Source: Xenophilus aerolatus (lineage in GTDB: Bacteria > Pseudomonadota > Gammaproteobacteria > Burkholderiales > Burkholderiaceae_C). Taken from it: a stretch of DNA of 64,000 nt. Location of the stretch: NCBI GenBank assembly GCA_029968055.1, contig JASCNX010000001.1:1302001-1366000 (forward strand). The letters run 5' to 3'. Made by a program: the position numbers and the translations under genes. The notes below the pieces were generated by a model, which was given only the letters and a program-made list of their open reading frames with translations, had not been told where the DNA came from and searched no databases. Shown here piece after piece: positions 1 to 64,000 of the stretch. Position 1 is the stretch's first letter, and each line of letters opens with the position of its first letter.

Positions 1-1
1 C

Positions 2-1132
2 TATCTCGTTGCGGCCGATGGCTCGCAAAGCCGCATCCGCACGCAGCTGGGCATCGGCCGGCGCGGCGAGCGCGACGTGTACGACAGCGTCAACATCCAC
101 TTCAACGCCGAACTCACGCCATGGGTCCGGGAGCGGCCGGCGGCGCTCTACCTGATCGAGCAGCCCGAACTGCGCGGCACCTTCCTCACCATCAACGGCA
201 CCGACCGCTGGGGCTTCCTCGTCACCTCGCTGTCGCACTACGGCTTCACCCCCGAGCAGTTCACGCCGGAGTTCTGCACCGAGGTCATCCGCCGCGCGGT
301 GGGCGTGGGCGAGCTGCCGGTGAAGGTGCTGGGCGTGAGCGCGTGGAAGGCCTCGGCCCTGGTCGCGGAGACCTACCGCAGCGGCGCCGTCTTCCTGGCC
401 GGCGATGCCGCGCACGAGATGCCGCCCACCGGCGGCTTCGGCCTGAACACCGGCGTGCAGGACGCGCAGAACCTCGCCTGGAAGCTGGCCGCCGTGCTGC
501 ACGGCGAGGCCGGCGACGAACTGCTCGACACCTACGACGCCGAGCGCCGGCCGGTGGGACAGGCGGTGACCCACAGCAGCCTGCTCAATGCCCTGTCGAT
601 GGGCCGCACCGCCCGCCAGGACGAGCCGGTGCTGCCGCGCAAGGAGTTCCTCAACGAGATCGGACTGGTCTTCGGCGCAAGCTACCGGTCGGCCGCGGTG
701 GTGCCCGAGGACGGCCAGTCGGCGTCGCCGGCCGACGAGGTGCAGGAATACATCCCGAGCGCGCAGCCGGGCTGCCGCGCACCGCACGCCTGGCTCCAGG
801 ACGGCGATCGCCGCTTTTCCACGCTCGACCTCTTCGGCCGCGGCTTCGTGCTGCTCACCGGCGCGCAGGGCCGGGCCTGGCACGACGCCGCGCGCCACGT
901 CACGGCCCCCGGGATCGCCGTCACCTCGGTCGGCGATGGCGGCATCGCACCGGCCGACGACGCCTGGCAGCGGCTCTATGGGCTCGCGGACGAGGGCGCG
1001 GTGCTGGTGCGGCCCGACGGCCACGTCGCCTGGCGCTCGCGCACCGGCGTCGCCGACGCGGCGCAGGCGCTGCAGGCCGCCCTCGCGCAAGTGCTGTGCC
1101 GCGGCGCTGCGCGCTCCGGGAGCACGGCATGA
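2..1132 (+). CDS. FAD-dependent aromatic-type monooxygenase, C-terminal part (5' end outside window)
   Basis: The reading frame is open from base 2 and runs to a TGA at 1130-1132, giving the last 376 residues. The visible start encodes a DGSQSRIR stretch, the second half of a PheA/TfdB-family FAD domain. The second FAD motif GDAAHEMPP, followed by GGFGLNTGVQDAQNLAWKL, lies near bases 400-485; it binds the FAD ribityl chain and is diagnostic of the family. The last 150 or so residues look like the thioredoxin-like tail of phenol-hydroxylase-type enzymes (WLQDGDRRFSTLDLFG). These flavoproteins hydroxylate aromatic or polyketide-like substrates with NAD(P)H and O2. The stop overlaps the start of the following VOC gene (ATGA), so the two are translationally coupled and probably act in one catabolic route. 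The substrate cannot be deduced. Confidence 0.9.
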   Translation, partial: YLVAADGSQSRIRTQLGIGRRGERDVYDSVNIHFNAELTPWVRERPAALYLIEQPELRGTFLTINGTDRWGFLVTSLSHYGFTPEQFTPEFCTEVIRRAVGVGELPVKVLGVSAWKASALVAETYRSGAVFLAGDAAHEMPPTGGFGLNTGVQDAQNLAWKLAAVLHGEAGDELLDTYDAERRPVGQAVTHSSLLNALSMGRTARQDEPVLPRKEFLNEIGLVFGASYRSAAVVPEDGQSASPADEVQEYIPSAQPGCRAPHAWLQDGDRRFSTLDLFGRGFVLLTGAQGRAWHDAARHVTAPGIAVTSVGDGGIAPADDAWQRLYGLADEGAVLVRPDGHVAWRSRTGVADAAQALQAALAQVLCRGAARSGSTA

Positions 1133-1542
1133 GCATCGACGTTTCCGCCCTGCACCACGTCACCATCGGCTGCGCGCGTGAGGACCTGCCGGTGCTGCTG
1201 GCCTTCTATGCGGGCACGCTGGGCCTGCAGGACGGCTTTCGGCCGGCGCTGCGCTATCCCGGCCACTGGCTCTACGCCGGCGGGCACGCGGTGCTGCACC
1301 TCAACGCACTGCTGCCGCAGTCGCCGAAGCCCCAGGCCGGCGCGGTCGACCACATCGCGCTCAAGGCGCACGGACTGGCGGCGACGCGGCAGGCCTTGGC
1401 CGATGCCGAAGTGCCGTTCAGCGAAACGCCGCTCAAGGGCACGCGGCTGCACCAGGTCTTCCTGCAGGACCCGCTGGGCCTGAAGGTCGAGCTCAACTTC
1501 GACCTGGACGCGGAGCGCACGCCCGGCGGGCTTGCCGCATGA
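1129..1542 (+). CDS. VOC (glyoxalase/extradiol dioxygenase) superfamily protein
   Basis: 137 residues starting at an ATG that overlaps the monooxygenase stop by four bases. The N-terminal HHVTIGC and the C-terminal DPLGLKVELNF are the paired beta-alpha-beta-beta-beta signatures of a vicinal-oxygen-chelate fold, with candidate metal ligands His in HHVTIG, His in VDHIALK and Glu in KVELNF. A single VOC module of this length usually dimerises to build the metal site. Family members are glyoxalases, dioxygenases, isomerases or antibiotic-binding proteins. Coupling to a ring hydroxylase suggests a downstream isomerase or dioxygenase step, but that is inference. Confidence 0.82.
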   Translation: MSIDVSALHHVTIGCAREDLPVLLAFYAGTLGLQDGFRPALRYPGHWLYAGGHAVLHLNALLPQSPKPQAGAVDHIALKAHGLAATRQALADAEVPFSETPLKGTRLHQVFLQDPLGLKVELNFDLDAERTPGGLAA

Positions 1543-1587
1543 GCGTCGCCGTGGCACCCGACGCGTGCTCTGGCGCGGCGCGCAGGC

Positions 1588-1989
1588 TCAGGCCGGCGCC
1601 GGCCGCACGGCCATGGCTTCGATCTCCACCTTGACGGGCGCGATGAGCCCGGCGATCACGGTCGAGCGCGCCGGCGCGGCGTCGACACCGAAGCGCTCCC
1701 CGTAAGCCGCGTTGAAGGCCGGATAGTCCGCCGCATCGGTGAGCCACACTGTGGTCTTCACGACGTCGGCCAGCGTGCATCCGGCCTCCGCCAGCGTGGC
1801 AGCGATGCCGTCCAGCACGGCGTGCGTCTGCCCGGCGATGTCGGGTGCGCTCGGCGCGCCGGCGCGCATGGGCACCTGGCCCGAGACGAACACCAGCCGC
1901 TCCCACGCCACCGCGGCCGAGATGGGTTGGCGCTGCCCCGCCCGGACCACCAGGCCGAGCCGTTCCAGGTCCTGTCGACGCTGCGCCAT
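1588..1989 (-). CDS. ridA: RidA family enamine/imine deaminase
   Basis: 133 residues. The start ATG shares its A with the TGA of the upstream Bug gene (TGATG), so it is the last cistron of the operon beginning at 6394. Family signatures are ERLVFVSGQVP near residue 30, the long helix with AVLDGIAATLAEAGC, and PARST near residue 108, whose Arg holds the substrate carboxylate in active RidA proteins. RidA hydrolyses reactive imines or enamines released by PLP enzymes and flavin amino-acid oxidases. An amino-acid-oxidase-like flavoprotein in the same operon makes a detoxifying role there plausible. Divergent family members are also used as catabolic deaminases. Confidence 0.88.
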   Translation of the reverse strand: MAQRRQDLERLGLVVRAGQRQPISAAVAWERLVFVSGQVPMRAGAPSAPDIAGQTHAVLDGIAATLAEAGCTLADVVKTTVWLTDAADYPAFNAAYGERFGVDAAPARSTVIAGLIAPVKVEIEAMAVRPAPA

Positions 1990-2990
1990 CAGTCGGCCTT
2001 GGCGCCGGACACCTTGACGATGGCCGACCACTTCTTCACCTCCGCCTCCAGGAAGGTCCGGAACGCCGACGGGGTCGTGCCTTCGACGAGGAAGCCGCGC
2101 GCGGCGAAATAGTCCCGCACATCGGCCGTCCGCACCGCCTTGTTCACATCGGCGCTCAGGCGTTCGACCACCTCGGGCGGCGTGCCTGAGGGCGCGAACA
2201 CGCCCTGCCACGACAGCGCCTCGAAGCCCGGGTAGCCGCTTTCCGCGACCGTGGGCACGTTGGGCAGCTGCGGATGGCGCTGCTTCGAGGTGACGGCCAG
2301 CGGGCGCAGCTTGCCGGCCTCCAGCTGCGGCATCACCACCAGCAGGTCGCCGAAGGTGGCTTCGATCTGGCCCGCCATCAGGTCGGTCAGCATGCCGGCG
2401 CTGCCGCGGTACGGGATGTGCACCATCGAGGTCTTGGTCGCCTGCTTGAACATCTCGCCGGTCAGGTGCATCGAGGTCCCGTTGCCTGCGGAGCCGTAGC
2501 TGATCGATCCGGGCTTGGCCTTCGCGAGCGCGACGAACTCGGCCAGCGTGTTGGCCTTCACGGCCGGGTTCACGGTCACGACCAGCGGCGAACTGACGAC
2601 CATCGACACCGGCGCGAAGTCCTTCAGCACGTCGTACGGCAGGCGGGGGTACAGCGCCTGGGCGATCGCATTGCTGCCGGTGACGCCCATCAGCAGGGTG
2701 GTGCCGTCGGGTGCCGACTTGGCCACGAAGTCGGCGCCGACCGTGCCGCCCGCACCGGCGCGGTTCTCGACGATCACCGGCTGTCCCCAGGCGGCCGACA
2801 GCTTCTCGGCGACACGGCGTGCCAGCAGGTCGGTGCTGCCGCCTGGAGGAAACGGCACGACGATGCGGACGGTCTTGGCGCCCGCCTGGGCATGCGCCGC
2901 CAGGGGCGCGAGCCACGACGCGGCCAGCAGGGACGAGGCGCCGATCGCCACGCGGCGGATCGACTGACGACGGGACAGGGAGGTTTTCAT
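1989..2990 (-). CDS. Bug-type (tripartite tricarboxylate family) periplasmic solute receptor
   Basis: 333 residues. The N-terminus has basic residues and a twin-arginine-like SRRQSIRR, then a hydrophobic stretch ending in AHA near residue 34, consistent with export. The mature start VRIVVPFPPGGSTD and later ENRAGAGGTVGADFVAKSAPDG are the hallmark ligand-binding loops of the Bug family. HIPYRGSAGMLTDLMAGQIEA is the second conserved loop. No TctA/TctB membrane partners occur nearby, which is common for Bug receptors in Burkholderiales; these may work with a distant transporter or as sensors. It lies between the hydantoinase-like gene and ridA and probably delivers the substrate of that operon. 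Confidence 0.9.
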   Translation of the reverse strand: MKTSLSRRQSIRRVAIGASSLLAASWLAPLAAHAQAGAKTVRIVVPFPPGGSTDLLARRVAEKLSAAWGQPVIVENRAGAGGTVGADFVAKSAPDGTTLLMGVTGSNAIAQALYPRLPYDVLKDFAPVSMVVSSPLVVTVNPAVKANTLAEFVALAKAKPGSISYGSAGNGTSMHLTGEMFKQATKTSMVHIPYRGSAGMLTDLMAGQIEATFGDLLVVMPQLEAGKLRPLAVTSKQRHPQLPNVPTVAESGYPGFEALSWQGVFAPSGTPPEVVERLSADVNKAVRTADVRDYFAARGFLVEGTTPSAFRTFLEAEVKKWSAIVKVSGAKAD

Positions 2991-3078
2991 GGGGCAGTCG
3001 CGAAGGGAGGGAAAGGGGAAACAGGGCCGACCCGCACGAGGCGTGCCGGTCGGGGCGTGGTGCGTGCGCTGCGCAGCG

Positions 3079-5091
3079 TCATGCGGCTGTCTCCAGGTCG
3101 GCAGGCTGTCCCCAGCCACCGCCTCCCGCGGTTTCGATGATGAGAAGGTCGCCGGCCTGCCACTGCGCGCGCGCCTTGGCGGGCAGGACGTCGATGCGGC
3201 CATCGGCCCGCTCGATGCGTGCGGCGGCACATGCACCCGGGCTTCCGCCGGCGGCGCCCTGCGGCGCCGTTTCGTGGCGCTCGCCGCGGTAGGAAATCGT
3301 GCCGCTGCCGTGCAGCAGCCGGTACGCGCGCACCACGCCGTCGCCGCCGCGGTGGCGGCCGGCGCCGCCCGAACCCTCGCGCACCGCCACGCGCTCCACG
3401 CGCAGCGGGGCCTGGGCTTCGATGGCTTCGGCGGGCGTGCTGCGTGCGTTGCCCACGTCGGTGGACACGCCGCTGCCGCCGGCCGCCCACGGCGCGCCGC
3501 CGGCCGCCGAGGCAATGATCTCGGTCAGCAACCAGGGCGTGCCGTCGGCGCGCACGCCGCCCAGCGAGAGCACCACCGCCTCGCCGGCGTTCGGCGCCGG
3601 CATCTGCGCGGGCACGGCGCGCGACCATGCGCCCAGCAGCGCGTTGGCCAGCAGCTTCACGAGGTTGGTGCGCGCGTTGACCGCTGCCGGGAAGGCCGGG
3701 TCCACGATGCTGCCGGGCCGCGTGAGCACCGTGAGCGGCGCCAGGCTGCCGTCGTTGCAGGCGGCCTGCGGCGCCAGCATGCGTGCGAAGTAGGCCACGG
3801 CCGCCTGCACGGCGCCGCGCGATGCGTTGACGGGGCCGGTGGTCTGGTCGGCGCAGCCGGTCAGGTCCAGCTCGGCGCTGCCGCCGCGCTTGCGGATGCA
3901 GACCGACACCCGCACCGGGTCCGCATGAATGCCATCGCCGTTCAGTGCATCGTCGAACACGTAGTCGCCATCGGGCGCGGCCGCCAGGGCGGCGCGTGCC
4001 GCCGCTTCGGACGCGGCCAGCGCAGCGGCACAGCGCGCAGACATGCCGGGCGTGGCCTGCCACATCCGGGCCAGCTCCGAAGCCCCCTGCGCCAGGCATT
4101 GCCATTGCGCCGCAAGGTCGCCCTGCAGGTTGTCAGGCATGCGGCTGTTGGCACGCAGCAGGCGCAGCAGCGCCGCATCGACCTGGCCGGCGTGGTACAG
4201 CGGCGTGGGCGGGATGCGCAGGCCTTCCTGCTGGATGCTGGTGGCGTGGGTGGGCACCGAGCCCGGTGCGATGCCGCCGACGTCCTGGTGGTGCAGCACG
4301 CAGGCCACCAGCGCGACGACCTGCCCGTCCACGCACACAGGGCGCACCAGCGTGAGGTCGGGCAGGTGCGTGCCGCCGTGCCAGGGGTCGTTCAGCACGA
4401 AGCCGTCGCCCGCCTTCATGCCGGACGCCGGGTACAGGGCCAGCAGTCCGGCCACGGCCGGCGACAGGCTGCCCAGCAGCAGCGGCAGCGTGCGCGCCTG
4501 GGCCACCAGGCGGCCGTCGGGCAGGAACACGGCCGCCGCGCAGTCCATGGCCTCGCGCACCACGCTGGAGACGGCCTCGGCCACCAGCCGCTGCTGCATC
4601 CGGTCGGCCAACTGCTCCAGCTGCAGCGGCAGCAGGTCCTCGTCCTCCCGTCCACGTTGCGCCTCGGGCACGGGCGGCACCTGCAGGCCCAGGGCTTGCA
4701 CCGTGGCCAGCGTGCGTTCGTACTCGCCGTCCTGGGGCAGCACCGCGTGCGAGCACGCCACCCGCAGGTCGGGCCAGCGCGCACGAATGGCCCGGGCCAG
4801 CGCGAATTCGTGTGCCGGGTTGCGCTGCGCGAACAGGAGCGCGATGGCAACGCCGCGCGGCGGGCGCGGCAGGGCCGCCAGTGCACGCAGCACGTCCGCC
4901 GCGTCGAGCGCTTCGACCTCGGCGCCTGCGGCATCGATGCGCCCGCGGGCCTCGATGCGCCAGGCTGCCGGCAGCAACATCGGCCAGGGCGAGGCCGGCA
5001 CGTGCAGCGCGTAGGGGTCGGCCCGGTTCTGGCGCGCCAGCGTCAGCACGTCGGCGAAGCCCCGGGTGCAGACCAGCGCGATGTCGCTCAC
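3079..5091 (-). CDS. Hydantoinase B/oxoprolinase-family protein fused to an internal fragment of HyuA
   Basis: 670 residues from a GTG at 5091, chosen because a GGAGG (5097-5101) sits five bases upstream and because starting at the upstream ATG would run 146 bases into dadA. Residues 1 to about 150 match the middle of HyuA (CTRGFADVLTLARQNR, then DGEYERTLATV). The HyuA N-terminus with its nucleotide-binding GTT region and its C-terminal two thirds are missing. From about residue 165 it is a complete HyuB: LNDPWHGGTHLPDL, LHHQDVGG, DLTGCADQTTGPVNAS, and a glycine-rich end. HyuA/HyuB enzymes hydrolyse hydantoins, 5-oxoproline or N-methylhydantoin with ATP. Without a full HyuA in the window, ATP-dependent activity is doubtful. 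Confidence 0.85.
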   Translation of the reverse strand: MSDIALVCTRGFADVLTLARQNRADPYALHVPASPWPMLLPAAWRIEARGRIDAAGAEVEALDAADVLRALAALPRPPRGVAIALLFAQRNPAHEFALARAIRARWPDLRVACSHAVLPQDGEYERTLATVQALGLQVPPVPEAQRGREDEDLLPLQLEQLADRMQQRLVAEAVSSVVREAMDCAAAVFLPDGRLVAQARTLPLLLGSLSPAVAGLLALYPASGMKAGDGFVLNDPWHGGTHLPDLTLVRPVCVDGQVVALVACVLHHQDVGGIAPGSVPTHATSIQQEGLRIPPTPLYHAGQVDAALLRLLRANSRMPDNLQGDLAAQWQCLAQGASELARMWQATPGMSARCAAALAASEAAARAALAAAPDGDYVFDDALNGDGIHADPVRVSVCIRKRGGSAELDLTGCADQTTGPVNASRGAVQAAVAYFARMLAPQAACNDGSLAPLTVLTRPGSIVDPAFPAAVNARTNLVKLLANALLGAWSRAVPAQMPAPNAGEAVVLSLGGVRADGTPWLLTEIIASAAGGAPWAAGGSGVSTDVGNARSTPAEAIEAQAPLRVERVAVREGSGGAGRHRGGDGVVRAYRLLHGSGTISYRGERHETAPQGAAGGSPGACAAARIERADGRIDVLPAKARAQWQAGDLLIIETAGGGGWGQPADLETAA

Positions 5092-5149
5092 GAGCGCCTC
5101 CCCGCCCGCGCAGGCCGGTGGTCCCTCATCGGGTGGGGCAGGCTGTGCA

Positions 5150-6394
5150 TCAGAACCGGGCCGGGCTGAAGGGGGCGAGATCGACCTGCGTGGCGCGCCC
5201 TGCCACCAGGTGCGCCACTTCGCGCCCCGTGCTCGCGCCCATGCACATGCCCATGTGGCCGTGCCCGAAGGCGAGCCAGGCGTTGTCGGCCGCACCCGCG
5301 CGGCCGATGACGGGCAGGCTGTCCGGCAGGCAGGGCCGATGGCCCATCCACTGCGTGGTGTCGCTCGTGTCCAGGTGCGGGAAGAGCTGCTGGCCCAGGC
5401 GCAGCAGGGCCTGGGCGCGTTCGTAGCGCGGCGGTGCCTTCAGTCCCGCGAACTCCACCGTCCCCGCGAGCCGCAGGCCCATCGCCATGGGGTTGACCAT
5501 CAGGTTGTTCTCCACCGCCATCACGGTGTGGCGCAGTTGCAGGTTGGAGCTGCGCACCGTGACGTGGTAGCCACGCTGCGTTTCCAGCGGCACGCGCGAG
5601 CCCAGCTGCGCCGCGAGCCGGGCCGACCACGCGCCGGCCGCCACCACCACGCCGTCCACCGGCGTGCGCTGCCCGTCGGCGGTGCGCACCGCCGTGACCT
5701 GGCGCGCCCCGCGGCCTTCGCGCTCGAAGCCCGTCACGGCCTGCCGCACCGATGCCGCGCCCTGGGCCACGCAATGCGCGTGGAGCGCCTTGACCAGCGC
5801 CGACGGGTCGAGCGTGGAGCCGTTCTCGGGCGCGCGGATGCCGAAGCGAAAGCGGCCCTTGAGGTCGGGCTCCAGCGCCTCGAGTTCGTCCTGGCCCACG
5901 TCGACCATCTCGACGCCCAGCGAGCGCCGCAGGTTCATGCCCCAGTTCCATTGCGCCGCCTTCTCGCGCGACGAGTAGACGTACAGGCAGCCCGAGCGGC
6001 GCACCAGCTGCTGCGCACCGGCCTGCTCGAGCAGCGGGTCGTAGCACTCGAAGATGGGCTCCAGCAGGCTGCGCAAAGCCGTCGCGATGCGGGTGACTTC
6101 CTCGCGTGTGGAATGGCGCAGCATGCGCACCAGCCAGGGCAGCACGGCAGGCGCATAGCGCCCTCGCACCGTGAGCGGCCCCAGTGGGTCGAGCAGCCAC
6201 TGCGGCACGCGCTTGACCATGCCCGGCATGCCCACCGGCAGGCAGGCGCTGGGCGACAGCGAGCCGGCGTTGCCGAACGAGCAGGCCTCGCCCGGCGGCA
6301 GGGGATCGAAGAAGCTGACCCGGTGACCGTCGCGCTGCAGCCATGAAGCGGTGCAGGTGCCGACGATGCCGGTCCCGATGACGGCGACATGCAT
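5150..6394 (-). CDS. FAD-dependent D-amino-acid dehydrogenase-like oxidoreductase (DadA/sarcosine-oxidase family)
   Basis: 414 residues. The N-terminal VAVIGTGIVGTCTASWLQRDGH is the Rossmann FAD-binding motif. EACSFGNAGSLSPSACLPVGMPGM matches the DadA-type flavin loop. WMGHRPCLPDSLPVIG and AFGHGHMGMCMGASTGR near the end are the conserved DAO C-terminal FAD contacts. Such enzymes oxidise D-amino acids or N-methyl amino acids to imino acids, feeding electrons to the respiratory chain. It is the first gene of the dadA-like/hyu/bug/ridA operon and is transcribed away from a LysR gene. Together with a HyuB-type hydrolase and RidA, oxidation of an amino acid freed from a hydantoin or N-carbamoyl compound is a reasonable inference. 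Confidence 0.88.
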   Translation of the reverse strand: MHVAVIGTGIVGTCTASWLQRDGHRVSFFDPLPPGEACSFGNAGSLSPSACLPVGMPGMVKRVPQWLLDPLGPLTVRGRYAPAVLPWLVRMLRHSTREEVTRIATALRSLLEPIFECYDPLLEQAGAQQLVRRSGCLYVYSSREKAAQWNWGMNLRRSLGVEMVDVGQDELEALEPDLKGRFRFGIRAPENGSTLDPSALVKALHAHCVAQGAASVRQAVTGFEREGRGARQVTAVRTADGQRTPVDGVVVAAGAWSARLAAQLGSRVPLETQRGYHVTVRSSNLQLRHTVMAVENNLMVNPMAMGLRLAGTVEFAGLKAPPRYERAQALLRLGQQLFPHLDTSDTTQWMGHRPCLPDSLPVIGRAGAADNAWLAFGHGHMGMCMGASTGREVAHLVAGRATQVDLAPFSPARF

Positions 6395-6421
6395 AGGGTG
6401 CGCATTGTGGGCATGCCGGCA

Positions 6422-6453
6422 GCATCAATCCAACGAATTCATTTGATTGATGC
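6422..6453. promoter_or_regulatory. 32-bp near-perfect palindrome, probable LysR-type operator
   Basis: The outer arms GCATCAATC (6422-6430) and GATTGATGC (6445-6453) are perfect 9-bp inverted repeats. The centre is GAATTC (6435-6440) on the same axis, so 14 of 16 base pairs match. It lies in the 108-bp gap between the divergent dadA-like and LysR genes, about 30 bp before the first and 50 bp before the second. LysR regulators classically bind such dyads in the shared promoter region. Confidence 0.65.
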
Positions 6454-6502
6454 ATGAGGATTTCTGATTCACTCGTCCCGCCGGCGCCACAATGGTGCAG
6501 AC

Positions 6503-7396
6503 ATGAACCTCACCCTCCGCCAGATGCGTGCGTTCTCCGTCGTGGCACGCACCGCGAGCTTCACGCTCGCTGCCAAACAGCTGAACCTCACCCAGTCGGC
6601 CGTCAGCATGCTCGTGCAGCAACTGGAAGAGGAACTCGGCCTGAAGCTGTTCGACCGCACGCGCCATGCCGTCACCCTGACCGAGGGCGGGCAGCAGCTG
6701 CTGCCGCTGGCGCGTCGCATGCTGGACGATCTGCGCCAAATCGAGGAGGGCGCCAGCGACCTGCGGCTGCTCAAGAGCGGCGTGCTGCGCGTCGTCGCGC
6801 CGCAGCTGATGGCCTGCACCTGGGTGGCCGGCGCGCTGGCGCGCTTCGAGCAGGCACACCCCACCGTGGGCCTGCGCATCGTCGACGGCTCGGCCGACGA
6901 CATCGTGGGCGCGGTGCGGCGCGGCGACGCCGAACTGGGCATCGGCCCCGAGCGCGTGACGGGCGAGGACGTGACGCGCAGCTTCCTCATGCATGTGCCC
7001 ATGCGGCTGGTGTGCGCGACGAGCCACCCGCTGGCGGGGCGGCAGACCGTCTCGTGGCGCGATCTGCGCGACGAGCGCTGGGTCGTGTACTCCGGCGACT
7101 TCAGCCGCTACGTCGAGCAGCGGCTGCACGAACACGACGCGTCGCTGTCGATGCAGACCGCGACCGAGGTGCGTTACCTCACCACCGCGCTGGCGCTGGT
7201 CGGCGCCGGGCTGGGCGTGGCGATGGTGCCGGACTACGCGCGCACCTTCGCCGGCAACTTCGGCATCCGCTTCCTCGCGCTGCGCTCGCCGGCCCTGAAC
7301 CGGGAGTTCTTCGTGTACCAGCGCCGCAGCCTGGCACTGTCGCCCGCGGCACAGGCTTTCGCGACCTTGCTGCAGGCGCAGTCGCACCGGCCATGA
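6503..7396 (+). CDS. LysR family transcriptional regulator
   Basis: 297 residues, the usual LysR length. The N-terminal winged helix-turn-helix is clear: MRAFSVVARTASFTLAAKQL, then NLTQSAVSMLVQQLEEELG and FDRTRHAVTLTEGG over residues 8 to 65. The effector-binding domain follows from about residue 90 (LRVVAPQLMACTWV, with GLGVAMVPDYAR near residue 240). It is divergent from the dadA-like operon with a strong palindrome between them, so it most likely controls that operon and itself in response to the substrate. It converges with the tautomerase gene, leaving only 18 bp between the stops. Confidence 0.93.
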   Translation: MNLTLRQMRAFSVVARTASFTLAAKQLNLTQSAVSMLVQQLEEELGLKLFDRTRHAVTLTEGGQQLLPLARRMLDDLRQIEEGASDLRLLKSGVLRVVAPQLMACTWVAGALARFEQAHPTVGLRIVDGSADDIVGAVRRGDAELGIGPERVTGEDVTRSFLMHVPMRLVCATSHPLAGRQTVSWRDLRDERWVVYSGDFSRYVEQRLHEHDASLSMQTATEVRYLTTALALVGAGLGVAMVPDYARTFAGNFGIRFLALRSPALNREFFVYQRRSLALSPAAQAFATLLQAQSHRP

Positions 7397-7414
7397 GCGC
7401 GCCGTGGCGCCGCT

Positions 7415-7780
7415 TCAGGCCAGGCGCGTCTTGCGGTAGCTGGCGCGGTCCATGTCGACGACCTCGACGCTCAGGTGGGCCTGCAGGCCCGGCGGCAGCG
7501 GCGGCATGTGCTCGAGCATCCCTTCGGTGACCCGATCGCTGAAGTCCTTCTTCGCCTGCTCGTCGCGGCCGGCCAGGATGCGCACGGTGACGTGAATGAA
7601 CGCCCGCCCCGACTCGGCCAGGCCGACCCGAAAGGCCTCGACGCAGACCACCCTCGCCTTCAGGTCCGCCTCGTCGGTGACTTCCGTGCTGCCGGCCAGC
7701 CGCCGCGTCACGGCGGCCAGCATGGCGTCCAGCGGCAGGCCCTTCAGGTTGGGGGTGTACTCGATGACGATGTGGGGCAT
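7415..7780 (-). CDS. CHMI-family tautomerase (5-carboxymethyl-2-hydroxymuconate isomerase-like)
   Basis: 121 residues starting MPHIVIEYTPNL. After Met removal the Pro becomes the N-terminal catalytic base of the tautomerase superfamily. Length and the pattern EAFRVG, then FIHVTVRILAGRDEQAKKD fit the trimeric CHMI (HpaF) branch rather than the short 4-oxalocrotonate tautomerases. HpaF isomerises a muconate-type product in homoprotocatechuate meta-cleavage, but no other hpa genes are visible. Here it is the last gene of the array that begins with the Rieske oxygenase, 65 bp after the amidohydrolase, so it probably tautomerises a later intermediate of that pathway. The exact substrate is unknown. 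Confidence 0.82.
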   Translation of the reverse strand: MPHIVIEYTPNLKGLPLDAMLAAVTRRLAGSTEVTDEADLKARVVCVEAFRVGLAESGRAFIHVTVRILAGRDEQAKKDFSDRVTEGMLEHMPPLPPGLQAHLSVEVVDMDRASYRKTRLA

Positions 7781-7845
7781 GGGAATCGGATGGCTTTGGA
7801 AAACACGGCTCGAGGCTGGAGCGACCGCCCTGGCCAGCCAGGACC

Positions 7846-9597
7846 TCAGGGCGCAGCGCGGTACACCGAGCGGCCGCCGACGATCGTTTCCATCGCGACG
7901 ATGTCCTTGATCTTTTCTTCCGGCACGCTGAGGTAGTCCGCCGACAGGACCACCATGTCGGCCAGCTTGCCGACCTCGATCGATCCCTTGCGCTTTTCCT
8001 CGAAGGTCAGGTAGGGCCCCGCGTTCGTGTACAGGCGAAGCGCCTCCTCCCGCGAGATCTTCTGGTCTGCACCATAGACCACGCCGCGCGGGTCCTTGCG
8101 CGTCACCATGAGGTACATGCCGATGAAGGGGTTGAGCAGGTTGACCTCGTTGTCGGTGCCGGCGGAGGTGCGCTCCATGCCCAGGACGTCGAGCAGGCGC
8201 CGCGTGGGCACCGCACGGTTGGCGAGCAGCGGTCCCATGTAGCGCTCGACGGTGCCCGCCTTGTCCCACAGGAACGCGTTCTGGGCATCGATGCGCACGT
8301 CGAGGCTGCGTGCGGTCTCGATCTGGTCGGCTGCGACCAGGCTGCCATGCACGACGCTGAAGCGCCGGCCCGCGATGGAGCTGTCGGCATTGGCGGCCGC
8401 ATAGGCCTTCAGCGTGAGGTCCACCGCCGCGTCACCCACGGCGTGCGTGTGGACGCGCCAGCCGTTCCTGTTGGCGGCCCGCACCATGCGCACGTAGGCC
8501 TCGGGATCGACGGCAACCATCCCGTGGTTGTTGGGTTCGTTGGCATAGTTGCCGCGGATGTACGCGGATTTGAGGGTCATGCCACCGTCGGACACCAGCT
8601 TGATGCCCGCCAGCCGGGCCCAGTCGTTGCCCTGCCCGTCCTTGAACGGCGCCGCCTTCAGCCTGGCCTCGAAGTCGGGCGCTGCCGCCGCGGGGAACAG
8701 CCAGAACATGCCGGCCCGGACCGTGGCCTGGCCGCGCTCGGCCGCGGCGTAGTACGCCTTGATCTGCTCTTCGTTCAGACCGGCGACCACCGTGCTGGTG
8801 ATGCCCGAGCGGTTGTACACGCGCTGGCCCGCGATGTTCTGCGCCACGCGCTGTTCAAAGCTGGGTGGCGGAATGATCTTCTCGACGAGCTGCAGCGCGC
8901 TCGATTCGACGACGCCGGTCGGCTCGCCATTGGCGTCGCGGTGGATCTTGCCGCCCACGGGGTCGGGTGTGTCCCGCGTGATGCCCGCGGCGGCGAGCGC
9001 CTTGCTGTTGGCCATCGCGAAGTGGCCGACCGTCTGCACGTAGACCGGGTGGTCCGGCGCCACCGCGTCGAGTTCCTGGCGCGTCAGGTAGCGCTGTTCC
9101 TTCAGCTGCGATGGCGGGTGCCAGCGGCTCGTCTGCACCCACTGGCCCGCGGGGATGGACTTGGTGCGAATGAAGTCGCCGATGATGGCCTGCGCCTCGG
9201 CCACGGTCCGCGCGCGGATCACCTGGGCCGTGGTCTCGACGGTGCCCGCGCCGTCCATGTGCGTGTGTGCATCCATCAGGCCCGGCACGACCGTGCGTCC
9301 CTGCAGATCGACGACCCGGGTCTGCGGGGCGATCAGTTCACGGATGCGCTCGTCGGTGCCGACCGCCACGAAGGCGCCGTCCTTGATCGCGACGGCCTGT
9401 GCGATCGAGAAGTTCTTGTCGGCGGTGATGATCCTGCCGTTGACATAAGCCACGTCGGGCTGAGCGGCAGGGCGATGCGCACAGCCCACCGCCAGCACGG
9501 CGGCGGCGATCGCCAGGGAGCTGATTGCAAGGTGGCGGCCACGGGTGCCCGTGGCATCGCCCGGGCGACCGGATTGGGAAGAGGCTTGGGTTTTCAT
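7846..9597 (-). CDS. YtcJ-like metal-dependent amidohydrolase, predicted lipoprotein
   Basis: 583 residues. The N-terminus has a positively charged segment, a hydrophobic core and the lipobox LAVGC with Cys39, predicting a lipid-anchored protein outside the cytoplasm. VVPGLMDAHTHMDGAG carries the metal-binding HxH. WRVHTHAVGDAAVD and GTDNEVNLLNPF supply further His and Asp ligands of the amidohydrolase_3 (YtcJ/NfdA) family. Relatives hydrolyse N-substituted formamides and other amides. AAAGGAC precedes the start. It follows livF by 116 bp on the same strand. An exported amidase could release the amine that the importer then takes up; this is inference. Its periplasmic location contrasts with the cytosolic enzymes of the cluster. 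Confidence 0.87.
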   Translation of the reverse strand: MKTQASSQSGRPGDATGTRGRHLAISSLAIAAAVLAVGCAHRPAAQPDVAYVNGRIITADKNFSIAQAVAIKDGAFVAVGTDERIRELIAPQTRVVDLQGRTVVPGLMDAHTHMDGAGTVETTAQVIRARTVAEAQAIIGDFIRTKSIPAGQWVQTSRWHPPSQLKEQRYLTRQELDAVAPDHPVYVQTVGHFAMANSKALAAAGITRDTPDPVGGKIHRDANGEPTGVVESSALQLVEKIIPPPSFEQRVAQNIAGQRVYNRSGITSTVVAGLNEEQIKAYYAAAERGQATVRAGMFWLFPAAAAPDFEARLKAAPFKDGQGNDWARLAGIKLVSDGGMTLKSAYIRGNYANEPNNHGMVAVDPEAYVRMVRAANRNGWRVHTHAVGDAAVDLTLKAYAAANADSSIAGRRFSVVHGSLVAADQIETARSLDVRIDAQNAFLWDKAGTVERYMGPLLANRAVPTRRLLDVLGMERTSAGTDNEVNLLNPFIGMYLMVTRKDPRGVVYGADQKISREEALRLYTNAGPYLTFEEKRKGSIEVGKLADMVVLSADYLSVPEEKIKDIVAMETIVGGRSVYRAAP

Positions 9598-9713
9598 GTT
9601 GGTTGTGTCCTTTTTGGATGAGGCGATACCTGCCCTGAACGGCCTGAAGGGCCCGAAATCGTGTCGTGAATCCAGCAGGCGCTGCGGCGAGCGCCAGCCC
9701 GGCCGTGGCCTGC

Positions 9714-10424
9714 TCAGGCAGGCATGCCCACGCCGAGCAGCCGGTCGAGTCGCTCCGGATCCGCGGCCAGCGCCGCACTGGGCCCGGCGTGCACCACCGT
9801 GCCGCGTTCGAGCACGATCGCCTGATGCGTCATCTCCAGCGCCAGCACGGGATGCTGCTCCACGACGATGGAGGCCAGGCCTTCGCTCTCGCACAGGCGG
9901 CGAATGGCCCGCGCGAGCTCTTCCACGATGATGGGCGCCAGGCCCTCCATGGGCTCGTCGAGCAGCAGCAGCGTGGGGTTGGTCATCAGGGCGCGGCCGA
10001 TGGCCAGCATCTGCTGTTCGCCGCCCGAGAGCTGGTTGCCGTAGTTGGCGCGGCGTTCCTTCAGGCGCGGGAACAGGCCGTAGACACGGTCGAGGCCCCA
10101 CGCCCCCGGCCGGGCGACCACGCCCAGGTTCTCTTCCACCGTCAGCGAGGGAAACACCTCACGCTCCTGCGGCACCCAGCCCAGCCCGGCGCGCACGCGC
10201 TGGTGTGCAGGCAGGCGGGTGATGTCCTGCCCGCGCCAGCGGACCGTGCCGCCCGTGACGCGGGTGTTGCCCATCAGCGTCTCGAGCGTGGTGGTCTTGC
10301 CCACGCCGTTGCGCCCGAGGATGGCCAGGCTTTCGCCGGCCTGCAGCGCGAAGCCGAGGCGGTCGAGCACGACCGCGTTGCCGTAGCCGGCGGTGACGGC
10401 ATCGAAGGCCAGCAGTTCAGGCAT
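9714..10424 (-). CDS. livF: Branched-chain-amino-acid-type ABC transporter ATPase LivF
   Basis: 236 residues. Walker A GRNGVGKTT lies near residues 37-45, the ABC signature is LSGGEQQM, and Walker B is LLLLDEPMEGLAP, the last being typical of LivF. Its start overlaps the livG stop by eight bases. It supplies one of the two nucleotide-binding subunits of a Liv/HAAT importer whose other parts are encoded upstream. Homologues carry amino acids, urea, amides or aromatic acids. Its place in a Rieske/ligase cluster points to a catabolic substrate rather than leucine. Confidence 0.94.
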   Translation of the reverse strand: MPELLAFDAVTAGYGNAVVLDRLGFALQAGESLAILGRNGVGKTTTLETLMGNTRVTGGTVRWRGQDITRLPAHQRVRAGLGWVPQEREVFPSLTVEENLGVVARPGAWGLDRVYGLFPRLKERRANYGNQLSGGEQQMLAIGRALMTNPTLLLLDEPMEGLAPIIVEELARAIRRLCESEGLASIVVEQHPVLALEMTHQAIVLERGTVVHAGPSAALAADPERLDRLLGVGMPA

Positions 10425-11190
10425 CGGTGGCGTCCTTTCGGATGTTGACGTGGGTCTTGCCGAGGTAGACCTCGCGCACGCGCGGATCGCGGCCGATCTC
10501 GGCCGGCGTTCCCTCGGTCAGGATGCGTCCGGCCACCAGCACCGAGATGCGCCGCGCGAAGCGGAACACGAGGTTCATGTCGTGCTCGATGAAGAGGACG
10601 CTGATGTCCTGGGGCAGTTCGGCGATGGCCTCGAAGAGCTCGCCGCTCTCGTCCACCGGCACGCCGGCCGCCGGCTCGTCCAGCAGCAGGATGCGCGGCC
10701 GCGCGGCCAGCGCCAGGGCGATCTCGAGCAGCCGCTGCTTGCCGTAGGCCAGCTCGGCCACCGGCACGTTGGCCAGTGCGCCCAGGCGCAGCCGGTCCAG
10801 CAATGCATGGGCTTCGTCGAACGCCGCCTTGCTGCGGCCGAAGGGCCGCCACCAGGTCGCCCCCTGCCCTTCGCGCTCGTGGATGGCCAACACCACCGAG
10901 AGCAGCGGCGTGAGGCTGGGGAACAGCGTGTTGATCTGGAAGGTGCGCGCCAGGCCGCCGCGTGCGCGCCGGTCCGCGGGCCAGCCGGTGATGTCCTCGC
11001 CGTTCATGCGAATGCTGCCGGCGCTGGGCCGATAGATGCCCGTCAGCAGGTTGATCAGCGTGGTCTTGCCGGCGCCGTTGGGCCCGATCAGGGCCTGGCG
11101 TGCGCCGGGCTCCAGCGACAGGCCGACGTCGGCCACGGCCTGGAATGCGCCAAAGCTGATGCCCAGGCCCTGCGTCTGCAATGCGGTCAT
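10417..11190 (-). CDS. livG: Branched-chain-amino-acid-type ABC transporter ATPase LivG
   Basis: 257 residues from the ATG at 11190, preferred over one 24 bases upstream because GGGAGG lies just before it. Walker A GPNGAGKTT is near residues 36-44, the signature is the LivG-type LAYGKQRLLE, and Walker B is ILLLDEPAAGV. The C-terminus has the VREVYLG tail found in LivG proteins. It overlaps livF and follows livM by 55 bp. It pairs with LivF to energise the importer. Confidence 0.94.
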   Translation of the reverse strand: MTALQTQGLGISFGAFQAVADVGLSLEPGARQALIGPNGAGKTTLINLLTGIYRPSAGSIRMNGEDITGWPADRRARGGLARTFQINTLFPSLTPLLSVVLAIHEREGQGATWWRPFGRSKAAFDEAHALLDRLRLGALANVPVAELAYGKQRLLEIALALAARPRILLLDEPAAGVPVDESGELFEAIAELPQDISVLFIEHDMNLVFRFARRISVLVAGRILTEGTPAEIGRDPRVREVYLGKTHVNIRKDATDA

Positions 11191-11245
11191 GGCGCCCTCC
11201 CCGCCCTGCGGCATGCGCTGCGCACGCCGTGTTGGGTCACGGCGC

Positions 11246-12211
11246 TCATCGTGCCTGCTCCCTCGTGCGGATGCGGCGCGACAGCGCGCCCATGATGCCG
11301 CCGCGGCCCAGCATCACGGCCGCGATCAGGAAGATGCCGAGCCAGAACATCCAGTACTCCGGATTCATGTCGGCGAACCAGTCGTGCACGAGCATGTAGA
11401 CGATCGCGCCGACCAGGCCGCCATACAGCCGGCCCGTGCCGCCGAGCACCAGGATGATCAGGATCTCGGCCGAGCGGTTGAAGCCGATGGACTCGATGCC
11501 CACGAACTGCGTGGTCTGCGCCAGCAGCGCGCCCGCCACGCCGGCCACCGCTGCCGAGAAGGCGTAGGCCATGCGCAGCCGTGCCTCCACCGGCGTGCCG
11601 ATGGCCAGCATGCGCTTGCGGTTGTCATGGATGCCGCGCAGCGCCAGGCCGAAGGGCGAGCGCAGCACCAGCCGCACCAGCATGAACATCGCCAGCACGA
11701 CGGCGAAGGCGTAGACGAAAGCGGTCTTGCCGAAGAGGTCGAACGCGAACACGCCGAGGACCGGCTTCACCTCCATGCCCTGCAGGCCGTCGGTGCCGCC
11801 CGTGATGCCCGAGAGCCGGTTGGCCAGCTCGGCCAGCAGCACGCACACGCCGATCGTGATCATCAGCCGCGTGAGGTCGGCACCGCGCACGATCAGGTAG
11901 CTCAGCAGGTAGCCGAGCACGCCCGCCACGACCAGTGCGGCCAGGAGGCCGCTGAAGGGCTCGCCCCAGCCGTGCTTGGCCAGCAGCCCTGCGGTGTACG
12001 CGCCCGCGCCGAAGAAGGCCGCGTGGCCCACGGTGAGGATGCCCGCATAGCCCAGCGCCATGTCCAGCGCCACGGCGAAGAGCCCGAAGATCAGGATCTG
12101 GCTGAGCAGCGTGAGGTGGTTGGGCGCGATGAAGTAGCTCGCGGCCAGCAACAGCCAGAACGCGATTTCGGCCGCGCGCAACTGGCCCGGCGAGAGGGTG
12201 ATGGCTTTCAT
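11246..12211 (-). CDS. livM: Branched-chain-amino-acid-type ABC transporter permease LivM
   Basis: 321 residues with about nine hydrophobic segments. The central DMALGYAGILTVGHAAFFGAGAY is the LivM signature preceding the ATPase-contact loop, and EARLRMAYAFSAAVAGVAGALLA lies in the second half. The start overlaps the livH stop by four bases (ATGA), showing tight coupling. With LivH it forms the inner-membrane channel. The residue order and length are normal, and no break is visible. Confidence 0.93.
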   Translation of the reverse strand: MKAITLSPGQLRAAEIAFWLLLAASYFIAPNHLTLLSQILIFGLFAVALDMALGYAGILTVGHAAFFGAGAYTAGLLAKHGWGEPFSGLLAALVVAGVLGYLLSYLIVRGADLTRLMITIGVCVLLAELANRLSGITGGTDGLQGMEVKPVLGVFAFDLFGKTAFVYAFAVVLAMFMLVRLVLRSPFGLALRGIHDNRKRMLAIGTPVEARLRMAYAFSAAVAGVAGALLAQTTQFVGIESIGFNRSAEILIILVLGGTGRLYGGLVGAIVYMLVHDWFADMNPEYWMFWLGIFLIAAVMLGRGGIMGALSRRIRTREQAR

Positions 12212-13068
12212 GCGAGCCCCTTCTTGGGAACGATGCCGTTCGGGCGCAGCAGCAGCATTCCGATCATGAAGACGTAGATCAGGAAGACGCCCGCCTCGGG
12301 CAGGTAGTACTTGCCTGCCACGTCGACCACGCCGACCAGCAGCGCGGCGATGAAGGGCCCGGTCACGGTGCCGGCCCCGCCCACGCAGACCACGATCAGG
12401 AAGTACACCAGGTACTTGAGCGGGAAGGAGGGCTCCAGGCCCAGCATGCCCAGGCTCAGCGCGCCGCCCAGGCCCGCCAGCCCGCAGCCCAGCGAGAAGG
12501 TCAGGAAGAACAGCCGCTGCACGTGGATGCCCGTGCCGCCGGCCACGCGCTGGTTGTCGACGGCCGCGCGCACCATCGCGCCGTAGCGCGTGCGGTTCAT
12601 CAGCTGCAGCAGCAGGACCAGCGTCGCCACGCCGCAGACGATGAGGAACAGCCTGTAGCGGCCCAGTTCAACGCCCGCGAAGGAGAACTGCCCCTGAAGC
12701 GCAGGCGGCAGGTGGAAGGGCAGCATGGTCGGCCCGAAGAAGTAGGTCAGCGCGGCGATCGACACGAACACCACGCCGATCGACAGCAGCACCTGGTCCA
12801 ACGGGTGCGCACGGTACAGCCGGCGGTAGAACACGACCTCGAGCACGGCGCCCAGCAGCGCCGCGGCCACGAAGGCCGCCACCAGGGCCAGCCCGTAGGG
12901 CACGCCCAGCCGATTCATGAGCACCGCCGCCGCGTACCCGCCCACGACCGCGAAGCTGCCGTGCGCGAGGTTGACGAAGTTCATCAAGCCCATGGTGATG
13001 GACAGGCCCACCGCCATGAGGAACAGGAGCATGCCGTAGGCCACCCCGTCGAAAAGGACGATTCCCAT
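12208..13068 (-). CDS. livH: Branched-chain-amino-acid-type ABC transporter permease LivH
   Basis: 286 residues, strongly hydrophobic, starting in a membrane helix (GVAYGMLLFLMAVGLSITMG). The conserved NFVNLAHGSFAVVGGY is the family motif after the first helix, and GGAGTVTGPFIAALLVGVVD lies near the end. It follows the solute-binding-protein gene by 74 bp and overlaps livM. It provides the second permease subunit. Confidence 0.93.
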   Translation of the reverse strand: MGIVLFDGVAYGMLLFLMAVGLSITMGLMNFVNLAHGSFAVVGGYAAAVLMNRLGVPYGLALVAAFVAAALLGAVLEVVFYRRLYRAHPLDQVLLSIGVVFVSIAALTYFFGPTMLPFHLPPALQGQFSFAGVELGRYRLFLIVCGVATLVLLLQLMNRTRYGAMVRAAVDNQRVAGGTGIHVQRLFFLTFSLGCGLAGLGGALSLGMLGLEPSFPLKYLVYFLIVVCVGGAGTVTGPFIAALLVGVVDVAGKYYLPEAGVFLIYVFMIGMLLLRPNGIVPKKGLA

Positions 13069-13142
13069 TGGATTCCCGATGCGAGGCGAGGGGCGCCCTG
13101 CGTGCGCCCCGTGCCGGAGTCAGCGCCCGGTGGGCGCAAGCG

Positions 13143-14321
13143 TCACTTGGCTTCCTTGGCCGGGTCCTTGACGCGGTCGAACTTGTCGAACTCCACGTTG
13201 ACCAGCTTGCCGTTGACCTTCTCGGTCTTGCGGATGTAGACCGTCTGCACGATGTCGCGCGTGGCGGCATCGATCTCGATCGGGCCGCGCGGGCTCTCGA
13301 AGGCCAGGCCCTTGAGAGCGTCCATCACCTTGTCGCCATCCGCATTGCCGCCGGTCTTCTTGAGGGCCAGGTCGATCGCGGCCATGGCGTCGTAGGCCGT
13401 CACGGCGAAGTAGCTCGGACGCAGGCTCGTGCCGAACTGCGCCTCGAAGTCCTTCACGAACTTCTGGTTCTTGGCCGAGGGATGGGCATAGGAATAGTGG
13501 TGGCTGGTCACCAGGCCCAGGGCGACGTCGCCGGTGGCGTCGAGGTAGCTGTCGTCGGTGGCTTCGCCGGTGGCGTAGAGCTTGATGCCGGCCTCGTCCA
13601 TGCCGCGCTCCTTCCACACCTTCAGGAAGGCGGGCGGCATCACGCCCGAGGGGAAGAAGAAGAACACGGACTGCGGCTTGGCGTCCTTGATGCGCTGCAC
13701 GTAGGCCGAGAAGTCCGGGTTGTTCATCGGCGTGCGCAATTCGCCGACCACCTTGCCGCCGCCGCCCTCGAAGGCCTTCTTGAAGGCCGTGAGCGAGTCC
13801 GTGCCCGAGGCGTAGTCGGCCACCACCACATAGGCTTCCTTGGTGCCGTTGCGCAGCATCCAGCGGGCCATCGGGTCGGACACCTGCTGCACCGTGAACG
13901 ACAGCCGCGCGACATAGGGCGAGCTGGTCGTGATGGCCGAGGACGAGGCGTTCATGACCACCGTGGGAATCTTGGCCTGCGTCGCCACCGCAGCGACCGC
14001 GTACGCGTTGGGGCTGAAGTCCAGGCCGGTCAGGATCTGCACCTTGTCGCGCACGACCAGTTCCTGCGCGATGCGCTTCGCAGCGTCCGGGGCGGGCCCG
14101 GCCGTGTCCTTCTTGATGACCTCGACGGGCCGGCCGGCGATCTTGTTGCCGTGCTCCTTGAGGTACAGCGCGACGCCGGCGTCGAACTGGCGCCCGTAGT
14201 CGGCGTAGGGGCCGGAATAGGTGCCGATCAGGCCGATCTTGAGGGCGTCCTGGGCGTGCGCCGCGCCGGCAACGCAGGCCAGCGCCGCGACGGCCAGGAG
14301 AGTACGTTTGGTCATCTTCAT
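13143..14321 (-). CDS. Periplasmic solute-binding protein of the Liv-type ABC importer
   Basis: 392 residues from the ATG at 14321, where MKMTKRTLLAVAALACVAGA forms a signal peptide ending at AHAQ near residue 22. An in-frame upstream start would put 34 unlikely residues before it. DALKIGLIGTYSGPYADYG opens a type I periplasmic fold of the Peripla_BP_6 family, with the conserved ITGLDFSPNAYAV. Unlike LivK, such proteins in catabolic clusters often bind aromatic acids, amides or amines. It lies 22 bp after the ferredoxin reductase gene, placing import and oxidation in one transcript. Ligand is unknown. Confidence 0.92.
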   Translation of the reverse strand: MKMTKRTLLAVAALACVAGAAHAQDALKIGLIGTYSGPYADYGRQFDAGVALYLKEHGNKIAGRPVEVIKKDTAGPAPDAAKRIAQELVVRDKVQILTGLDFSPNAYAVAAVATQAKIPTVVMNASSSAITTSSPYVARLSFTVQQVSDPMARWMLRNGTKEAYVVVADYASGTDSLTAFKKAFEGGGGKVVGELRTPMNNPDFSAYVQRIKDAKPQSVFFFFPSGVMPPAFLKVWKERGMDEAGIKLYATGEATDDSYLDATGDVALGLVTSHHYSYAHPSAKNQKFVKDFEAQFGTSLRPSYFAVTAYDAMAAIDLALKKTGGNADGDKVMDALKGLAFESPRGPIEIDAATRDIVQTVYIRKTEKVNGKLVNVEFDKFDRVKDPAKEAK

Positions 14322-14343
14322 CGTGGAACTCCGTGGGAAGAAC

Positions 14344-15594
14344 TCAGCCCGCAGGCCGGGGAATGGAAAAAGGCTTGAGGTCGCTGGCCGGATCGGCCAG
14401 CACCTCGACGGGGATGGGAGCACCCTGGGCGATCAGCTTGCGGGCCAGCATGTGCTCGGCCGGACGGTTGACCGAATGGGCCGCGGAGACGCGGCCCTCG
14501 CGCAGGTAGAACAGGGTGAAGCGGTGGTCGGCGGGCGTGCCGCGCAGCACGGCTTGGTCGCCCGGCGCAGGCAGCCCCGCCATCTGGAACTTCAGATCGT
14601 GCTGGTCGCTCCAGAACCAGGGCACGGCCGTCAGCGGCTGCGGCTGGCCGACCAGCACCGACGCCGCGGCGCGCGCGCCGTCGTTGGCAGCCTGGATGGA
14701 TTCGAGCCGCATGCGCACCGTGCCCGGTGCTGCGGCGGACGGCAGCGCCATGTTGGCGACGTCGCCGGCTGCCAGCACCCCCGGTGCGCTGGTGCGGCCC
14801 AGCGCATCGACCAGGATGCCGCCCTCGCATGCGATGCCCGCCGCCTCGGCCAGCTCCACATTGGGCAGCACACCGATGCCCAGCACCACGAGGTCGCATT
14901 CGAGCTGGCGTCCGTCGTCGAGGCGCACCGCCGCCACATGGCCCTGCGCGTCGCCCACGAGGGCCACGACGCCCCGCCCGAGTTCCAGCGTGACGCCGCG
15001 TGCGCGATGCGCATCCGCCACGTAGTCGGACATGAACGCGGGGAAGCTGCGCGCGAGCAGGCGCGGCTGGCCTTCGACCACGGTGACGCTGGCCCCGGCG
15101 CCCGTGAGCGCGGCCGCCACCTCCAGCCCGATGAAGCCGCCGCCGATGACGCAGGCCCGCCGGCTGCGGCCCAGCGCCGCCTGCACGGCAACGGCATCGT
15201 CCAGCGTGCGCAGCTGGTGCACGCCATCGAGATCGGCACCGGGCACGGGCAGCGGCCGGCAGCGCGCGCCGGTGGCGAAGGCGAGCCAGCCGTAGTCCAG
15301 CGCGCGGCCGTCGGCCAGTTGCACGCGCTGCGACGACAGATCGACGTTGGTGACGCGCGTGCCCAGGCGCAGGTCGATGCCCTGCTGGGCATAGAAGTCC
15401 GGACCGCGCAGCGCGAGCTGGTCGGCGGCAGTCTTGCCGGCCAGCAGGCCCTTGGACAGCGGCGGGCGCTGGTACGGCGCGTGGTGCTCGTCTCCGAGCA
15501 GCATGATCGGCGCCTCGAAGCCCAGCTCGCGGGCGGACGCCGCGAGCTGCACTCCCGCATAGGAGGCGCCGACGATGACCAGGGCGTCGGCCAT
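14344..15594 (-). CDS. FAD-dependent ferredoxin reductase (putidaredoxin/rhodocoxin reductase family)
   Basis: 416 residues. The N-terminal VIVGASYAGVQLAASAREL binds FAD, PPLSKGLLAG is the family loop, and CVIGGGFIGLEVAAALTGAG near residue 150 binds NAD(P)H. APGVLAAGDVANM is the second FAD contact. The C-terminal domain includes PWFWSDQHDLKFQMAGL, the typical active-site region of ferredoxin reductases. Its ATG shares one base with the ferredoxin stop (TGATG). It should pass electrons from NAD(P)H to the neighbouring [2Fe-2S] ferredoxin and so to the Rieske oxygenase. Confidence 0.93.
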   Translation of the reverse strand: MADALVIVGASYAGVQLAASARELGFEAPIMLLGDEHHAPYQRPPLSKGLLAGKTAADQLALRGPDFYAQQGIDLRLGTRVTNVDLSSQRVQLADGRALDYGWLAFATGARCRPLPVPGADLDGVHQLRTLDDAVAVQAALGRSRRACVIGGGFIGLEVAAALTGAGASVTVVEGQPRLLARSFPAFMSDYVADAHRARGVTLELGRGVVALVGDAQGHVAAVRLDDGRQLECDLVVLGIGVLPNVELAEAAGIACEGGILVDALGRTSAPGVLAAGDVANMALPSAAAPGTVRMRLESIQAANDGARAAASVLVGQPQPLTAVPWFWSDQHDLKFQMAGLPAPGDQAVLRGTPADHRFTLFYLREGRVSAAHSVNRPAEHMLARKLIAQGAPIPVEVLADPASDLKPFSIPRPAG

Positions 15595-15917
15595 CAGACC
15601 TGCGTCTCCGGCACGCGCACCGTGAGGCCGTCGAGCTCCGCCGTCACGGGGATCTGGCAGCTGAGCCGGCTGTTGGGCGCGCGCTCGCTGGCCGTGCCGT
15701 CCAGCAGTTCGTCCTCCATCTCGTCCGGCGGTGTGAGCCGGCCCAGGAAGGCCTCGTCGACGTAGACATGGCAGGTCGCGCAGGAGCAACTGCCGCCGCA
15801 CTCGGCGTCGATGCCGCGGATGTTGTGCTGGATGGCGGTTTCCATCACGCTGGCGCCGGTCTTGGCCTCGACGCTGCGCGTGCTGCCGTCCTTGAGGATG
15901 TAGTGGATCGTGGGCAT
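15594..15917 (-). CDS. [2Fe-2S] ferredoxin, adrenodoxin/putidaredoxin type
   Basis: 107 residues. Ligand cysteines are Cys40, Cys46, Cys49 and Cys87, spaced C-x5-C-x2-C-x37-C as in adrenodoxin-type ferredoxins; Cys44 is an extra non-ligand. LTPPDEMEDELLDG is the acidic partner-docking helix. It is encoded between the glutamine-synthetase-like gene (24 bp gap) and the reductase (one-base overlap). It should shuttle single electrons from the reductase to the Rieske oxygenase. Using a vertebrate/putidaredoxin-type ferredoxin with a single-subunit Rieske oxygenase gives a three-component system. Confidence 0.94.
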   Translation of the reverse strand: MPTIHYILKDGSTRSVEAKTGASVMETAIQHNIRGIDAECGGSCSCATCHVYVDEAFLGRLTPPDEMEDELLDGTASERAPNSRLSCQIPVTAELDGLTVRVPETQV

Positions 15918-15941
15918 GGGAATCTCGGACCTTGTCGGCGG

Positions 15942-17390
15942 TCAGAACATGTCGAAGTACTCGCGGTGCTCCCACTCGGTGACTTCGAGGTTGAAGCGCG
16001 CGATCTCGGCCTGCTTGATGTGGCAGTAGTAGTCGACGAAGTCCTGTCCCAGCCCGTCGACGAGCGCGGCGTCCGCCTGCAGGGCGGCCAGCGCGGCATC
16101 GAGCGTGCGGGGCAGTTCCTCGGCCGGCGTCTCGTAGGGCGCGTCCGCCGACGGGCCGGGATCCAGCCCGCGCTCGACACCGTCCAGGCCCGAGATGAGC
16201 TGCGACGCGAGGTACAGGTAGGGATTGGCCGTCGGCTCGCCGATCCGGTTCTCGATGCGCGACGCCTCGTCGCCCGGCGCCCCGAGCACCCGCAGCATGG
16301 CCCCGCGGTTGTCCTGCGCCCAGATGGCGCGGTCGGGCGCGAGCGAGAACGGCCGGTAGCGCCGGTAGCCGTTGAGCGTCGGGCTCGCCAGCGCGGCGGC
16401 ACCGCGGGCGTGGGCCTTCAGGCCGGCCAGGTAGTGCATCCCCAGCGGACTCAGCGCGGCTGTCTCGTCGCCGGTGGCCTCGGGCATGAAGGCGTTGTCG
16501 CCGCCCTTCGCGTGGCGCAGCGACTGGTGCAGGTGCCAGCCGCTGGACATGACGCTCGGAATGCGCGGGCGGCACATGAAGGTGGCGTGGTAGCCATGGC
16601 GCTGGCAGATCTGCTTGATCGCACTGCGCAGCAGCACCATCGTGTCGGCAGGCGCCATGCCCGCCGTGGGGCCGAACACCAGCTCGAACTGGCTCGGGCC
16701 GAACTCGATCTCCAGCGAGTGCAGCGGCAACCCCAGCGCCTGGAGCTGGGTGCGCAGCAACTCCATGAGCGCGTCGACGCGGTCGTAGCGCAGCTCGGTC
16801 AGGTACTGGTGGCCGTGGGTGAGCAGCGAGACGGCCGGTGGCGTGCCCGGCTGGCCCGCGTCGGCCAGGCGCATCTGCGCATCGTCGAGCTTGAAGACGT
16901 GGAACTCGACCTCCAGACCGGCCACGAATTCGAGGCCGCGCGCGGCCAGCCGGTCGATCGAGCGCCGCAGGATCCGCCGCGTGTCGAAAGGGCAGTGCCG
17001 GCCGTCCTTCATGAACGCATCGCACAGCACCCAGCCGGTGCGCGGCGCCCAGGGCAGCATGCGGAAGGTGGACGGGTCGGCCAGCACGGTGAAATCGGCG
17101 CCGCCCTGCAGCCCCTCCAGCGCGAAGCCCCCGCCGGCCGAGAACACGGGAAACACCGAGCGGTGCGAGGTGTCCTTGGCCAGCAGCGTGGTCGTGAGGT
17201 TCACGCCCCGCGCCAGCGCGCCCCGGGCGGCTTCGGCGACCAGGGTCTTGCCGCGCAGCACACCGTGCTGGTCGGCCCACGCGAAGCGCAGCACGTCGAG
17301 CTCGCCCGCGTCGATGCGCCCGACGATCTCGCTCGCCTGGGCCTGCTGTTCGTCGCTCCAGAGACCGAAGCGTTCGGCGAAGGTGCTCAT
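15942..17390 (-). CDS. Glutamine-synthetase-like gamma-glutamyl-amine ligase
   Basis: 482 residues. The N-terminal beta-grasp region has FAWADQHGVLRGKTL. The catalytic domain has GLEVEFHVF for the metal-binding Glu, then EIEFGPSQFELVFGP, HATFMCRPR, SSGWHLHQSL, and NRIGEPTANPYLYLAS. These are the landmarks of GlnA-like ligases such as PuuA, IpuC and the aniline ligases TdnQ/AtdA1, rather than the biosynthetic enzyme, which carries an adenylylation-site tail absent here. Such enzymes join glutamate to an amine with ATP. One base separates its start from the Rieske stop. This points to gamma-glutamylation of the oxygenase substrate; the amine is unknown. Confidence 0.88.
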   Translation of the reverse strand: MSTFAERFGLWSDEQQAQASEIVGRIDAGELDVLRFAWADQHGVLRGKTLVAEAARGALARGVNLTTTLLAKDTSHRSVFPVFSAGGGFALEGLQGGADFTVLADPSTFRMLPWAPRTGWVLCDAFMKDGRHCPFDTRRILRRSIDRLAARGLEFVAGLEVEFHVFKLDDAQMRLADAGQPGTPPAVSLLTHGHQYLTELRYDRVDALMELLRTQLQALGLPLHSLEIEFGPSQFELVFGPTAGMAPADTMVLLRSAIKQICQRHGYHATFMCRPRIPSVMSSGWHLHQSLRHAKGGDNAFMPEATGDETAALSPLGMHYLAGLKAHARGAAALASPTLNGYRRYRPFSLAPDRAIWAQDNRGAMLRVLGAPGDEASRIENRIGEPTANPYLYLASQLISGLDGVERGLDPGPSADAPYETPAEELPRTLDAALAALQADAALVDGLGQDFVDYYCHIKQAEIARFNLEVTEWEHREYFDMF

Positions 17391-17391
17391 C

Positions 17392-18714
17392 TCAGACCGC
17401 CAGGCGGGCCGAGGCCCAGTCCGATGCCTGCCGGCGGGCCAGGTCGGCCTCTTCGCAGTAGCTGGCGGCCTTGTCGGCCGCCGCGACGCCGTCGATGGAC
17501 GGCGGCCCCGTCAGCGTGCCGGCGTCATGCGCGGTGGGCTGCATGGGCAGCGCCTCGCCCGCCTGCGCCGCCTCGATGGCCTTCACCAGCATCCGGCGGT
17601 ACAGCATGATGCCCTTGTCGGTGGTGCCGAGGTGCTCGCGCGTGCGGTCCTGGATCGGCCCCATCGATTCGCAGGCCCACTGGTCGTGCACGTTGATGTC
17701 CTCGCCCATGCCGGTGTAGGTCTGCTTCAGTTGCTCCTCGACGCTGTAGCCGTACTCGTTGCGCTTGTTCTTGCGCGAGGTGTACAGCGGCAGCTCGATG
17801 GTCTTCAGGCGCTGCTCGCGCATCTGCGCCTTGTCCACCGGGCCGGTGAAGCTGGTGAAGATCGCATACCAGTAGCAATGCGTGTCGTCCACGGGCACAT
17901 GCCACTGCGAGATCGTCATCTCCGAACTCATCGGGATCACGAAGGCCTGCGGGAAGACGACGTTCGTCACCCGCACGTGCGTCTGCGCTTCGGAGAGCTT
18001 GCGCAGCGTGGTCAGCTTCATGCCGTAAGGCGCGGGCTCGGCGGCGATGTCGGGCCGGTCGTATTCGCGCAGCACCTGGGTGATGGCCAGGTCGGAGTCG
18101 GCCGAGGCGCCGCGGAACTGCTTGCCGTAGCTTTCGGAGGTGTCCTCGTCCTCGTAGAAGCGATGCAGGAAGGACGCGTGCGCCGGGTCCATGCCCACCT
18201 CGAGCGCCTGCAGCCAGTTGCACTCCCACAGGCCCTTGAACGCGAAGGTGTGGCTGTCGGGCGCGACGAAGCAATCGAACTCGGGAAAGGCCGGCGGCTC
18301 ACCCTCGCCGATGTACGCGAAGACGATGCCGCTTCGCTCCACCACCGGGTAGGCGCCCTGGCGGATGCGCGTGCACAGCTTGCTGCCCGCGGGCTCGGCC
18401 GGCGTCTCCAGGCATTGGCCGGTCGCATCGAACAGCCAGCCGTGGAATGCGCAGCGCAGTCCGCCGTTCTCGAGCCGGCCATAGGCCAGGTCGGCGCCGC
18501 GGTGGGGGCAGTCGCGGTCGAGCAGGCCGAGACGGCCGGACTCGTCACGGAACAGGACGAAATGCTGGCCCATGAGTTGCACCGGGCGCAGCGGGCGCGG
18601 CCCGCGCAACTCCTCGGACAGGGCCACGGGCTGCCAGTAGCGGCGCAGCAGGGTGCCAGCCGGCGTGCCGCGTCCGACGCGGGTGATGAGATCGTTCTGT
18701 TCGGCGCTGATCAT
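17392..18714 (-). CDS. Rieske non-heme iron oxygenase, phthalate-dioxygenase-like single-subunit alpha
   Basis: 440 residues. The Rieske cluster ligands are Cys69, His71, Cys88 and His91 (CPH-x16-CAFH). The catalytic mononuclear iron motif is Glu172-x3-Asp176-x2-His179-x4-His184 within LEVGMDPAHASFLH. Asp176 is the residue that bridges the two metal sites in neighbouring subunits. Length and the absence of a beta-subunit gene place it with phthalate dioxygenase, vanillate demethylase and N-demethylases, which work as alpha-only trimers. It heads the minus-strand array and has its ferredoxin and reductase alongside. Reaction could be ring dihydroxylation, hydroxylation or N/O-dealkylation. Confidence 0.92.
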   Translation of the reverse strand: MISAEQNDLITRVGRGTPAGTLLRRYWQPVALSEELRGPRPLRPVQLMGQHFVLFRDESGRLGLLDRDCPHRGADLAYGRLENGGLRCAFHGWLFDATGQCLETPAEPAGSKLCTRIRQGAYPVVERSGIVFAYIGEGEPPAFPEFDCFVAPDSHTFAFKGLWECNWLQALEVGMDPAHASFLHRFYEDEDTSESYGKQFRGASADSDLAITQVLREYDRPDIAAEPAPYGMKLTTLRKLSEAQTHVRVTNVVFPQAFVIPMSSEMTISQWHVPVDDTHCYWYAIFTSFTGPVDKAQMREQRLKTIELPLYTSRKNKRNEYGYSVEEQLKQTYTGMGEDINVHDQWACESMGPIQDRTREHLGTTDKGIMLYRRMLVKAIEAAQAGEALPMQPTAHDAGTLTGPPSIDGVAAADKAASYCEEADLARRQASDWASARLAV

Positions 18715-18976
18715 CGTGAAGCTCCAAGCCTTTCAGTCAATGCATTCAGTTGTATGCAATGGGATGCATTGTCGCGAAAAGTGATTCTGCGTCAAACGAT
18801 TTTTGCGGGAGATCAATGCACTATTTCGATACATGGCGCACTGAAACGGCCAGAATTCCAAAGTCACCGTGGTTTTCACCTATTGATGCATGCATGATCC
18901 AGGCCAGCAGAAACATCATGCGTGCATACTTCGACGCACCTAGAATTTCTTCCGCTCATTGCATACAAGGAGAGCC
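18715..18976. promoter_or_regulatory. Divergent control region between Rieske array and GntR gene, with repeated TGCAT-type boxes
   Basis: This 262-bp gap holds two perfect inverted copies of a 12-mer, TTGTATGCAATG at 18750-18761 and its complement CATTGCATACAA at 18957-18968. The first is framed by a dyad CAATGCAT (18738-18745) and ATGCATTG (18764-18771). Further TGCAT words occur at 18816-18820, 18886-18895 (ATGCATGCAT) and 18923-18928. One 12-mer is about 36 bp before the oxygenase start; the other overlaps the Shine-Dalgarno of the GntR gene. The pattern fits a GntR operator set that controls both directions. It is relatively AT-rich compared with its surroundings. Confidence 0.6.
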
Positions 18977-19708
18977 ATGGATTCCCAACAGTCTCGTGTC
19001 CTGGTTCGACTGCGCGACCTCATCCTCAAGGGCGAGTTCGGCCCCGGCGAGCGGCTTGCAGAAATCCCCCTGGCCGAGAAGCTGGGCGCTTCACGCACGC
19101 CCGTGCGTCTCGCACTCACGAGCCTGGAGCACGAGGGCCTGATCGAGCCCTCGCCCGCCGGCGGCTACCAGATGCGGCGCTTCACCTCGCAGGAGATTGC
19201 GGATGCGATTCGCGCACGAGGCGTCATCGAAGGCTTTGCGGCCCGCCTGCTGGCGGAAGACGGCGCGCCCCGCCAACTGCTGCGCGAACTGCACGAGTGC
19301 CTGGATGAAGGCGACAAGGTCGTGAACAAGCCCACGATGGAGTTGGACGATTACGCCGGCTATGTGGAGATGAACGACCGCTTCCATGCCCTCATCATCC
19401 AGGGCTGCGGCAACGCGTCCGTCCGGCGCATCATGGAGATGCTCGACAGCCAGCCCTTCGCGGCGCCCAGCGCCATGCTGCCCATGCAGTCGTCGATGCG
19501 CGAAGGCCAGCAGTGGATGCAGCAGGCCCATCGCACCCACCACGCGCTGGTGCAGGCGATCGAACGGGGCCAGGGCTCGCGGGCCCAGGCCCTCGGCGAG
19601 GAGCATGTGGAGATCGCCCGCATGAACCTCGACTACGCGCTCGAACGCCCGGAGCTGGCGGCCGAACTGATGCCCGGCATGAAACTGGTGGCGGGCCGCG
19701 GCCGCTGA
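18977..19708 (+). CDS. GntR family (FCD domain) transcriptional regulator
   Basis: 243 residues from the ATG at 18977, preceded by AAGGAG at 18967-18972. The N-terminal winged helix is seen in RLRDLILKGEFGPGERL, then LAEKLGASRTPVRLALTSLE over residues 10 to 60. The C-terminal FCD domain has the metal or ligand residues in MNDRFHALIIQGCGN and HRTHHALVQAI. FadR-like FCD regulators usually repress catabolic genes until an organic acid binds. It is divergent from the Rieske array and carries a candidate operator over its own ribosome site, so autoregulation together with control of the array is likely. Confidence 0.93.
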   Translation: MDSQQSRVLVRLRDLILKGEFGPGERLAEIPLAEKLGASRTPVRLALTSLEHEGLIEPSPAGGYQMRRFTSQEIADAIRARGVIEGFAARLLAEDGAPRQLLRELHECLDEGDKVVNKPTMELDDYAGYVEMNDRFHALIIQGCGNASVRRIMEMLDSQPFAAPSAMLPMQSSMREGQQWMQQAHRTHHALVQAIERGQGSRAQALGEEHVEIARMNLDYALERPELAAELMPGMKLVAGRGR

Positions 19709-19751
19709 GCGTTCGTGCGGGCCCTGCCGCCCGCCTCTCAACGCGCCGAAG

Positions 19752-20219
<468 letters not shown>

Positions 20220-20244
20220 GCCCGAATTGTGCGGGCGAGCCGCG

Positions 20245-21006
20245 TCACGCGCGTTGCAGCAGCACCGGCACCGACGACACCAGCAGCGCCAGCCCCGACA
20301 CGGTGAGCAGCCCCAGCACGATGCGGCGGAAGGCCAGTTCGCTCAGGCCGATGTACAGCCGCGCACCCAGCAGCACCGGCACCAGCACGCAGACGGCCAC
20401 CAGCGCGAGCATCGGCAGCATCGCCACCGTCACGTTGCCGGCGCCGGCCTGCAGCGTGAAGGCCACCGCCAGCATCGACAGGTTGAAGTTCTGGATCACC
20501 GAACGCTGCGCGTCGCGCGCCATGCCGCGCAAGGTGCACCACAGCGTGGGGATCGGCCCGGTGAAGCCGCCGACGCCGCCACAGATGCCGCCCAGCAGGC
20601 CCGACACCGCATCGGCGATGCGGCCACCCCAACGCACCTGCGACAGGTTGCGCGCGAAGAGCATCGCCAGGCACCAGGGCACGAGCATGCCGCCTAGGCA
20701 GGCCTTGAAGAGCACGATGTCCAGCCGCGGCAGCAGCCACACCCCCAGCGGCACGCCGAGCACGCCGCCGAACACGAAGGGCATGAGCGCCCGCCCGTCG
20801 AACCCGCGCCGCACGGTGGCCGCGGCGATCACCTGGCCGGTGAGCGCGCCGAAGGTGGAGAGCACGGCCGCGAGCTTGGGCTCCAGCCCCCATGCCCAGA
20901 AGGACATCGCGACCAGACCGAAGGCGAAGCCCGACAGCCCCTGCACGAAGCCGGCCACGCCGGCGCCGACCGCCACCAGCAGATAGACGGGGAGGCCCTC
21001 CGCCAC
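20245..21006 (-). CDS. TauE/SafE family anion exporter-like membrane protein
   Basis: 253 residues with about eight hydrophobic segments. The N-terminal GAGVAGFVQGLSGFAFGLVAM and the repeat in the second half, GLLGGICGGVGGFTGPIP, are the paired glycine-rich motifs of the family. Members are linked to export or uptake of sulfite, sulfoacetate and other organosulfur or carboxylate anions. It stands between an MFS gene (120 bp upstream) and the EVE gene, all on the minus strand. The substrate cannot be told. Confidence 0.9.
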   Translation of the reverse strand: MAEGLPVYLLVAVGAGVAGFVQGLSGFAFGLVAMSFWAWGLEPKLAAVLSTFGALTGQVIAAATVRRGFDGRALMPFVFGGVLGVPLGVWLLPRLDIVLFKACLGGMLVPWCLAMLFARNLSQVRWGGRIADAVSGLLGGICGGVGGFTGPIPTLWCTLRGMARDAQRSVIQNFNLSMLAVAFTLQAGAGNVTVAMLPMLALVAVCVLVPVLLGARLYIGLSELAFRRIVLGLLTVSGLALLVSSVPVLLQRA

Positions 21007-21125
21007 GCGTCAGCCCGGCGGCACCCGGCGGTGGATGCCATGCCAACGCGGGCCACTTCTGCCGTTGCGGCGAGCCACGCCGGCCACCTCGGCGTGACGG
21101 CGATGCGACCGACCGCAGCCGCGCA

Positions 21126-22379
21126 TCAAGCCGGCACCGCCGGCAAGGCCTCGCGCCGGGCACGGCGCACGTTGAAGGCACTGGCGATCAGCACGCCCTG
21201 CACCAGCGCCAGGCCGACGATCACGCTGGTGTACTGGCCGGCGTCCATCAGGCGGCCGAAGATCAGCGGCGCCACCGCCTGGCCGATGTCCAGCCCGGCA
21301 TACACCACGCCATAGACGCGCCCGGTGGCATTGGCCGGCGTCGAGCGCTTGACCAGCAGGTCGCGCGATGGGCCCGCGATGCCGGAGGCGAAGCCCATGG
21401 CGCCGAAGAGCACCGGCACCACCATGGGCGGGAAGTCGGCCAGCGCCATCACCAGCGCGAACGCGGCAGCGATGCCGAAGCCGATGCCCACGATGCGCTC
21501 GCAGCGCGACGGGTCCGACGCCAGGAAGCCGCCCACCACCATGCCGACCGAGCTGGCCACCATGTAGACGGTGAGGCAGATCGCCACCAGCGCCACCGGC
21601 ACCGCATGCAGCTTGCCGGCCGCCACCGGCGCGAAGGTCTGCACGACGCTGATGACCATGGCGTAGAAGAAGAAGAAACCGAAGCACATCCACACCGCCG
21701 GGATGCGCAGGAAGTCGAACTCGCCGCCCGCCGGTGCCGCGGCGCCCTGCCCGGTCGCCTTCTGCACCGCCTTCACGTCCAGGGCCAGCGCACCGCGGTT
21801 GAACCACAGCACCACCAGCACCGCCAAGGCCAGCACGCCCGCCGAAGCCAGCGCCACGCGCCAGCCGTAGGCGATGGCGATCGGCACCACGAAGGCCGGC
21901 GCCAACGCCCAGCCCAGGCTGCCGGTGATGCCGTGCACGCTGTAGGCATGGCCCAGGCGCGTCGGCGCCACCTTGCGGTTGAAGAGCGTGTAGTCGACCG
22001 GGTGGAACACCCCGTTGCCCACGCCCGCCAGCACCGCGCAAGGCAGCATCGCCCAGTAGTTGGGCGCCATCGCGTAACCGAAAGCGGCCAGCCCCAGGCA
22101 GCCCAGGCCGACGAAGAGCACGGGCCGAGGCCCCATCTTGTCGACGATGAAGCCCGACGCCGCCTGCACCGCGCACGAGACGACGAAGAACACCGTGAGC
22201 ACCGCGCCCAGCTCGGTGTAGCTGACGTTGAAAGCGTCCTTCAGCCACGGGAAGAGCGGGGCGAGGATCAGCTGGCTGAAGTGGCTGATGCCGTGGGCCA
22301 GCCCGACCAGCCCGATCAGCGAAGCATCGGAGCGGAAGGTGGACGAGGCGGGTGCGGAGGTGTCGGATGAAGCGGACAT
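21126..22379 (-). CDS. Major facilitator superfamily transporter (fosmidomycin-resistance-like branch)
   Basis: 417 residues with the twelve-helix pattern in two halves. HGISHFSQLILAPLFPWLKD near the N-terminus is like Fsr-type permeases. DKMGPRPVLFVGLG is the loop 2-3 motif A, and GNGVFHPVDYTLFNRKV matches another conserved Fsr-like stretch. The second half begins after a cytoplasmic linker near residue 200. It is divergent from an AraC regulator with a 126-bp gap, suggesting regulation by it. A role in efflux or uptake of a small organic compound is likely, without a defined substrate. Confidence 0.9.
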   Translation of the reverse strand: MSASSDTSAPASSTFRSDASLIGLVGLAHGISHFSQLILAPLFPWLKDAFNVSYTELGAVLTVFFVVSCAVQAASGFIVDKMGPRPVLFVGLGCLGLAAFGYAMAPNYWAMLPCAVLAGVGNGVFHPVDYTLFNRKVAPTRLGHAYSVHGITGSLGWALAPAFVVPIAIAYGWRVALASAGVLALAVLVVLWFNRGALALDVKAVQKATGQGAAAPAGGEFDFLRIPAVWMCFGFFFFYAMVISVVQTFAPVAAGKLHAVPVALVAICLTVYMVASSVGMVVGGFLASDPSRCERIVGIGFGIAAAFALVMALADFPPMVVPVLFGAMGFASGIAGPSRDLLVKRSTPANATGRVYGVVYAGLDIGQAVAPLIFGRLMDAGQYTSVIVGLALVQGVLIASAFNVRRARREALPAVPA

Positions 22380-22505
22380 GGGCGGTCGTCGGAAGAAGCT
22401 GTACCGATGCTAGACGGCCCGTCTGCGTCAGAATAGCGACACCTTGCCAACATTTGCCGGAAACCAGCCACGCCGCCCCGGCAGGGCGAATCACGGAGCC
22501 CGCAC

Positions 22506-23420
22506 ATGCCGACTGCGCTCGATCATTTCCCTGCCGCCGCGGATGCCGACGCGCCGGCGGCCCCGCCCGAATCCGGCCGCGCGCGCCGCGGCGCCTCGCC
22601 CGGCAGCCTTCAGGCCCCGACCACCAGCGTCGGTCCACTCACGCCGCACCTGTATGCGCCTGACGCCATGCGGCCCCTGCGTGCCAAGGAGCATTTCCTG
22701 CGGGCCGACACCTTCGTCGAGCTGCACCAGCACCCTTGGCCGCAGCTTACCTTCTCGACCCGCGGCGTGATCCGCCTGAGCACCGCCGACGGCAGCTACA
22801 TCGTGCCGCCCTCGCGCGCGCTGTGGGTGCCGGCCGATGTGCCGCACAGCATCACGCTGATCGAGGATGCCGAGTTGCGCACCGTCTACCTGCACAGCTG
22901 GCTGGGCCCGGCGTGGGAGCGCTGCGAGGTGCTGGAGATCAGCCCCCTGCTGCGCGCGCTGATGCTGGCGCTGGACACCACCCCCGACGGCCTGCCGCCG
23001 GCCGACGCGCACGCCGCTCAGCGCGAGCGCTGGATCGCACCGCTGCTGGTCGACGAGCTGGAGCGTGCCACGCAGATCCGCATCGACGTGCCGCTGCCCG
23101 CCGACAAGCGCCTGCGCCAGCTGTGCGAGGCGCTGCTGCGCAACCCGGCCGACCGAGCCACCCTGGCCGAGCGCGCCGCCACCATCGGCGCGAGCGAGCG
23201 CACGGTGGCGCGCCTCTTCCGCGACCAGTTGGGCATGAGCTGGCAGCAATGGCGCCAGCAGGCCGTGCTGGCGCACGCGTTGCCGCTGCTGGCGCGCGGC
23301 ATGGCGGTGAGCCAGGTCGCGTCGGCCAGCGGCTACGCGACCGACAGCGCCTTCTGTGCCATGTTCAAGGCGGCGACCGGGCAATCGCCCACGGCCTTTC
23401 AACATAAAAAGAAGCCATAG
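22506..23420 (+). CDS. AraC family transcriptional regulator with N-terminal cupin
   Basis: 304 residues. After about 60 proline- and alanine-rich residues, a cupin sensor domain has LHQHPWPQLTFSTRGVIRL and PADVPHSITL. The C-terminal double helix-turn-helix has RATLAERAATIGASERTVARLF followed by VSQVASASGYATDSAFCAMFKAATGQSP. It is divergent from the MFS permease, its probable target. The last codons and the stop (TAG at 23418-23420) lie within an intergenic repeat element, so the lysine-rich C-terminus may have been replaced by repeat insertion. Confidence 0.92.
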   Translation: MPTALDHFPAAADADAPAAPPESGRARRGASPGSLQAPTTSVGPLTPHLYAPDAMRPLRAKEHFLRADTFVELHQHPWPQLTFSTRGVIRLSTADGSYIVPPSRALWVPADVPHSITLIEDAELRTVYLHSWLGPAWERCEVLEISPLLRALMLALDTTPDGLPPADAHAAQRERWIAPLLVDELERATQIRIDVPLPADKRLRQLCEALLRNPADRATLAERAATIGASERTVARLFRDQLGMSWQQWRQQAVLAHALPLLARGMAVSQVASASGYATDSAFCAMFKAATGQSPTAFQHKKKP

Positions 23421-23462
23421 CGCTCGTCCCGCTTTCGCGGGCAGCTACATTTTTCATAGCAA
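23411..23462. repeat. Small intergenic palindromic repeat (Comamonadaceae-type), overlapping the AraC stop
   Basis: The stretch contains GCCATAGCGCTCG, the hairpin CCCGC-TTTC-GCGGG (23428-23441), then AGCTACATTTTTCATAGC. TAGCG and CATAGC ends with a central GC hairpin resemble small repeats that I recall being scattered between genes in Acidovorax and Variovorax. The hairpin followed by a T-run may also act as a weak terminator for the AraC gene. Family identity is from memory and needs a genome-wide count. Confidence 0.45.
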
Positions 23463-23495
23463 ACCGATCTGTCGCCACGCCTGAAGGAGTCCCCG

Positions 23496-23918
23496 ATGCC
23501 CCGCTCGCTTCGCCCATCCCTGCGAATTCCCGCAGCCGCCGCCCTCGCGCTCGCCGCGGCGCTCGCCACCCCGGCCCATGCCAACAAGCTCATGGACGCG
23601 ATGAAGGACCAGCTCGCCAACTCGGGCATCGGCAATTCGCTGCCCGCCATCGGCGCCAACACCGCCGGCAACGCGGCCGGCGTGATCCAGTACTGCGTGA
23701 AGAACAACTACCTGAACGCCGCCAGCGCCAACGGCATCAAGGACAAGCTCCTGGGCATGGTCACCGGCCAGAAGCCGCAGCAGACCGGCTACGCCAACGG
23801 CGCCAAGGGCCTGCTGATGGGCAGCGACGGCCAGTCGCTCAACCTGAAGGGCCTGTCGGGCAAGCTGAAGGAGAAGGCCTGCGACTACGTGCTGAAGAAG
23901 GCGAGCTCGCTGCTCTGA
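23496..23918 (+). CDS. DUF2501 domain-containing secreted protein
   Basis: 140 residues with a signal peptide of about 29 residues ending in AHA (LALAAALATPAHANK). The mature part has KDQLANSGIGNSLPAIGANTAGNAAGVIQYCVKNNYL and two cysteines, CVKN and ACDYV, likely disulphide-bonded in the periplasm. This matches the DUF2501 (YjjA-type) family of small periplasmic proteins of unknown role. AAGGAG precedes the start by about ten bases. Its stop overlaps the start of the GNAT gene (TGATG). Confidence 0.88.
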   Translation: MPRSLRPSLRIPAAAALALAAALATPAHANKLMDAMKDQLANSGIGNSLPAIGANTAGNAAGVIQYCVKNNYLNAASANGIKDKLLGMVTGQKPQQTGYANGAKGLLMGSDGQSLNLKGLSGKLKEKACDYVLKKASSLL

Positions 23919-24436
23919 TGCGACCCGCGGGTGCTGGCATGCACGTCGACCTGGTGTCCGGGAGCCAGCACGAGTCGCTTGTCGACCTGCTGGTCGAATT
24001 GCACGCGTTCTACAACCTGGGCGCCGCGGTGACGCGCGAAGCCGTGCAGTCGCACCTGGTCGACCGGCTGCTCGCGCCGGGATCGCCGCAGCAGCTGGCC
24101 GTCGCCTCGATGGACGGCGGTGACGTCGTCGGCCTGGCCGCATTCGGCTTCGTCCATTCGCTGGTCGACTTTGACCCCGCGCTGCGGCAGCACTGCCAGC
24201 TCAAGGAGCTCTACGTGAGGGCCGGCCACCGCAGCACCGGCGTCGGGCGCGCCTTGATGGCCTGGCTTGCACGGCACGCCGCCGATCACGGATGCCACCG
24301 CATCGACTGGCCGGTGAAGGCGACGAACCTGCGCGGCATCGCCTTCTACGAGAGCTTGGGCGCGCGGCGGGTGGCCGATCGGCTGAGCTACCGGCTGGTG
24401 AGGCCGGCACTGGACCGGCTGGAGGACGACGGCTGA
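23918..24436 (+). CDS. GNAT family N-acetyltransferase
   Basis: 172 residues, start coupled to the DUF2501 stop; a second ATG seven codons in is a fair alternative. The acetyl-CoA site is in LKELYVRAGHRSTGVGRALMAWLARHA, where RSTGVGRA is the Q/RxxGxG/A motif. GIAFYESLGAR near the C-terminus is the conserved motif B. These enzymes acetylate amines of small molecules or proteins. The acceptor is not predictable. It converges with the VOC gene, 27 bp away. Confidence 0.9.
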   Translation: MRPAGAGMHVDLVSGSQHESLVDLLVELHAFYNLGAAVTREAVQSHLVDRLLAPGSPQQLAVASMDGGDVVGLAAFGFVHSLVDFDPALRQHCQLKELYVRAGHRSTGVGRALMAWLARHAADHGCHRIDWPVKATNLRGIAFYESLGARRVADRLSYRLVRPALDRLEDDG

Positions 24437-24463
24437 GCGCCGGCCTTCCGCTCGCCGCCGACC

Positions 24464-24865
24464 TCAGCTCGGCGTCTTCGGCCGGTGCAGCGCGCAAAGC
24501 TTGTTGCCGTCCGGATCGCGCACGTAGGACAGGTACATCGCGCCGAGCTTGCCCTCGCGCAGGCCGGGCGGCTCCTCGATGGAGGTGCCGCCATGCGCGA
24601 CCGCCACGTCGTGGAACTCGGTGACCTGCTCGGGCGAGCTGCATTTGAAGCCGATGGTGCCGCCGTTGGCCCCGCAGGCCGATTCGCCATTCAGCGGCTC
24701 GCTGATGCAGAAGCTGGCGCCCTCGTGGCGGTAGAAAAGGCGCGTCTGGCCGGTGAGGTTCTGGTTGCGCACCGGCTCGCCGGCGCCGATCACGGCGAGC
24801 ACCGCGTCGTAGAAGCGCTTGGAGCGCTCGATGTCGTTGGACCCCACCATCACATGGCTGAACAT
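24464..24865 (-). CDS. VOC family (glyoxalase-like) protein
   Basis: 133 residues from the ATG at 24865; upstream in-frame codons are non-coding in character. FSHVMVGSNDIERSKRFYDAVL opens the first VOC module, and YVRDPDGNKLCALHRP closes the second. RLFYRHEGASFCISEP and GFKCSSPEQVTEFHDVAVAHG fit the family. A GGAGAC lies about ten bases upstream. It probably binds or converts a small electrophile, but metal ligands are only partly conserved, so it may be non-catalytic. Confidence 0.85.
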   Translation of the reverse strand: MFSHVMVGSNDIERSKRFYDAVLAVIGAGEPVRNQNLTGQTRLFYRHEGASFCISEPLNGESACGANGGTIGFKCSSPEQVTEFHDVAVAHGGTSIEEPPGLREGKLGAMYLSYVRDPDGNKLCALHRPKTPS

Positions 24866-25045
24866 GGTTCTTTTGTCTCCGGTTATGAATCGGCGATGGT
24901 AAGTGCCGACCGCCTCCGCGCCTCGCCGGGCCCGGCCCATCCCGCACAATCGGCGACACCGCGCGGCCGGACCCTCCACACGCCGCCACACCTACGCCTT
25001 GGGCAAGAAGTGCCTGCAGCGCCTGTCCACCGGGCGCGGACAGCT

Positions 25046-26737
25046 ATGAATTCGATCGCCACCGACACCGCCCGCCGCGAGCGCCTCGCGCGCTGGTTTC
25101 CCTTCCTGGGCTGGCCTCGCCCCGACCGCGCACTGCTCGTCAACGAAGCCTCGGCCGGCATCACCGTTGCGCTGATGGTGATCCCGCAAGGCGTGGCCTA
25201 CGCGGCGCTGGCGGGCATGCCGCTGATCACCGGCATCTATGCGGCGTTGTTCCCGGCCCTGATCGCCGTGCTGTTCAGTTCCTCGGCCCGTCTCTCGGTC
25301 GGGCCCACGGCGCTGACCAGCCTGCTGGTGGGCGCGTCGCTGGCGCCGCTGGCGGTGCCGGGCAGCCGCGAGTGGGTGTCGCTGGCGGTGTGGCTCACGC
25401 TGCTGTCGGGCGCGATGCAGGTGCTGCTGGGCGCGGCGCGCTTCGGCTGGCTGCTGCGGCTGGTGAACTCGCCGGTGCTGATGGGCTTCACCCAGGGCGC
25501 GGCGGTGTTGATCACGCTATCGCAACTGCCCGCCCTGCTGGGCTTCACGGGCCGCAGTTTCGCGCAGGCGCTTCACGGGCCCGCGCCCGACTTCGTCGCC
25601 ATCGCCTTCGGCCTGGGCAGCATGGCGGTGCTGTGGGCCGGCAAGCGCTTCACGCCGCGCTTTCCGACCACGATGGCGCTGGTCGCCCTGGCGGCGGCGC
25701 TGAGCTACGCCGCGCGCTATGCACTGCGCGGCGGCGCGGTGATCGGCGCCCTGCCCTCGGGCCTGCCGTCCTTCTACCTGCCGATGGGCTTGAGCTGGAA
25801 CGAACTGGGCGCACTGCTGCTGCCGGCCTTCCTGGTCACGCTGGTGAGCTTCCTGGAGACCGCGTCGAGCGCCAAGGTCGACAACGCGCGCGCCGGCAAG
25901 CTCTGGAACGAGAACCAGGACCTGATCGGCCAGGGCCTGGGCAAGATCGCCTCGGGCCTCACGGAGTCCTTCCCCACCAGCTCGTCCTTCTCGCGCTCGG
26001 CGATCACGCTGTACGCAGGCGCCAAGTCGCAGTGGTCGACGCTGTTCAGCGTGGCGGTGGTCGCGGCCGCGCTGCTGTGGGCCATGCCGCTGCTGTACCA
26101 CGTGCCGCAGGCGGTGCTGGCGGCCATCGTGGCCACGGCCACGCTCGGGCTGCTCAAGCCCTCGGCCTTCGTGGCGCTGTGGCGCATCTCGCGCATCGAG
26201 GCGGCCATCGCCTTCGGCACCTTCGTGCTGACCATCGCCACGGCGCCGTCGATCTACTGGGGCGTGCTGGGCGGCCTGCTGGCGGCGCTGGCGCACTACA
26301 TGTACCGGCACCTGCACCCACGCATCGTCGAGGTGGGCCTGCACCCCGACGGCAGCCTGCGCGACCGCCACCTGCTGAGCCTGCCCGCGCTGGCACCGAA
26401 CCTGTACGCGCTGCGCATGGATGCGGAACTGGACTTCGCCTCCGCCAGCACGCTGGAGCGCGCCATCACCTCCGCCGTGGCCGAGCGGCCGGGCCTGACC
26501 GACGTGTGCCTCTTCGCGCATCCGATCAACCGCGTGGACCTCACGGGCGCCGAGGTGTTCGGCAGCATCCGCCGCGCGCTCGAGAACCAGGGCATCCGCC
26601 TGCACGTGTCGGGCCTGAAGCTGCCGGCGATGCAGGTGCTGGAGCGCGCCGGACTGCTGCAGCCCGGGCCGCTGCTGTTCACCTACCGCACCGATTCGGA
26701 AGCGCTGGCGGCGCTGCGCCGCCGCGCCGCGGACTGA
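25046..26737 (+). CDS. SulP family anion transporter with STAS domain
   Basis: 563 residues. The start ATG at 25046 gives a short cytoplasmic N-terminus before the first helix. ITVALMVIPQGVAYAALAGMP is the SulP signature, and SARLSVGPTALTSLLVGASLAP and FPTSSSFSRSAITLYAGAKSQ are also conserved. About 11 to 14 membrane segments end near residue 425. The STAS domain covers residues 450 to 550 with DVCLFAHPINRVDLTGAEVFGSI. Members carry sulfate, bicarbonate or other anions; no carbonic anhydrase lies nearby to decide. It precedes the next gene by only four bases. Confidence 0.9.
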   Translation: MNSIATDTARRERLARWFPFLGWPRPDRALLVNEASAGITVALMVIPQGVAYAALAGMPLITGIYAALFPALIAVLFSSSARLSVGPTALTSLLVGASLAPLAVPGSREWVSLAVWLTLLSGAMQVLLGAARFGWLLRLVNSPVLMGFTQGAAVLITLSQLPALLGFTGRSFAQALHGPAPDFVAIAFGLGSMAVLWAGKRFTPRFPTTMALVALAAALSYAARYALRGGAVIGALPSGLPSFYLPMGLSWNELGALLLPAFLVTLVSFLETASSAKVDNARAGKLWNENQDLIGQGLGKIASGLTESFPTSSSFSRSAITLYAGAKSQWSTLFSVAVVAAALLWAMPLLYHVPQAVLAAIVATATLGLLKPSAFVALWRISRIEAAIAFGTFVLTIATAPSIYWGVLGGLLAALAHYMYRHLHPRIVEVGLHPDGSLRDRHLLSLPALAPNLYALRMDAELDFASASTLERAITSAVAERPGLTDVCLFAHPINRVDLTGAEVFGSIRRALENQGIRLHVSGLKLPAMQVLERAGLLQPGPLLFTYRTDSEALAALRRRAAD

Positions 26738-26741
26738 GCGC

Positions 26742-27419
26742 ATGGGCACCGCCGACTTCCTGTTGTCCCTCGAGGTCCAGGAGCTCCTCAAGACGGCCTA
26801 CGCCCGGCCCGCCGAGCCCTTCATGGCGAGTGACGTGGCCAAGGCTGGCCGCGCCGATCCGGCCGCCTTCGAGCTGGCCCTGCAGCATTTGCTCGCCCAC
26901 CGCATCCTCCTGCCGGGCCCGGCGCCAGCGGACGGCGCCGACGGCGATGCCCGGCCGGTCACGTACCTGGCCAACACCGGCTTCGTGTTCTATACGGAAC
27001 TGCGCCGCATGGCGCTGAAGTCCTTCGCGGCCGCGGAGCCGCTGCGCCAGATGCTGCGGGCCAAGTTCCGCCGCGCGGTGCGGCAGGCGTGGATCCTGGG
27101 CGAGAACGTCGGCGCCGGCACGGTCTCGGTGCTGATCGTCCACGGCGAGCAGATGCCCGATGCGGCCGAACTCGACGCCGCGCTGCGCAAGCTGCTGAAG
27201 TCGGGCCGCATGCGCATGCACCTGGAGGTGCAGGTGCTGTCGGAGGCCGCGTTCCGCAGGCAGCGGCAGATGGAGCCGCTCGCGAGCCGGCTGGCGGGCG
27301 ACGGCTGCATCGAGCTGATCGCGCCCGACAAGGCCCAGCCCGATGCCGGGACGGCGCCACGCGGACTGCTGGAGCGCGCGCGGCAGCGGCTCGCGGCGCT
27401 CTCGGGCCGGCCCCGCTGA
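26742..27419 (+). CDS. Unrecognised protein: probable winged helix plus degenerate nucleotidyltransferase-like domain
   Basis: 225 residues; I do not recognise a named family with certainty. Residues 1 to 60 (LEVQELLKTAYARPAEPFMASDVAKA, then ALQHLLAHRILLP) look like an ArsR-type winged helix. After a short linker, WILGENVGAGTVSVLIVHGE near residue 115 resembles the GSFARGE...DIDLLVV strand-turn-strand of minimal nucleotidyltransferases, but the catalytic GS and DxD residues are missing. Rows of Arg and Lys near VLSEAAFRRQRQM recall the MNT tail. It starts four bases after the SulP gene and is probably co-transcribed with it. A regulatory role is inference. Confidence 0.6.
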   Translation: MGTADFLLSLEVQELLKTAYARPAEPFMASDVAKAGRADPAAFELALQHLLAHRILLPGPAPADGADGDARPVTYLANTGFVFYTELRRMALKSFAAAEPLRQMLRAKFRRAVRQAWILGENVGAGTVSVLIVHGEQMPDAAELDAALRKLLKSGRMRMHLEVQVLSEAAFRRQRQMEPLASRLAGDGCIELIAPDKAQPDAGTAPRGLLERARQRLAALSGRPR

Positions 27420-27431
27420 GGCGCCCTGCGC

Positions 27432-27833
27432 TCAGTCCTGCACGCGCCCGCGCAGCTTCTTGACCTCGGCGCGCTGCGTCTTGCCCTCGAGCCGCCGCCG
27501 CACGGACGCGCGGGTGGGCTTCGTGGCGCGCCGCGCGCGGGGCGGCACGGACACGCTGTCGACCAGGGCCTGCAGCCGGGCCAGCGCATCGGCCCGGTTG
27601 AGCTCCTGCGTGCGGTGACGCTGCGCCTTGATGACGACCACGCCCTCCTGCGTCAGCCGCGCGTCGCTCAGCGCCAGCAGCCGCGCCTTCACCGCCTCCG
27701 GCAACGAACTGGCCGCCACGTCGAAGCGCAGGTGCATGGCGCTCGACACCTTGTTCACGTTCTGCCCGCCCGCGCCCTGGGCCCGGATGGCGGTGAACTC
27801 GACGTCGCGCTCGTCGATCACGGTGAGGGTCAT
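27432..27833 (-). CDS. arfB: Alternative ribosome-rescue factor ArfB (YaeJ-like peptidyl-tRNA hydrolase)
   Basis: 133 residues. RAQGAGGQNVNKVSSAMHLRFD near residues 18-38 contains the catalytic GGQ of class I release factors. The C-terminus (RRATKPTRASVRRRLEGKTQRAEVKKLRGRV) is a basic tail that in ArfB enters the empty mRNA channel of stalled ribosomes. There is no stop-codon recognition domain, and length matches E. coli YaeJ (140). It hydrolyses peptidyl-tRNA on ribosomes without a stop codon. It converges with the preceding gene and is single in layout. Confidence 0.95.
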   Translation of the reverse strand: MTLTVIDERDVEFTAIRAQGAGGQNVNKVSSAMHLRFDVAASSLPEAVKARLLALSDARLTQEGVVVIKAQRHRTQELNRADALARLQALVDSVSVPPRARRATKPTRASVRRRLEGKTQRAEVKKLRGRVQD

Positions 27834-27846
27834 GGAATGCGGACTA

Positions 27847-27956
27847 CCGGACGCAGAAAGAGAACCAAAGTCACGCAGAGGACGCAGAAGGATTCAAGAA
27901 CATTTTGGATGTCTCTTTTGCGACCTCTGCGAAACCTTTGCGTCCTCTGCGTCCGG
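27847..27956. repeat. 110-bp intergenic inverted-repeat element
   Basis: The ends are perfect 10-bp inverted repeats, CCGGACGCAG at 27847-27856 and CTGCGTCCGG at 27947-27956. Inside, CGCAGAGGACGCAG (27874-27887) and TGCGTCCTCTGCG (27939-27951) repeat the theme in opposite orientations. Its composition (CTCTGCGAAACCTTTGCGTCC) is unlike the flanking genes. I recall similar GCGTCCTCTGCG elements as multi-copy intergenic repeats in Comamonadaceae. It fills the gap between arfB and the thiolase. Confidence 0.6.
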
Positions 27957-27971
27957 ATGTCCGATCCCGCT

Positions 27972-29162
27972 TCAAACGCGCTCGAAGATCGCCGCGATCC
28001 CCTGCCCGCCGCCGATGCACATCGTGACCAGCGCGTAGCGGCCCTGCACGCGATGCAGCTCGGCGATCGCCTTCACGGTGATGATCGCGCCGGTCGCGCC
28101 CACGGGATGGCCGAGCGAAATGCCGGAGCCGTTCACGTTGACCTTGGCCGGGTCGAAGTCCAATTCCTTCATCACGGCGCAGGCCTGCGCGGCAAAGGCC
28201 TCGTTCGACTCGATCACGTCGAGGTCGCTCACCTTGAGCCCCGTGCGCGCCAGCACCTTGCGCGTGGCGGGCACCGGGCCGATGCCCATGTAGGCCGGCT
28301 CGACGCCCGCATGCGCATAGCCCACCAGGCGCGCCAGGGGCTTGAGGCCCAGCGCCTTGGCACGCGCGGCCTCGGCCAGCACCACGGCGCCCGCGCCGTC
28401 GTTGATGCCCGAGGCATTGCCGGCGGTGACGGTGCCGTTCTCCTTCTTGAAGGCGGGCTTCATGCCGGCCAGCACCTCGACGGTGGTCGAAGCCTTCACA
28501 TGCTCGTCGGTGTCGAACACGACCACACCCTTGCGCGTCTTGATCTCGACGGGAACGATCTGCTCCTTGAAGCGGCCTGCGGCGATGGCGGCCGCGGCGC
28601 GGCGGTGGCTTTCGGCGGCCAGCGCATCCTGCTGTTCGCGCGTGATGCCGTGGCGCGCGGCCACGTTCTCGGCGGTGATGCCCATGTGGATCTTCTGCCA
28701 GGGGTCGTGCAGGATGCCCAGCATGTAGTCGACCAGCTGCACGTCGCCCATGCGCGCGCCGTAGCGTGCCGCGGTGTCGAAGTACGGGCCGCGGCTCATC
28801 GACTCGGAGCCGGCACCGATCGCCACCTCGCAATCGCCCAGCGCGATGGCCTGCGCCGCCGACACCACGGCCTGCAGGCCCGAACCGCACAGGCGGTTGA
28901 CGTTGAAGGCCGGCGTCTCGATCGGGCAGCCGGCATCGATGGCGGCCACGCGGCTCAGGTAGGCGTCCTTGGTGTCGGTGGGGATGACGTTGCCCATCAC
29001 CACATGGCCGACTTCGGCGGGCGCCACGCCGGCGCGTTCGATGGCCGCCTTGACGGCCGTGGTGGCGAGCTGGGTGTTGGGCACGTCCTTGAGCGAACCG
29101 CCGAAGGTGCCGATGGCGGTGCGGGCGGTGCCGACCACGAGGATTTCGCGAGGAAGCGACAT
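27972..29162 (-). CDS. bktB: Beta-ketothiolase / acetyl-CoA C-acetyltransferase (BktB-like)
   Basis: 396 residues from the ATG at 29162 with AGGAG before it. Catalytic residues are Cys92 in [10 protein letters not shown], His in GHPVGATGA and Cys in CIGGGQGIA at the C-terminus. [19 protein letters not shown] and [13 protein letters not shown] are closely like Cupriavidus BktB, which condenses acetyl-CoA with acetyl- or propionyl-CoA for polyhydroxyalkanoates and also works in fatty-acid breakdown. No phaB or phaC lies nearby. A simple role in beta-oxidation is the alternative. Confidence 0.88.
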
Positions 29163-29324
29163 GGGAACTCCTGGGTGAAACGCGCCGGCGACCGCTGGCC
29201 GCCGACGCAAGTGACGGGCGGGAACGGCGCACTCTACCGCGCTGCAGGCGCTTCGGCTTGCAGCGCCCGTCCCGTCAGGGACTGGCGCGACGCCGCCGGG
29301 CCCACGCCCCCGCAGGGGCGCCCC

Positions 29325-32300
29325 TCATTCGGCGATGTGCGGATTGGCGATCTGCTGCAGCGACTCGAAGATCAGACGGCGCGGCGCGACGCGCAGGCCG
29401 AGTTCCCGCTCGATCATGGCCACGGCCCGCGCGGCCAGCAGCGAATGCCCGCCGAGGTCGAAGAAGTTGTCGTCGCGGTGTATCTCGTCCACACCGAGCA
29501 GTTCACGCCACACGGCGGCAACGGTCTCTTCCTGCGGCGTCTGCAGCGGTGAGGCCTCGCGCGCCTCGGCCACGAGGTTCTCGGGCTCCAGCGCCGGCAG
29601 GGCCGCGCGGTTCACCTTGCCGTTGGGCAGTTGCGGCAACCGGTCCAGTGCGACGAAATGCTGCGGCACCATGTAGTCGGGCAACCGCGCGCGCAGGTGC
29701 TCGCGCAGGTCGGCCGCGCTGGCCGGGCTGCCCTCGTGCCGCACGTAGTAGGCGACCAGGCGCACGTCCGCCTCGCTGAGCGCGCGCGTCACGGCGACGC
29801 AATGCGCGAGGGCCGGATGGTCGAGCAGGGCGGATTCGATCTCCCCGAGCTCGATCCGGTGGCCTCGCAGCTTGACCTGGTGGTCGGCCCGCCCGAGATG
29901 CTCGAGCTGGCCGTCGTGGCGCCAGCGCCCGAGGTCGCCGCTGCGGTACATGCGCGCACCGGGCCGGTCGCCGAAGGGGTCGGGCAGGAAGCGTTCGGCG
30001 TTGAGCTCGGGCCGTCCCAGATAACCCGCGGTGACGCCCTCGCCGCCCACGTACAGCTCACCCGGCACGCCGATCGGACAGGGATGCCCGTGCGGGTCGA
30101 GCGCCCAGACGGTGGTATTGGCAATGGGCCGGCCGATGGCGATGCCCTGCCGCGGGTCGTGCACGCGCCAGGCGGTGGTCCACACCGTGGTCTCCGTCGG
30201 CCCGTAGATGTTCCACAGCTCGGCCATGCGCGCGGTGAGCTGTTCGGCCAGCACGGGCGGCAGTGCCTCGCCGCCGATCAGGCCGCGGAAGTGCGGGCCG
30301 CCTTGCCAGCCTGCCTCCAGCAGTTGGCGCCATGCCGAGGGCGTGGCCTGCAGCAGGGTGGCGCCCGAGCTTTCGAGCAGGGCGCGCAGCGCCGTGGCGT
30401 CCTGCGTCTGCGCCCACGAGGCGATCACCAGCCGGGCGCGTGCGCGCAGCGGCAGCAGCAGGTCGAGCACGGAGGGATCGAAGGACGGACTGGTCACGGC
30501 GACCAGGCAGTCCCCAGGCGTCAGGCCGGGCTCGCGCAACATGCCCTCGAGGAAGTTCACCACGCCGCGGTGCGGCACCATGACGCCCTTGGGCCGGCCG
30601 GTCGAACCGGAGGTGTAGATCAGGTAGGCCTCGTCGTGCTCGCCGGCATCCAGCGCGGCGTCGGGCGGCAACGGTGCACGGGCGGGCGCCCCCGGTCCGC
30701 CGGTGGCCTGCAGCCAATCGTCGACCCGCTGGGAGGGCACGCCCAGGCCGTCGACGATGCCTTCGCCCTCCTCGCCCGACAGCGCCAGGGCCAGGCCGGC
30801 GTCCTCGGCCATCATCCGCAGCCGTTCGAGCGGATAGGCTGGATCGAGCGGCACATAGGCGGCGCCCGCCTTGAGCACCCCCAGTTGCGCCAGCAGCATC
30901 TGCGGACTGCGGCCGATGCACAGGCCCACCCGCGCGCCGCGGGCGATGCCACGCTCGCGCAGGCGGCGCGCCAGGGCGTTCGACAGGCCGTCGATATCGG
31001 CAAAGCTGTAGCTGCGTCCGCCGGCATCGACCACCGCCTCGCGCGAGGCGATGGCGGCGTCGTCCAGCGCGAGGTAGCGCGGCACCACCGTCTCGGCCGG
31101 CAGCGCTGCACGCGCGCCGTTCCACGCGTGCAGCTGCGCGATCTGCGCAGGCGATGCGAGCTCGTGCGTCGACAGCGCTTGGGCAGGCCGCAGCAGCAGC
31201 CGCTCGGCCAGGCTGAGGAAGCTGTCGAGCAGGCGCGAAGCGGTGGCTTCGGTGTAGAGGTCGCTGGCGTAGTCCAGATGCACGCGGTGCGAGAACTCGG
31301 TGTCGATGTGCATCGACAGGTCGAACTGCACGGCGCGCCGCGCGAAGCCGAACTCCTCGATCTGCAGTTCCGTGAAGGACAGGTCGCCCACCGGCGCGTT
31401 GAGCACGTTGAAGAGCACGCGCACCGGACCCTCGGGCCGGTCGGTGCGGTCGTGGCCGAGCGCGTCGATCACCTCGTCGTAGGGCGCCTCCTGGTGGGCG
31501 AATGCGGCCATCGCCTCGCCCCGCACGCGTTTCACCAGCGCCTCGAAGCTGGGATCGCCCGACAGGTCGGTGCGCAGCACCAGCGTGTTGACCAGCGTGC
31601 CCACGAGGGCCTCCGCCTCGGTGCGTTGGCGGTTGGCGATCGGCACGCCCACGCCGATGTCCCCGCTGCCCGCGATGCGCGAGAGCAGCGCCGAGAACAC
31701 CGACAGGTACAGCACGAATGGCGAAGCAGACGCCCGGCCGCCGAAGCGCGCGGCCGCCTCCCGCAGCCGCTGCGGCAAGGCCGCGGAGACGCGTGCGCCG
31801 CGGTGGCTGGCCAGGGCCGGCCGCACGAAATCGGTGGGCAGGTCCAGGTCCGGCAGGCCCTGCAGCCGTTCCCGCCAGTAGGCCAGGTGCGCGTGCCGGG
31901 CCTCGATGGCCTGCGCGCTGCGCTGCCAGGCGGCGTAGTCGCCGTACTGGATGGCGGGCGGCGTGCCGTGCGGGACGCGGCCGGCGCGCAGCGCTTCGTA
32001 GGCGGCCAGCAGCTCGCGCATCAGCAGCGAGACGGCCCAGTTGTCGGTGATGGCATGGTGCGCGACCCACACCAGCACGTGCTCCTGCGGCGCCAGGCGC
32101 ACCACGGTGAACCGGTGCAAGGGCGCCTGGGCAAGGTCGAAGACGTGCACGGCGCGCTCGGCAATCACCGCGCGGGCCTTCTCCAGCCGCGCGGCTAGCG
32201 GCAGCGCGGCGAGATCGATCCATTCGACCGGCACCGACAGCGCGGGCAGGATGCGCTGCATCGGCTCGGCCGCCTCGGCCACGAGCGCGGTGCGCAGGCC

Positions 32301-34610
32301 TTCGTGGCGCCGGACCATCGCATCGACGGCGCCCTGGCACAGCGAGCGATCGAGCGCCCCGCGAAGATGCAGGGCGATCGGCACGTTGTAGCCGGTCGAA
32401 TCGGGCTCGAAGCGCTGAATGATCCACATGCGCCGCTGCGACAGCGACGCCGGCAGGTCCGCGCCGCGCGGCACCTTGGCCATCGGCGGCGCGGCGTCCG
32501 GCGTGCCGGCCCCCTGCTCGGCCTGCCATTGCGCGACCCACGCGGCCTGGGCCGCCACGGTGCCGAGTTCGAACACCTCGCCCAGCGGCGGCTGGGCGCC
32601 GAAGCGGTCGCGGATGCGCGAGAACACCTGCGTCATGCGCAGCGAGTTCCCGCCGAGTTCGAAGAAGTCGTCCAGCACCCCGAAGGCGCCGTGGCCCAGC
32701 ACCTGGGCCCACAGCGCGTGGATGGCCGATTCGGTCGCGTCGCGCGGGGCGGTGCGCTCGACAGCACCCGCTTCGTCGGCGGCGAGCTTTGCTTCGGCAG
32801 CATCCGCTTCGAGGCGTGTGTGACCGATCCAGTCCAGCGTACCCGCGAGGTAGGCCTCGCGTGCGCGGCTGCGCTGGATCTTCCCGCTGGACGTGCGGGC
32901 CAGCGTGCCGGCGCGCACGAGCGCGAGCGCCTGCAGCGCGACGCCGTGTTCGCGCGCCACCGCACGGCGCACGGATTCGAAGATGGCATCGGTGTCCGGC
33001 TCGCGGTGCCGGCGTTCGAGCTCCAGCACCAGCACGGCGCCCTCGCCCCATTCGGTGTCGACCGCGAAGGCCGCGCTGTGGCCCACGCGCAGCTGCGCAT
33101 GGGCCTGCTCGGCCGCCCACTCCAGATCCTGCGGATAGTGGTTGGCCCCCTGGATGATGATCAGGTCCTTGAGGCGGCCGGTGACGACGATCTGCCCCTG
33201 ATGCACGGCGCCCAGGTCGCCGGTGCGCAGGAACGGGCCGCGCCCATTGGCCAGGCGGGCGCCGAAGGTCGCTTCCGTGGCTTCGGGCTGCCGCCAGTAG
33301 CCGAGGCCGACGCTCGGGCCGCGGACCCACAACTCGCCCACCTCGCCCGCCGGCAGCTCCACGCGGCGATCGGGATCGACCACCAGGCACAGCGACTCGC
33401 CCAGGGCCTGCCCGCAGCCGACCAGGCGCTGGGCCGGCGCACCGGTGGACGGCGCGACCCGGCCTGCGCGCAGGTGGGCGGCGTCGACATCGAAGATGCG
33501 CGGCGCCGAGGGCCGCGACGGGCCGCTCACGCCCAACACCGATTCGGCCATCCCGTAGAAGGGCATGAAGGCTTCGGGACGCAGGCCGGCCGGCTGCAGC
33601 GCCTCCAGCAGCGCCTCGACCGTCTCGGCACGGATGGGCTCGGCGCCGCAGCTGAGGCTGACCAGGCTGTCGAGTCGGAACGAAGGCGCCGTACCGTCGC
33701 CCAGGGCGCTCAGGCACAGCCGCAGCGCCGAGTCCGGCGCCCCGGTGTGGGTGATTCCGAGCGCCTCGACCAGTTGCAGCCAAAGAAGCGGCCGCCGCAC
33801 GAAGCTCAGCGGCGACATCAGGTGGCTGCAGCCGCCCGACAGCACCGGCAGCAGCACGCCGCAGACCAGCCCGTAATCATGGAACTGGGGCAGCCAGTTG
33901 AGCATGCGGCTGCCAGCGACGAACCCACCCGCCCGGCTCAGGGCCTGCACATTGGCCAGCACGTTGGCGTGGCTCAGGCACACGCCGCGCGGGACGCCGG
34001 TCGAACCGGAGGTGTACTGGAGGTAGGCGACGTCGGACGGTTCGGGCCACGCTGCACCCTCCGGCGCATCGTCGAGGGCATGCGGGTCGGGCAGCGCCTC
34101 CCAGGGCACCCCGGCGGCGGACGTGCCCTCCATGGCCGCCGCGGCGGCCTGCTGGAGTTCGGCCGTGGTCAGCACCTTGCTGCCCCGGCAGTCCTCGAGG
34201 ATGCCCTGGATGCGCGGCAGCGCGTGCCGAAGGCGCACCGCATCGGGCGCGGGGATGGGCACCGCCACGCGCCCGGCCAGCAGGCAGGCCCAGAAAGCGC
34301 GCACGAAGTCCAGCCCGGGCGGCATGGCCAGCAGCAGGCGGTCGCCGTGGCGGGTGGTTCGCATCAGCCACACGGCCAGGCGCTCGACCTGCTGAACCAG
34401 CTCGCGCCGGCTCACCCGGGAGACCACCCGCCCCTGGCCGTCGAGAAAGGCGTAGGCCAACTGATCGGGTTCGGCTCCGCAACAGCGCCTGAGGCAGTCG
34501 CCCAGCCCGATCGTTGCAACGGTGTCCTCAAGGGAGATGGGGGGCGCGACAGAAATGACCACGGGATGTTTTAGAACCTTCTTCCTACCATTGTCGCAAA
34601 ATTGTTGCAC
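29325..34610 (-). CDS. Lipopeptide synthetase: FAAL-ACP-C-A-PCP, no thioesterase
   Basis: 1761 residues from a GTG at 34610; a GTG 16 codons later is a possible alternative. Domains: fatty-acyl-AMP ligase 25-610 (YTSGSTGVPRG at 199-209, RLKDLIIIQGANHYPQDLE near 485); acyl carrier 625-700 with phosphopantetheine Ser656 in GGNSL; condensation 715-1165 with HHAITDN at 851-857; adenylation about 1175-1680 (YTSGSTGRPKG, IYGPTETTVW); peptidyl carrier with Ser1723 in GGHSL. The protein ends 38 residues after that serine, with no release domain. It should activate a fatty acid, load it on the first carrier and join it to one amino acid. Hand alignment of the specificity pocket gives a code nearest to glycine. 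No PPTase or second module lies adjacent. Confidence 0.92.
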   Translation of the reverse strand: MQQFCDNGRKKVLKHPVVISVAPPISLEDTVATIGLGDCLRRCCGAEPDQLAYAFLDGQGRVVSRVSRRELVQQVERLAVWLMRTTRHGDRLLLAMPPGLDFVRAFWACLLAGRVAVPIPAPDAVRLRHALPRIQGILEDCRGSKVLTTAELQQAAAAAMEGTSAAGVPWEALPDPHALDDAPEGAAWPEPSDVAYLQYTSGSTGVPRGVCLSHANVLANVQALSRAGGFVAGSRMLNWLPQFHDYGLVCGVLLPVLSGGCSHLMSPLSFVRRPLLWLQLVEALGITHTGAPDSALRLCLSALGDGTAPSFRLDSLVSLSCGAEPIRAETVEALLEALQPAGLRPEAFMPFYGMAESVLGVSGPSRPSAPRIFDVDAAHLRAGRVAPSTGAPAQRLVGCGQALGESLCLVVDPDRRVELPAGEVGELWVRGPSVGLGYWRQPEATEATFGARLANGRGPFLRTGDLGAVHQGQIVVTGRLKDLIIIQGANHYPQDLEWAAEQAHAQLRVGHSAAFAVDTEWGEGAVLVLELERRHREPDTDAIFESVRRAVAREHGVALQALALVRAGTLARTSSGKIQRSRAREAYLAGTLDWIGHTRLEADAAEAKLAADEAGAVERTAPRDATESAIHALWAQVLGHGAFGVLDDFFELGGNSLRMTQVFSRIRDRFGAQPPLGEVFELGTVAAQAAWVAQWQAEQGAGTPDAAPPMAKVPRGADLPASLSQRRMWIIQRFEPDSTGYNVPIALHLRGALDRSLCQGAVDAMVRRHEGLRTALVAEAAEPMQRILPALSVPVEWIDLAALPLAARLEKARAVIAERAVHVFDLAQAPLHRFTVVRLAPQEHVLVWVAHHAITDNWAVSLLMRELLAAYEALRAGRVPHGTPPAIQYGDYAAWQRSAQAIEARHAHLAYWRERLQGLPDLDLPTDFVRPALASHRGARVSAALPQRLREAAARFGGRASASPFVLYLSVFSALLSRIAGSGDIGVGVPIANRQRTEAEALVGTLVNTLVLRTDLSGDPSFEALVKRVRGEAMAAFAHQEAPYDEVIDALGHDRTDRPEGPVRVLFNVLNAPVGDLSFTELQIEEFGFARRAVQFDLSMHIDTEFSHRVHLDYASDLYTEATASRLLDSFLSLAERLLLRPAQALSTHELASPAQIAQLHAWNGARAALPAETVVPRYLALDDAAIASREAVVDAGGRSYSFADIDGLSNALARRLRERGIARGARVGLCIGRSPQMLLAQLGVLKAGAAYVPLDPAYPLERLRMMAEDAGLALALSGEEGEGIVDGLGVPSQRVDDWLQATGGPGAPARAPLPPDAALDAGEHDEAYLIYTSGSTGRPKGVMVPHRGVVNFLEGMLREPGLTPGDCLVAVTSPSFDPSVLDLLLPLRARARLVIASWAQTQDATALRALLESSGATLLQATPSAWRQLLEAGWQGGPHFRGLIGGEALPPVLAEQLTARMAELWNIYGPTETTVWTTAWRVHDPRQGIAIGRPIANTTVWALDPHGHPCPIGVPGELYVGGEGVTAGYLGRPELNAERFLPDPFGDRPGARMYRSGDLGRWRHDGQLEHLGRADHQVKLRGHRIELGEIESALLDHPALAHCVAVTRALSEADVRLVAYYVRHEGSPASAADLREHLRARLPDYMVPQHFVALDRLPQLPNGKVNRAALPALEPENLVAEAREASPLQTPQEETVAAVWRELLGVDEIHRDDNFFDLGGHSLLAARAVAMIERELGLRVAPRRLIFESLQQIANPHIAE

Positions 34611-34700
34611 TGCACCACAACCGGCCCTGCGTCATGAAGGGTGACAGGCCCCAAGTCGCGGCGCCGTCCGACAAGGCTGTCCGAGCGCCGCCACGACGCC

Positions 34701-34727
34701 AACAAAAAAGCCCGCAGGGCGGGCTTT
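34701..34727 (-). terminator. Rho-independent terminator after the clpB-membrane protein pair
   Basis: Nine-pair stem AAAGCCCGC (34707-34715) and GCGGGCTTT (34719-34727) with a three-base loop. On the minus strand it is followed by a run of six T (A at 34704-34709 on plus). It lies 22 bp after the stop of the membrane-protein gene and separates that transcript from the NRPS gene. Confidence 0.88.
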
Positions 34728-34748
34728 CGAAGGGGCGCGACAGGCCCG

Positions 34749-35111
34749 TCAGCGTGAAGGGCCCACCCGTCGGCTCGGGACGTCGGTCACGTCCTCGGCC
34801 GGGCCGATGCCGCTCAGGCGGCTGCCGACGCTGCCCGCCGCCTCGCCGCGGGCGCGGGCCGAAGCCACGTCCGCGGCGCCCGGAGCGCTGCCATGACGCG
34901 CGGCAGAAGCGCGAAAGCGCTCGAAGCCGGCGCGCGGGTCGAAGCGGTTGCCGAACATCACGGTCCACGGCGTGAGCGGCCGGCCGGTGAGGCGGGCCCA
35001 CCCGGCGCGGGCCATCCACACCGCGACCAGCAGCAGGGCCGCCACGGCCAGGCTGGCCGCGAACAGCAGGCCGATGAAGAACAGGAAAACGCGGATCAGA
35101 AAGCTGAACAT
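34749..35111 (-). CDS. Small membrane protein of unknown function downstream of clpB
   Basis: 120 residues. The N-terminus has one long hydrophobic segment or a hairpin, FLIRVFLFFIGLLFAASLAVAALLLVAVW (residues 4-32), followed by a basic loop and a disordered alanine-, arginine- and serine-rich tail. No family is recognised. It starts six bases after the clpB stop and is followed by a strong terminator, so it is probably co-expressed with ClpB and may be heat-induced. GNRFDPRAGFERFRASA may form a cytoplasmic helix. Confidence 0.72.
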   Translation of the reverse strand: MFSFLIRVFLFFIGLLFAASLAVAALLLVAVWMARAGWARLTGRPLTPWTVMFGNRFDPRAGFERFRASAARHGSAPGAADVASARARGEAAGSVGSRLSGIGPAEDVTDVPSRRVGPSR

Positions 35112-35117
35112 GAACGC

Positions 35118-37739
<2,622 letters not shown>

Positions 37740-37765
37740 GAAAATAAACCTCCGGACTGCCGCGC

Positions 37766-37793
37766 ATCTGCGGGTTCTACCCCCGAAATCAAG
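37766..37793 (-). promoter_or_regulatory. Candidate sigma-32 (heat-shock) promoter of clpB
   Basis: On the minus strand CTTGATT (37793-37787) is followed after 12 bases by CCCGCAGAT (37774-37766). The consensus is CTTGAAA-N11-16-CCCCATNT. The -35 matches five of seven bases, the -10 less well. It lies about 25-55 bp before the clpB start, fitting known control of this gene. Confidence 0.45.
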
Positions 37794-37990
37794 GCGTTCC
37801 TATCGGCCGAAGCCGTTTTTTTGGGCGCTTGGTTGCGCTGGATCAGGCACGATGCCGCTGGCCGCCCAAGGCAGTCGCCGTGACGGCGGCAGCGGCGAAG
37901 GCCCACAATGCGGCCCGGCCGCCGGTCGCGGGCGCAGTTCCTGCATGGCGTCGCGCCTCATCGCAGCTTTCCCATCGGAGTTTTTCTTCC

Positions 37991-39001
37991 ATGCCTCCTT
38001 TCTCCTCACCGAAATTCTTCCTCGCCGGCGGCACGCGCCTGCTGCGCCGGACCTTCGCCGTCGGCGCCCTGCTCGCCGCCGCCGGGCTGGCCCAGGCCCA
38101 GCCCACGGGCGCACCGATCCGCCTGCTGGTGGGCTTTCCCGCGGGCGCGGGCACCGACGCCATCGCGCGCACGCTGGCCGAGAAGCTCAAGGACGAATTG
38201 GGCACCGCGGTGGTGGTCGAGAACCGCGCCGGCGCGGGCGGACAGATCGCCGCCCAGGCGCTGCGCGCGGCGCCGGCCGACGGCCACACCCTGTTCCTCA
38301 CGCACGACCACAGCATCGCCATCCTGCCGCTGGTCACGAAGAACCCGGGCTTCAACCCGGCCACCGACTTCACGCCGGTGGCGGGCTTCGCCACCTTCGC
38401 CAACGTGCTGGCCGTCTCGGGCGCCACGCCGGCCAAGACCATGACCGAGTACGTCAACTGGGTGAAGACCCAGAAGGGCGGCAAGGACACCATCGGCGTG
38501 CCGGCCCCCGGCTCGATCCCGGTCTTCCTCGTGCAGCTGATCGCCAAGAAGTACGGCATCGACGTGCAGGCCGCGCCCTACCGGGGCAGCGCGCCCATGA
38601 CGGCCGACATGCTGGGCAACCAGATCGCGGCCGGCATCGCCTCGGTGCCCGACTTCATCGAATACCAGAAGACCGGCAAGGTGCGCATCGTCGCCACCAT
38701 CGGCGCCAAGCGCGACCCGCTGCTGCCGCAGGTGCCCACCTTCACCGAACTGGGCTTCGAGAACCTGACCGACTACCCCTGGTACGGCGTATTCGCACCG
38801 GTCGGCACGCCGCAACCGGTGGTCGACAAGTTCGGTGCAGCGCTGCAGAAGGTGCTGGCCATGCCCGACGTGAAGAAGAAGCTCACCGACCTGGGCCTGA
38901 ACGTCGCCTTCGAGCCGCAGGGCCAATTCGCCGGGCGCGTGCGCAGCTACACGAACACCTGGGCGGGCATCATCAAGGCGAGTGGTTTCCAGCCGCAGTG
39001 A
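37991..39001 (+). CDS. Bug-type (tripartite tricarboxylate family) periplasmic solute receptor
   Basis: 336 residues from the ATG at 37991. A basic N-terminus and hydrophobic core ending QAQ near residue 37 form a signal peptide. PIRLLVGFPAGAGTDAIARTLAEKL and VENRAGAGGQIAAQALRAAPADGHTL are the two family loops, and APYRGSAPMTADMLGNQIAAG is the third. LVTKNPGFNPATDFTPV is also conserved. It is single, divergent from clpB, and ends at a strong terminator. No partner genes lie near, so ligand and membrane partner are unknown. Confidence 0.91.
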   Translation: MPPFSSPKFFLAGGTRLLRRTFAVGALLAAAGLAQAQPTGAPIRLLVGFPAGAGTDAIARTLAEKLKDELGTAVVVENRAGAGGQIAAQALRAAPADGHTLFLTHDHSIAILPLVTKNPGFNPATDFTPVAGFATFANVLAVSGATPAKTMTEYVNWVKTQKGGKDTIGVPAPGSIPVFLVQLIAKKYGIDVQAAPYRGSAPMTADMLGNQIAAGIASVPDFIEYQKTGKVRIVATIGAKRDPLLPQVPTFTELGFENLTDYPWYGVFAPVGTPQPVVDKFGAALQKVLAMPDVKKKLTDLGLNVAFEPQGQFAGRVRSYTNTWAGIIKASGFQPQ

Positions 39002-39030
39002 GCCGCCTCCGGGCGCTGTGCCCATTGGCC

Positions 39031-39058
39031 AAAGGGGTTCTTCGGAACCCCTTTTTTT
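39031..39058 (+). terminator. Rho-independent terminator with TTCG tetraloop
   Basis: Ten-pair stem AAAGGGGTTC (39031-39040) and GAACCCCTTT (39045-39054) closed by C(TTCG)G, an extra-stable loop, and followed by a T-run to 39058. It lies 30 bp after the Bug receptor stop. Confidence 0.92.
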
Positions 39059-39089
39059 ATGGGCCCCCCGGGCTTCGCCCACCGTCCGC

Positions 39090-39134
39090 GTGACGAATCT
39101 GACCGTTTGTCAATAAATGTCGCAAAGGTCAGGT
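39090..39134 (+). promoter_or_regulatory. Possible promoter region of the minor-pilin operon with inverted repeat
   Basis: GTGACG (39090-39095) and AATAAA (39112-39117) have weak sigma-70 character with 16-bp spacing. They are covered by an inverted repeat, CTGACC (39099-39104) and GGTCAG (39127-39132). The region is AT-richer than its flanks and lies 75-120 bp before the first pilin gene. I saw no sigma-54 GG-N10-GC element. Confidence 0.3.
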
Positions 39135-39208
39135 AGCGCCAAGTCGCCGCCGAGACCCTACGTCCTCCGAGCCGATTTCAGGTGGAGAAGCAGCCTGCGA
39201 GGACCCCC

Positions 39209-39691
39209 ATGCACAACGCCGACCGAACGCCCGTACGCCACGCACGCCCCCGCCCGAAGCGCACTGGCGGCTTCACGCTCATCGAGGTGATGGTCACGGT
39301 GGCCATCGTCGCCATCCTGGCCGCCATCGCCTACCCGTCGTACCGCGACTACGTGATGCGCGGCCGGCTGGTGGACGCGACCACCGGGCTGGCCACGCTG
39401 CGCGCCAACATGGAGCGGTACTTCCAGGACAACCGGACTTACAAGTCGACAGGCGCCTTCACCTCGCCCTGCCTTGCGACGCCGGCCCCGACCTTAGGCT
39501 ACTTTCAGCTCAGTTGCACCAGCGGCCAGCCGACCGACACGACCTACAAGTTGCAGGCCGTCGGCTCAGGGCCCGTCACCGGGTTCACGTTCTACGTCGA
39601 TCAGACGAACACTCGCTCCACCGACGTGAGCGGCGTATCCGGCTGGAGCAGTTGCGCCAACGACTGGGTGACGAGGGCCGGCGGATGCTGA
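39209..39691 (+). CDS. pilE: Type IV pilin-like protein (PilE family minor pilin)
   Basis: 160 residues from the ATG at 39209, preferred because GAGG (39199-39202) precedes it; a GTG at 39182 is the alternative. A basic leader of about 21 residues ends at the prepilin peptidase site GG^FTLIEV with Glu5, followed by the helix MVTVAIVAILAAIAYPSYRDYVMRGRL. The C-terminal half has paired cysteines (CLATP, SCTSG, SCANDW, GGC) that form the pilin D-region disulphides. PilE-type proteins in this place are minor pilins that start assembly or bind DNA. Its stop overlaps the next start by seven bases. Confidence 0.88.
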   Translation: MHNADRTPVRHARPRPKRTGGFTLIEVMVTVAIVAILAAIAYPSYRDYVMRGRLVDATTGLATLRANMERYFQDNRTYKSTGAFTSPCLATPAPTLGYFQLSCTSGQPTDTTYKLQAVGSGPVTGFTFYVDQTNTRSTDVSGVSGWSSCANDWVTRAGGC

Positions 39692-40293
39692 CGCGCTCGC
39701 GCCCGGCCGCCCGCCCGCGCGGCTTCTCGCTCATCGAGCTGATGGTGACGGTCAGCCTCCTTGGCGTGCTGGTGATGCTGGCCATGCCCAGCATGGCCGC
39801 ATGGATCCGCAACAACAAGGTCCGCACGGTGGCCGATGCCCTGCACAACGGGCTGCGCGTGGCGCAGTCCGAGGCCACGCGCCGCAGCCGGCAGGTGGTG
39901 TTCGCGCTGACCAACAGCCCGACGCCCGCCACCAGCCTCACGGCCGTGGTCAATGGCAGCTACTGGGCGGCCAAGACCGTCAAGCTCGCCACGGGCAACA
40001 CCGACGCGGCCGACTTCATCGACAGCGGTACGCTCAACGGGACCTCCTCGGACGTGCAGATCATCGGCCCCGTCACCATCTGCTTCAGTGCCCTGGGACG
40101 CATGGTCACGAACACGACCCCGGGCGTGAGCGGCGGCAGTTGCGACACGGCGAGCGGCACGGCCCAGTACGACATCAAGCTCGATGGCCCGGAGGCGCGG
40201 CCGCTGCGCGTGCTGGTGAGCCTCGGCGGGCAGGTGCGCATGTGCGACCCGGCCAAGGCCCTCTCGTCCACCCATCCGGACGGATGCCCATGA
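39685..40293 (+). CDS. fimT: FimT/GspH family pseudopilin
   Basis: 202 residues. The short leader MLTRSRPAARPRG is followed by the cleavage site G^FSLIELMVTVSLLGVLVMLA. MAAWIRNNKVRTVADALHNGLRVAQSEATRRSRQVVFAL is the FimT/GspH helical neck and start of the beta domain. It is the minor pilin that with PilV, PilW, PilX and PilE forms the tip-initiating complex; in some species FimT binds DNA during uptake. It overlaps the genes on both sides. Confidence 0.88.
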   Translation: MLTRSRPAARPRGFSLIELMVTVSLLGVLVMLAMPSMAAWIRNNKVRTVADALHNGLRVAQSEATRRSRQVVFALTNSPTPATSLTAVVNGSYWAAKTVKLATGNTDAADFIDSGTLNGTSSDVQIIGPVTICFSALGRMVTNTTPGVSGGSCDTASGTAQYDIKLDGPEARPLRVLVSLGGQVRMCDPAKALSSTHPDGCP

Positions 40294-40712
40294 ACACGAA
40301 GCGCCGTCCCTCCATTGCGCAAGGCTTCGCGCTGCTCGAGGTCCTGGTCTCCATCCTGCTGCTGTCCTTCGGCATCCTCGGGATCGTGGGGTTGCAGGCG
40401 CGCGCCATCAACTTCTCGGTCGACGCCGAGGACCGCAACCGCGCCGCGCTGCTGGCCAACGAAGTGGCCACCGACATGTGGGTGTACCGCTCGGTGACGA
40501 TCCCGGCCACCCTGCTGGCCGCGTGGCAGACCAAGGTCGGCACGCCCACGGCCGGGGGACTGCCTTCGGGCAGCGGCACCGTCACACCGGTACCGGGCAG
40601 CAGCAACAGCGCCGACATCACCATCACCTGGCTGGCGCCCAACCACACGACGGACGCCGGCAATGCGGGCAACGCCGGCAGCCGCTTCTCGACGCGGGTG
40701 ACGCTGCCATGA
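40290..40712 (+). CDS. pilV: Type IV pilus modification protein PilV
   Basis: 140 residues. Leader MNTKRRPSIAQG then ^FALLEVLVSILLLSFGILGIVGLQARAI, the prepilin helix with Glu5 and the typical PilV glycine pattern. RNRAALLANEVATDMW is the conserved neck. It starts four bases before the fimT stop and ends four bases into pilW, so translation is coupled. Minor pilin of the tip complex. Confidence 0.88.
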   Translation: MNTKRRPSIAQGFALLEVLVSILLLSFGILGIVGLQARAINFSVDAEDRNRAALLANEVATDMWVYRSVTIPATLLAAWQTKVGTPTAGGLPSGSGTVTPVPGSSNSADITITWLAPNHTTDAGNAGNAGSRFSTRVTLP

Positions 40713-41935
40713 CGCGCGCGTTGTCGAGATCGCCGACGCGGCTGGCAGTCCGTGGCCTGACGCTGGTCGAGCTGCTGGTGGCCATCACCATCGGCCTCGT
40801 GCTCACGCTGGCCGTGACCGGCATCGTCGTCGTGAGCGAATCGCACCGCCGATCAATGACCGCAGTCAACGACGCCAACCAGTCGGGCGCCTACGCCGCA
40901 TCGGTGCTGGACCTCGCCGTGCGCAGCGCGGGCTCTGGCTTCGTGCAGGCCGCCGACCAGGGCGCCTTCGGCTGCCAGCTGAGTGCGACCGGCGAACTGC
41001 CGCGGGCGACGCCATTTCCGGCGCCCTTCACGAACAGCTTCCTGGCCGGCAAGACGTCGAGCCTGCGGCTCGCGCCGGTGCTGATCGCGAAGAACCAGTC
41101 CGACGCCGGCTCCGACGTGCTGGTCGTGATGCGCGGCAACGGTGCCGCCGGCGACGTGCCGCGCCGCATCACCAGCCCCGGCGATGCGGTCACGCTCAAG
41201 CTCGACGCGACCACGGCCTTCAATGCCAACGACCTGGTGCTCGTGAGCCGCGCGGGCACGGGGGACTGCCTCATCGAGCAGGTCGCATCGGTCGGCACCG
41301 GCGCACTGAACCTGGGCGGCCCCTACTACACCGCCAGTGGCCCGAACACGCCCCTGTCCAGCTTCGCGGCCGACCTGAGCAGCTACGTCACTCCCCTGGG
41401 CAACACCGGGTCCGCCAGCGCGCCCTTCCAGCTCTTCGGCGTCGGGGCCAACAACACGCTGTACGCCTACGACCTCCCGCGCCCGACCACCGCCGACGAG
41501 TCGCAGGCACTCGCCAACGACGTCATGGAACTGCATGCCGTCTACGGCCTCGACAGCGACGGCGACGGCCGGCTGGACAGCTGGGCCAGCCCCGACGCGA
41601 CCGGCAACCCCGCGGAGACCGCCATGCCCGGCTATGACATCGACACCGTGATGGCCAACCCCGCCAAGATGAAGCGCATCGTCGCGGTGCGCCTGGCGCT
41701 GGTGCTGCGCGACACCCAGTACGAAAAGGGCGACTCGCAATCCGACAAGGGCATGGTGGCGCCGATGACCCTCAGCTACTTCACCGACCTGAAGAACTCG
41801 GCCGGCGCGTCGCTCGCCGGCACCACGACGCTGGCCACCGACCCCACGGTCGACGTCGAAGCGCGCCACTACCGCTACCGCGTGGTCGAAACCACGATTC
41901 CGCTGCGCAACATGCTGATCCTCACCGCACCATGA
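40709..41935 (+). CDS. pilW: Type IV pilus assembly protein PilW
   Basis: 408 residues. MTRALSRSPTRLAVRG then ^LTLVELLVAITIGLVLTLAVTGI forms the prepilin signal and helix. This is one of the large minor pilins. In the C-terminal domain, YGLDSDGDGRLDSW looks like a calcium-binding loop often found in PilW, and PAKMKRIVAVRLALVLRD is conserved. A few cysteines (FGCQL, GDCLIEQ) may pair. It overlaps both neighbours by four bases. Confidence 0.88.
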   Translation: MTRALSRSPTRLAVRGLTLVELLVAITIGLVLTLAVTGIVVVSESHRRSMTAVNDANQSGAYAASVLDLAVRSAGSGFVQAADQGAFGCQLSATGELPRATPFPAPFTNSFLAGKTSSLRLAPVLIAKNQSDAGSDVLVVMRGNGAAGDVPRRITSPGDAVTLKLDATTAFNANDLVLVSRAGTGDCLIEQVASVGTGALNLGGPYYTASGPNTPLSSFAADLSSYVTPLGNTGSASAPFQLFGVGANNTLYAYDLPRPTTADESQALANDVMELHAVYGLDSDGDGRLDSWASPDATGNPAETAMPGYDIDTVMANPAKMKRIVAVRLALVLRDTQYEKGDSQSDKGMVAPMTLSYFTDLKNSAGASLAGTTTLATDPTVDVEARHYRYRVVETTIPLRNMLILTAP

Positions 41936-42528
41936 CCGCTCCCCGTTGCCCTCGATCCCCGCGAGCCCGCCAACGGGGCGTGGTGCTGCTGCTGTGCCTG
42001 GTGGTGCTGGTGATCCTCATGGCCGCGGGGGTGGCGGTCATCCGGTCGATGAACGCCTCGCTCTTCACCGCGGGGAACCTGGCCTTCAAGCGCGACCTGG
42101 TGAACCAGGGCGAACAGGCGCTGTCGACGGTGCTCGCCCAGTTCGGGCCCGGCGGCGCGCTGGCCAACGCGACGGCGACCGACCAGCCCGCGCTGAACTA
42201 CAAGGCATCGATGCTGCCGGCCAATGCGCAGGGCATTCCCACGGCGCTGCTCGACGACAGCACCTTCTCCGCCGTCGGCACGGCCGCCGACCTGCCCGGT
42301 GCCACACCCGACGTGACGATCCGCTACGTGGTCGACCGCCTGTGCGCCACCACCGGCGCGGCCGTGACCACCGGCTGCGTGCAGTCCGTCGGCGCACCGC
42401 CGGGCGGCACGGCCGGCACCCTGCGGCCCAGTGCACCGACGGCCACCGTCTACCGCCTGAGCGCGCGCGTGACCGGCCCGCGCAACACGCAGGTCTTCGT
42501 CCAATCGTCCATCACCAAACCCGACTGA
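41932..42528 (+). CDS. pilX: Type IV pilus assembly protein PilX
   Basis: 198 residues. A basic leader (PRSPRARQRG) is followed by VVLLLCLVVLVILMAAGVAVIRSMN, the hydrophobic helix of PilX/GspK-like minor pilins, which lack Glu5 at the usual place. FTAGNLAFKRDLVNQGEQAL is the conserved helix after it. The start overlaps pilW by four bases. It belongs to the tip complex and supports PilY1 export. Confidence 0.85.
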   Translation: MTAPRCPRSPRARQRGVVLLLCLVVLVILMAAGVAVIRSMNASLFTAGNLAFKRDLVNQGEQALSTVLAQFGPGGALANATATDQPALNYKASMLPANAQGIPTALLDDSTFSAVGTAADLPGATPDVTIRYVVDRLCATTGAAVTTGCVQSVGAPPGGTAGTLRPSAPTATVYRLSARVTGPRNTQVFVQSSITKPD

Positions 42529-42549
42529 GTCCGCAGGGGGAGAGACACC

Positions 42550-45500
42550 ATGCCGCCTTCTTTTTGTCTGCGACGGGCGTCGCACGCGGCGCGCCGCATC
42601 CTCGCGCCCGGCATTGCGTTGCTGCTGGCCTTGGCGGCCGCGGTGCCCGCGCTGGCGGTCACGCTGGCCGACCAGCCGGTGTTCGCCTCGTCCGACGTGC
42701 CGGGCAACCTCGCGCTGGCGCTGTCGGTCGAGTACCCGACGGCCATCAGCGTGGCCAACCTCGGCGACTACGCCGACGCCAGCGAGTACCTGGGCTACTT
42801 CGATCCGAAGAAGTGCTACAGCTACCAGGCGAACACCGCCGCGCCGGCGCAGGGCTACTTCCAGCCGGCGGGCGCCGCCAGCGGCAGCAACGGCCACAGC
42901 TGCTCCGGCCAGTGGAGTGGCAACTTCATGAACTGGGCAACGATGCAGACGATCGACCCCTTCCGCTGGGCGCTCACCGGCGGCTACCGGTCGGTCGACA
43001 CTGCGAGCCTGACGGTGCTCGAGAAGGCCTGGGGCTCCGCGCAGGGCTCGCAGTCGAACTTCCCGCTGCGCGGAACCTCCGCGGGTTCGGGGCACAAGCT
43101 GGCAAGCGCGCTCATCGCGTCGGTGACGCCCTTCTCGTGGAGCGCGTTCAACATGAGCATCTGGAGGCGTGGCAACCGCCTGGTGTTCAGCGGCACCAAC
43201 AGCGCATACAGCGATACGAGCAAGAACGGCGCCGACTGGGTCGACACGACCACGCAGAACGACGCTGGCACGGTCTACCAGGTGTACGTGCGCGTCAAGG
43301 TCTGCGACCCGTCGAACGGCACGGGCGGCGTCGAGGCGAACTGCGTCAAGTACGGCAGCAACTACAAGCCCGAAGGCCTGATGCAGCAGTACGCCAACAA
43401 GATCCGCTACAGCGCCTTCTCGTACCTCTACACCAGCGACGGAAACACGCAAGGCGGCGTGATGCGCGCGGCCATGGGCTTCATCGGGCCGACCTACCCG
43501 CAGCCGTTGTCGACCACCGTCGTGACCAACCCCAAGGCCGAATGGGACCCCACCACCGGCGTCATGACGGCCAACCCGGACAGCACGCTCGACAGCACCG
43601 TCACCAACAGCGGCGCGATGAACTACCTCAACAAGTTCGGCCAGTCGGCGCAGGCATACATGACCTACGACAACGTGAGCGAGCTGTACTACGCGGTGCT
43701 GCGCTATTTCGAGAACCTGGGCAACGTGCCCGAGTGGACGGCCAACCTCGACGCCACCAAGCGCGACGGCTTCCCCGCACCCACGAGCTGGGCCGGCAAG
43801 GACCCGATCTCCTACTCCTGCCAGAAGAACTTCGTGCTGGGCATCGGCGACGACAACACCCACTTCGACGTCAACACCGGCGGCGGCACCCTGACCAAGT
43901 CCGGACGCACCATGCCGCCGCTGGTGGCCAGCGACAGCTTCAACCAGTCGCAGACCTGGACCCGCGCGATCGAGACGCTCGAAGGCCTGACCGGACGCAA
44001 CGGGGCCTGGGGCGACCAGGGCTCGGAGTACATCGCCGGCCTGGCCTACGGCGCACACGTGCTGGACATCCGCCCGGACCTCACGGGCACGCAGACCCTG
44101 TCGACCTACTGGATGGACGTGATGGAGTACCAGTACGCCCTGGATCGCAACCCGTACTGGCTGGCCACCAAGTACGGCGGCTTCAGCGTGCCCGCCGGCT
44201 ACGACATCGCGACGACCACGCCGCTGGCGCAGAGCGCCTGGAACAGCTCGGGCGACACCATCAACATGAACGGCACGACGCGCCCGCGGCCCGACAACTA
44301 CTTCCTGGCCGGCAACGCAGCGCTGATGGTTGCCGGCCTGAAGGCGGCCTTCACCAACATCGCCAACGCGATCAAGGCCTTCACCACCTCGTACTCGCTG
44401 GCCAGCGCGGCGGTGCAGTCGGGCGACGCCGCCTACGCGTCGCAGTACGACTCCAAGGGATGGACCGGCGTGGTGACGGCCCGGCAGGTGAACTACGCGA
44501 CCGACGGCACCCCCTCGTCCACCGACGTGTGGAACACCACGACGACGCTGGAGAGCCAGCTCGCCGGCACCGGCTGGAACACGGGGCGGCAGGTCGTCAC
44601 CTGGAACGGCACGGCGGGTGTGCCTTTTCGCACCACCAACAGCGGCACGGCGACCGGCCTGACCAGCGCGCAGATCGGTGCGCTGGACACCAGCTACCGC
44701 AGCGGAAACGACAGCAGCGACTACCTCAACTACCTGCGGGGCGACCGCACGCAGGAGAGTTCCTCGACCGCTGCCGGCAGCAGCAAGGCGTATCGCACAC
44801 GCTCTCTGCTTCTGGCCGACATCGTCGACTCGAAGGTGGTGCCGGTCGGGCCGCCGGCTGCCCCCTACGCAGAATCGTCCAATCTGGGCTACACGGTCTT
44901 CAAGGCCAACAACACGGGCCGCACGACCATGGTCTACGTGGGCGCCAACGACGGCATGCTGCACGCCTTCGACGGCTCGCTCACCGGCAGCACGGCGGGC
45001 AAGGAGAAGTTCGCGTACATCCCGAGCGGCATGTACCTGAAGGCCAGCACCACCGACACCGATTCGCTGCTCGGCCAGCTGGGCAATCCCAACTACGTCC
45101 ACCACGACTACGTCGACGCCACCCCCACCGTGGCCGACGTGGACTTCAACAAGGCCGCCGGCGCTTTCACGACCAGCGGTACCGGGGCCAACGCGAACTG
45201 GCGCACGCTGCTGGTCGGGGGCCTGGGCAAGGGTGGCACGGGCTGGTTCGGCATCGACGTGACAAGCCCGGCCGCCATGAGTTCCGAGACGGCCACCGCC
45301 GGCAAGGTGCTGTGGGAGGTGAGCGATTCCACGATGGGCTACAGCTTCGGCAGCCCGATCATCGTGAAGACCCGCAAATACGGCTGGGTGGTGGTGCTGA
45401 CCTCGGGCTATAACAATGCCGACGGCTACGGCTACCTCTACTTCGTCGATCCGCGCAACGGCACGATCCTCGAGAAGGTCAAGACCGGCATGGTGGCGCA

Positions 45501-46278
45501 CGGTCTGACGCAGGCGTCCGCCTTCGTGCAGGACTTCGGCGACTACACGGCCGACGCCATCTACGCCGGCGACCTCGACGGCAACGTGTGGCGCTTCGAC
45601 CTGACGGCCGCGACGGGCAACTACCCGGCGCCCACGCGCATCGCCACGCTCACCGACGCCGGCGGCAACATTCAGCCCGTCACGACGGCGCCGCTGATCG
45701 AGATCCACCCCGTGAGCCGCGCCCGCTTCGTGATGGTGGGCACCGGCAAGCTGCTGGACAGCAGCGACGTGAACACGAGTGCCGGCCAGACCTTCTATGC
45801 GCTGCTCGACGGCACATCGGGCGCCTTCAGCGCCGTGTCGACGCCGATCACGCGCTCGCAGCTCACGGCGCTGACGGACCCGACGGCCGGCATCAACCTC
45901 GCGACGACCAGCAAGGGCTGGTACATGGACCTGGGCAGCGGCTCCGGCGTGGCATGGCGGATCGTCGCCAGCCCCAGTGCCTTCAACGGCATCGTCGCCT
46001 TCAGCCCGCTGCTAACCACCGGCGATGCCTGCAGCCCCGCGGGGCAGAGCCGGCTCTACGTGATCAACTACGGGACCGGCAAGACGGTGCTCAACACCGC
46101 CGCGGCCTACGAGAATTTCACCGCCGCGCTCACGGACGTGCGCTTCGTCAACGTGAACGGCAAGCCGCAGTTGATCGTGGGCGACAACCAGGGCAACACG
46201 AAGAAGATCGATGCGAACCTGGTCAGCGGCACCTCGCTGCGCCTGCTGAACTGGCGCGAGATCGCGGTTCCCGAATGA
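42550..46278 (+). CDS. pilY1: Type IV pilus tip adhesin PilY1
   Basis: 1242 residues with a signal peptide ending near residue 35 (LALAAAVPALAVT). The N-terminal half has a von Willebrand-like/variable region with many aromatic repeats. The C-terminal half holds the PilC/PilY1 beta-propeller: MVYVGANDGMLHAFDGSL, LLVGGLGKGGTGWFGIDVTSP, YLYFVDPRNGTILEKVKTG and YAGDLDGNVWRFDL, the last with the calcium-binding Asp cluster. PilY1 sits at the pilus tip and governs extension, adhesion and surface sensing. It is the last and largest gene of the operon, 21 bp after pilX, with no clear terminator after it. Confidence 0.93.
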   Translation: MPPSFCLRRASHAARRILAPGIALLLALAAAVPALAVTLADQPVFASSDVPGNLALALSVEYPTAISVANLGDYADASEYLGYFDPKKCYSYQANTAAPAQGYFQPAGAASGSNGHSCSGQWSGNFMNWATMQTIDPFRWALTGGYRSVDTASLTVLEKAWGSAQGSQSNFPLRGTSAGSGHKLASALIASVTPFSWSAFNMSIWRRGNRLVFSGTNSAYSDTSKNGADWVDTTTQNDAGTVYQVYVRVKVCDPSNGTGGVEANCVKYGSNYKPEGLMQQYANKIRYSAFSYLYTSDGNTQGGVMRAAMGFIGPTYPQPLSTTVVTNPKAEWDPTTGVMTANPDSTLDSTVTNSGAMNYLNKFGQSAQAYMTYDNVSELYYAVLRYFENLGNVPEWTANLDATKRDGFPAPTSWAGKDPISYSCQKNFVLGIGDDNTHFDVNTGGGTLTKSGRTMPPLVASDSFNQSQTWTRAIETLEGLTGRNGAWGDQGSEYIAGLAYGAHVLDIRPDLTGTQTLSTYWMDVMEYQYALDRNPYWLATKYGGFSVPAGYDIATTTPLAQSAWNSSGDTINMNGTTRPRPDNYFLAGNAALMVAGLKAAFTNIANAIKAFTTSYSLASAAVQSGDAAYASQYDSKGWTGVVTARQVNYATDGTPSSTDVWNTTTTLESQLAGTGWNTGRQVVTWNGTAGVPFRTTNSGTATGLTSAQIGALDTSYRSGNDSSDYLNYLRGDRTQESSSTAAGSSKAYRTRSLLLADIVDSKVVPVGPPAAPYAESSNLGYTVFKANNTGRTTMVYVGANDGMLHAFDGSLTGSTAGKEKFAYIPSGMYLKASTTDTDSLLGQLGNPNYVHHDYVDATPTVADVDFNKAAGAFTTSGTGANANWRTLLVGGLGKGGTGWFGIDVTSPAAMSSETATAGKVLWEVSDSTMGYSFGSPIIVKTRKYGWVVVLTSGYNNADGYGYLYFVDPRNGTILEKVKTGMVAHGLTQASAFVQDFGDYTADAIYAGDLDGNVWRFDLTAATGNYPAPTRIATLTDAGGNIQPVTTAPLIEIHPVSRARFVMVGTGKLLDSSDVNTSAGQTFYALLDGTSGAFSAVSTPITRSQLTALTDPTAGINLATTSKGWYMDLGSGSGVAWRIVASPSAFNGIVAFSPLLTTGDACSPAGQSRLYVINYGTGKTVLNTAAAYENFTAALTDVRFVNVNGKPQLIVGDNQGNTKKIDANLVSGTSLRLLNWREIAVPE

Positions 46279-46357
46279 GGCACCGTCGCGCGGCCTCTGC
46301 TCCGCAGCGCCTGTCGGGCCGTGCGCGAGTTCCGATCGACTCGCGGGCAAACGCAAC

Positions 46358-46861
46358 TCAGGCGTTGCGTGCCTCGATGCCCCAGCGCGCGAGCGCTTCG
46401 TCATCGGCGACCCGGGCATCGACCCAGCGGCCGCCCTCGGGCGTGTCTTCCTTCTTCCAGAAAGGCGCCTGGGTCTTGAGGTAGTCCATGAGGAATTCGC
46501 AGGCCTGGAAGGACTGGCCTCGGTGCGCGGAAGTGACGGCGACCATCATGATCTGGTCCTGCGGCTGCAGCGCGCCCACGCGGTGCACCACACGGGCGCC
46601 GAGGATGTCGAAACGGCGATGCGCCTCGTCGATCATGGCCTCGATGGCCTTCTCGGTCATGCCGGGGTAATGCTCCAGCTCCATCGCGCGCACGCTGCCC
46701 GCGGCGCCGCCCTCGGCGACGTGGCGGTCGCGCACCGTGCCGACGAAGGCGCAGACCGCGCCCACGCGCGGGTCGCCGGCGCGCAGCGCCGCCACCTCGG
46801 CCGAAAGGTCGAAGTCCTCGGCCTGGACCCGCACGCGGGCCGTGGGAGAAGAAGCACTCAT
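46358..46861 (-). CDS. moaE: Molybdopterin synthase catalytic subunit MoaE
   Basis: 167 residues from the ATG at 46861. VCAFVGTVRD, ELEHYPGMTEKAIEAMIDEA, VVHRVGALQPQDQIMMVAVTSAHRGQSFQACEFLMDYLKTQAPFWKKE are the family blocks; the Lys pair in FWKKE includes the catalytic lysine. With MoaD it puts two sulfurs on precursor Z to make molybdopterin. It is separated from moaD by an oppositely oriented DapA-family gene, which breaks the usual moaD-moaE order. A -10-like CACAAT lies just upstream on its strand, so it may have its own promoter. Confidence 0.95.
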   Translation of the reverse strand: MSASSPTARVRVQAEDFDLSAEVAALRAGDPRVGAVCAFVGTVRDRHVAEGGAAGSVRAMELEHYPGMTEKAIEAMIDEAHRRFDILGARVVHRVGALQPQDQIMMVAVTSAHRGQSFQACEFLMDYLKTQAPFWKKEDTPEGGRWVDARVADDEALARWGIEARNA

Positions 46862-47149
46862 GCGGCAAATTGTGGCACCGCCGCACTTACACTTGGCGCC
46901 ATGGTTAGCTTCCCCTGCAACACCCGGCGCCGGTCTTCGAACGAAGACGTCGCGGCCGTGCGCGCAGCGGTCGCCAAAGCCAAAAAACCTCGGCTCGTCT
47001 GACCGGAGCTGCGGTTCCGTCGTCGGATGAGCGACGGAGCCTGCAGCCCCCACCCCTCTTCTCCCGGTCGGGCTTCCCTGCATCGCGATGCGCGCTTCCG
47101 CCGACGGCTGTCCTCGGTCGTGTGTCCCTGTCTGCAAGGAAGCCTTTCA

Positions 47150-48052
47150 ATGTCTGCTCTCGCCTCCAGCCCCGCACGCCCCGACTTCTCGGGGTTGTGG
47201 ATTCCGCTCGTCACGCCCTTGCGCAACGGCGCTGTCGACCACCCGGCCCTCGCGGCGCTCACCACACGGCTGGCCGCCCAGGGCATTGCCGGCTTCGTGG
47301 TCTGCGGTTCGACAGGCGAAGCTGCCGCGCTGGACGAACACGAGCGCCTGGCCGTGCTCGACACCGTGGGGTCCGCCGCCCCCGGCGTGCCGCGTGTGAT
47401 GGGCCTGGGTGGCGAACACCTGGCCCACGCGCTGGACTCGGTGCGCCGGCTCGCCGGGCGCGGGCTCGCCGCCCTGCTGGTACCGGCACCGAGCTACATC
47501 CGGCCGTCCCAGGCCGGCCTGGCGCAGTGGTTCACCGCGATCGCCGATGCGAGCGACGTGCCGCTGCTGGTCTACGACATCCCGTACCGCACCGGCAGCA
47601 CGCTGGCGCGCGAGACCCTGCTGTCGCTCGCCGCGCACCCGCGCATCGTGGGTGTGAAGGACTGCAGCGGCGATCCTGCCAAGGTGCGCGCGCTGATCGC
47701 AGACGGCCGCCTGCAGGTGCTGGCGGGCGAAGACGCCCAGGTGCTGGCGACGATGGCCGAAGGCGGCACCGGTGCCATTGCGGCCAGCGCGCACGTGCAC
47801 ACGCCTCGGTGGGTGCGGCTGGTCGCCGCGTTGAAGTCGGGCCGACTGACGGAGGGGCGTGCCCTGTGGCAACCGCTCGCGCCGCTGGTAGAAGCGCTGT
47901 TCGCCGAGCCGAATCCCGGCCCGGTCAAGGCGCTCCTCGCCGCCAGCGGGGAAATGACGGCCGAGCTGCGTGCACCGATGACCGGTGCGACCCCTGGCCT
48001 GCTGGAGCGCCTGCGCGCGATCGACGCCGCGATCGAGCCGGTCGAACGCTGA
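47150..48052 (+). CDS. DapA family dihydrodipicolinate synthase-like aldolase
   Basis: 300 residues from the ATG at 47150 with AAGGA at 47136-47140. A TIM barrel with CGSTGEAAALDEHER (pyruvate-binding STGE), VYDIPYRTG (catalytic Tyr and Arg138 equivalent) and GVKDCSGD (Schiff-base Lys). The Arg favours true 4-hydroxy-tetrahydrodipicolinate synthase activity, but paralogues that use other pyruvate or sugar-acid substrates have similar motifs. It is the only plus-strand gene in a minus-strand block of cofactor and amino-acid genes, lying between moaE and moaD. It may be a late insertion. It ends one base before the moaD stop. Confidence 0.87.
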   Translation: MSALASSPARPDFSGLWIPLVTPLRNGAVDHPALAALTTRLAAQGIAGFVVCGSTGEAAALDEHERLAVLDTVGSAAPGVPRVMGLGGEHLAHALDSVRRLAGRGLAALLVPAPSYIRPSQAGLAQWFTAIADASDVPLLVYDIPYRTGSTLARETLLSLAAHPRIVGVKDCSGDPAKVRALIADGRLQVLAGEDAQVLATMAEGGTGAIAASAHVHTPRWVRLVAALKSGRLTEGRALWQPLAPLVEALFAEPNPGPVKALLAASGEMTAELRAPMTGATPGLLERLRAIDAAIEPVER

Positions 48053-48313
48053 TCAGCCGCCGGTGACGGGCGGAAAGAAGGCCACCTCGGCCCCGTCGGC
48101 CAAGACGGCGTCCTCACCGCTCATGAGCTGGTCGAGCGCCATGCGCACGGCCTTGCCGCGCGCCAGCGCGCCGGCGTAGGGCTCGCCGCGCGCGATGAGT
48201 TCGTCGCGCAGCGCGCCCAGCGTGTCGGCCGCCGTCCGGACCGGCTCGCTGCCACGGCCCAGCGCCTCGCGCACGGACGCGAAATAGCGCACGGTGACGG
48301 TCTTGTGCGCCAT
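48053..48313 (-). CDS. moaD: Molybdopterin synthase sulfur carrier subunit MoaD
   Basis: 86 residues with the beta-grasp fold and the C-terminal Gly-Gly (PPVTGG) that is thiocarboxylated. VTVRYFASVREALG at the N-terminus and EVAFFPPVTGG at the end are typical. Its ATG shares one base with the moeA stop (TGATG), so it is coupled to moeA. It delivers sulfur to MoaE. Confidence 0.94.
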   Translation of the reverse strand: MAHKTVTVRYFASVREALGRGSEPVRTAADTLGALRDELIARGEPYAGALARGKAVRMALDQLMSGEDAVLADGAEVAFFPPVTGG

Positions 48314-49572
48314 CACGCGAGCCAGGCCGAGAAGGGAAGGAAGCGCACCGTGTCGCCGCGCGCGATCGCCTGGCCGCCCGGGTTGTCGACGACGCCATCG
48401 CCCCACACGGTGGAGGTGAGCACGCCCGAGCCCTGGTTGGCGAACAGCGCCAGGCCACCTTCGGCGGTGGTGCGCACACGCAGGAATTCGCGCCGCTTGT
48501 CGGGGCGCGGCCAGTCGAAGTCGGCCCGCATGCCGACCGCCTGCGGCGCGGTGCGCGACGCGCCCTGCAGCGCCAGCAGGAAGGGGCGCACCAGCAGCAG
48601 GAAGGTCATGAAGCTGGACACGGGATTGCCCGGCAGGCCGGCGATGTGGGTGTCGCCGATCCGGCCGTATGCGAACGGCTTGCCGGGCTTCATCGCCACC
48701 AGCCAGAGATCGAGCTTGCCCAGGGCCTGCACCGCAGCGCGCACATGGTCTTCCTCGCCCACCGACACGCCGCCGGTGGTGATGATGAGGTCGTTGCGTG
48801 CGGCGGCGGCGCGCAGCGCGTCGATCGTCGCATCGAGCCGGTCGGGCACCAGCCCCAGGTCCTGCACTTCGCAGCCCAGGCGCTGCAGCAGCCCCCGCAT
48901 GAAGAAGCGGTTGGAGTTGTAGATGGCACCAGGGCGCATCTGCTCGGGTGGCACCTCGCCGGGCATGACCAGCTCGTCGCCGGTGGACAGCAGCGCCACG
49001 CGCGGTCGCCGCACGACCGGCAGCTTCGCGAAGCCGATGCTGGCCGCCAGGCCCAGCGCCTGGGGCGTCAGGCGCTCGCCCCGCGCCAGCACCGTGGCGC
49101 CGGCCTGCACGTCTTCGCCCGCACGGCGGATGTTCTGACCCGGGCGCGGCACCGGGCGGATACGCACCTGGCCCAGGCCATCGCTGGCGATGGCCTCGGT
49201 GTCTTCCTGCATCACGACCGCGTCGGCGCCATCGGGCACCTGTGCGCCGGTGAAGATGCGCGCCACGGTGCCGGCTGCGAGCGGCTGGCCCACGGTGCCG
49301 GCCGGGATGCGCTGCGACACCGGCAGCACGACGTCGCCGGTGCACTCGGCCAGTCGCACCGCGTAGCCGTCCATCGCGCTGTTGTCGCGCGGCGGCACCG
49401 TGAGGCCGGCCACGAGGTCCTGCGCCAGCACGCGGCCATCGGCCTCGAAGGTGGAGACCTGCTCCACCTCCTGCAGCGGCGCCGCCTCGGCCAGCAGCCG
49501 GGCCACGGCGTCGTCCAACGCCATCAGGGGCGCGCGGGCGCGAGGAGCAGCGGAAGTGGCAGGGTCACTCAT
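48313..49572 (-). CDS. moeA: Molybdopterin molybdenumtransferase MoeA
   Basis: 419 residues from the ATG at 49572; a GTG ten codons upstream is the alternative, and neither has a strong ribosome site. DNSAMDGYAVR near residue 60, GTVARIFTGAQVPDGADAVVMQE, STGDELVMPG and TTGGVSVGEEDHVRAAV are the family motifs, the last in the substrate cleft. GLPGNPVSSFMTF lies in the third domain. MoeA inserts molybdate into adenylylated molybdopterin. It overlaps the mobB stop by eight bases and is coupled to moaD. Confidence 0.94.
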   Translation of the reverse strand: MSDPATSAAPRARAPLMALDDAVARLLAEAAPLQEVEQVSTFEADGRVLAQDLVAGLTVPPRDNSAMDGYAVRLAECTGDVVLPVSQRIPAGTVGQPLAAGTVARIFTGAQVPDGADAVVMQEDTEAIASDGLGQVRIRPVPRPGQNIRRAGEDVQAGATVLARGERLTPQALGLAASIGFAKLPVVRRPRVALLSTGDELVMPGEVPPEQMRPGAIYNSNRFFMRGLLQRLGCEVQDLGLVPDRLDATIDALRAAAARNDLIITTGGVSVGEEDHVRAAVQALGKLDLWLVAMKPGKPFAYGRIGDTHIAGLPGNPVSSFMTFLLLVRPFLLALQGASRTAPQAVGMRADFDWPRPDKRREFLRVRTTAEGGLALFANQGSGVLTSTVWGDGVVDNPGGQAIARGDTVRFLPFSAWLA

Positions 49573-50110
49573 GGATTTCGGGGTGGTAGTCGAATCGTTC
49601 ACCGTTGGCCATCAACCACTGCGCGACGCCGGCGGCATCGTCGAGGTCGAAGACCGGCAGGCCGGTCGGCTCGGGCAGCTTGGCGGCGCTGTCGGTGGCA
49701 ATGGCGCAGATGAAAGGGTCATCGGGGTACAGCACCGGCCGCGCGGCCTGCCCGGGCTCGACCGTACGCATGACCTCGATCTTGTGCAGGTCGCTGTGCT
49801 TGAAGCCCTCGATCAGCACCCAGTCCACGCCGTCGTACAACTCGGCGATGAGGTGGTGCACCTTCAGCTCGGCGGGCCGCTCGAACTCGCGCATGAGCGC
49901 GAGGCGTTTGTCCGAAGCAACCACCACCTCGAAGGCGCCGGCCTCGCGATGGCGGTACGTGTCCTTGCCGGGGTGGTCGATGTCGAACTTGTGGTGCGCG
50001 TGCTTGACCACCGACACGCGCAGTCCGTGGCGCTTGAGTTCGGGAATCAGGCGCTCCACCAGCGTCGTCTTGCCGGCGCCCGAATAGCCCGCGAAGGCGA
50101 TGACTTTCAT
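49565..50110 (-). CDS. mobB: Molybdopterin-guanine dinucleotide biosynthesis protein MobB
   Basis: 181 residues. The N-terminal AFAGYSGAGKTTLVERLIP is a Walker A loop. VVKHAHHKFDIDHPGKDTYRHREAG is the MobB signature, and DWVLIEGFKH follows. MobB is a GTP-binding accessory to MobA; mobA is not in the window. It lies 69 bp after thrC and overlaps moeA. Confidence 0.93.
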   Translation of the reverse strand: MKVIAFAGYSGAGKTTLVERLIPELKRHGLRVSVVKHAHHKFDIDHPGKDTYRHREAGAFEVVVASDKRLALMREFERPAELKVHHLIAELYDGVDWVLIEGFKHSDLHKIEVMRTVEPGQAARPVLYPDDPFICAIATDSAAKLPEPTGLPVFDLDDAAGVAQWLMANGERFDYHPEIHE

Positions 50111-50179
50111 GGGTTGCTAAGCATTCGATCGCTGATGGCAGGGGCAGGACGGTCGCAGGAGGCGGATTTTCTTGGAAGC

Positions 50180-51595
50180 TCAGCCGCAATGCTCGGCGAT
50201 GTAGCGCTTCACCGCTTCGGCATCCGCCGGCAACTTGACCACGCGCTTGGGCAGCGACTCGATGCCTTCGAACTTCGCCGGGCGGTCGGGCTCGTGGCCC
50301 AGCGCCTCGACGATGGTGGCGGCAAACTTGATGGGCAGCGCGGTTTCCAGCACCACCATGGGCACGCCGGGCTCGATGTACTCGCGCGCCACCTTCAGGC
50401 CATCGGCCGTGTGGGTGTCGACCAGCACCGCGAAGCGCTTGTCGGTGTCGCGGATGGTCGCCAGGCGATCCGCATGCGTGCTGCGCCCGCTCACGAAGCC
50501 GTACGTCGATGCCGCACCGGCAAAGGCCGGGTCGGCGCCGAGGTCGAAGCGGCCGGTCTTGGCGATCTGGTCGTGGAACAGCCCGCGCGTCTTCGCGGCG
50601 TCGCGGCCCAGCAGGTCGAACACGAAACGTTCGAAGTTGCTGGCCTTGCTGATGTCCATCGACGGGCTCGACGTCTCATGCGTGTCGGCCGCGCCGCGCA
50701 CGCGGTAGACGCCGGTGCGGAAGAACTCGTCGAGCACGTCGTTCTCGTTCGTGGCCACCACGAGTTTGCGGATCGGCAGGCCCATCATGCGCGCCACATG
50801 GCCGGCGCAGACGTTGCCGAAGTTGCCCGAGGGCACGGTGAAGCTCACTTCGCCGCCTTCGGGCCCGGTCGCCTGGAACCAGCCCGCGAAGTAGTAGACC
50901 ACCTGCGCCAGCAGCCGCGCCCAGTTGATCGAGTTGACGGTGCCGATCCGGTACTGGCGCTTGAAGGCCAGGTCGTTGCTGACTGCCTTGACGATGTCCT
51001 GGCAGTCGTCGAAGACACCGGCGATGGCGATGTTGTGGATGTTCGGGTCCTGCAGGCTGAACATCTGCGCCTGCTGGAACGGGCTCATGCGGCCATCGGG
51101 CGATGTCATGAAGACGCGCACGCCCTGCTTGCCACGCATGGCGTACTCGGCCGCGCTGCCGGTGTCGCCGCTGGTCGCGCCGAGGATGTTGAGCTCTTCG
51201 CCGCGCCGCGCCAGCTCGTACTCGAACAGGTTGCCCAGCAGTTGCATGGCCATGTCCTTGAAGGCCAGCGTGGGGCCGTTCGACAGGCCCTCGAGGTACA
51301 CGCCGTCTTCCAGCTCGCGCAGCGGCACGATGTCGTCGCTGCCGAAGACCTCGGCCGTGTACGTCTTGGCGCACAGCGCGCGCAAATCGTCGGCAGGGAT
51401 GTCGTCGATGTAGAGCGAAAGGATCTCGAAGGCGAGCTGGTGGTACGGCAGGCCGCGCCACGTCGACAGCGTGGCGGCGTCGACCTGGGGGTAGCGCTCG
51501 GGCAGGTACAGGCCGCCGTCGGGCGCAAGGCCTTCGAGCAGGATTTCGCAGAAGCGGCGCGGCGTCGCGTCGCCGCGGGTGGACAGATAGCGCAT
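50180..51595 (-). CDS. thrC: Threonine synthase
   Basis: 471 residues, the long (yeast/E. coli-like) class. MRYLSTRGDATPRRFCEILLEGLAPDGGLYLPE is the N-terminal domain, and PTLAFKDMAMQLLGNLFEY carries the PLP lysine. GATSGDTGSAAEYA and VPSGNFGNVCAGH bind the cofactor phosphate. It turns O-phospho-homoserine into threonine. The start shares one base with the hom stop, so hom and thrC form a translationally coupled pair. Confidence 0.96.
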   Translation of the reverse strand: MRYLSTRGDATPRRFCEILLEGLAPDGGLYLPERYPQVDAATLSTWRGLPYHQLAFEILSLYIDDIPADDLRALCAKTYTAEVFGSDDIVPLRELEDGVYLEGLSNGPTLAFKDMAMQLLGNLFEYELARRGEELNILGATSGDTGSAAEYAMRGKQGVRVFMTSPDGRMSPFQQAQMFSLQDPNIHNIAIAGVFDDCQDIVKAVSNDLAFKRQYRIGTVNSINWARLLAQVVYYFAGWFQATGPEGGEVSFTVPSGNFGNVCAGHVARMMGLPIRKLVVATNENDVLDEFFRTGVYRVRGAADTHETSSPSMDISKASNFERFVFDLLGRDAAKTRGLFHDQIAKTGRFDLGADPAFAGAASTYGFVSGRSTHADRLATIRDTDKRFAVLVDTHTADGLKVAREYIEPGVPMVVLETALPIKFAATIVEALGHEPDRPAKFEGIESLPKRVVKLPADAEAVKRYIAEHCG

Positions 51596-52917
51596 CAGGA
51601 CAGTTCTTCCTTGCGGATGCGCACGATCGGCGCGAGCACGCTGGGCAGGCCCTGCAGGTGTGCCTGCACCTCGTCGAGCGTGCCTTCGCGGGTGTCGTGC
51701 GTGAGGATGATGAGGTCGGTCTGGGTCGAGCCTTCGCCGCCCACCTCGTCGGCCTCGCGCTGCAGCACGGCATCGATGCTGATGCCCGCGCCCGCCAGCA
51801 GGCCGGTGACCTTGGCCAGCACGCCGGCTTCGTCGGCCACGCGCAGGCGCAGGTAGTAGCTGGTGACGACCTCGCTCATCGGCACGACCTGCAGGTCGCT
51901 CATCGCATCGGGGTGGAAGGCCAGGTGGGGCACGCGGTGGGCGGCGTCCGCGGTGTGCAGACGGGTGATGTCGACCAGGTCGGCGATCACGGCGCTGGCC
52001 GTGGGCTCGCTGCCCGCACCCTTGCCGTAGTAGAGCGTGGTGCCCACGGCGTCACCGTGCACCACCACCGCGTTCATCGCACCTTCCACATTGGCGAGCA
52101 GGCGCTTGGCCGGCACCAGCGCGGGATGAACGCGCAATTCGATGCCCTTGGGGCTGCGCCGGGTGATGCCCAGCAGCTTGATGCGGTAGCCCAACTGTTC
52201 GGCGTATTTGATGTCCTGCGACGCCAGCTTGGTGATGCCCTCGACATGCGCCTTGTCGAACTGCACCGGAATGCCGAAAGCGATCGCGCTCATCAGCGTG
52301 GCCTTGTGGGCGGCGTCGACGCCTTCGATGTCGAAGGTCGGGTCGGCCTCGGCATAGCCCAGACGCTGCGCCTCCTTGAGCACGGTGTCGAAGTCCAGGC
52401 CCTTGTCGCGCATCTCGGACAGGATGAAGTTCGTCGTGCCGTTGATGATGCCGGCAATCCACTGGATGCTGTTGGCCGTGAGGCCTTCGCGCAGCGCCTT
52501 GATGATCGGGATGCCACCGGCCACCGCCGCCTCGAAGGCGACCATCACGCCCTTGGCATGCGCCGCCGCGAAGATCTCGGTGCCATGCACGGCCAGCAGC
52601 GCCTTGTTGGCGGTGACCACGTGCTTGCCGGCGGCGATGGCCTCGAGCACCAGCGCCTTGGCGATGCCGTAGCCGCCGATGAGTTCGACCACGATGTCGA
52701 TGTCGGGGTTGGAGATGACCTCGCGCGCGTCACCCACCACCTTGACGCCCTCGCCCACCGCAGCCCGCGCGCGTGCGGTGTCCAGGTCGGCGACCATGGT
52801 GATCTCGATGCCGCGGCCCGCGCGGCGCTTGATCTCTTCCTGGTTGCGGGCCAGCACCTTGAAGGTGCCGCTGCCGACGGTGCCGATGCCCAGAAGGCCG
52901 ACCTGGATGGGTTTCAT
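51595..52917 (-). CDS. hom: Homoserine dehydrogenase with ACT domain
   Basis: 440 residues from the ATG at 52917. The N-terminal KPIQVGLLGIGTVGSGTFKVL binds NAD(P). GGIPIIKALREGLTANSIQWIAGIINGTTNFILSEM is the catalytic signature, and RLGYAEADPTFDIEGVDAAHK carries the substrate residues. An ACT domain at about 355-430 (YYLRLRVADEAGVLAKVTGLL) suggests threonine feedback control. It reduces aspartate semialdehyde to homoserine. It lies 61 bp after alaA. Confidence 0.96.
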   Translation of the reverse strand: MKPIQVGLLGIGTVGSGTFKVLARNQEEIKRRAGRGIEITMVADLDTARARAAVGEGVKVVGDAREVISNPDIDIVVELIGGYGIAKALVLEAIAAGKHVVTANKALLAVHGTEIFAAAHAKGVMVAFEAAVAGGIPIIKALREGLTANSIQWIAGIINGTTNFILSEMRDKGLDFDTVLKEAQRLGYAEADPTFDIEGVDAAHKATLMSAIAFGIPVQFDKAHVEGITKLASQDIKYAEQLGYRIKLLGITRRSPKGIELRVHPALVPAKRLLANVEGAMNAVVVHGDAVGTTLYYGKGAGSEPTASAVIADLVDITRLHTADAAHRVPHLAFHPDAMSDLQVVPMSEVVTSYYLRLRVADEAGVLAKVTGLLAGAGISIDAVLQREADEVGGEGSTQTDLIILTHDTREGTLDEVQAHLQGLPSVLAPIVRIRKEELS

Positions 52918-52978
52918 GGATGCAGTCTTTTCAGTCACGGGAAACACGGGGCGGGCCGAGTCGGCCTGCCGGGAGATG

Positions 52979-54202
52979 TCAGGCGAAGCGGGTGCGGTAG
53001 CGCTCGAGGAACTTCGCGATGCGGCCGATGGCCTCGCGCAGGTCGTCCTCGTGCGGCAGGAACACGATGCGGAAGTGCTGGTTGTCGGCGTGGTTGAAGC
53101 CCGAGCCCTGCACCAGCATCACGCGGGTCTCGCGCAGCACCTGCATGAAGAACTGGCGGTCGTCCTCGATCGGGTAGACCTTGGGGTCGAGCTTCGGGAA
53201 CATGTACAGCGCCGCCGAGGGCTTGACGCAGCTCACGCCCGGGATGGCGGTGATCAGCTCGTACGCCAGATCGCGCTGGCGGCGCAGGCGGCCGCCCTCC
53301 TTCACCAGGTCGTGGATGCTCTGGTAGCCGCCCAGCGCCGTCTGGATCGCCCATTGGCCCGGCACGTTGGAGCCGAGCTTGAGGTTGGCCAGCATGTTCA
53401 GGCCCTCGATGTAGTCGACCGCCGCATGCTTGGGGCCCGACACCACCATCCAGCCCGCCCGGTAGCCGCACGAGCGGTAGGCCTTGGACAGCGAGTTGAA
53501 GGTGAGCGTGAGCACGTCGTTCGACAGGCTGCCCATGGCGGTGAACTTCACGCCGTCGTAGAGCACCTTGTCGTAGACCTCGTCGACCAGCAGCACCAGG
53601 CCGTGCTCGCGGGCGATCTGCACGATGCCCTTGAGCATCGCGTCCGGGTAGATCACGCCGGTCGGGTTGTTGGGGTTGATGACCACGATGCCGCGCGTGC
53701 GGGGCGTGATCTTGGCGCGCAGGTCCTCGAGGTCGGGCAGCCAGCCGTTGTCCTCGTCGCACCGGTAGTGCACCGGCGAGCCGCCCGACAAGGAAGTCGC
53801 CGCAGTCCACAAGGGGTAGTCGGGCATGGGCACCAGGAGTTCGTCGCCCTCGTTGAGGAGCGCGTTGGTGGCCATCACGATCAGTTCGCTGGCGCCGTTG
53901 CCCAGGTAGATGTCGTCCAGCGTCACGCCCTCGATGCCGAGCTGCTGCGTGTAGTGCATGACGGCCTTGCGCGCCGCGAAGATGCCCTTGCTGTCGGAGT
54001 AACCGGCCGAGTCCGGCAGGTTGCGGATCATGTCCTGCTGGATTTCTTCGGGGGCATCGAAGCCGAACGGCGCCATGTTGCCGATGTTCAGCTTGATGAT
54101 CTTCTGTCCCTCGTCCTCCATCTGCCGCGCCGCGTCCACGATGGGACCGCGCACGTCGTAGAGCACATTGGCCAGCTTGTCCGATTTCTTGAGCGTTTTC
54201 AA
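52979..54202 (-). CDS. alaA: Glutamate-pyruvate aminotransferase AlaA-like
   Basis: 407 residues from a TTG at 54202, chosen because GGAGG ends five bases upstream and because it gives a length and N-terminus (KSDKLANVLYDVRGPI) like E. coli AlaA (405); the first ATG further up adds 30 unlikely residues. KLNIGNMAPFGFDAPEEI, DYPLWTAATSLSGG, NPNNPTGVIYP and NSLSKAYRSCGYRAGWM with the PLP lysine are the class I aminotransferase landmarks. It makes alanine from pyruvate. It precedes hom and thrC on the same strand, a common order in Burkholderiales. Confidence 0.92.
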   Translation of the reverse strand: MKTLKKSDKLANVLYDVRGPIVDAARQMEDEGQKIIKLNIGNMAPFGFDAPEEIQQDMIRNLPDSAGYSDSKGIFAARKAVMHYTQQLGIEGVTLDDIYLGNGASELIVMATNALLNEGDELLVPMPDYPLWTAATSLSGGSPVHYRCDEDNGWLPDLEDLRAKITPRTRGIVVINPNNPTGVIYPDAMLKGIVQIAREHGLVLLVDEVYDKVLYDGVKFTAMGSLSNDVLTLTFNSLSKAYRSCGYRAGWMVVSGPKHAAVDYIEGLNMLANLKLGSNVPGQWAIQTALGGYQSIHDLVKEGGRLRRQRDLAYELITAIPGVSCVKPSAALYMFPKLDPKVYPIEDDRQFFMQVLRETRVMLVQGSGFNHADNQHFRIVFLPHEDDLREAIGRIAKFLERYRTRFA

Positions 54203-54238
54203 AGTCCCTCCGAGGGGCGCCTGTACCAGGGGAAAACC

Positions 54239-54244
54239 TATAAT
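54239..54244 (+). promoter_or_regulatory. Perfect -10 box (TATAAT) upstream of the Mth938-like gene
   Basis: TATAAT at 54239-54244, 72 bp before the next plus-strand start, in the divergent gap after alaA. No good -35 is seen at 17 bp, so it may rely on an extended or activator-dependent element. Confidence 0.5.
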
Positions 54245-54315
54245 TGGACCACAGTTCACCCCCGTGCACGGCCATTGCGGGCCGCTCCGCACGCACGCTC
54301 CACTCCCCCTTTTCC

Positions 54316-54705
54316 ATGAAGCTCCAACCCGACAGGCCCGACGTGCAGACCGTGACGGCGCACGGGCCCGGCTGGGTGGCGGTGAACGGCGAGCGCATCG
54401 ACCACAGCGTCGTCGTCGGCGCGCGCGCGGAGCGCTTCGAATGGCCCTGCGGTCGCTTCGAGGATCTGGGCGCAGAGCACTTCGCGCAGTTGGCGGCCCT
54501 GGATGCCGAGGTCGTCATCTTCGGCAGCGGGGACCGCATCCGCTTTCCCCGCCCCGCCTGGCTCGCGCCTCTGGTCGCGCGCGGCGTCGGCGTCGAGACC
54601 ATGGACACGGCAGCCGCCTGCCGTACCTACAACATCCTGGCGGGTGAGGGGCGCCACGTCGTCGCGGCGCTGCTCATCGAAGAGCCCGCACGTGGCGATC
54701 AATAA
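54316..54705 (+). CDS. Mth938-like / DUF498 domain protein
   Basis: 129 residues. GPGWVAVNGERIDHSVVVGA, VVIFGSGDRIRFP and GVGVETMDTAAACRTYNILAGEGRHVVAALL are the three conserved blocks of the small Mth938 fold (NDUFAF3 relative). In bacteria its role is unknown, though the mitochondrial relative helps build complex I. It is divergent from alaA and is followed by bcp on the same strand. Confidence 0.88.
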   Translation: MKLQPDRPDVQTVTAHGPGWVAVNGERIDHSVVVGARAERFEWPCGRFEDLGAEHFAQLAALDAEVVIFGSGDRIRFPRPAWLAPLVARGVGVETMDTAAACRTYNILAGEGRHVVAALLIEEPARGDQ

Positions 54706-54931
54706 GCGATTCGGGGTAAAATAGCGGGTTGCAGACCGGACTGCCCGCCGACTGCGCATCGCCCCGCCGGGCGCTGCGGACCGGTGGCGTCGGCTCGATG
54801 CATGACCCGCTGCATGGGCGCTTGCAGGCTTGAGAAAGCCTGCCCGGCATCAACGCAGTATGGCATGCGCCGGCCGAGCATGGCGGCTCCGCGTTTTTAC
54901 TCGGGAACCCTCAGCGGAGAAAACAATTTTC
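54706..54931 (+). promoter_or_regulatory. Long structured leader upstream of bcp
   Basis: A TAAAAT (54717-54722) may be a -10, implying a leader of about 200 bases before bcp. It contains a perfect eight-pair hairpin, GCAGGCTT (54824-54831) and AAGCCTGC (54836-54843), with a GAGA tetraloop. No T-run follows. GCGGAG precedes the start by about 12 bases. I recognise no known riboswitch consensus. Confidence 0.4.
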
Positions 54932-55408
54932 ATGGCGATCGTTGTCAACAAACCCATTCCCGAATTCGAAGCCAACGCCACCGGCGGCCTCAAGGTCTCG
55001 AACACTTCGCACTTGGGCCACGTGCTGGTGCTGTACTTCTACCCCAAGGACAACACCCCCGGCTGCACGACCGAGGCCATGCAGTTCCGCGACCACTACA
55101 AGGACTTCGTGAAGGCCGGTGCCACGGTGTTCGGCGTGTCGCGCGACAACATGAAGTCGCACGACGAGTTCAAGGCCAAGCTCGAATTGCCCTTCGAACT
55201 CATCGCCGACACCGAAGAGAAGATGTGCCACATGTTCGGCGTGGTCAAGAACAAGATCATGTACGGCAAGAAGGTCAAGGGCATCGAGCGCAGCACCTTC
55301 CTGATCGGCGCCGACGGCGTGCTGAAGGCCGAATGGCGCGGCCTGAAGGTGCCGGGCCACGTCGACGAGGTGCTCAAGGAAGTGAAGGCGCTCAAGAAGG
55401 CCGCCTGA
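54932..55408 (+). CDS. bcp: Peroxiredoxin of the Bcp/PrxQ family
   Basis: 158 residues. The peroxidatic Cys45 lies in YPKDNTPGCTTEA. E. coli Bcp has its resolving cysteine five residues later; here that place is Met50, so it is a 1-Cys-like form unless Cys99 (EKMCHMFG) resolves. GVSRDNMKSHDEFKAKLELPFELIAD and STFLIGADGVLKAEWRGLKVPGHVDEVL are typical. It reduces hydrogen peroxide and organic peroxides in the cytoplasm with thioredoxin or glutaredoxin. An unusually long structured leader precedes it. Confidence 0.93.
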   Translation: MAIVVNKPIPEFEANATGGLKVSNTSHLGHVLVLYFYPKDNTPGCTTEAMQFRDHYKDFVKAGATVFGVSRDNMKSHDEFKAKLELPFELIADTEEKMCHMFGVVKNKIMYGKKVKGIERSTFLIGADGVLKAEWRGLKVPGHVDEVLKEVKALKKAA

Positions 55409-55434
55409 GCCTCGCGCCCGGGACTTTTCCACGC

Positions 55435-55475
55435 GTCCTGCGCCTGCGTTGGCGCTGCGCAACGGGACGCAGGAC
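55435..55475 (+). other. Bulged long hairpin after bcp
   Basis: GTCCTGCG (55435-55442) pairs with CGCAGGAC (55468-55475), and inside CGTTG (55447-55451) pairs with CAACG (55460-55464). There is no T-run. It may be a 3' end stabiliser of the bcp mRNA or part of the control of the transcript that follows. Confidence 0.45.
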
Positions 55476-55492
55476 CTGCCACGCGCGATGTG

Positions 55493-55575
55493 CATAATGG
55501 CCCCATGCCGTTGAGATTCACGACTGCATCCCCCGAACAAAGCCGCTCTGGTCTCCAGGCGGCTTTTTCGTTTTT
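55493..55575 (+). ncRNA. Candidate small RNA or terminated leader upstream of phoH
   Basis: A -10-like CATAAT (55493-55498) is followed by about 70 bases that end in a strong intrinsic terminator (55539-55575). The predicted RNA would run from about 55505. It encodes no convincing protein. It could be an independent small RNA, an attenuator for the phoH gene that begins 48 bp later, or simply the bcp terminator. No good -35 is seen. Confidence 0.4.
55539..55575 (+). terminator. Rho-independent terminator between bcp and phoH
   Basis: AAAGCCGC (55539-55546) pairs with GCGGCTTT (55559-55566), and inside CTGG pairs with CCAG around a TCT loop, giving 12 pairs with one bulged T. TTTTTCGTTTTT follows. 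Confidence 0.9.
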
Positions 55576-55622
55576 AAGGCCCCACGCGCTGCCGGCGCAC
55601 CATCCCGCGAGTACCTCCGCCC

Positions 55623-57359
55623 ATGCCCCTGCCTCCCGCCCCCACCCGACGTGCCGCCTTGCTCTCGCCCGAAGCGCTCGACGCTCCGGCGCGTGCGGCG
55701 CCAAAAAACGGGCGCCGACCGGCCGCTGAGCGGCATTCGGACGACCCGCGGACCCGGGGAGGCCAGGCGCTCGAACTGTTCGACGACCGGCGCGTGGTCG
55801 ACGCGGGCGGCAGCGAGGACCTGCGCGCGCCCTCGTCACGTGGCCGGTCGGCTCCGGCCGAGGTGCCGGTCGAAGCCCCCGCCGTGGCCCCCGCGCCGCG
55901 CCCTGCTGCCGAGCCGCCCGCCCGCCCGAAGCGGGCCAAGAGCACCGGCCCGGCCAAGCTCTTCGTGCTCGACACCAACGTGCTGCTGCACGACCCGATG
56001 AGCCTGTTCCGCTTCGAGGAGCACGACATCTACCTGCCGATGATCGTGCTGGAGGAACTGGACGGCCACAAGAAGGGCACGACCGAAGTGGCGCGCAACG
56101 GCCGCCAGGCCAGCCGCACCCTCGACGCCCTCGCTGCGGCCCAGGGCGCAGACATCGCCAAGGGGCTGAAGCTCGACGCGACCGGTCACAAGGAGGCCGG
56201 CGGCAAGCTCTTCTTCCAGACCGAGCCGCTGGACTACACCCTGCCGACCAGCCTGCCGCAGGGCAAGGCCGACAACCAGATCCTCGGCGTGGTGCAGGCG
56301 CTGCGCGAGGTGCACGAGAAGAGCAAGGCCGGCACCGACCGGCGCGAGGTCGTGCTGGTGTCCAAGGACATCAACATGCGCGTCAAGGCGCGCGCACTGG
56401 GCCTGGCCGCCGACGACTACCAGAACGACAAGGCGCTGGAGGACGGCGACCTGCTGTACTCGGGCTCCTTCGCGCTGCCGGCCGACTTCTGGACGCGCCA
56501 GAGCAAGACCGTCGAAAGCTGGCAATCGGGCAGCAGCACCTTCTACCGCATCAGCGGGCCGATCGTGCCCAGCCTGTACATCAACCAGTTCGTCTACTTC
56601 GAGGCGCCGGGCGAGCCGAGCATGTACGCGCGCGTGACCGAGATCCGCGACAAGACCGCCGTGCTCAAGACACTGAAGGACTACGCATCGGGCAAGAACG
56701 CCGTGTGGGGCGTGACCACGCGCAACCGCGAGCAGAACTTCGCCATGAACCTGCTCATGGACCCGGAGATCGACTTCGTCACGCTCACCGGCACGGCCGG
56801 TACCGGCAAGACGCTGATGGCACTGGCCTCCGGCCTGACGCAGGTGCTGGACGACCGCCGCTACACCGAAATCATCATGACCCGCGCCACGGTGAGCGTG
56901 GGCGAGGACATCGGCTTCCTCCCCGGCACCGAAGAGGAGAAGATGGGGCCGTGGATGGGCGCACTCGACGACAACCTCGAATTCCTGGCCAAGGGCGACG
57001 GCTCCGGTGCCGGCGAATGGGGCCGCGCCGCGACCAATGAACTCATCCGATCGAAGATCAAGATCAAGAGCATGAACTTCATGCGCGGCCGCACCTTCCT
57101 GAACAAGTACGTGATCATCGACGAGGCGCAGAACCTCACGCCCAAGCAGATGAAGACGCTGGTCACGCGCGCAGGCCCCGGAACCAAGATCATCTGCATG
57201 GGCAACCTGGCGCAGATCGACACGCCCTACCTCACGGAAGGCTCCTCGGGCCTGACCTTCGCGGTCGACCGGTTCAAGGGCTGGCCGCACAGCGGTCACA
57301 TCACGCTGGCGCGCGGCGAACGTTCGCGCCTGGCCGACTTCGCGAGCGACGTGCTCTGA
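55623..57359 (+). CDS. PIN domain and PhoH-type ATPase fusion protein (PhoH2-like)
   Basis: 578 residues. Residues 1-110 are proline-, alanine- and arginine-rich and probably disordered. The PIN nuclease domain follows (LFVLDTNVLLHDP, with Asp117, then VVLVSKDINMRVKARALG). The PhoH ATPase domain has Walker A GTAGTGKT at residues 390-397 and Walker B KYVIIDEAQNLTPKQMKTL. PhoH2 proteins unwind and cleave RNA. Stand-alone PIN-PhoH fusions occur through many bacteria, and the role in Burkholderiales is not settled. It is preceded by a candidate small transcript and followed by a strong terminator. Confidence 0.93.
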   Translation: MPLPPAPTRRAALLSPEALDAPARAAPKNGRRPAAERHSDDPRTRGGQALELFDDRRVVDAGGSEDLRAPSSRGRSAPAEVPVEAPAVAPAPRPAAEPPARPKRAKSTGPAKLFVLDTNVLLHDPMSLFRFEEHDIYLPMIVLEELDGHKKGTTEVARNGRQASRTLDALAAAQGADIAKGLKLDATGHKEAGGKLFFQTEPLDYTLPTSLPQGKADNQILGVVQALREVHEKSKAGTDRREVVLVSKDINMRVKARALGLAADDYQNDKALEDGDLLYSGSFALPADFWTRQSKTVESWQSGSSTFYRISGPIVPSLYINQFVYFEAPGEPSMYARVTEIRDKTAVLKTLKDYASGKNAVWGVTTRNREQNFAMNLLMDPEIDFVTLTGTAGTGKTLMALASGLTQVLDDRRYTEIIMTRATVSVGEDIGFLPGTEEEKMGPWMGALDDNLEFLAKGDGSGAGEWGRAATNELIRSKIKIKSMNFMRGRTFLNKYVIIDEAQNLTPKQMKTLVTRAGPGTKIICMGNLAQIDTPYLTEGSSGLTFAVDRFKGWPHSGHITLARGERSRLADFASDVL

Positions 57360-57384
57360 CCTGAGCCCGCCCAGATCTCGCAGC

Positions 57385-57421
57385 AGCCTGCGCACGCCCC
57401 CTGGGCGTCGCAGGCTTTTTT
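57385..57421 (+). terminator. Rho-independent terminator after the PIN-PhoH gene
   Basis: AGCCTGCG (57385-57392) pairs with CGCAGGCT (57409-57416) and ACGCCC (57394-57399) pairs with GGGCGT (57403-57408), with one bulged base. Six T follow (57416-57421). Confidence 0.9.
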
Positions 57422-57527
57422 GTGCCGGGGACGCCATTGAAGGGCAAGGCCTGCCAGCCTCCTGACAACACGCTGTCAGGAGCCCCCGCGCAGCATGCAG
57501 CCTTCCTCAACCCCCTGGAGAAGCTCC

Positions 57528-57899
57528 ATGCAAAGCGCCAACACCTGGTTCGAAATTCCTGTCACCGATCTCGCGAAGTCGCAGCGCTTCTACGAAGCGC
57601 TGCTCGACCGCCCCATGCGCGGCACCGAGGACGTCGGCGGCGACACCATGGCCGTCTTCGCGCACGAGAAGCCCGGCGCGGGCGGCTGCATCGTCCATCG
57701 CCCGGCGCATGCGGGCGGCAGCGGCGGTACGGTCGTCTACCTCGATTGCGCGCCCAGCGTCGACGCGGCGCTGGCTCGTGCGCAGGCCGCGGGCGGCCAG
57801 GTCGTCGTGGGCAGGACCCTGATCGCACCCGGCATCGGCTACTTTGCCCAGGTGCGGGACCTGGACGGCAACCTCGTCGGCCTGCACGCGGCGGACTGA
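57528..57899 (+). CDS. VOC family protein
   Basis: 123 residues from the ATG at 57528 with GGAG before it. [22 protein letters not shown] is the first VOC half and [22 protein letters not shown] the last. [25 protein letters not shown] is the middle turn and helix. This subgroup resembles bacterial glyoxalase-like proteins of unknown substrate. It is followed by an EVE-domain gene two bases later, so the two are probably co-transcribed. Confidence 0.87.
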
Positions 57900-57901
57900 A
57901 C

Positions 57902-58441
57902 ATGCCGATGCGCCTCCCCCTGCGCCTGTTCCTGCAGGCCGATGATGGCGCCGCGGCCGGCCCGGGCGCCGGCCGCGGCGATCGCGGCGATCGCGCACCA
58001 CGCAACTGGATCGCCGTCGCGAGCGCAGCCCACGCGCGCCGGGGCCGTGACCACGCGCCGACGGGTTTCATGCAGGTCGGCCACGGCAAGGAAGCGCCGC
58101 TGCGGCGCATCGCGCCGGGAGACCGCGTCGCGTACTACGCGCCTTCCACGGCGCCGGGCAGCAAGGACCGGCTGCAGTCCTTCGTATCGCTGGGCACCGT
58201 GCAGCCGGGCGAGCCGTACACCGTGGACATGGGTGGCGGCTTCGTGCCTTGGCGTCGCGATGTACGCTACGTGTCCGCGCGCGAGGCGCCGATCGGCCCG
58301 CTGATTCCTCACCTCGCCTTCATCGACGATCCGTCGCATTGGGCCTCGAAGTTCCGCTTCGGCCTGGTGTCGATCGGCGATGCCGACATGCAATGCATCG
58401 CACGGGCCATGGGCGCCGACCTGGGCGCACTGGGCCTGTGA
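57902..58441 (+). CDS. EVE domain-containing protein (UPF0310 type)
   Basis: 179 residues; an ATG two codons in is an equal start. The first 30 residues are Gly- and Arg-rich. The EVE domain then runs from [47 protein letters not shown] to [25 protein letters not shown]. This is the UPF0310 subgroup, shaped to bind a modified base, and differs from the other EVE protein in this window. It is two bases after the VOC gene and 49 bp before the WYL regulator. Confidence 0.87.
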
Positions 58442-58490
58442 CACCCGCTTCCGAAGATCGAGACCCGTCTTTCGCCTGCCCTCATCCGCC

Positions 58491-59210
58491 ATGCGCCGCG
58501 CCGACCGACTGTTCCAGATCGTCCAGCTCATCCGAGGGCGACGCCTGACCACGGCGGCCTTCCTCGCGCAGCGGCTGGAGGTGTCGGAACGGACGGTATA
58601 CCGCGACGTGTCCGACCTGCAGCACCAGGGAGTGCCGATCGAGGGCGAGGCGGGCGTGGGCTACCGGCTGGGCATCGGCTTCGACCTGCCGCCCTTGATG
58701 TTCACGCAGGACGAAGCGGCGGCGTTGACCGCGGCCGCGCGCCTGGCGCAGAGCTGGGTCGATCCGGCGCTCGCCGCCACCATCGACAGCGCGCTCGGCA
58801 AGATCGTGTCGGTGCTGCCGCCCGCCGCGCGCGCATCGGCCGAGTCGGTCGCGCTGTATGCGCCGCCGATGGGCATGGACGCCGGCACGCGCACCCACCT
58901 GCAAGCGCTGCGCGAGGCGGTGCAGGCGCGCCGCAAGCTCAGGCTGGCGTACCGCGACGAAGGCGGCGCGCCGAGCGAACGCACCGTACGGCCACTGGGC
59001 TGCTTCTATTGGGGCAAGGTGTGGACGCTGTCGGCCTGGTGCGAACTGCGGCAGGATTTCCGCGGCTTCCGCGCCGACCGCATCGATGCGCTGCAGGTAC
59101 TCGACGAGCGCTTTCGCGACGAGCCCGGCAAGACCCTGGCCGACCTGCTGCGGCAGGTGCGCGCGAACTGCGCCGACCGCCTGGCACCGCCCTCACCGCA
59201 GAAGCCGTAA
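58491..59210 (+). CDS. HTH and WYL domain regulator (YafY/DeoR-type)
   Basis: 239 residues from the ATG at 58491. The N-terminal helix-turn-helix has RADRLFQIVQLIRGRRLTTAAFLAQRLEVSERTVYRDVSDLQ (residues 2-43) and a wing, GVGYRLGIGFDLPPL. The WYL domain begins near residue 140 (ALREAVQARRKLRLAYRDEG), with GCFYWGKVWTLSAWCELRQDFRGFRADRI. WYL domains sense nucleotides or other small ligands. It follows the VOC-EVE pair on the same strand and may control it. It converges with dnaB. Confidence 0.9.
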   Translation: MRRADRLFQIVQLIRGRRLTTAAFLAQRLEVSERTVYRDVSDLQHQGVPIEGEAGVGYRLGIGFDLPPLMFTQDEAAALTAAARLAQSWVDPALAATIDSALGKIVSVLPPAARASAESVALYAPPMGMDAGTRTHLQALREAVQARRKLRLAYRDEGGAPSERTVRPLGCFYWGKVWTLSAWCELRQDFRGFRADRIDALQVLDERFRDEPGKTLADLLRQVRANCADRLAPPSPQKP

Positions 59211-59288
59211 GTCCCAACGCACGCCGCACGGATGCCCGAGCCTCTTCGTCGTTGAATCGGGCCAGGCAAGAGGCAGTGCGAAGAAGGC

Positions 59289-60701
59289 TCAGAAGTCGTC
59301 GCCGCCACCCATGCCGGGCGCCAGGTTCTCGAACTTGGTGAGGGGCTTGAGGAAGGCCAGCTTGACCGTACCGGTCGGACCGTTACGCTGCTTGGCGATG
59401 ATGACCTCGGCGACACCCGGCTCCTTGGAGTCCTTGTTGTAGTAGTCGTCGCGGTAGATGAACATGATCACGTCCGCATCCTGCTCGATGGCGCCGGATT
59501 CGCGCAGGTCGCTCATCATCGGGCGCTTGTCGGTGCGCGACTCCACGCCGCGCGAGAGCTGCGACAGCGCGATCACCGGGCACTTCAGTTCCTTGGCCAG
59601 CATCTTCAGGCCGCGCGAGATTTCGCCGACTGCGGTCGCGCGGTTCTCGTCGGCCATGCCACCCGACACGCTCATCAGCTGCAGGTAGTCGACCACGATG
59701 AGGCCGAGCTGCCCGCACTGGCGCGCCAGGCGGCGTGCGTTGGCGCGCAGCTCGCTCGAGGTGAGCCCCGGCGTCTCGTCGATGTGCAGCGAGATGGTGC
59801 GCAGCTTCTCGATCGCCTCGGTCAGGCGTGGCCATTCCTCGTCGGTGAGCTTGCCCGTGCGCAGGTGACCCTGGTCGATGCGACCGATCGAGCCGACGAT
59901 ACGCACAGCCAGCTGGGAGGCGCCCATTTCCATCGAGAACACCGCCACCGGCAGCCCCTCGTTGAGCGCCACGTGCTCGGCAATGTTGATGGCCAGCGAG
60001 GTCTTGCCCATGGAAGGGCGTGCGGCCAGCACGATCATGTCGCCGGCCTGCATGCCGGACGTCATCTTGTCGAAATCGTAGAAACCCGTCGGCACGCCCG
60101 TGATGTCGTTCGGGTTGTCGGCCATCTCGGTCACGCGGTCGAGCAACTCGACCACCAGGGAATCCATGCTCTGGAAGCCCTGCTTCATCCGCGAGCCTTC
60201 CTCGCCGATGTTGAAGATCTTCTGCTCGGCCTCGTCGAGGATCTTGTCGACCGCCTTGCCCTGCGTGTTGAAGGCGTTGGTCGCGATCTCGTCCGAGGCG
60301 GAGATCAGCTTGCGCAGGATCGAGCGCTCGCGAACGATCTCGCCGTAGCGGCGGATGTTGCTCGCGCTCGGCACGTACTGCGCGAGCGAATTCAGGTATT
60401 GCAGGCCGCCCACCTCCTCGGCCTTGCCGAGGTTCTGCAACTGCTCGTAGACGGTGATGACGTCGGCCGGCTTGTTGGCGTTGATCAGACCGCCGATGGC
60501 CGCGTAGATCAGCTTGTGCTCGTGACGGTAGAAGTCGCCGTCGACCAGCAGGTCGCCCACGCGGTCCCAGGCGCCGTTGTCCAGCAGCAGGCCGCCGAGC
60601 ACGCTGGATTCGGCCTCGAGGGAGTGAGGGGGGATGCGAAGCTGTGCGACCTCACGGTCGCCGGAGCGGGGGTCGTCGGGAAAGGAAAAAACAGCAGACA
60701 T
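59289..60701 (-). CDS. dnaB: Replicative DNA helicase DnaB
   Basis: 470 residues. The N-terminal domain has LRIPPHSLEAESSVLGGLLLDNGAWD. The RecA-like motor has Walker A ARPSMGKTSLAINIAEH near residue 230, ALNEGLPVAVFSMEMGASQLAVRI, and VDYLQLM for Walker B. QLSRGVESRTDKRPMMSDLRESGAIEQDADV holds the arginine finger region. It forms the hexamer that unwinds the replication fork. It lies downstream of the rplI operon terminator and has its own promoter region with a DnaA-box-like sequence. Confidence 0.97.
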   Translation of the reverse strand: MSAVFSFPDDPRSGDREVAQLRIPPHSLEAESSVLGGLLLDNGAWDRVGDLLVDGDFYRHEHKLIYAAIGGLINANKPADVITVYEQLQNLGKAEEVGGLQYLNSLAQYVPSASNIRRYGEIVRERSILRKLISASDEIATNAFNTQGKAVDKILDEAEQKIFNIGEEGSRMKQGFQSMDSLVVELLDRVTEMADNPNDITGVPTGFYDFDKMTSGMQAGDMIVLAARPSMGKTSLAINIAEHVALNEGLPVAVFSMEMGASQLAVRIVGSIGRIDQGHLRTGKLTDEEWPRLTEAIEKLRTISLHIDETPGLTSSELRANARRLARQCGQLGLIVVDYLQLMSVSGGMADENRATAVGEISRGLKMLAKELKCPVIALSQLSRGVESRTDKRPMMSDLRESGAIEQDADVIMFIYRDDYYNKDSKEPGVAEVIIAKQRNGPTGTVKLAFLKPLTKFENLAPGMGGGDDF

Positions 60702-60814
60702 GGGGGCGCGGGAAGGGAAGCCGAAAATTGTCGGCAGACAGGCGGGCCGAGTCCATCACTCGATCGGTTCGGCGGCCGCTTGCTTACAAAAAACAGGGCG
60801 ACGGGCCGCAGTCC

Positions 60815-60823
60815 TGTGGACAA
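60815..60823 (-). promoter_or_regulatory. DnaA-box-like sequence upstream of dnaB
   Basis: TTGTCCACA on the minus strand, one mismatch from the TTATNCACA consensus. It is single and lies about 115 bp before dnaB. It could link dnaB expression to DnaA, but a lone box is weak evidence. Confidence 0.3.
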
Positions 60824-60891
60824 CGCTGGGGACAGGCAGTGCAAGGCTTTTGTGAAGCTGTGAATCGCCACCGCACAGCAGGAACGCCAAG

Positions 60892-60920
60892 AAAAAAGGC
60901 CGCCCGAAGGCGGCCCTTTT
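60892..60920 (-). terminator. Rho-independent terminator of the rpsF-priB-rpsR-rplI operon
   Basis: GGCCGCC (60898-60904) pairs with GGCGGCC (60909-60915) around a four-base loop, and on the minus strand six T follow (A at 60892-60897 on plus). It lies 32 bp after the rplI stop. Confidence 0.9.
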
Positions 60921-60951
60921 GCGCGCTTGCGAAGAAGCCCGGTGCGATCGC

Positions 60952-61404
60952 TTACGCGGTCTCGCCGTACACCGTCACGGTGATCTCGACCACCACGTCA
61001 GTGTGCAACTGCACGGCCACCGTGGTGTCGCCCACGGTCTTGATGGGGCCGTTGGGCAGGCGAACCTGCGCCTTGGCGACGTCGTAGCCCTGCTTCTTCA
61101 GCTCGTCGGCCACATCGTGGTTGGTGACGGAACCGAACAGGCGGCCATCGACGCCGGCCTTCTGCGTCAGCTTGACGGTCGTGCCGCCGAGCTTTTCGCC
61201 CTGCTTCTGCGCTTCGGCCAGCTTGGCGGCCGCAGCCTTTTCCAGCTCGGCGCGCTTGGCTTCGAACTCGGCCTTGGCAGCTTCGGTGGCACGGCGTGCG
61301 CGGCCCGAAGGAATCAGGAAATTGCGTGCGTAGCCGTCCTTGACCTTGACGATCTCGCCCAGCGCGCCAAGGTTGACGACCTTGTCCAGAAGAATGACTT
61401 GCAT
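60952..61404 (-). CDS. rplI: 50S ribosomal protein L9
   Basis: 150 residues, the normal length. [36 protein letters not shown] is the rRNA-binding N-terminal domain. A long connecting helix (residues 40-78) leads to the C-terminal domain with [21 protein letters not shown]. It lies 13 bp after rpsR. Confidence 0.98.
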
Positions 61405-61417
61405 GGTGGGGCGCTCC

Positions 61418-61699
61418 TTAGATGCGGTGCTGGTCGCTGTAGGGGACCAGGGCCAGGAAGCGCGCGCGCTTGATGGCGGTGTTGAGCTGGCGCTGGTAGA
61501 TCGCGCGCGTGCCGGTCAGGCGTGCGGGAATGATCTTGCCGTTTTCGCTGATGAAGTCGCGCAGGGTGTCGATGTCCTTGTAGTCGATCTCTTCGACACC
61601 GGCGACGGTGAAGCGGCAGAAGCGCTTGCGCTTGAACAGCAGCGACTGGGTGTTGCGCTTCGGACGCTTGTCCTTGTTGAATTTCTTGAACGTGGCCAT
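61418..61699 (-). CDS. rpsR: 30S ribosomal protein S18
   Basis: 93 residues. [43 protein letters not shown] is the family signature. It binds S6 in the small subunit, which fits its position after rpsF and priB. It lies 21 bp after priB. Confidence 0.98.
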
Positions 61700-61720
61700 T
61701 TCGGGACCCTCTATCGAAAA

Positions 61721-62029
61721 TTAATCTTGCTGGAAATCCGTGATGTGAAGCACAGGGTGCTTGCCGTTGCGCGGATTGGCCAGGAACCCCTGGAACCGCC
61801 ATCCGCTGCCCAGCGTTTGCCGGGCCAGCCGCTCGGCCACCGAACCGAAGGCCACGGCCTTCAGCGCCGCCTTCACCTGTCGGGCTTGTCCTGCTTCATC
61901 GAGCGTGGACTCGTGTTCGAGTCGCAGATCGATGGCGGGCAGGCCAGCCGGGGTGAAACGCAAAGCGGCAAGTTCGGCGATGCAGGCACTCAGCAGGAGC
62001 TGGTTGACCGCACCGGCGGCAGACGTCAC
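61721..62029 (-). CDS. priB: Primosomal replication protein N (PriB)
   Basis: 102 residues from a GTG at 62029. An OB fold related to SSB, with NQLLLSACIAELAALRFTPAGLPAIDLRLEHES and GWRFQGFLANPRNGKHPVLHITDF. PriB helps reload DnaB at stalled forks with PriA. Its place between rpsF and rpsR, and dnaB not far downstream, is the normal beta- and gamma-proteobacterial order. It starts 13 bp after the rpsF stop. Confidence 0.92.
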   Translation of the reverse strand: MTSAAGAVNQLLLSACIAELAALRFTPAGLPAIDLRLEHESTLDEAGQARQVKAALKAVAFGSVAERLARQTLGSGWRFQGFLANPRNGKHPVLHITDFQQD

Positions 62030-62042
62030 ATCAGTGAGCGAA

Positions 62043-62423
62043 TCAGTTGCTGCTGTTGTTGGCAGCGTACTCGGCCTGCTGGGCCTTGCGGGCCTCTTCG
62101 CGCTCGACCGTCTTCATCATCGACGACGGGCCGGTGTCGGCCTTCTTCTTCACCACGGTCAGGTGGCGCAGCACGGCGTCGTTGAACTTGAAGGCGTGTT
62201 CGAGTTCGGACATCACGGCCTGGTCAGCCTCGATGTTCACGCACAGGTAGTGCGCCTTGTTCAGCTTGTTGATCTGGTAGGCGAGCTGGCGGCGGCCCCA
62301 GTCCTCGACACGATGCACCTTGCCGTTGCCGGCGGCGATCATGCCCTTGTAGCGTTCCAGCATGGCCGGAACTTGTTCGCTCTGGTCCGGATGGATGAGC
62401 AGAATGATTTCGTAGTGACGCAT
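62043..62423 (-). CDS. rpsF: 30S ribosomal protein S6
   Basis: 126 residues from the ATG at 62423 with AAGGAG before it. [51 protein letters not shown] and [31 protein letters not shown] are the full S6 fold. The C-terminal 30 residues are a charged tail. It is the first gene of the ribosomal operon and is followed by priB, rpsR and rplI. Confidence 0.98.
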
Positions 62424-62449
62424 GGCACTCCTTGTGGGTTGAAGCCCGC

Positions 62450-62480
62450 GACCGCCCGATGCAAATATCAAGCATCGGTC
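62450..62480 (-). promoter_or_regulatory. Candidate S6:S18 autoregulatory hairpin in the rpsF leader
   Basis: In the leader, GACCG (62450-62454) can pair with CGGTC (62476-62480) and ATGC (62459-62462) with GCAT (62472-62475), leaving a four-base bulge; an alternative places CCGATGC (62456-62462) against GCATCGG (62472-62478). S6:S18 leaders bind the protein pair at a bulged hairpin before rpsF. The match is structural only. Confidence 0.4.
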
Positions 62481-62539
62481 GGCCCAGGCCTGGAAAGCCA
62501 CCTACCGCGTCCTGGCAGTGTGGCAAGGCAAAGCCCACG

Positions 62540-62568
62540 ATTATAGCAACCCGGAGACGGCGCGTCAG
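62540..62568 (-). promoter_or_regulatory. Sigma-70 promoter of the rpsF operon
   Basis: On the minus strand CTGACG (62568-62563), 17 bp, then a perfect TATAAT (62545-62540). Transcription would start near 62533 and leave a leader of about 110 bases before rpsF. The -35 box overlaps the stop codon of the upstream gene. Confidence 0.75.
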
Positions 62569-63044
62569 CTACCGAGTGCCAGCTCCAGCGGTGTCGCCTT
62601 CTCTGGGCCCACGGCCGACTTGATCTTCGGCGCGAGCGCGGCGAGTTCCTCGTAGGTGGTGGCGGCCTCGACGGCGAGATTGAGCCGGAAGCCGCGCAGC
62701 CCCAGGGAAGCGGTGAGCCTCGTCGCCACCGGGTAGGCATCCTGGTAACGCTGTTGGGCGCTTCGGCTGTCCGTGACTGCGACGGAAGGGAGCGAGGCTG
62801 CGGTATCGGGCACTGACGCCGTGGGCAGCCCCGCGTCGGATGCCGACGCCGCCGGACGGCCGAGAAGGCCCAGGTCAAGCAATTGATCCACATCCTCCTG
62901 CACGACGCCCATCCCGGCGGCCAGCACGTCCGCCACGGAACGTCTGCCGTCGAACAGGATGAAGGCAGAGCGCTGGCGCGGCGTCAGCCGCACCGACCGG
63001 TCCTTCAGGACCTGCTGGCCGATTTCGGTCTTCAAGAGAATCAT
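62565..63044 (-). CDS. Unrecognised small protein, possibly a DNA-binding or partner-binding helix protein
   Basis: 159 residues from the ATG at 63044 with GAGGGAC before it. Residues 1-65 have a helix-turn-helix-like pattern: VRLTPRQRSAFILFDGRRSVADVLAAGMGVVQEDVDQLLDLGLLG, where AGMGVVQEDVDQL may be the recognition turn. A serine-, alanine- and proline-rich linker covers about residues 68-95. The C-terminal YPVATRLTASLGLRGFRLNLAVEAATTYEELAALAPKI is a compact helical domain. I recognise no family. It ends inside the rpsF promoter. Confidence 0.7.
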   Translation of the reverse strand: MILLKTEIGQQVLKDRSVRLTPRQRSAFILFDGRRSVADVLAAGMGVVQEDVDQLLDLGLLGRPAASASDAGLPTASVPDTAASLPSVAVTDSRSAQQRYQDAYPVATRLTASLGLRGFRLNLAVEAATTYEELAALAPKIKSAVGPEKATPLELALGS

Positions 63045-63161
63045 CGTGTCGTCCCTCTTCGTCAGTCGGAGTGAGTGACCCCCGTCTTGCAACGAGGCGG
63101 AGTTTGACACCAAATACACAAATTATTTCAATTACGCCGGGCTGACAGGGTCATGACCATG

Positions 63162-63191
63162 AAAAAAGGCCGGGATTCGCCCGGCCCTTTT
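63162..63191 (-). terminator. Rho-independent terminator after ppsA
   Basis: GGCCGGG (63168-63174) pairs with CCCGGCC (63180-63186) around a five-base loop, and on the minus strand a six-T run follows (A at 63162-63167 on plus). It lies about 70 bp after the ppsA stop and before the small unrecognised gene. Confidence 0.88.
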
Positions 63192-63259
63192 GTCGTCGCG
63201 CTGCAAGAGTGAGTGACTGGACGCCGGGCGCGATGTGTGCCCCGCGGCTTCCCAGCACG

Positions 63260-64000
63260 TCAGCCTTGTGCCAGCCGCTGCCAGGTGTCGATCACGCTGT
63301 CGGGGTTCAGCGAAATCGACTCGATGCCCTCGGCCGCCAGCCATTGCGCGAAGTCGGGGTGGTCGCTGGGCCCCTGGCCGCAGATGCCGACGTACTTGCC
63401 CTGCGCCTTGCAGGCCTTGATCGCGCGGCTGAGCATGGCCTGCACGGCCGGGTCGCGCTCGTCGAAGTCCGCGGCCAGCAGTTCGAGGCCCGAGTCGCGG
63501 TCCAGGCCCAGCGTGAGCTGCGTGAGGTCGTTCGAACCGATCGAGAAGCCGTCGAAGAACTGCAGGAACTCGTCGGCCAGGATGGCGTTGCTCGGCACTT
63601 CGCACATCATGATCAGCTTGAGCGTGTTCTCACCGCGCTTGAGGCCGTGCTGACCCAGCAGTTGCGTGACGCGCTCGGCCTGCTTCAGGGTGCGCACGAA
63701 GGGCACCATGATCTGCACGTTGGTCAGGCCCATGTCGTTGCGCACGCGCTTGAGCGCCTCGCACTCCATCGCAAAGGCCTCGCCGAACTCGGCACTGATG
63801 TACCGCGCCGCACCGCGGAAGCCCAGCATCGGGTTTTCTTCCTCGGGCTCGTAGCGGCTGCCGCCGATGAGCTTGCGGTATTCGTTGGACTTGAAGTCCG
63901 ACAGGCGCACGATCACCGGCTTGGGCCAGAACGCGGCAGCGATGGTGGCCACGCCCTCCGCCACCTTGTCGACGTAGAAGGCCTTGGGCGAGGCATGGCC
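63260..64000 (-). CDS. ppsA: Phosphoenolpyruvate synthase, C-terminal part (5' end outside window)
   Basis: The last 246 residues are visible; the reading frame continues past base 64000. [56 protein letters not shown] and [20 protein letters not shown] are the PEP/pyruvate-binding TIM barrel. [20 protein letters not shown] has the catalytic Cys of the PEP-utilising family. The enzyme converts pyruvate and ATP to PEP for gluconeogenesis. A terminator follows. Confidence 0.97.

What the first reader, a model, noticed from the sequence alone, without database searches (positions are those of the whole stretch)
7415..19708. Rieske oxygenase and glutamine-synthetase-like ligase in one array with a Liv importer: possible gamma-glutamylation-coupled amine degradation
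Seen: 11 consecutive minus-strand genes (single-subunit Rieske oxygenase, GlnA-like ligase, adrenodoxin-type ferredoxin, ferredoxin reductase, five Liv importer genes, lipoprotein amidohydrolase, CHMI tautomerase) opposite a GntR regulator; several stops and starts overlap. Known: aniline and chloroaniline routes (TdnQ/DcaQ) and isopropylamine/putrescine routes (IpuC, PuuA) join glutamate to an amine before oxidation. Inferred: this array uses the same masking step but a phthalate-dioxygenase-type oxygenase with no beta subunit, a putidaredoxin-style electron chain and a dedicated ABC importer. No class I amidotransferase-like hydrolase (TdnT) is visible, so release of glutamate would have to happen otherwise. 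I do not know a described pathway with this set.
Basis: partly seen in the sequence, partly recalled or inferred. Interest (0 to 1): 0.78.

Follow-up and report, generated by a model that had tools for sequence, protein, structure and literature searches.

The report
Importer, ligase, oxygenase for aromatic amines
A row of bacterial genes that probably takes up an acidic aromatic amine such as 4-aminobenzoate, caps its nitrogen with glutamate and then oxidises it; the core resembles the known sulfanilate-degrading (sad) system, here joined to its own importer.

Summary
In detail: 11 minus-strand genes (RO, GS-like ligase GSL, Fdx, FdR, SBP-LivHMGF, lipoprotein amidohydrolase, CHMI) face a GntR gene. 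The glutamate-masking idea is supported by sequence; "no described pathway" is not. The closest described system is the sad operon (4-aminobenzenesulfonate 3,4-dioxygenase), not the aniline type. RO and GSL are 62.5% and 57.6% identical to a pair on pSA3 of the sulfanilate degrader Novosphingobium resinovorum SA1. GSL groups with that protein, apart from GlnA, PuuA and aniline/naphthylamine ligases. RO is directly upstream of GSL in 78 of 80 related loci; the other two are cut there. A tunnel phenylalanine of the aniline/naphthylamine ligases is lysine (K72) in 96 of 98 aligned GSLs, suiting an acidic ring. The "Liv" binding protein's closest solved relatives (34-50% identity) include three with 4-hydroxybenzoate bound. 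Best reading: import of a para-substituted aminobenzoate (most likely 4-aminobenzoate), gamma-glutamylation, then dioxygenation to a catechol (protocatechuate; a lig-type operon lies elsewhere in the genome) with release of the glutamyl group as glutamine. The amidotransferase missing here is dispensable in the homologous naphthylamine system. Substrate and product are inferred, not shown.

The parts
17392..18714 (-). RO: single-subunit Rieske oxygenase, 440 aa, SadA-like
   Evidence: PF00355, PF19301; 62.5% to the SA1 RO over 435 aa; motifs CPHRG...CAFH 69-91, DPAHASFLH 176-184; closest solved: isophthalate and phthalate dioxygenases
15942..17390 (-). GSL: glutamine-synthetase-like amine ligase, 482 aa, SadB-like, K72 type
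   Evidence: PF00120 270.6 bits; best PDB 8wwu 415 bits against 181 for the next; tree; residues
15594..15917 (-). Fdx: putidaredoxin/adrenodoxin-type [2Fe-2S] ferredoxin, 107 aa
   Evidence: PF00111; best PDB 4ltu, 3hui, then putidaredoxin; 44% to SA1
14344..15594 (-). FdR: FAD/NAD(P)H ferredoxin reductase, 416 aa
   Evidence: PF07992, PF14759; best PDB 3lxd, 3fg2, putidaredoxin reductase 1q1r; 43% to SA1
13143..14321 (-). SBP: periplasmic binding protein, 392 aa, of the 4-hydroxybenzoate-binding type
   Evidence: PF13458; 50% to 4ey3, 40% to 4evs, 34% to 4evq, all three with 4-hydroxybenzoate; AF2 model mean pLDDT 90.4
12208..13068 (-). LivH-type permease, 286 aa
11246..12211 (-). LivM-type permease, 321 aa
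10417..11214 (-). LivG-type ATPase, 265 aa
9714..10424 (-). LivF-type ATPase, 236 aa
7846..9597 (-). Amidohydro_3 protein, 583 aa, with an N-terminal stretch ending LAVGC (lipobox by eye); optional, 10 of 80 loci
   Evidence: PF07969 303.8 bits
7415..7780 (-). CHMI-family tautomerase, 121 aa; optional, 9 of 80 loci; a relative stands next to GSL in SA1
   Evidence: PF02962 60.9 bits
18977..19708 (+). GntR/FCD regulator, divergent from the RO gene (start at 18959 or 18977)
   Evidence: PF00392, PF07729; divergent directly upstream in 32 of 80 loci
18715..18976 (.). intergenic region between the RO and GntR genes, presumed to hold promoter and operator
   Evidence: position only; no promoter scan was run

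Best explanation
A sad-type operon: gamma-glutamylation-coupled Rieske dioxygenation of an acidic aromatic amine, with its own importer. (1) SBP-LivHMGF imports a para-substituted benzoate-like amine. (2) GSL uses ATP and glutamate to make the gamma-glutamyl amide on the aryl nitrogen, with K72 of the neighbouring subunit's loop pairing with the ring carboxylate (or sulfonate). (3) NADH or NADPH, FdR and Fdx feed RO, which dioxygenates the carbon bearing the N-glutamyl group and its neighbour; the adduct collapses to a catechol and the glutamyl amide leaves as glutamine, so no amidotransferase is needed. Most likely substrate: 4-aminobenzoate, giving protocatechuate, which the genome's lig-type operon would open. 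Shown here: gene set, homology, phylogeny, residue pattern, synteny. Inferred: substrate, product, order of steps. My odds: sad-type glutamylation plus oxygenation 0.8; acidic ring 0.7; 4-aminobenzoate in particular 0.45.
For: RO, GSL, Fdx, FdR and CHMI are homologous to genes of the sulfanilate degrader SA1 (62.5, 57.6, 44.3, 43.3 and 29.7% identity), where the pair lies about 2 kb from a maleylacetate reductase gene, an enzyme of the 4-sulfocatechol route that PMC5632844 describes in SA1. Tree of 55 rows: WINDOW and the SA1 ligase share a 42-row group (95/88), and the aniline/naphthylamine-type ligases form their own group (99/96). ATP, Glu and metal ligands of GS are kept, while the Glu-flap E327 is L350 and the ammonia-site D50 falls in a loop (A90, alignment there unsure), as PMC11335346 reports for glutamyl-organic-amine synthetases. 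NpaA1 tunnel F75 is K72 in 96 of 98 GSLs; the 2 exceptions (L087, L133) are not RO-linked. In 50 further loci 49 have K, 47 of them with an RO of this type within the flank, and the single F (L187) stands with an aniline-type alpha subunit and a GAT (partly the same contigs as before). SBP: closest solved relatives bind 4-hydroxybenzoate, and RPA0985, 40% identical, is stabilised by 29.5 C by 4-hydroxybenzoate (passage of PMC3223731). NpaA3A4A5 turns gamma-glutamyl-1-naphthylamine directly into the diol, without NpaA2. In Cupriavidus, Caballeronia and Methylobacterium nodulans the RO-GSL-Fdx-FdR set stands with a nitroreductase and a PnbB-family (4-hydroxylaminobenzoate lyase) gene, which is 4-nitrobenzoate-to-protocatechuate chemistry. 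The own genome has a LigB-family gene (262 bits) inside what reads by eye as a lig/pmd operon.
Against: No activity, growth or transcript data for this operon. No substrate-specific neighbour in the window itself. The SBP could carry 4-hydroxybenzoate or vanillate, which need no ligase. Relatives differ in neighbours: 6 of the 24 loci re-called (all of the ~50%-identity clade) have a gentisate 1,2-dioxygenase gene, Bradyrhizobium loci lie next to a box (benzoyl-CoA) cluster (30 of 80 loci carry its CoA ligase), and L014/L029/L129 carry a 3-hydroxyanthranilate-dioxygenase-type gene and RidA; 4-aminobenzoate-to-protocatechuate does not explain these. PnbB-family co-occurrence (10 of 14 genomes with GSL of 70% or more identity against 56 of 285 others, Fisher p 7e-5) does not single out 4-nitrobenzoate metabolism: the own genome's PnbB-family gene lies in its box cluster. 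That the SA1 pair is the functional sad pair, and that the Hydrogenophaga loci L118-L120 are sad, I infer from strain phenotype, neighbours and homology; I saw no experiment on them.
Confidence: 0.55

Rival explanations
1. Same machinery, another acidic aromatic amine: 3-aminobenzoate, anthranilate, an aminosalicylate or sulfanilate itself.
For: The nearest described system acts on 4-aminobenzenesulfonate; the ~50%-identity clade has 3-hydroxybenzoate 6-monooxygenase and gentisate dioxygenase genes in the cluster, which fit 3-substituted or salicylate-type acids better than 4-aminobenzoate.
Against: The SBP's closest solved relatives hold para-substituted benzoates; nitroreductase and PnbB-type neighbours point to the para series.
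Confidence: 0.3
2. Mask, hydroxylate, unmask: RO puts one hydroxyl on the gamma-glutamylated ring, a hydrolase removes glutamate, and the resulting aminophenol is opened by a 3-HAO-type enzyme and deaminated by RidA.
For: L014, L029 and L129 hold RO-GSL with a 3-HAO-type gene, RidA and a class I GATase; a GATase also ends the operon in other relatives.
Against: L029 and L129 show no Fdx or FdR like the window's; the window array has neither 3-HAO nor GATase; the characterised homologous systems lose the nitrogen on dioxygenation.
Confidence: 0.12
3. Neutral-aniline degradation as the first reader framed it (TdnQ/DcaQ-like masking of aniline or chloroaniline), with a substituted oxygenase.
For: GSL is 47% identical to the ligases of aniline-type clusters on pLME1 and SRS16 and shares their general fold.
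Against: K72 against F in those ligases, separate groups in the tree, unrelated oxygenase subtype (27% over 199 aa), SBP of the hydroxybenzoate type.
Confidence: 0.07
4. The oxygenase acts on an unmodified benzoate (for example a para-substituted lignin acid) and GSL only assimilates nitrogen.
For: SBP relatives bind 4-hydroxybenzoate; RO relatives are phthalate and isophthalate dioxygenases.
Against: RO and GSL are side by side in 78 of 80 loci; GSL lacks the GS Glu-flap residue; the genome has a separate GlnA.
Confidence: 0.05

Closest known systems
sad operon (4-aminobenzenesulfonate 3,4-dioxygenase system) of Hydrogenophaga intermedia PBC; homologous locus on pSA3 of Novosphingobium resinovorum SA1
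   Same: Rieske oxygenase, GS-like protein and ferredoxin as in PBC; RO, GSL, Fdx, FdR and CHMI homologous to the SA1 locus
   Different: Here all four core genes are in one run with a Liv-type importer; in SA1 Fdx and FdR lie apart on the other strand; predicted carboxylate rather than sulfonate substrate; PBC sequences themselves were not available to me
Aniline/chloroaniline/naphthylamine dioxygenases (tdn, dca, atd, npa)
   Same: GS-like ligase masks the amine with glutamate before a Rieske oxygenase
   Different: alpha-beta oxygenase, GATase in the cluster, FNR-type reductase, F instead of K72
Phthalate / isophthalate dioxygenases of Comamonas testosteroni KF1 (7fjl, 9ina)
   Same: single-subunit RO fold and best structure matches, about 30-34% identity
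   Different: no ligase involved in those systems (recalled); RO model here has mean pLDDT 73.5 only
Rhodopseudomonas palustris 4-hydroxybenzoate binding proteins (4ey3, RPA0985 = 4evs, RPA0668 = 4evq)
   Same: SBP 34-50% identical
   Different: their operons have not been compared here
PuuA-type gamma-glutamylputrescine synthetase and biosynthetic GlnA
   Same: GS catalytic core
   Different: 28% identity; outside the GSL groups

Membership tests
sad-type aminoarene dioxygenase system | single-subunit Rieske oxygenase homologous to SadA | tested here: met
   62.5% over 435 aa to the SA1 RO; PBC SadA sequence not available
sad-type aminoarene dioxygenase system | GS-like protein encoded next to it and homologous to SadB | tested here: met
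   57.6% over 483 columns to the SA1 ligase; adjacent in 78 of 80 relatives; same group in the tree
sad-type aminoarene dioxygenase system | ferredoxin and reductase partners | tested here: met
   44% and 43% to the SA1 Fdx and FdR
sad-type aminoarene dioxygenase system | turnover of 4-aminobenzenesulfonate to 4-sulfocatechol | not testable with these tools
   needs enzyme or growth assay
sad-type aminoarene dioxygenase system | 4-sulfocatechol lower pathway (pcaH2G2, 4SLH, MAR) in the genome | not tested
   no search for these genes; two intradiol Dioxygenase_C matches exist in the genome but were not examined
aniline dioxygenase (tdn/dca/atd/npa) | alpha plus beta oxygenase subunits | tested here: not met
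   no beta gene among the 11; RO aligns to the pLME1 alpha at 27% over 199 aa only
aniline dioxygenase (tdn/dca/atd/npa) | GAT-like gene beside the ligase | tested here: not met
   absent from the array; a search of the own genome with the relatives' GATase gave nothing, without a positive control
aniline dioxygenase (tdn/dca/atd/npa) | ligase in the aniline/naphthylamine group with tunnel F75 | tested here: not met
   K72, other group
biosynthetic glutamine synthetase | catalytic D50 and Glu-flap E327 | tested here: not met
   A90 (alignment unsure) and L350; the separate own GlnA keeps both
PuuA / IpuC polyamine and alkylamine ligases | grouping with PuuA or IpuC | tested here: inconclusive
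   not with E. coli PuuA, but that row has a very long branch; IpuC sequence not obtained
Liv (HAAT) branched-chain amino-acid importers | binding protein for branched-chain amino acids | tested here: not met
   by homology only: closest solved relatives hold 4-hydroxybenzoate; leucine-binding proteins are at 17-24% identity; binding itself not testable here

The most novel reading that the evidence does not exclude
The widespread sad-type module is a natural route for 4-aminobenzoate (the folate building block): gamma-glutamyl-4-aminobenzoate is dioxygenated to protocatechuate, with a lysine in the ligase's amine tunnel selecting acidic rings and a dedicated 4-hydroxybenzoate-type ABC importer. 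Sulfanilate degradation in Hydrogenophaga and SA1 would be a recent use of this older pathway, as the authors of PMC5632844 suspected in general terms.
Probability: 0.4. Interest if true: 0.6.

Novelty: new variant of a known kind. Interest (0 to 1): 0.46.

Why it matters
Passages of PMC5632844 state that the sad operon is conserved in Hydrogenophaga strains with little exposure to xenobiotics and that its natural substrate is unknown. The importer type, the K72/F switch and the neighbours make that question directly testable, with 4-aminobenzoate as first candidate. If true, bacteria would have an aerobic route for a folate precursor through a glutamate cap, and a one-residue marker would tell acid-ring from neutral-ring amine ligases in genome annotation. 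GSL of this kind (E up to 1e-90) was found in 61 of 299 genomes of the family and 22 of 398 of the phylum at E up to 1e-80; these counts include some aniline-type ligases.

Tried and rejected
Rejected: the array as a tdn/dca-type aniline operon (membership table). Rejected: the lipoprotein amidohydrolase as the glutamate-releasing enzyme, because it carries an apparent lipobox (by eye), which would put it outside the cytoplasm, and occurs in 10 of 80 loci only; its closest solved relatives are uncharacterised hydrolases. Considered and dropped as proof: PnbB-family co-occurrence, since the own genome's copy sits in a box cluster. Considered: auxin (iad) catabolism as the context; the papers listed with iad and Rieske had no hit for 'glutamine synthetase' and I did not read them. 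Led nowhere: padloc and phrogs not used; Rieske-oxygenase model of middling quality (mean pLDDT 73.5), so no pocket comparison; region upstream of the window read by eye only; no IpuC, TdnQ or PBC SadB sequence could be had, so the ligases of pLME1 and SRS16 (which I labelled dcaQ from recall; the records say only glutamine synthetase family protein) stand in for TdnQ/DcaQ. Papers: PMC11335346 outline and abstract, introduction, discussion, section 7 and parts 2-3 of the results were read; PMC5632844, PMC6167471, PMC7142613 and PMC3223731 by passages. Searches for a described 4-aminobenzoate route with a GS-like ligase showed none in their listings; the library holds open-licence papers only, so this is no proof of absence. 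My statement that 8wwu is NpaA1 rests on the match of its first residues to the ligase of plasmid pJS3066.


Full report
WHAT IS THERE. Between 7415 and 18714 the minus strand carries RO, GSL, Fdx, FdR, SBP, LivH, LivM, LivG, LivF, an Amidohydro_3 protein and a CHMI-family tautomerase; a GntR/FCD regulator faces them at 18959/18977-19708. The genome has exactly two Gln-synt_C matches, this one and a GlnA 65% identical to E. coli GlnA. The genome's own family is Comamonadaceae by its nearest relatives (Xenophilus, Ottowia, Pseudorhodoferax records).

CONSERVATION. A scan of genome contigs with GSL gave 480 stretches, 463 of them relatives, of which the best 80 were kept. RO lies directly upstream of GSL (gap 254 bases at most) in 78 of 80; in L047 and L064 the locus is cut there. 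Fdx-FdR follow in order in 31 of 80, and SBP-LivH-M-G after these in 23 of 80. In Bradyrhizobium loci the pair stands alone with an IclR gene; L056, one of these, has Fdx-FdR divergent. So RO-GSL is the unit, and electron carriers, importer and hydrolases are attached variably. In the family 61 of 299 genomes, and in the phylum 22 of 398, hold a GSL relative at E up to 1e-90 and 1e-80.

WHICH LIGASE. The best PDB match is 8wwu with 415 bits, the next 181; its sequence is that of NpaA1, the 1-naphthylamine glutamylating enzyme of PMC11335346. GSL is 74.9% identical to a Polaromonas JS666 plasmid protein, 57.6% to the SA1 protein, 47% to ligases of aniline-type clusters, 42% to NpaA1, and 28% to E. 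coli GlnA and PuuA. In a 55-row IQ-TREE the seven F-type ligases form one group (99/96); 42 of 44 K-type rows, the window and SA1 included, form another (95/88); the last two K-type rows (L085 and Nitratireductor) are unresolved. The GS ligands for ATP, glutamate and metals are kept; E327 is L350, and D50 falls in a poorly aligned loop (A90). PMC11335346 reports loss of the corresponding residues in glutamyl-organic-amine synthetases (its text numbers the flap residue Glu357).

THE K72 SWITCH. In NpaA1, F75 of the neighbouring subunit's loop lines the amine tunnel, and F75A nearly abolishes aniline activity. At this column 96 of 98 GSLs have K, and the two with F (L087, L133) have no RO of this type beside them. 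SA1's ligase, from a degrader of the acidic amine sulfanilate, has K; pLME1, SRS16 and NpaA1 have F. Of 50 loci from the genome searches 49 have K, 47 of them with this RO inside the short flank (L180 and L184 without), and the one F (L187, on the dca-type plasmid of what by coordinates is Hydrogenophaga PBL-H3) has an aniline-type alpha subunit and GAT. I read K72 as a counter-charge for a ring carboxylate or sulfonate; this is inference, as no docking was done.

WHICH IMPORTER. The SBP model (mean pLDDT 90.4) matches best 4ey3 (4-hydroxybenzoate bound, 50% identity), 4eyg (title cut after 'v'; vanillate from recall), 4evs (RPA0985, 4-hydroxybenzoate, 40%), 4f06 (41%) and 4evq (RPA0668, 4-hydroxybenzoate, 34%); leucine-binding proteins come far below. 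RPA0985 and RPA0668 bind benzene compounds with one carboxyl group.

WHICH OXYGENASE. Closest solved structures are isophthalate and phthalate dioxygenases of Comamonas testosteroni KF1, whose substrates are aromatic acids. By the alignment R248, invariant in 17 relatives, stands at R244 of that phthalate dioxygenase; that R244 holds the carboxylate is recalled.

NEIGHBOURS IN RELATIVES. (a) Class I GATase in 10 of 80 loci and in JS666; a PuuD-like hydrolase in Caballeronia. (b) Cupriavidus L037-L040: nitroreductase gene next to RO; PnbB-family gene in L037-L039, in Caballeronia and in Methylobacterium nodulans. (c) Bradyrhizobium: benzoate-CoA ligase (30 of 80 loci) and BoxB (11 of 80) genes close by. 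(d) L014, L029, L129: 3-HAO-type, RidA, GATase. (e) The ~50%-identity clade: 3-hydroxybenzoate 6-monooxygenase and gentisate 1,2-dioxygenase, each in 6 of the 24 loci, both above the NCBIfam cut-offs. (f) SA1: CHMI gene beside GSL, maleylacetate reductase about 2 kb upstream of RO, Fdx-FdR and a glutaminase gene downstream. These contexts agree on aromatic acids and amines but not on one product, so substrate preference may differ between clades.

HOW IT WORKS. In the homologous naphthylamine system the gamma-glutamyl amide is the direct substrate of the oxygenase, the diol appears without the GAT-like protein, and that protein only reverses the ligation. Transferred to this operon: import, glutamylation, dioxygenation, loss of the glutamyl amide as glutamine. 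For 4-aminobenzoate the product would be protocatechuate. The genome holds a LigB-family gene with 262 bits at C3 in a cluster that reads by eye as ligAB with lower-pathway genes. Steps shown by experiment are those of other systems; for this one everything is homology.

AGAINST. No wet data; mixed neighbours; the PnbB statistic is confounded; the SA1 and Hydrogenophaga loci are assigned by inference; the empty GATase search had no control.

VERDICT. A real, conserved operon of the sad kind with an importer that points to para-substituted aminobenzoates. Interesting because it gives an open natural-substrate question a concrete, cheap test; not a new kind of chemistry.

Noticed in passing
window 1588-7396: A second set (RidA 1588-1989, TctC-type binding protein 1989-2990, hydantoinase/oxoprolinase 3079-5091, D-amino-acid-dehydrogenase-like 5150-6394, all minus; LysR 6503-7396 plus) adjoins the array. 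DAO-like and/or hydantoinase-like genes (over 50% identity) lie near RO-GSL in 13 of 80 loci in several arrangements; in Verticiella L034/L036 they sit between GntR and RO on the RO strand. A functional link, perhaps to a lactam or 5-oxoproline, is possible.
   Followed up: partly
window 3079-5295: The hydantoinase gene keeps the B part but only about 130 residues of the A part, against a 1215-aa A+B fusion in L034; A and B parts are separate in L023, L044, L130. It looks decayed or truncated in the window, and L004 shows the same short A part.
   Followed up: partly
L164 (own genome C2, about 113-127 kb): A PnbB-family (4-hydroxylaminobenzoate lyase) gene sits between box (benzoyl-CoA) genes, so the family name may mislead there.
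   Followed up: partly
L083 (SA1 pSA3): A folP (dihydropteroate synthase) gene and a glutaminase gene lie near the sulfanilate locus; folP would fit a cell that handles sulfonated analogues of 4-aminobenzoate.
   Followed up: no
L121-L128: A ~50%-identity RO-GSL-Fdx clade in the same family with gentisate-pathway genes and what read by eye as TRAP-transporter genes; its substrate is probably not that of the window's operon.
   Followed up: partly
L023, L029, L043, L044, L129: RO-GSL operons without any Fdx or FdR like the window's in the fetched stretch; the electron donor there is unknown.
   Followed up: partly
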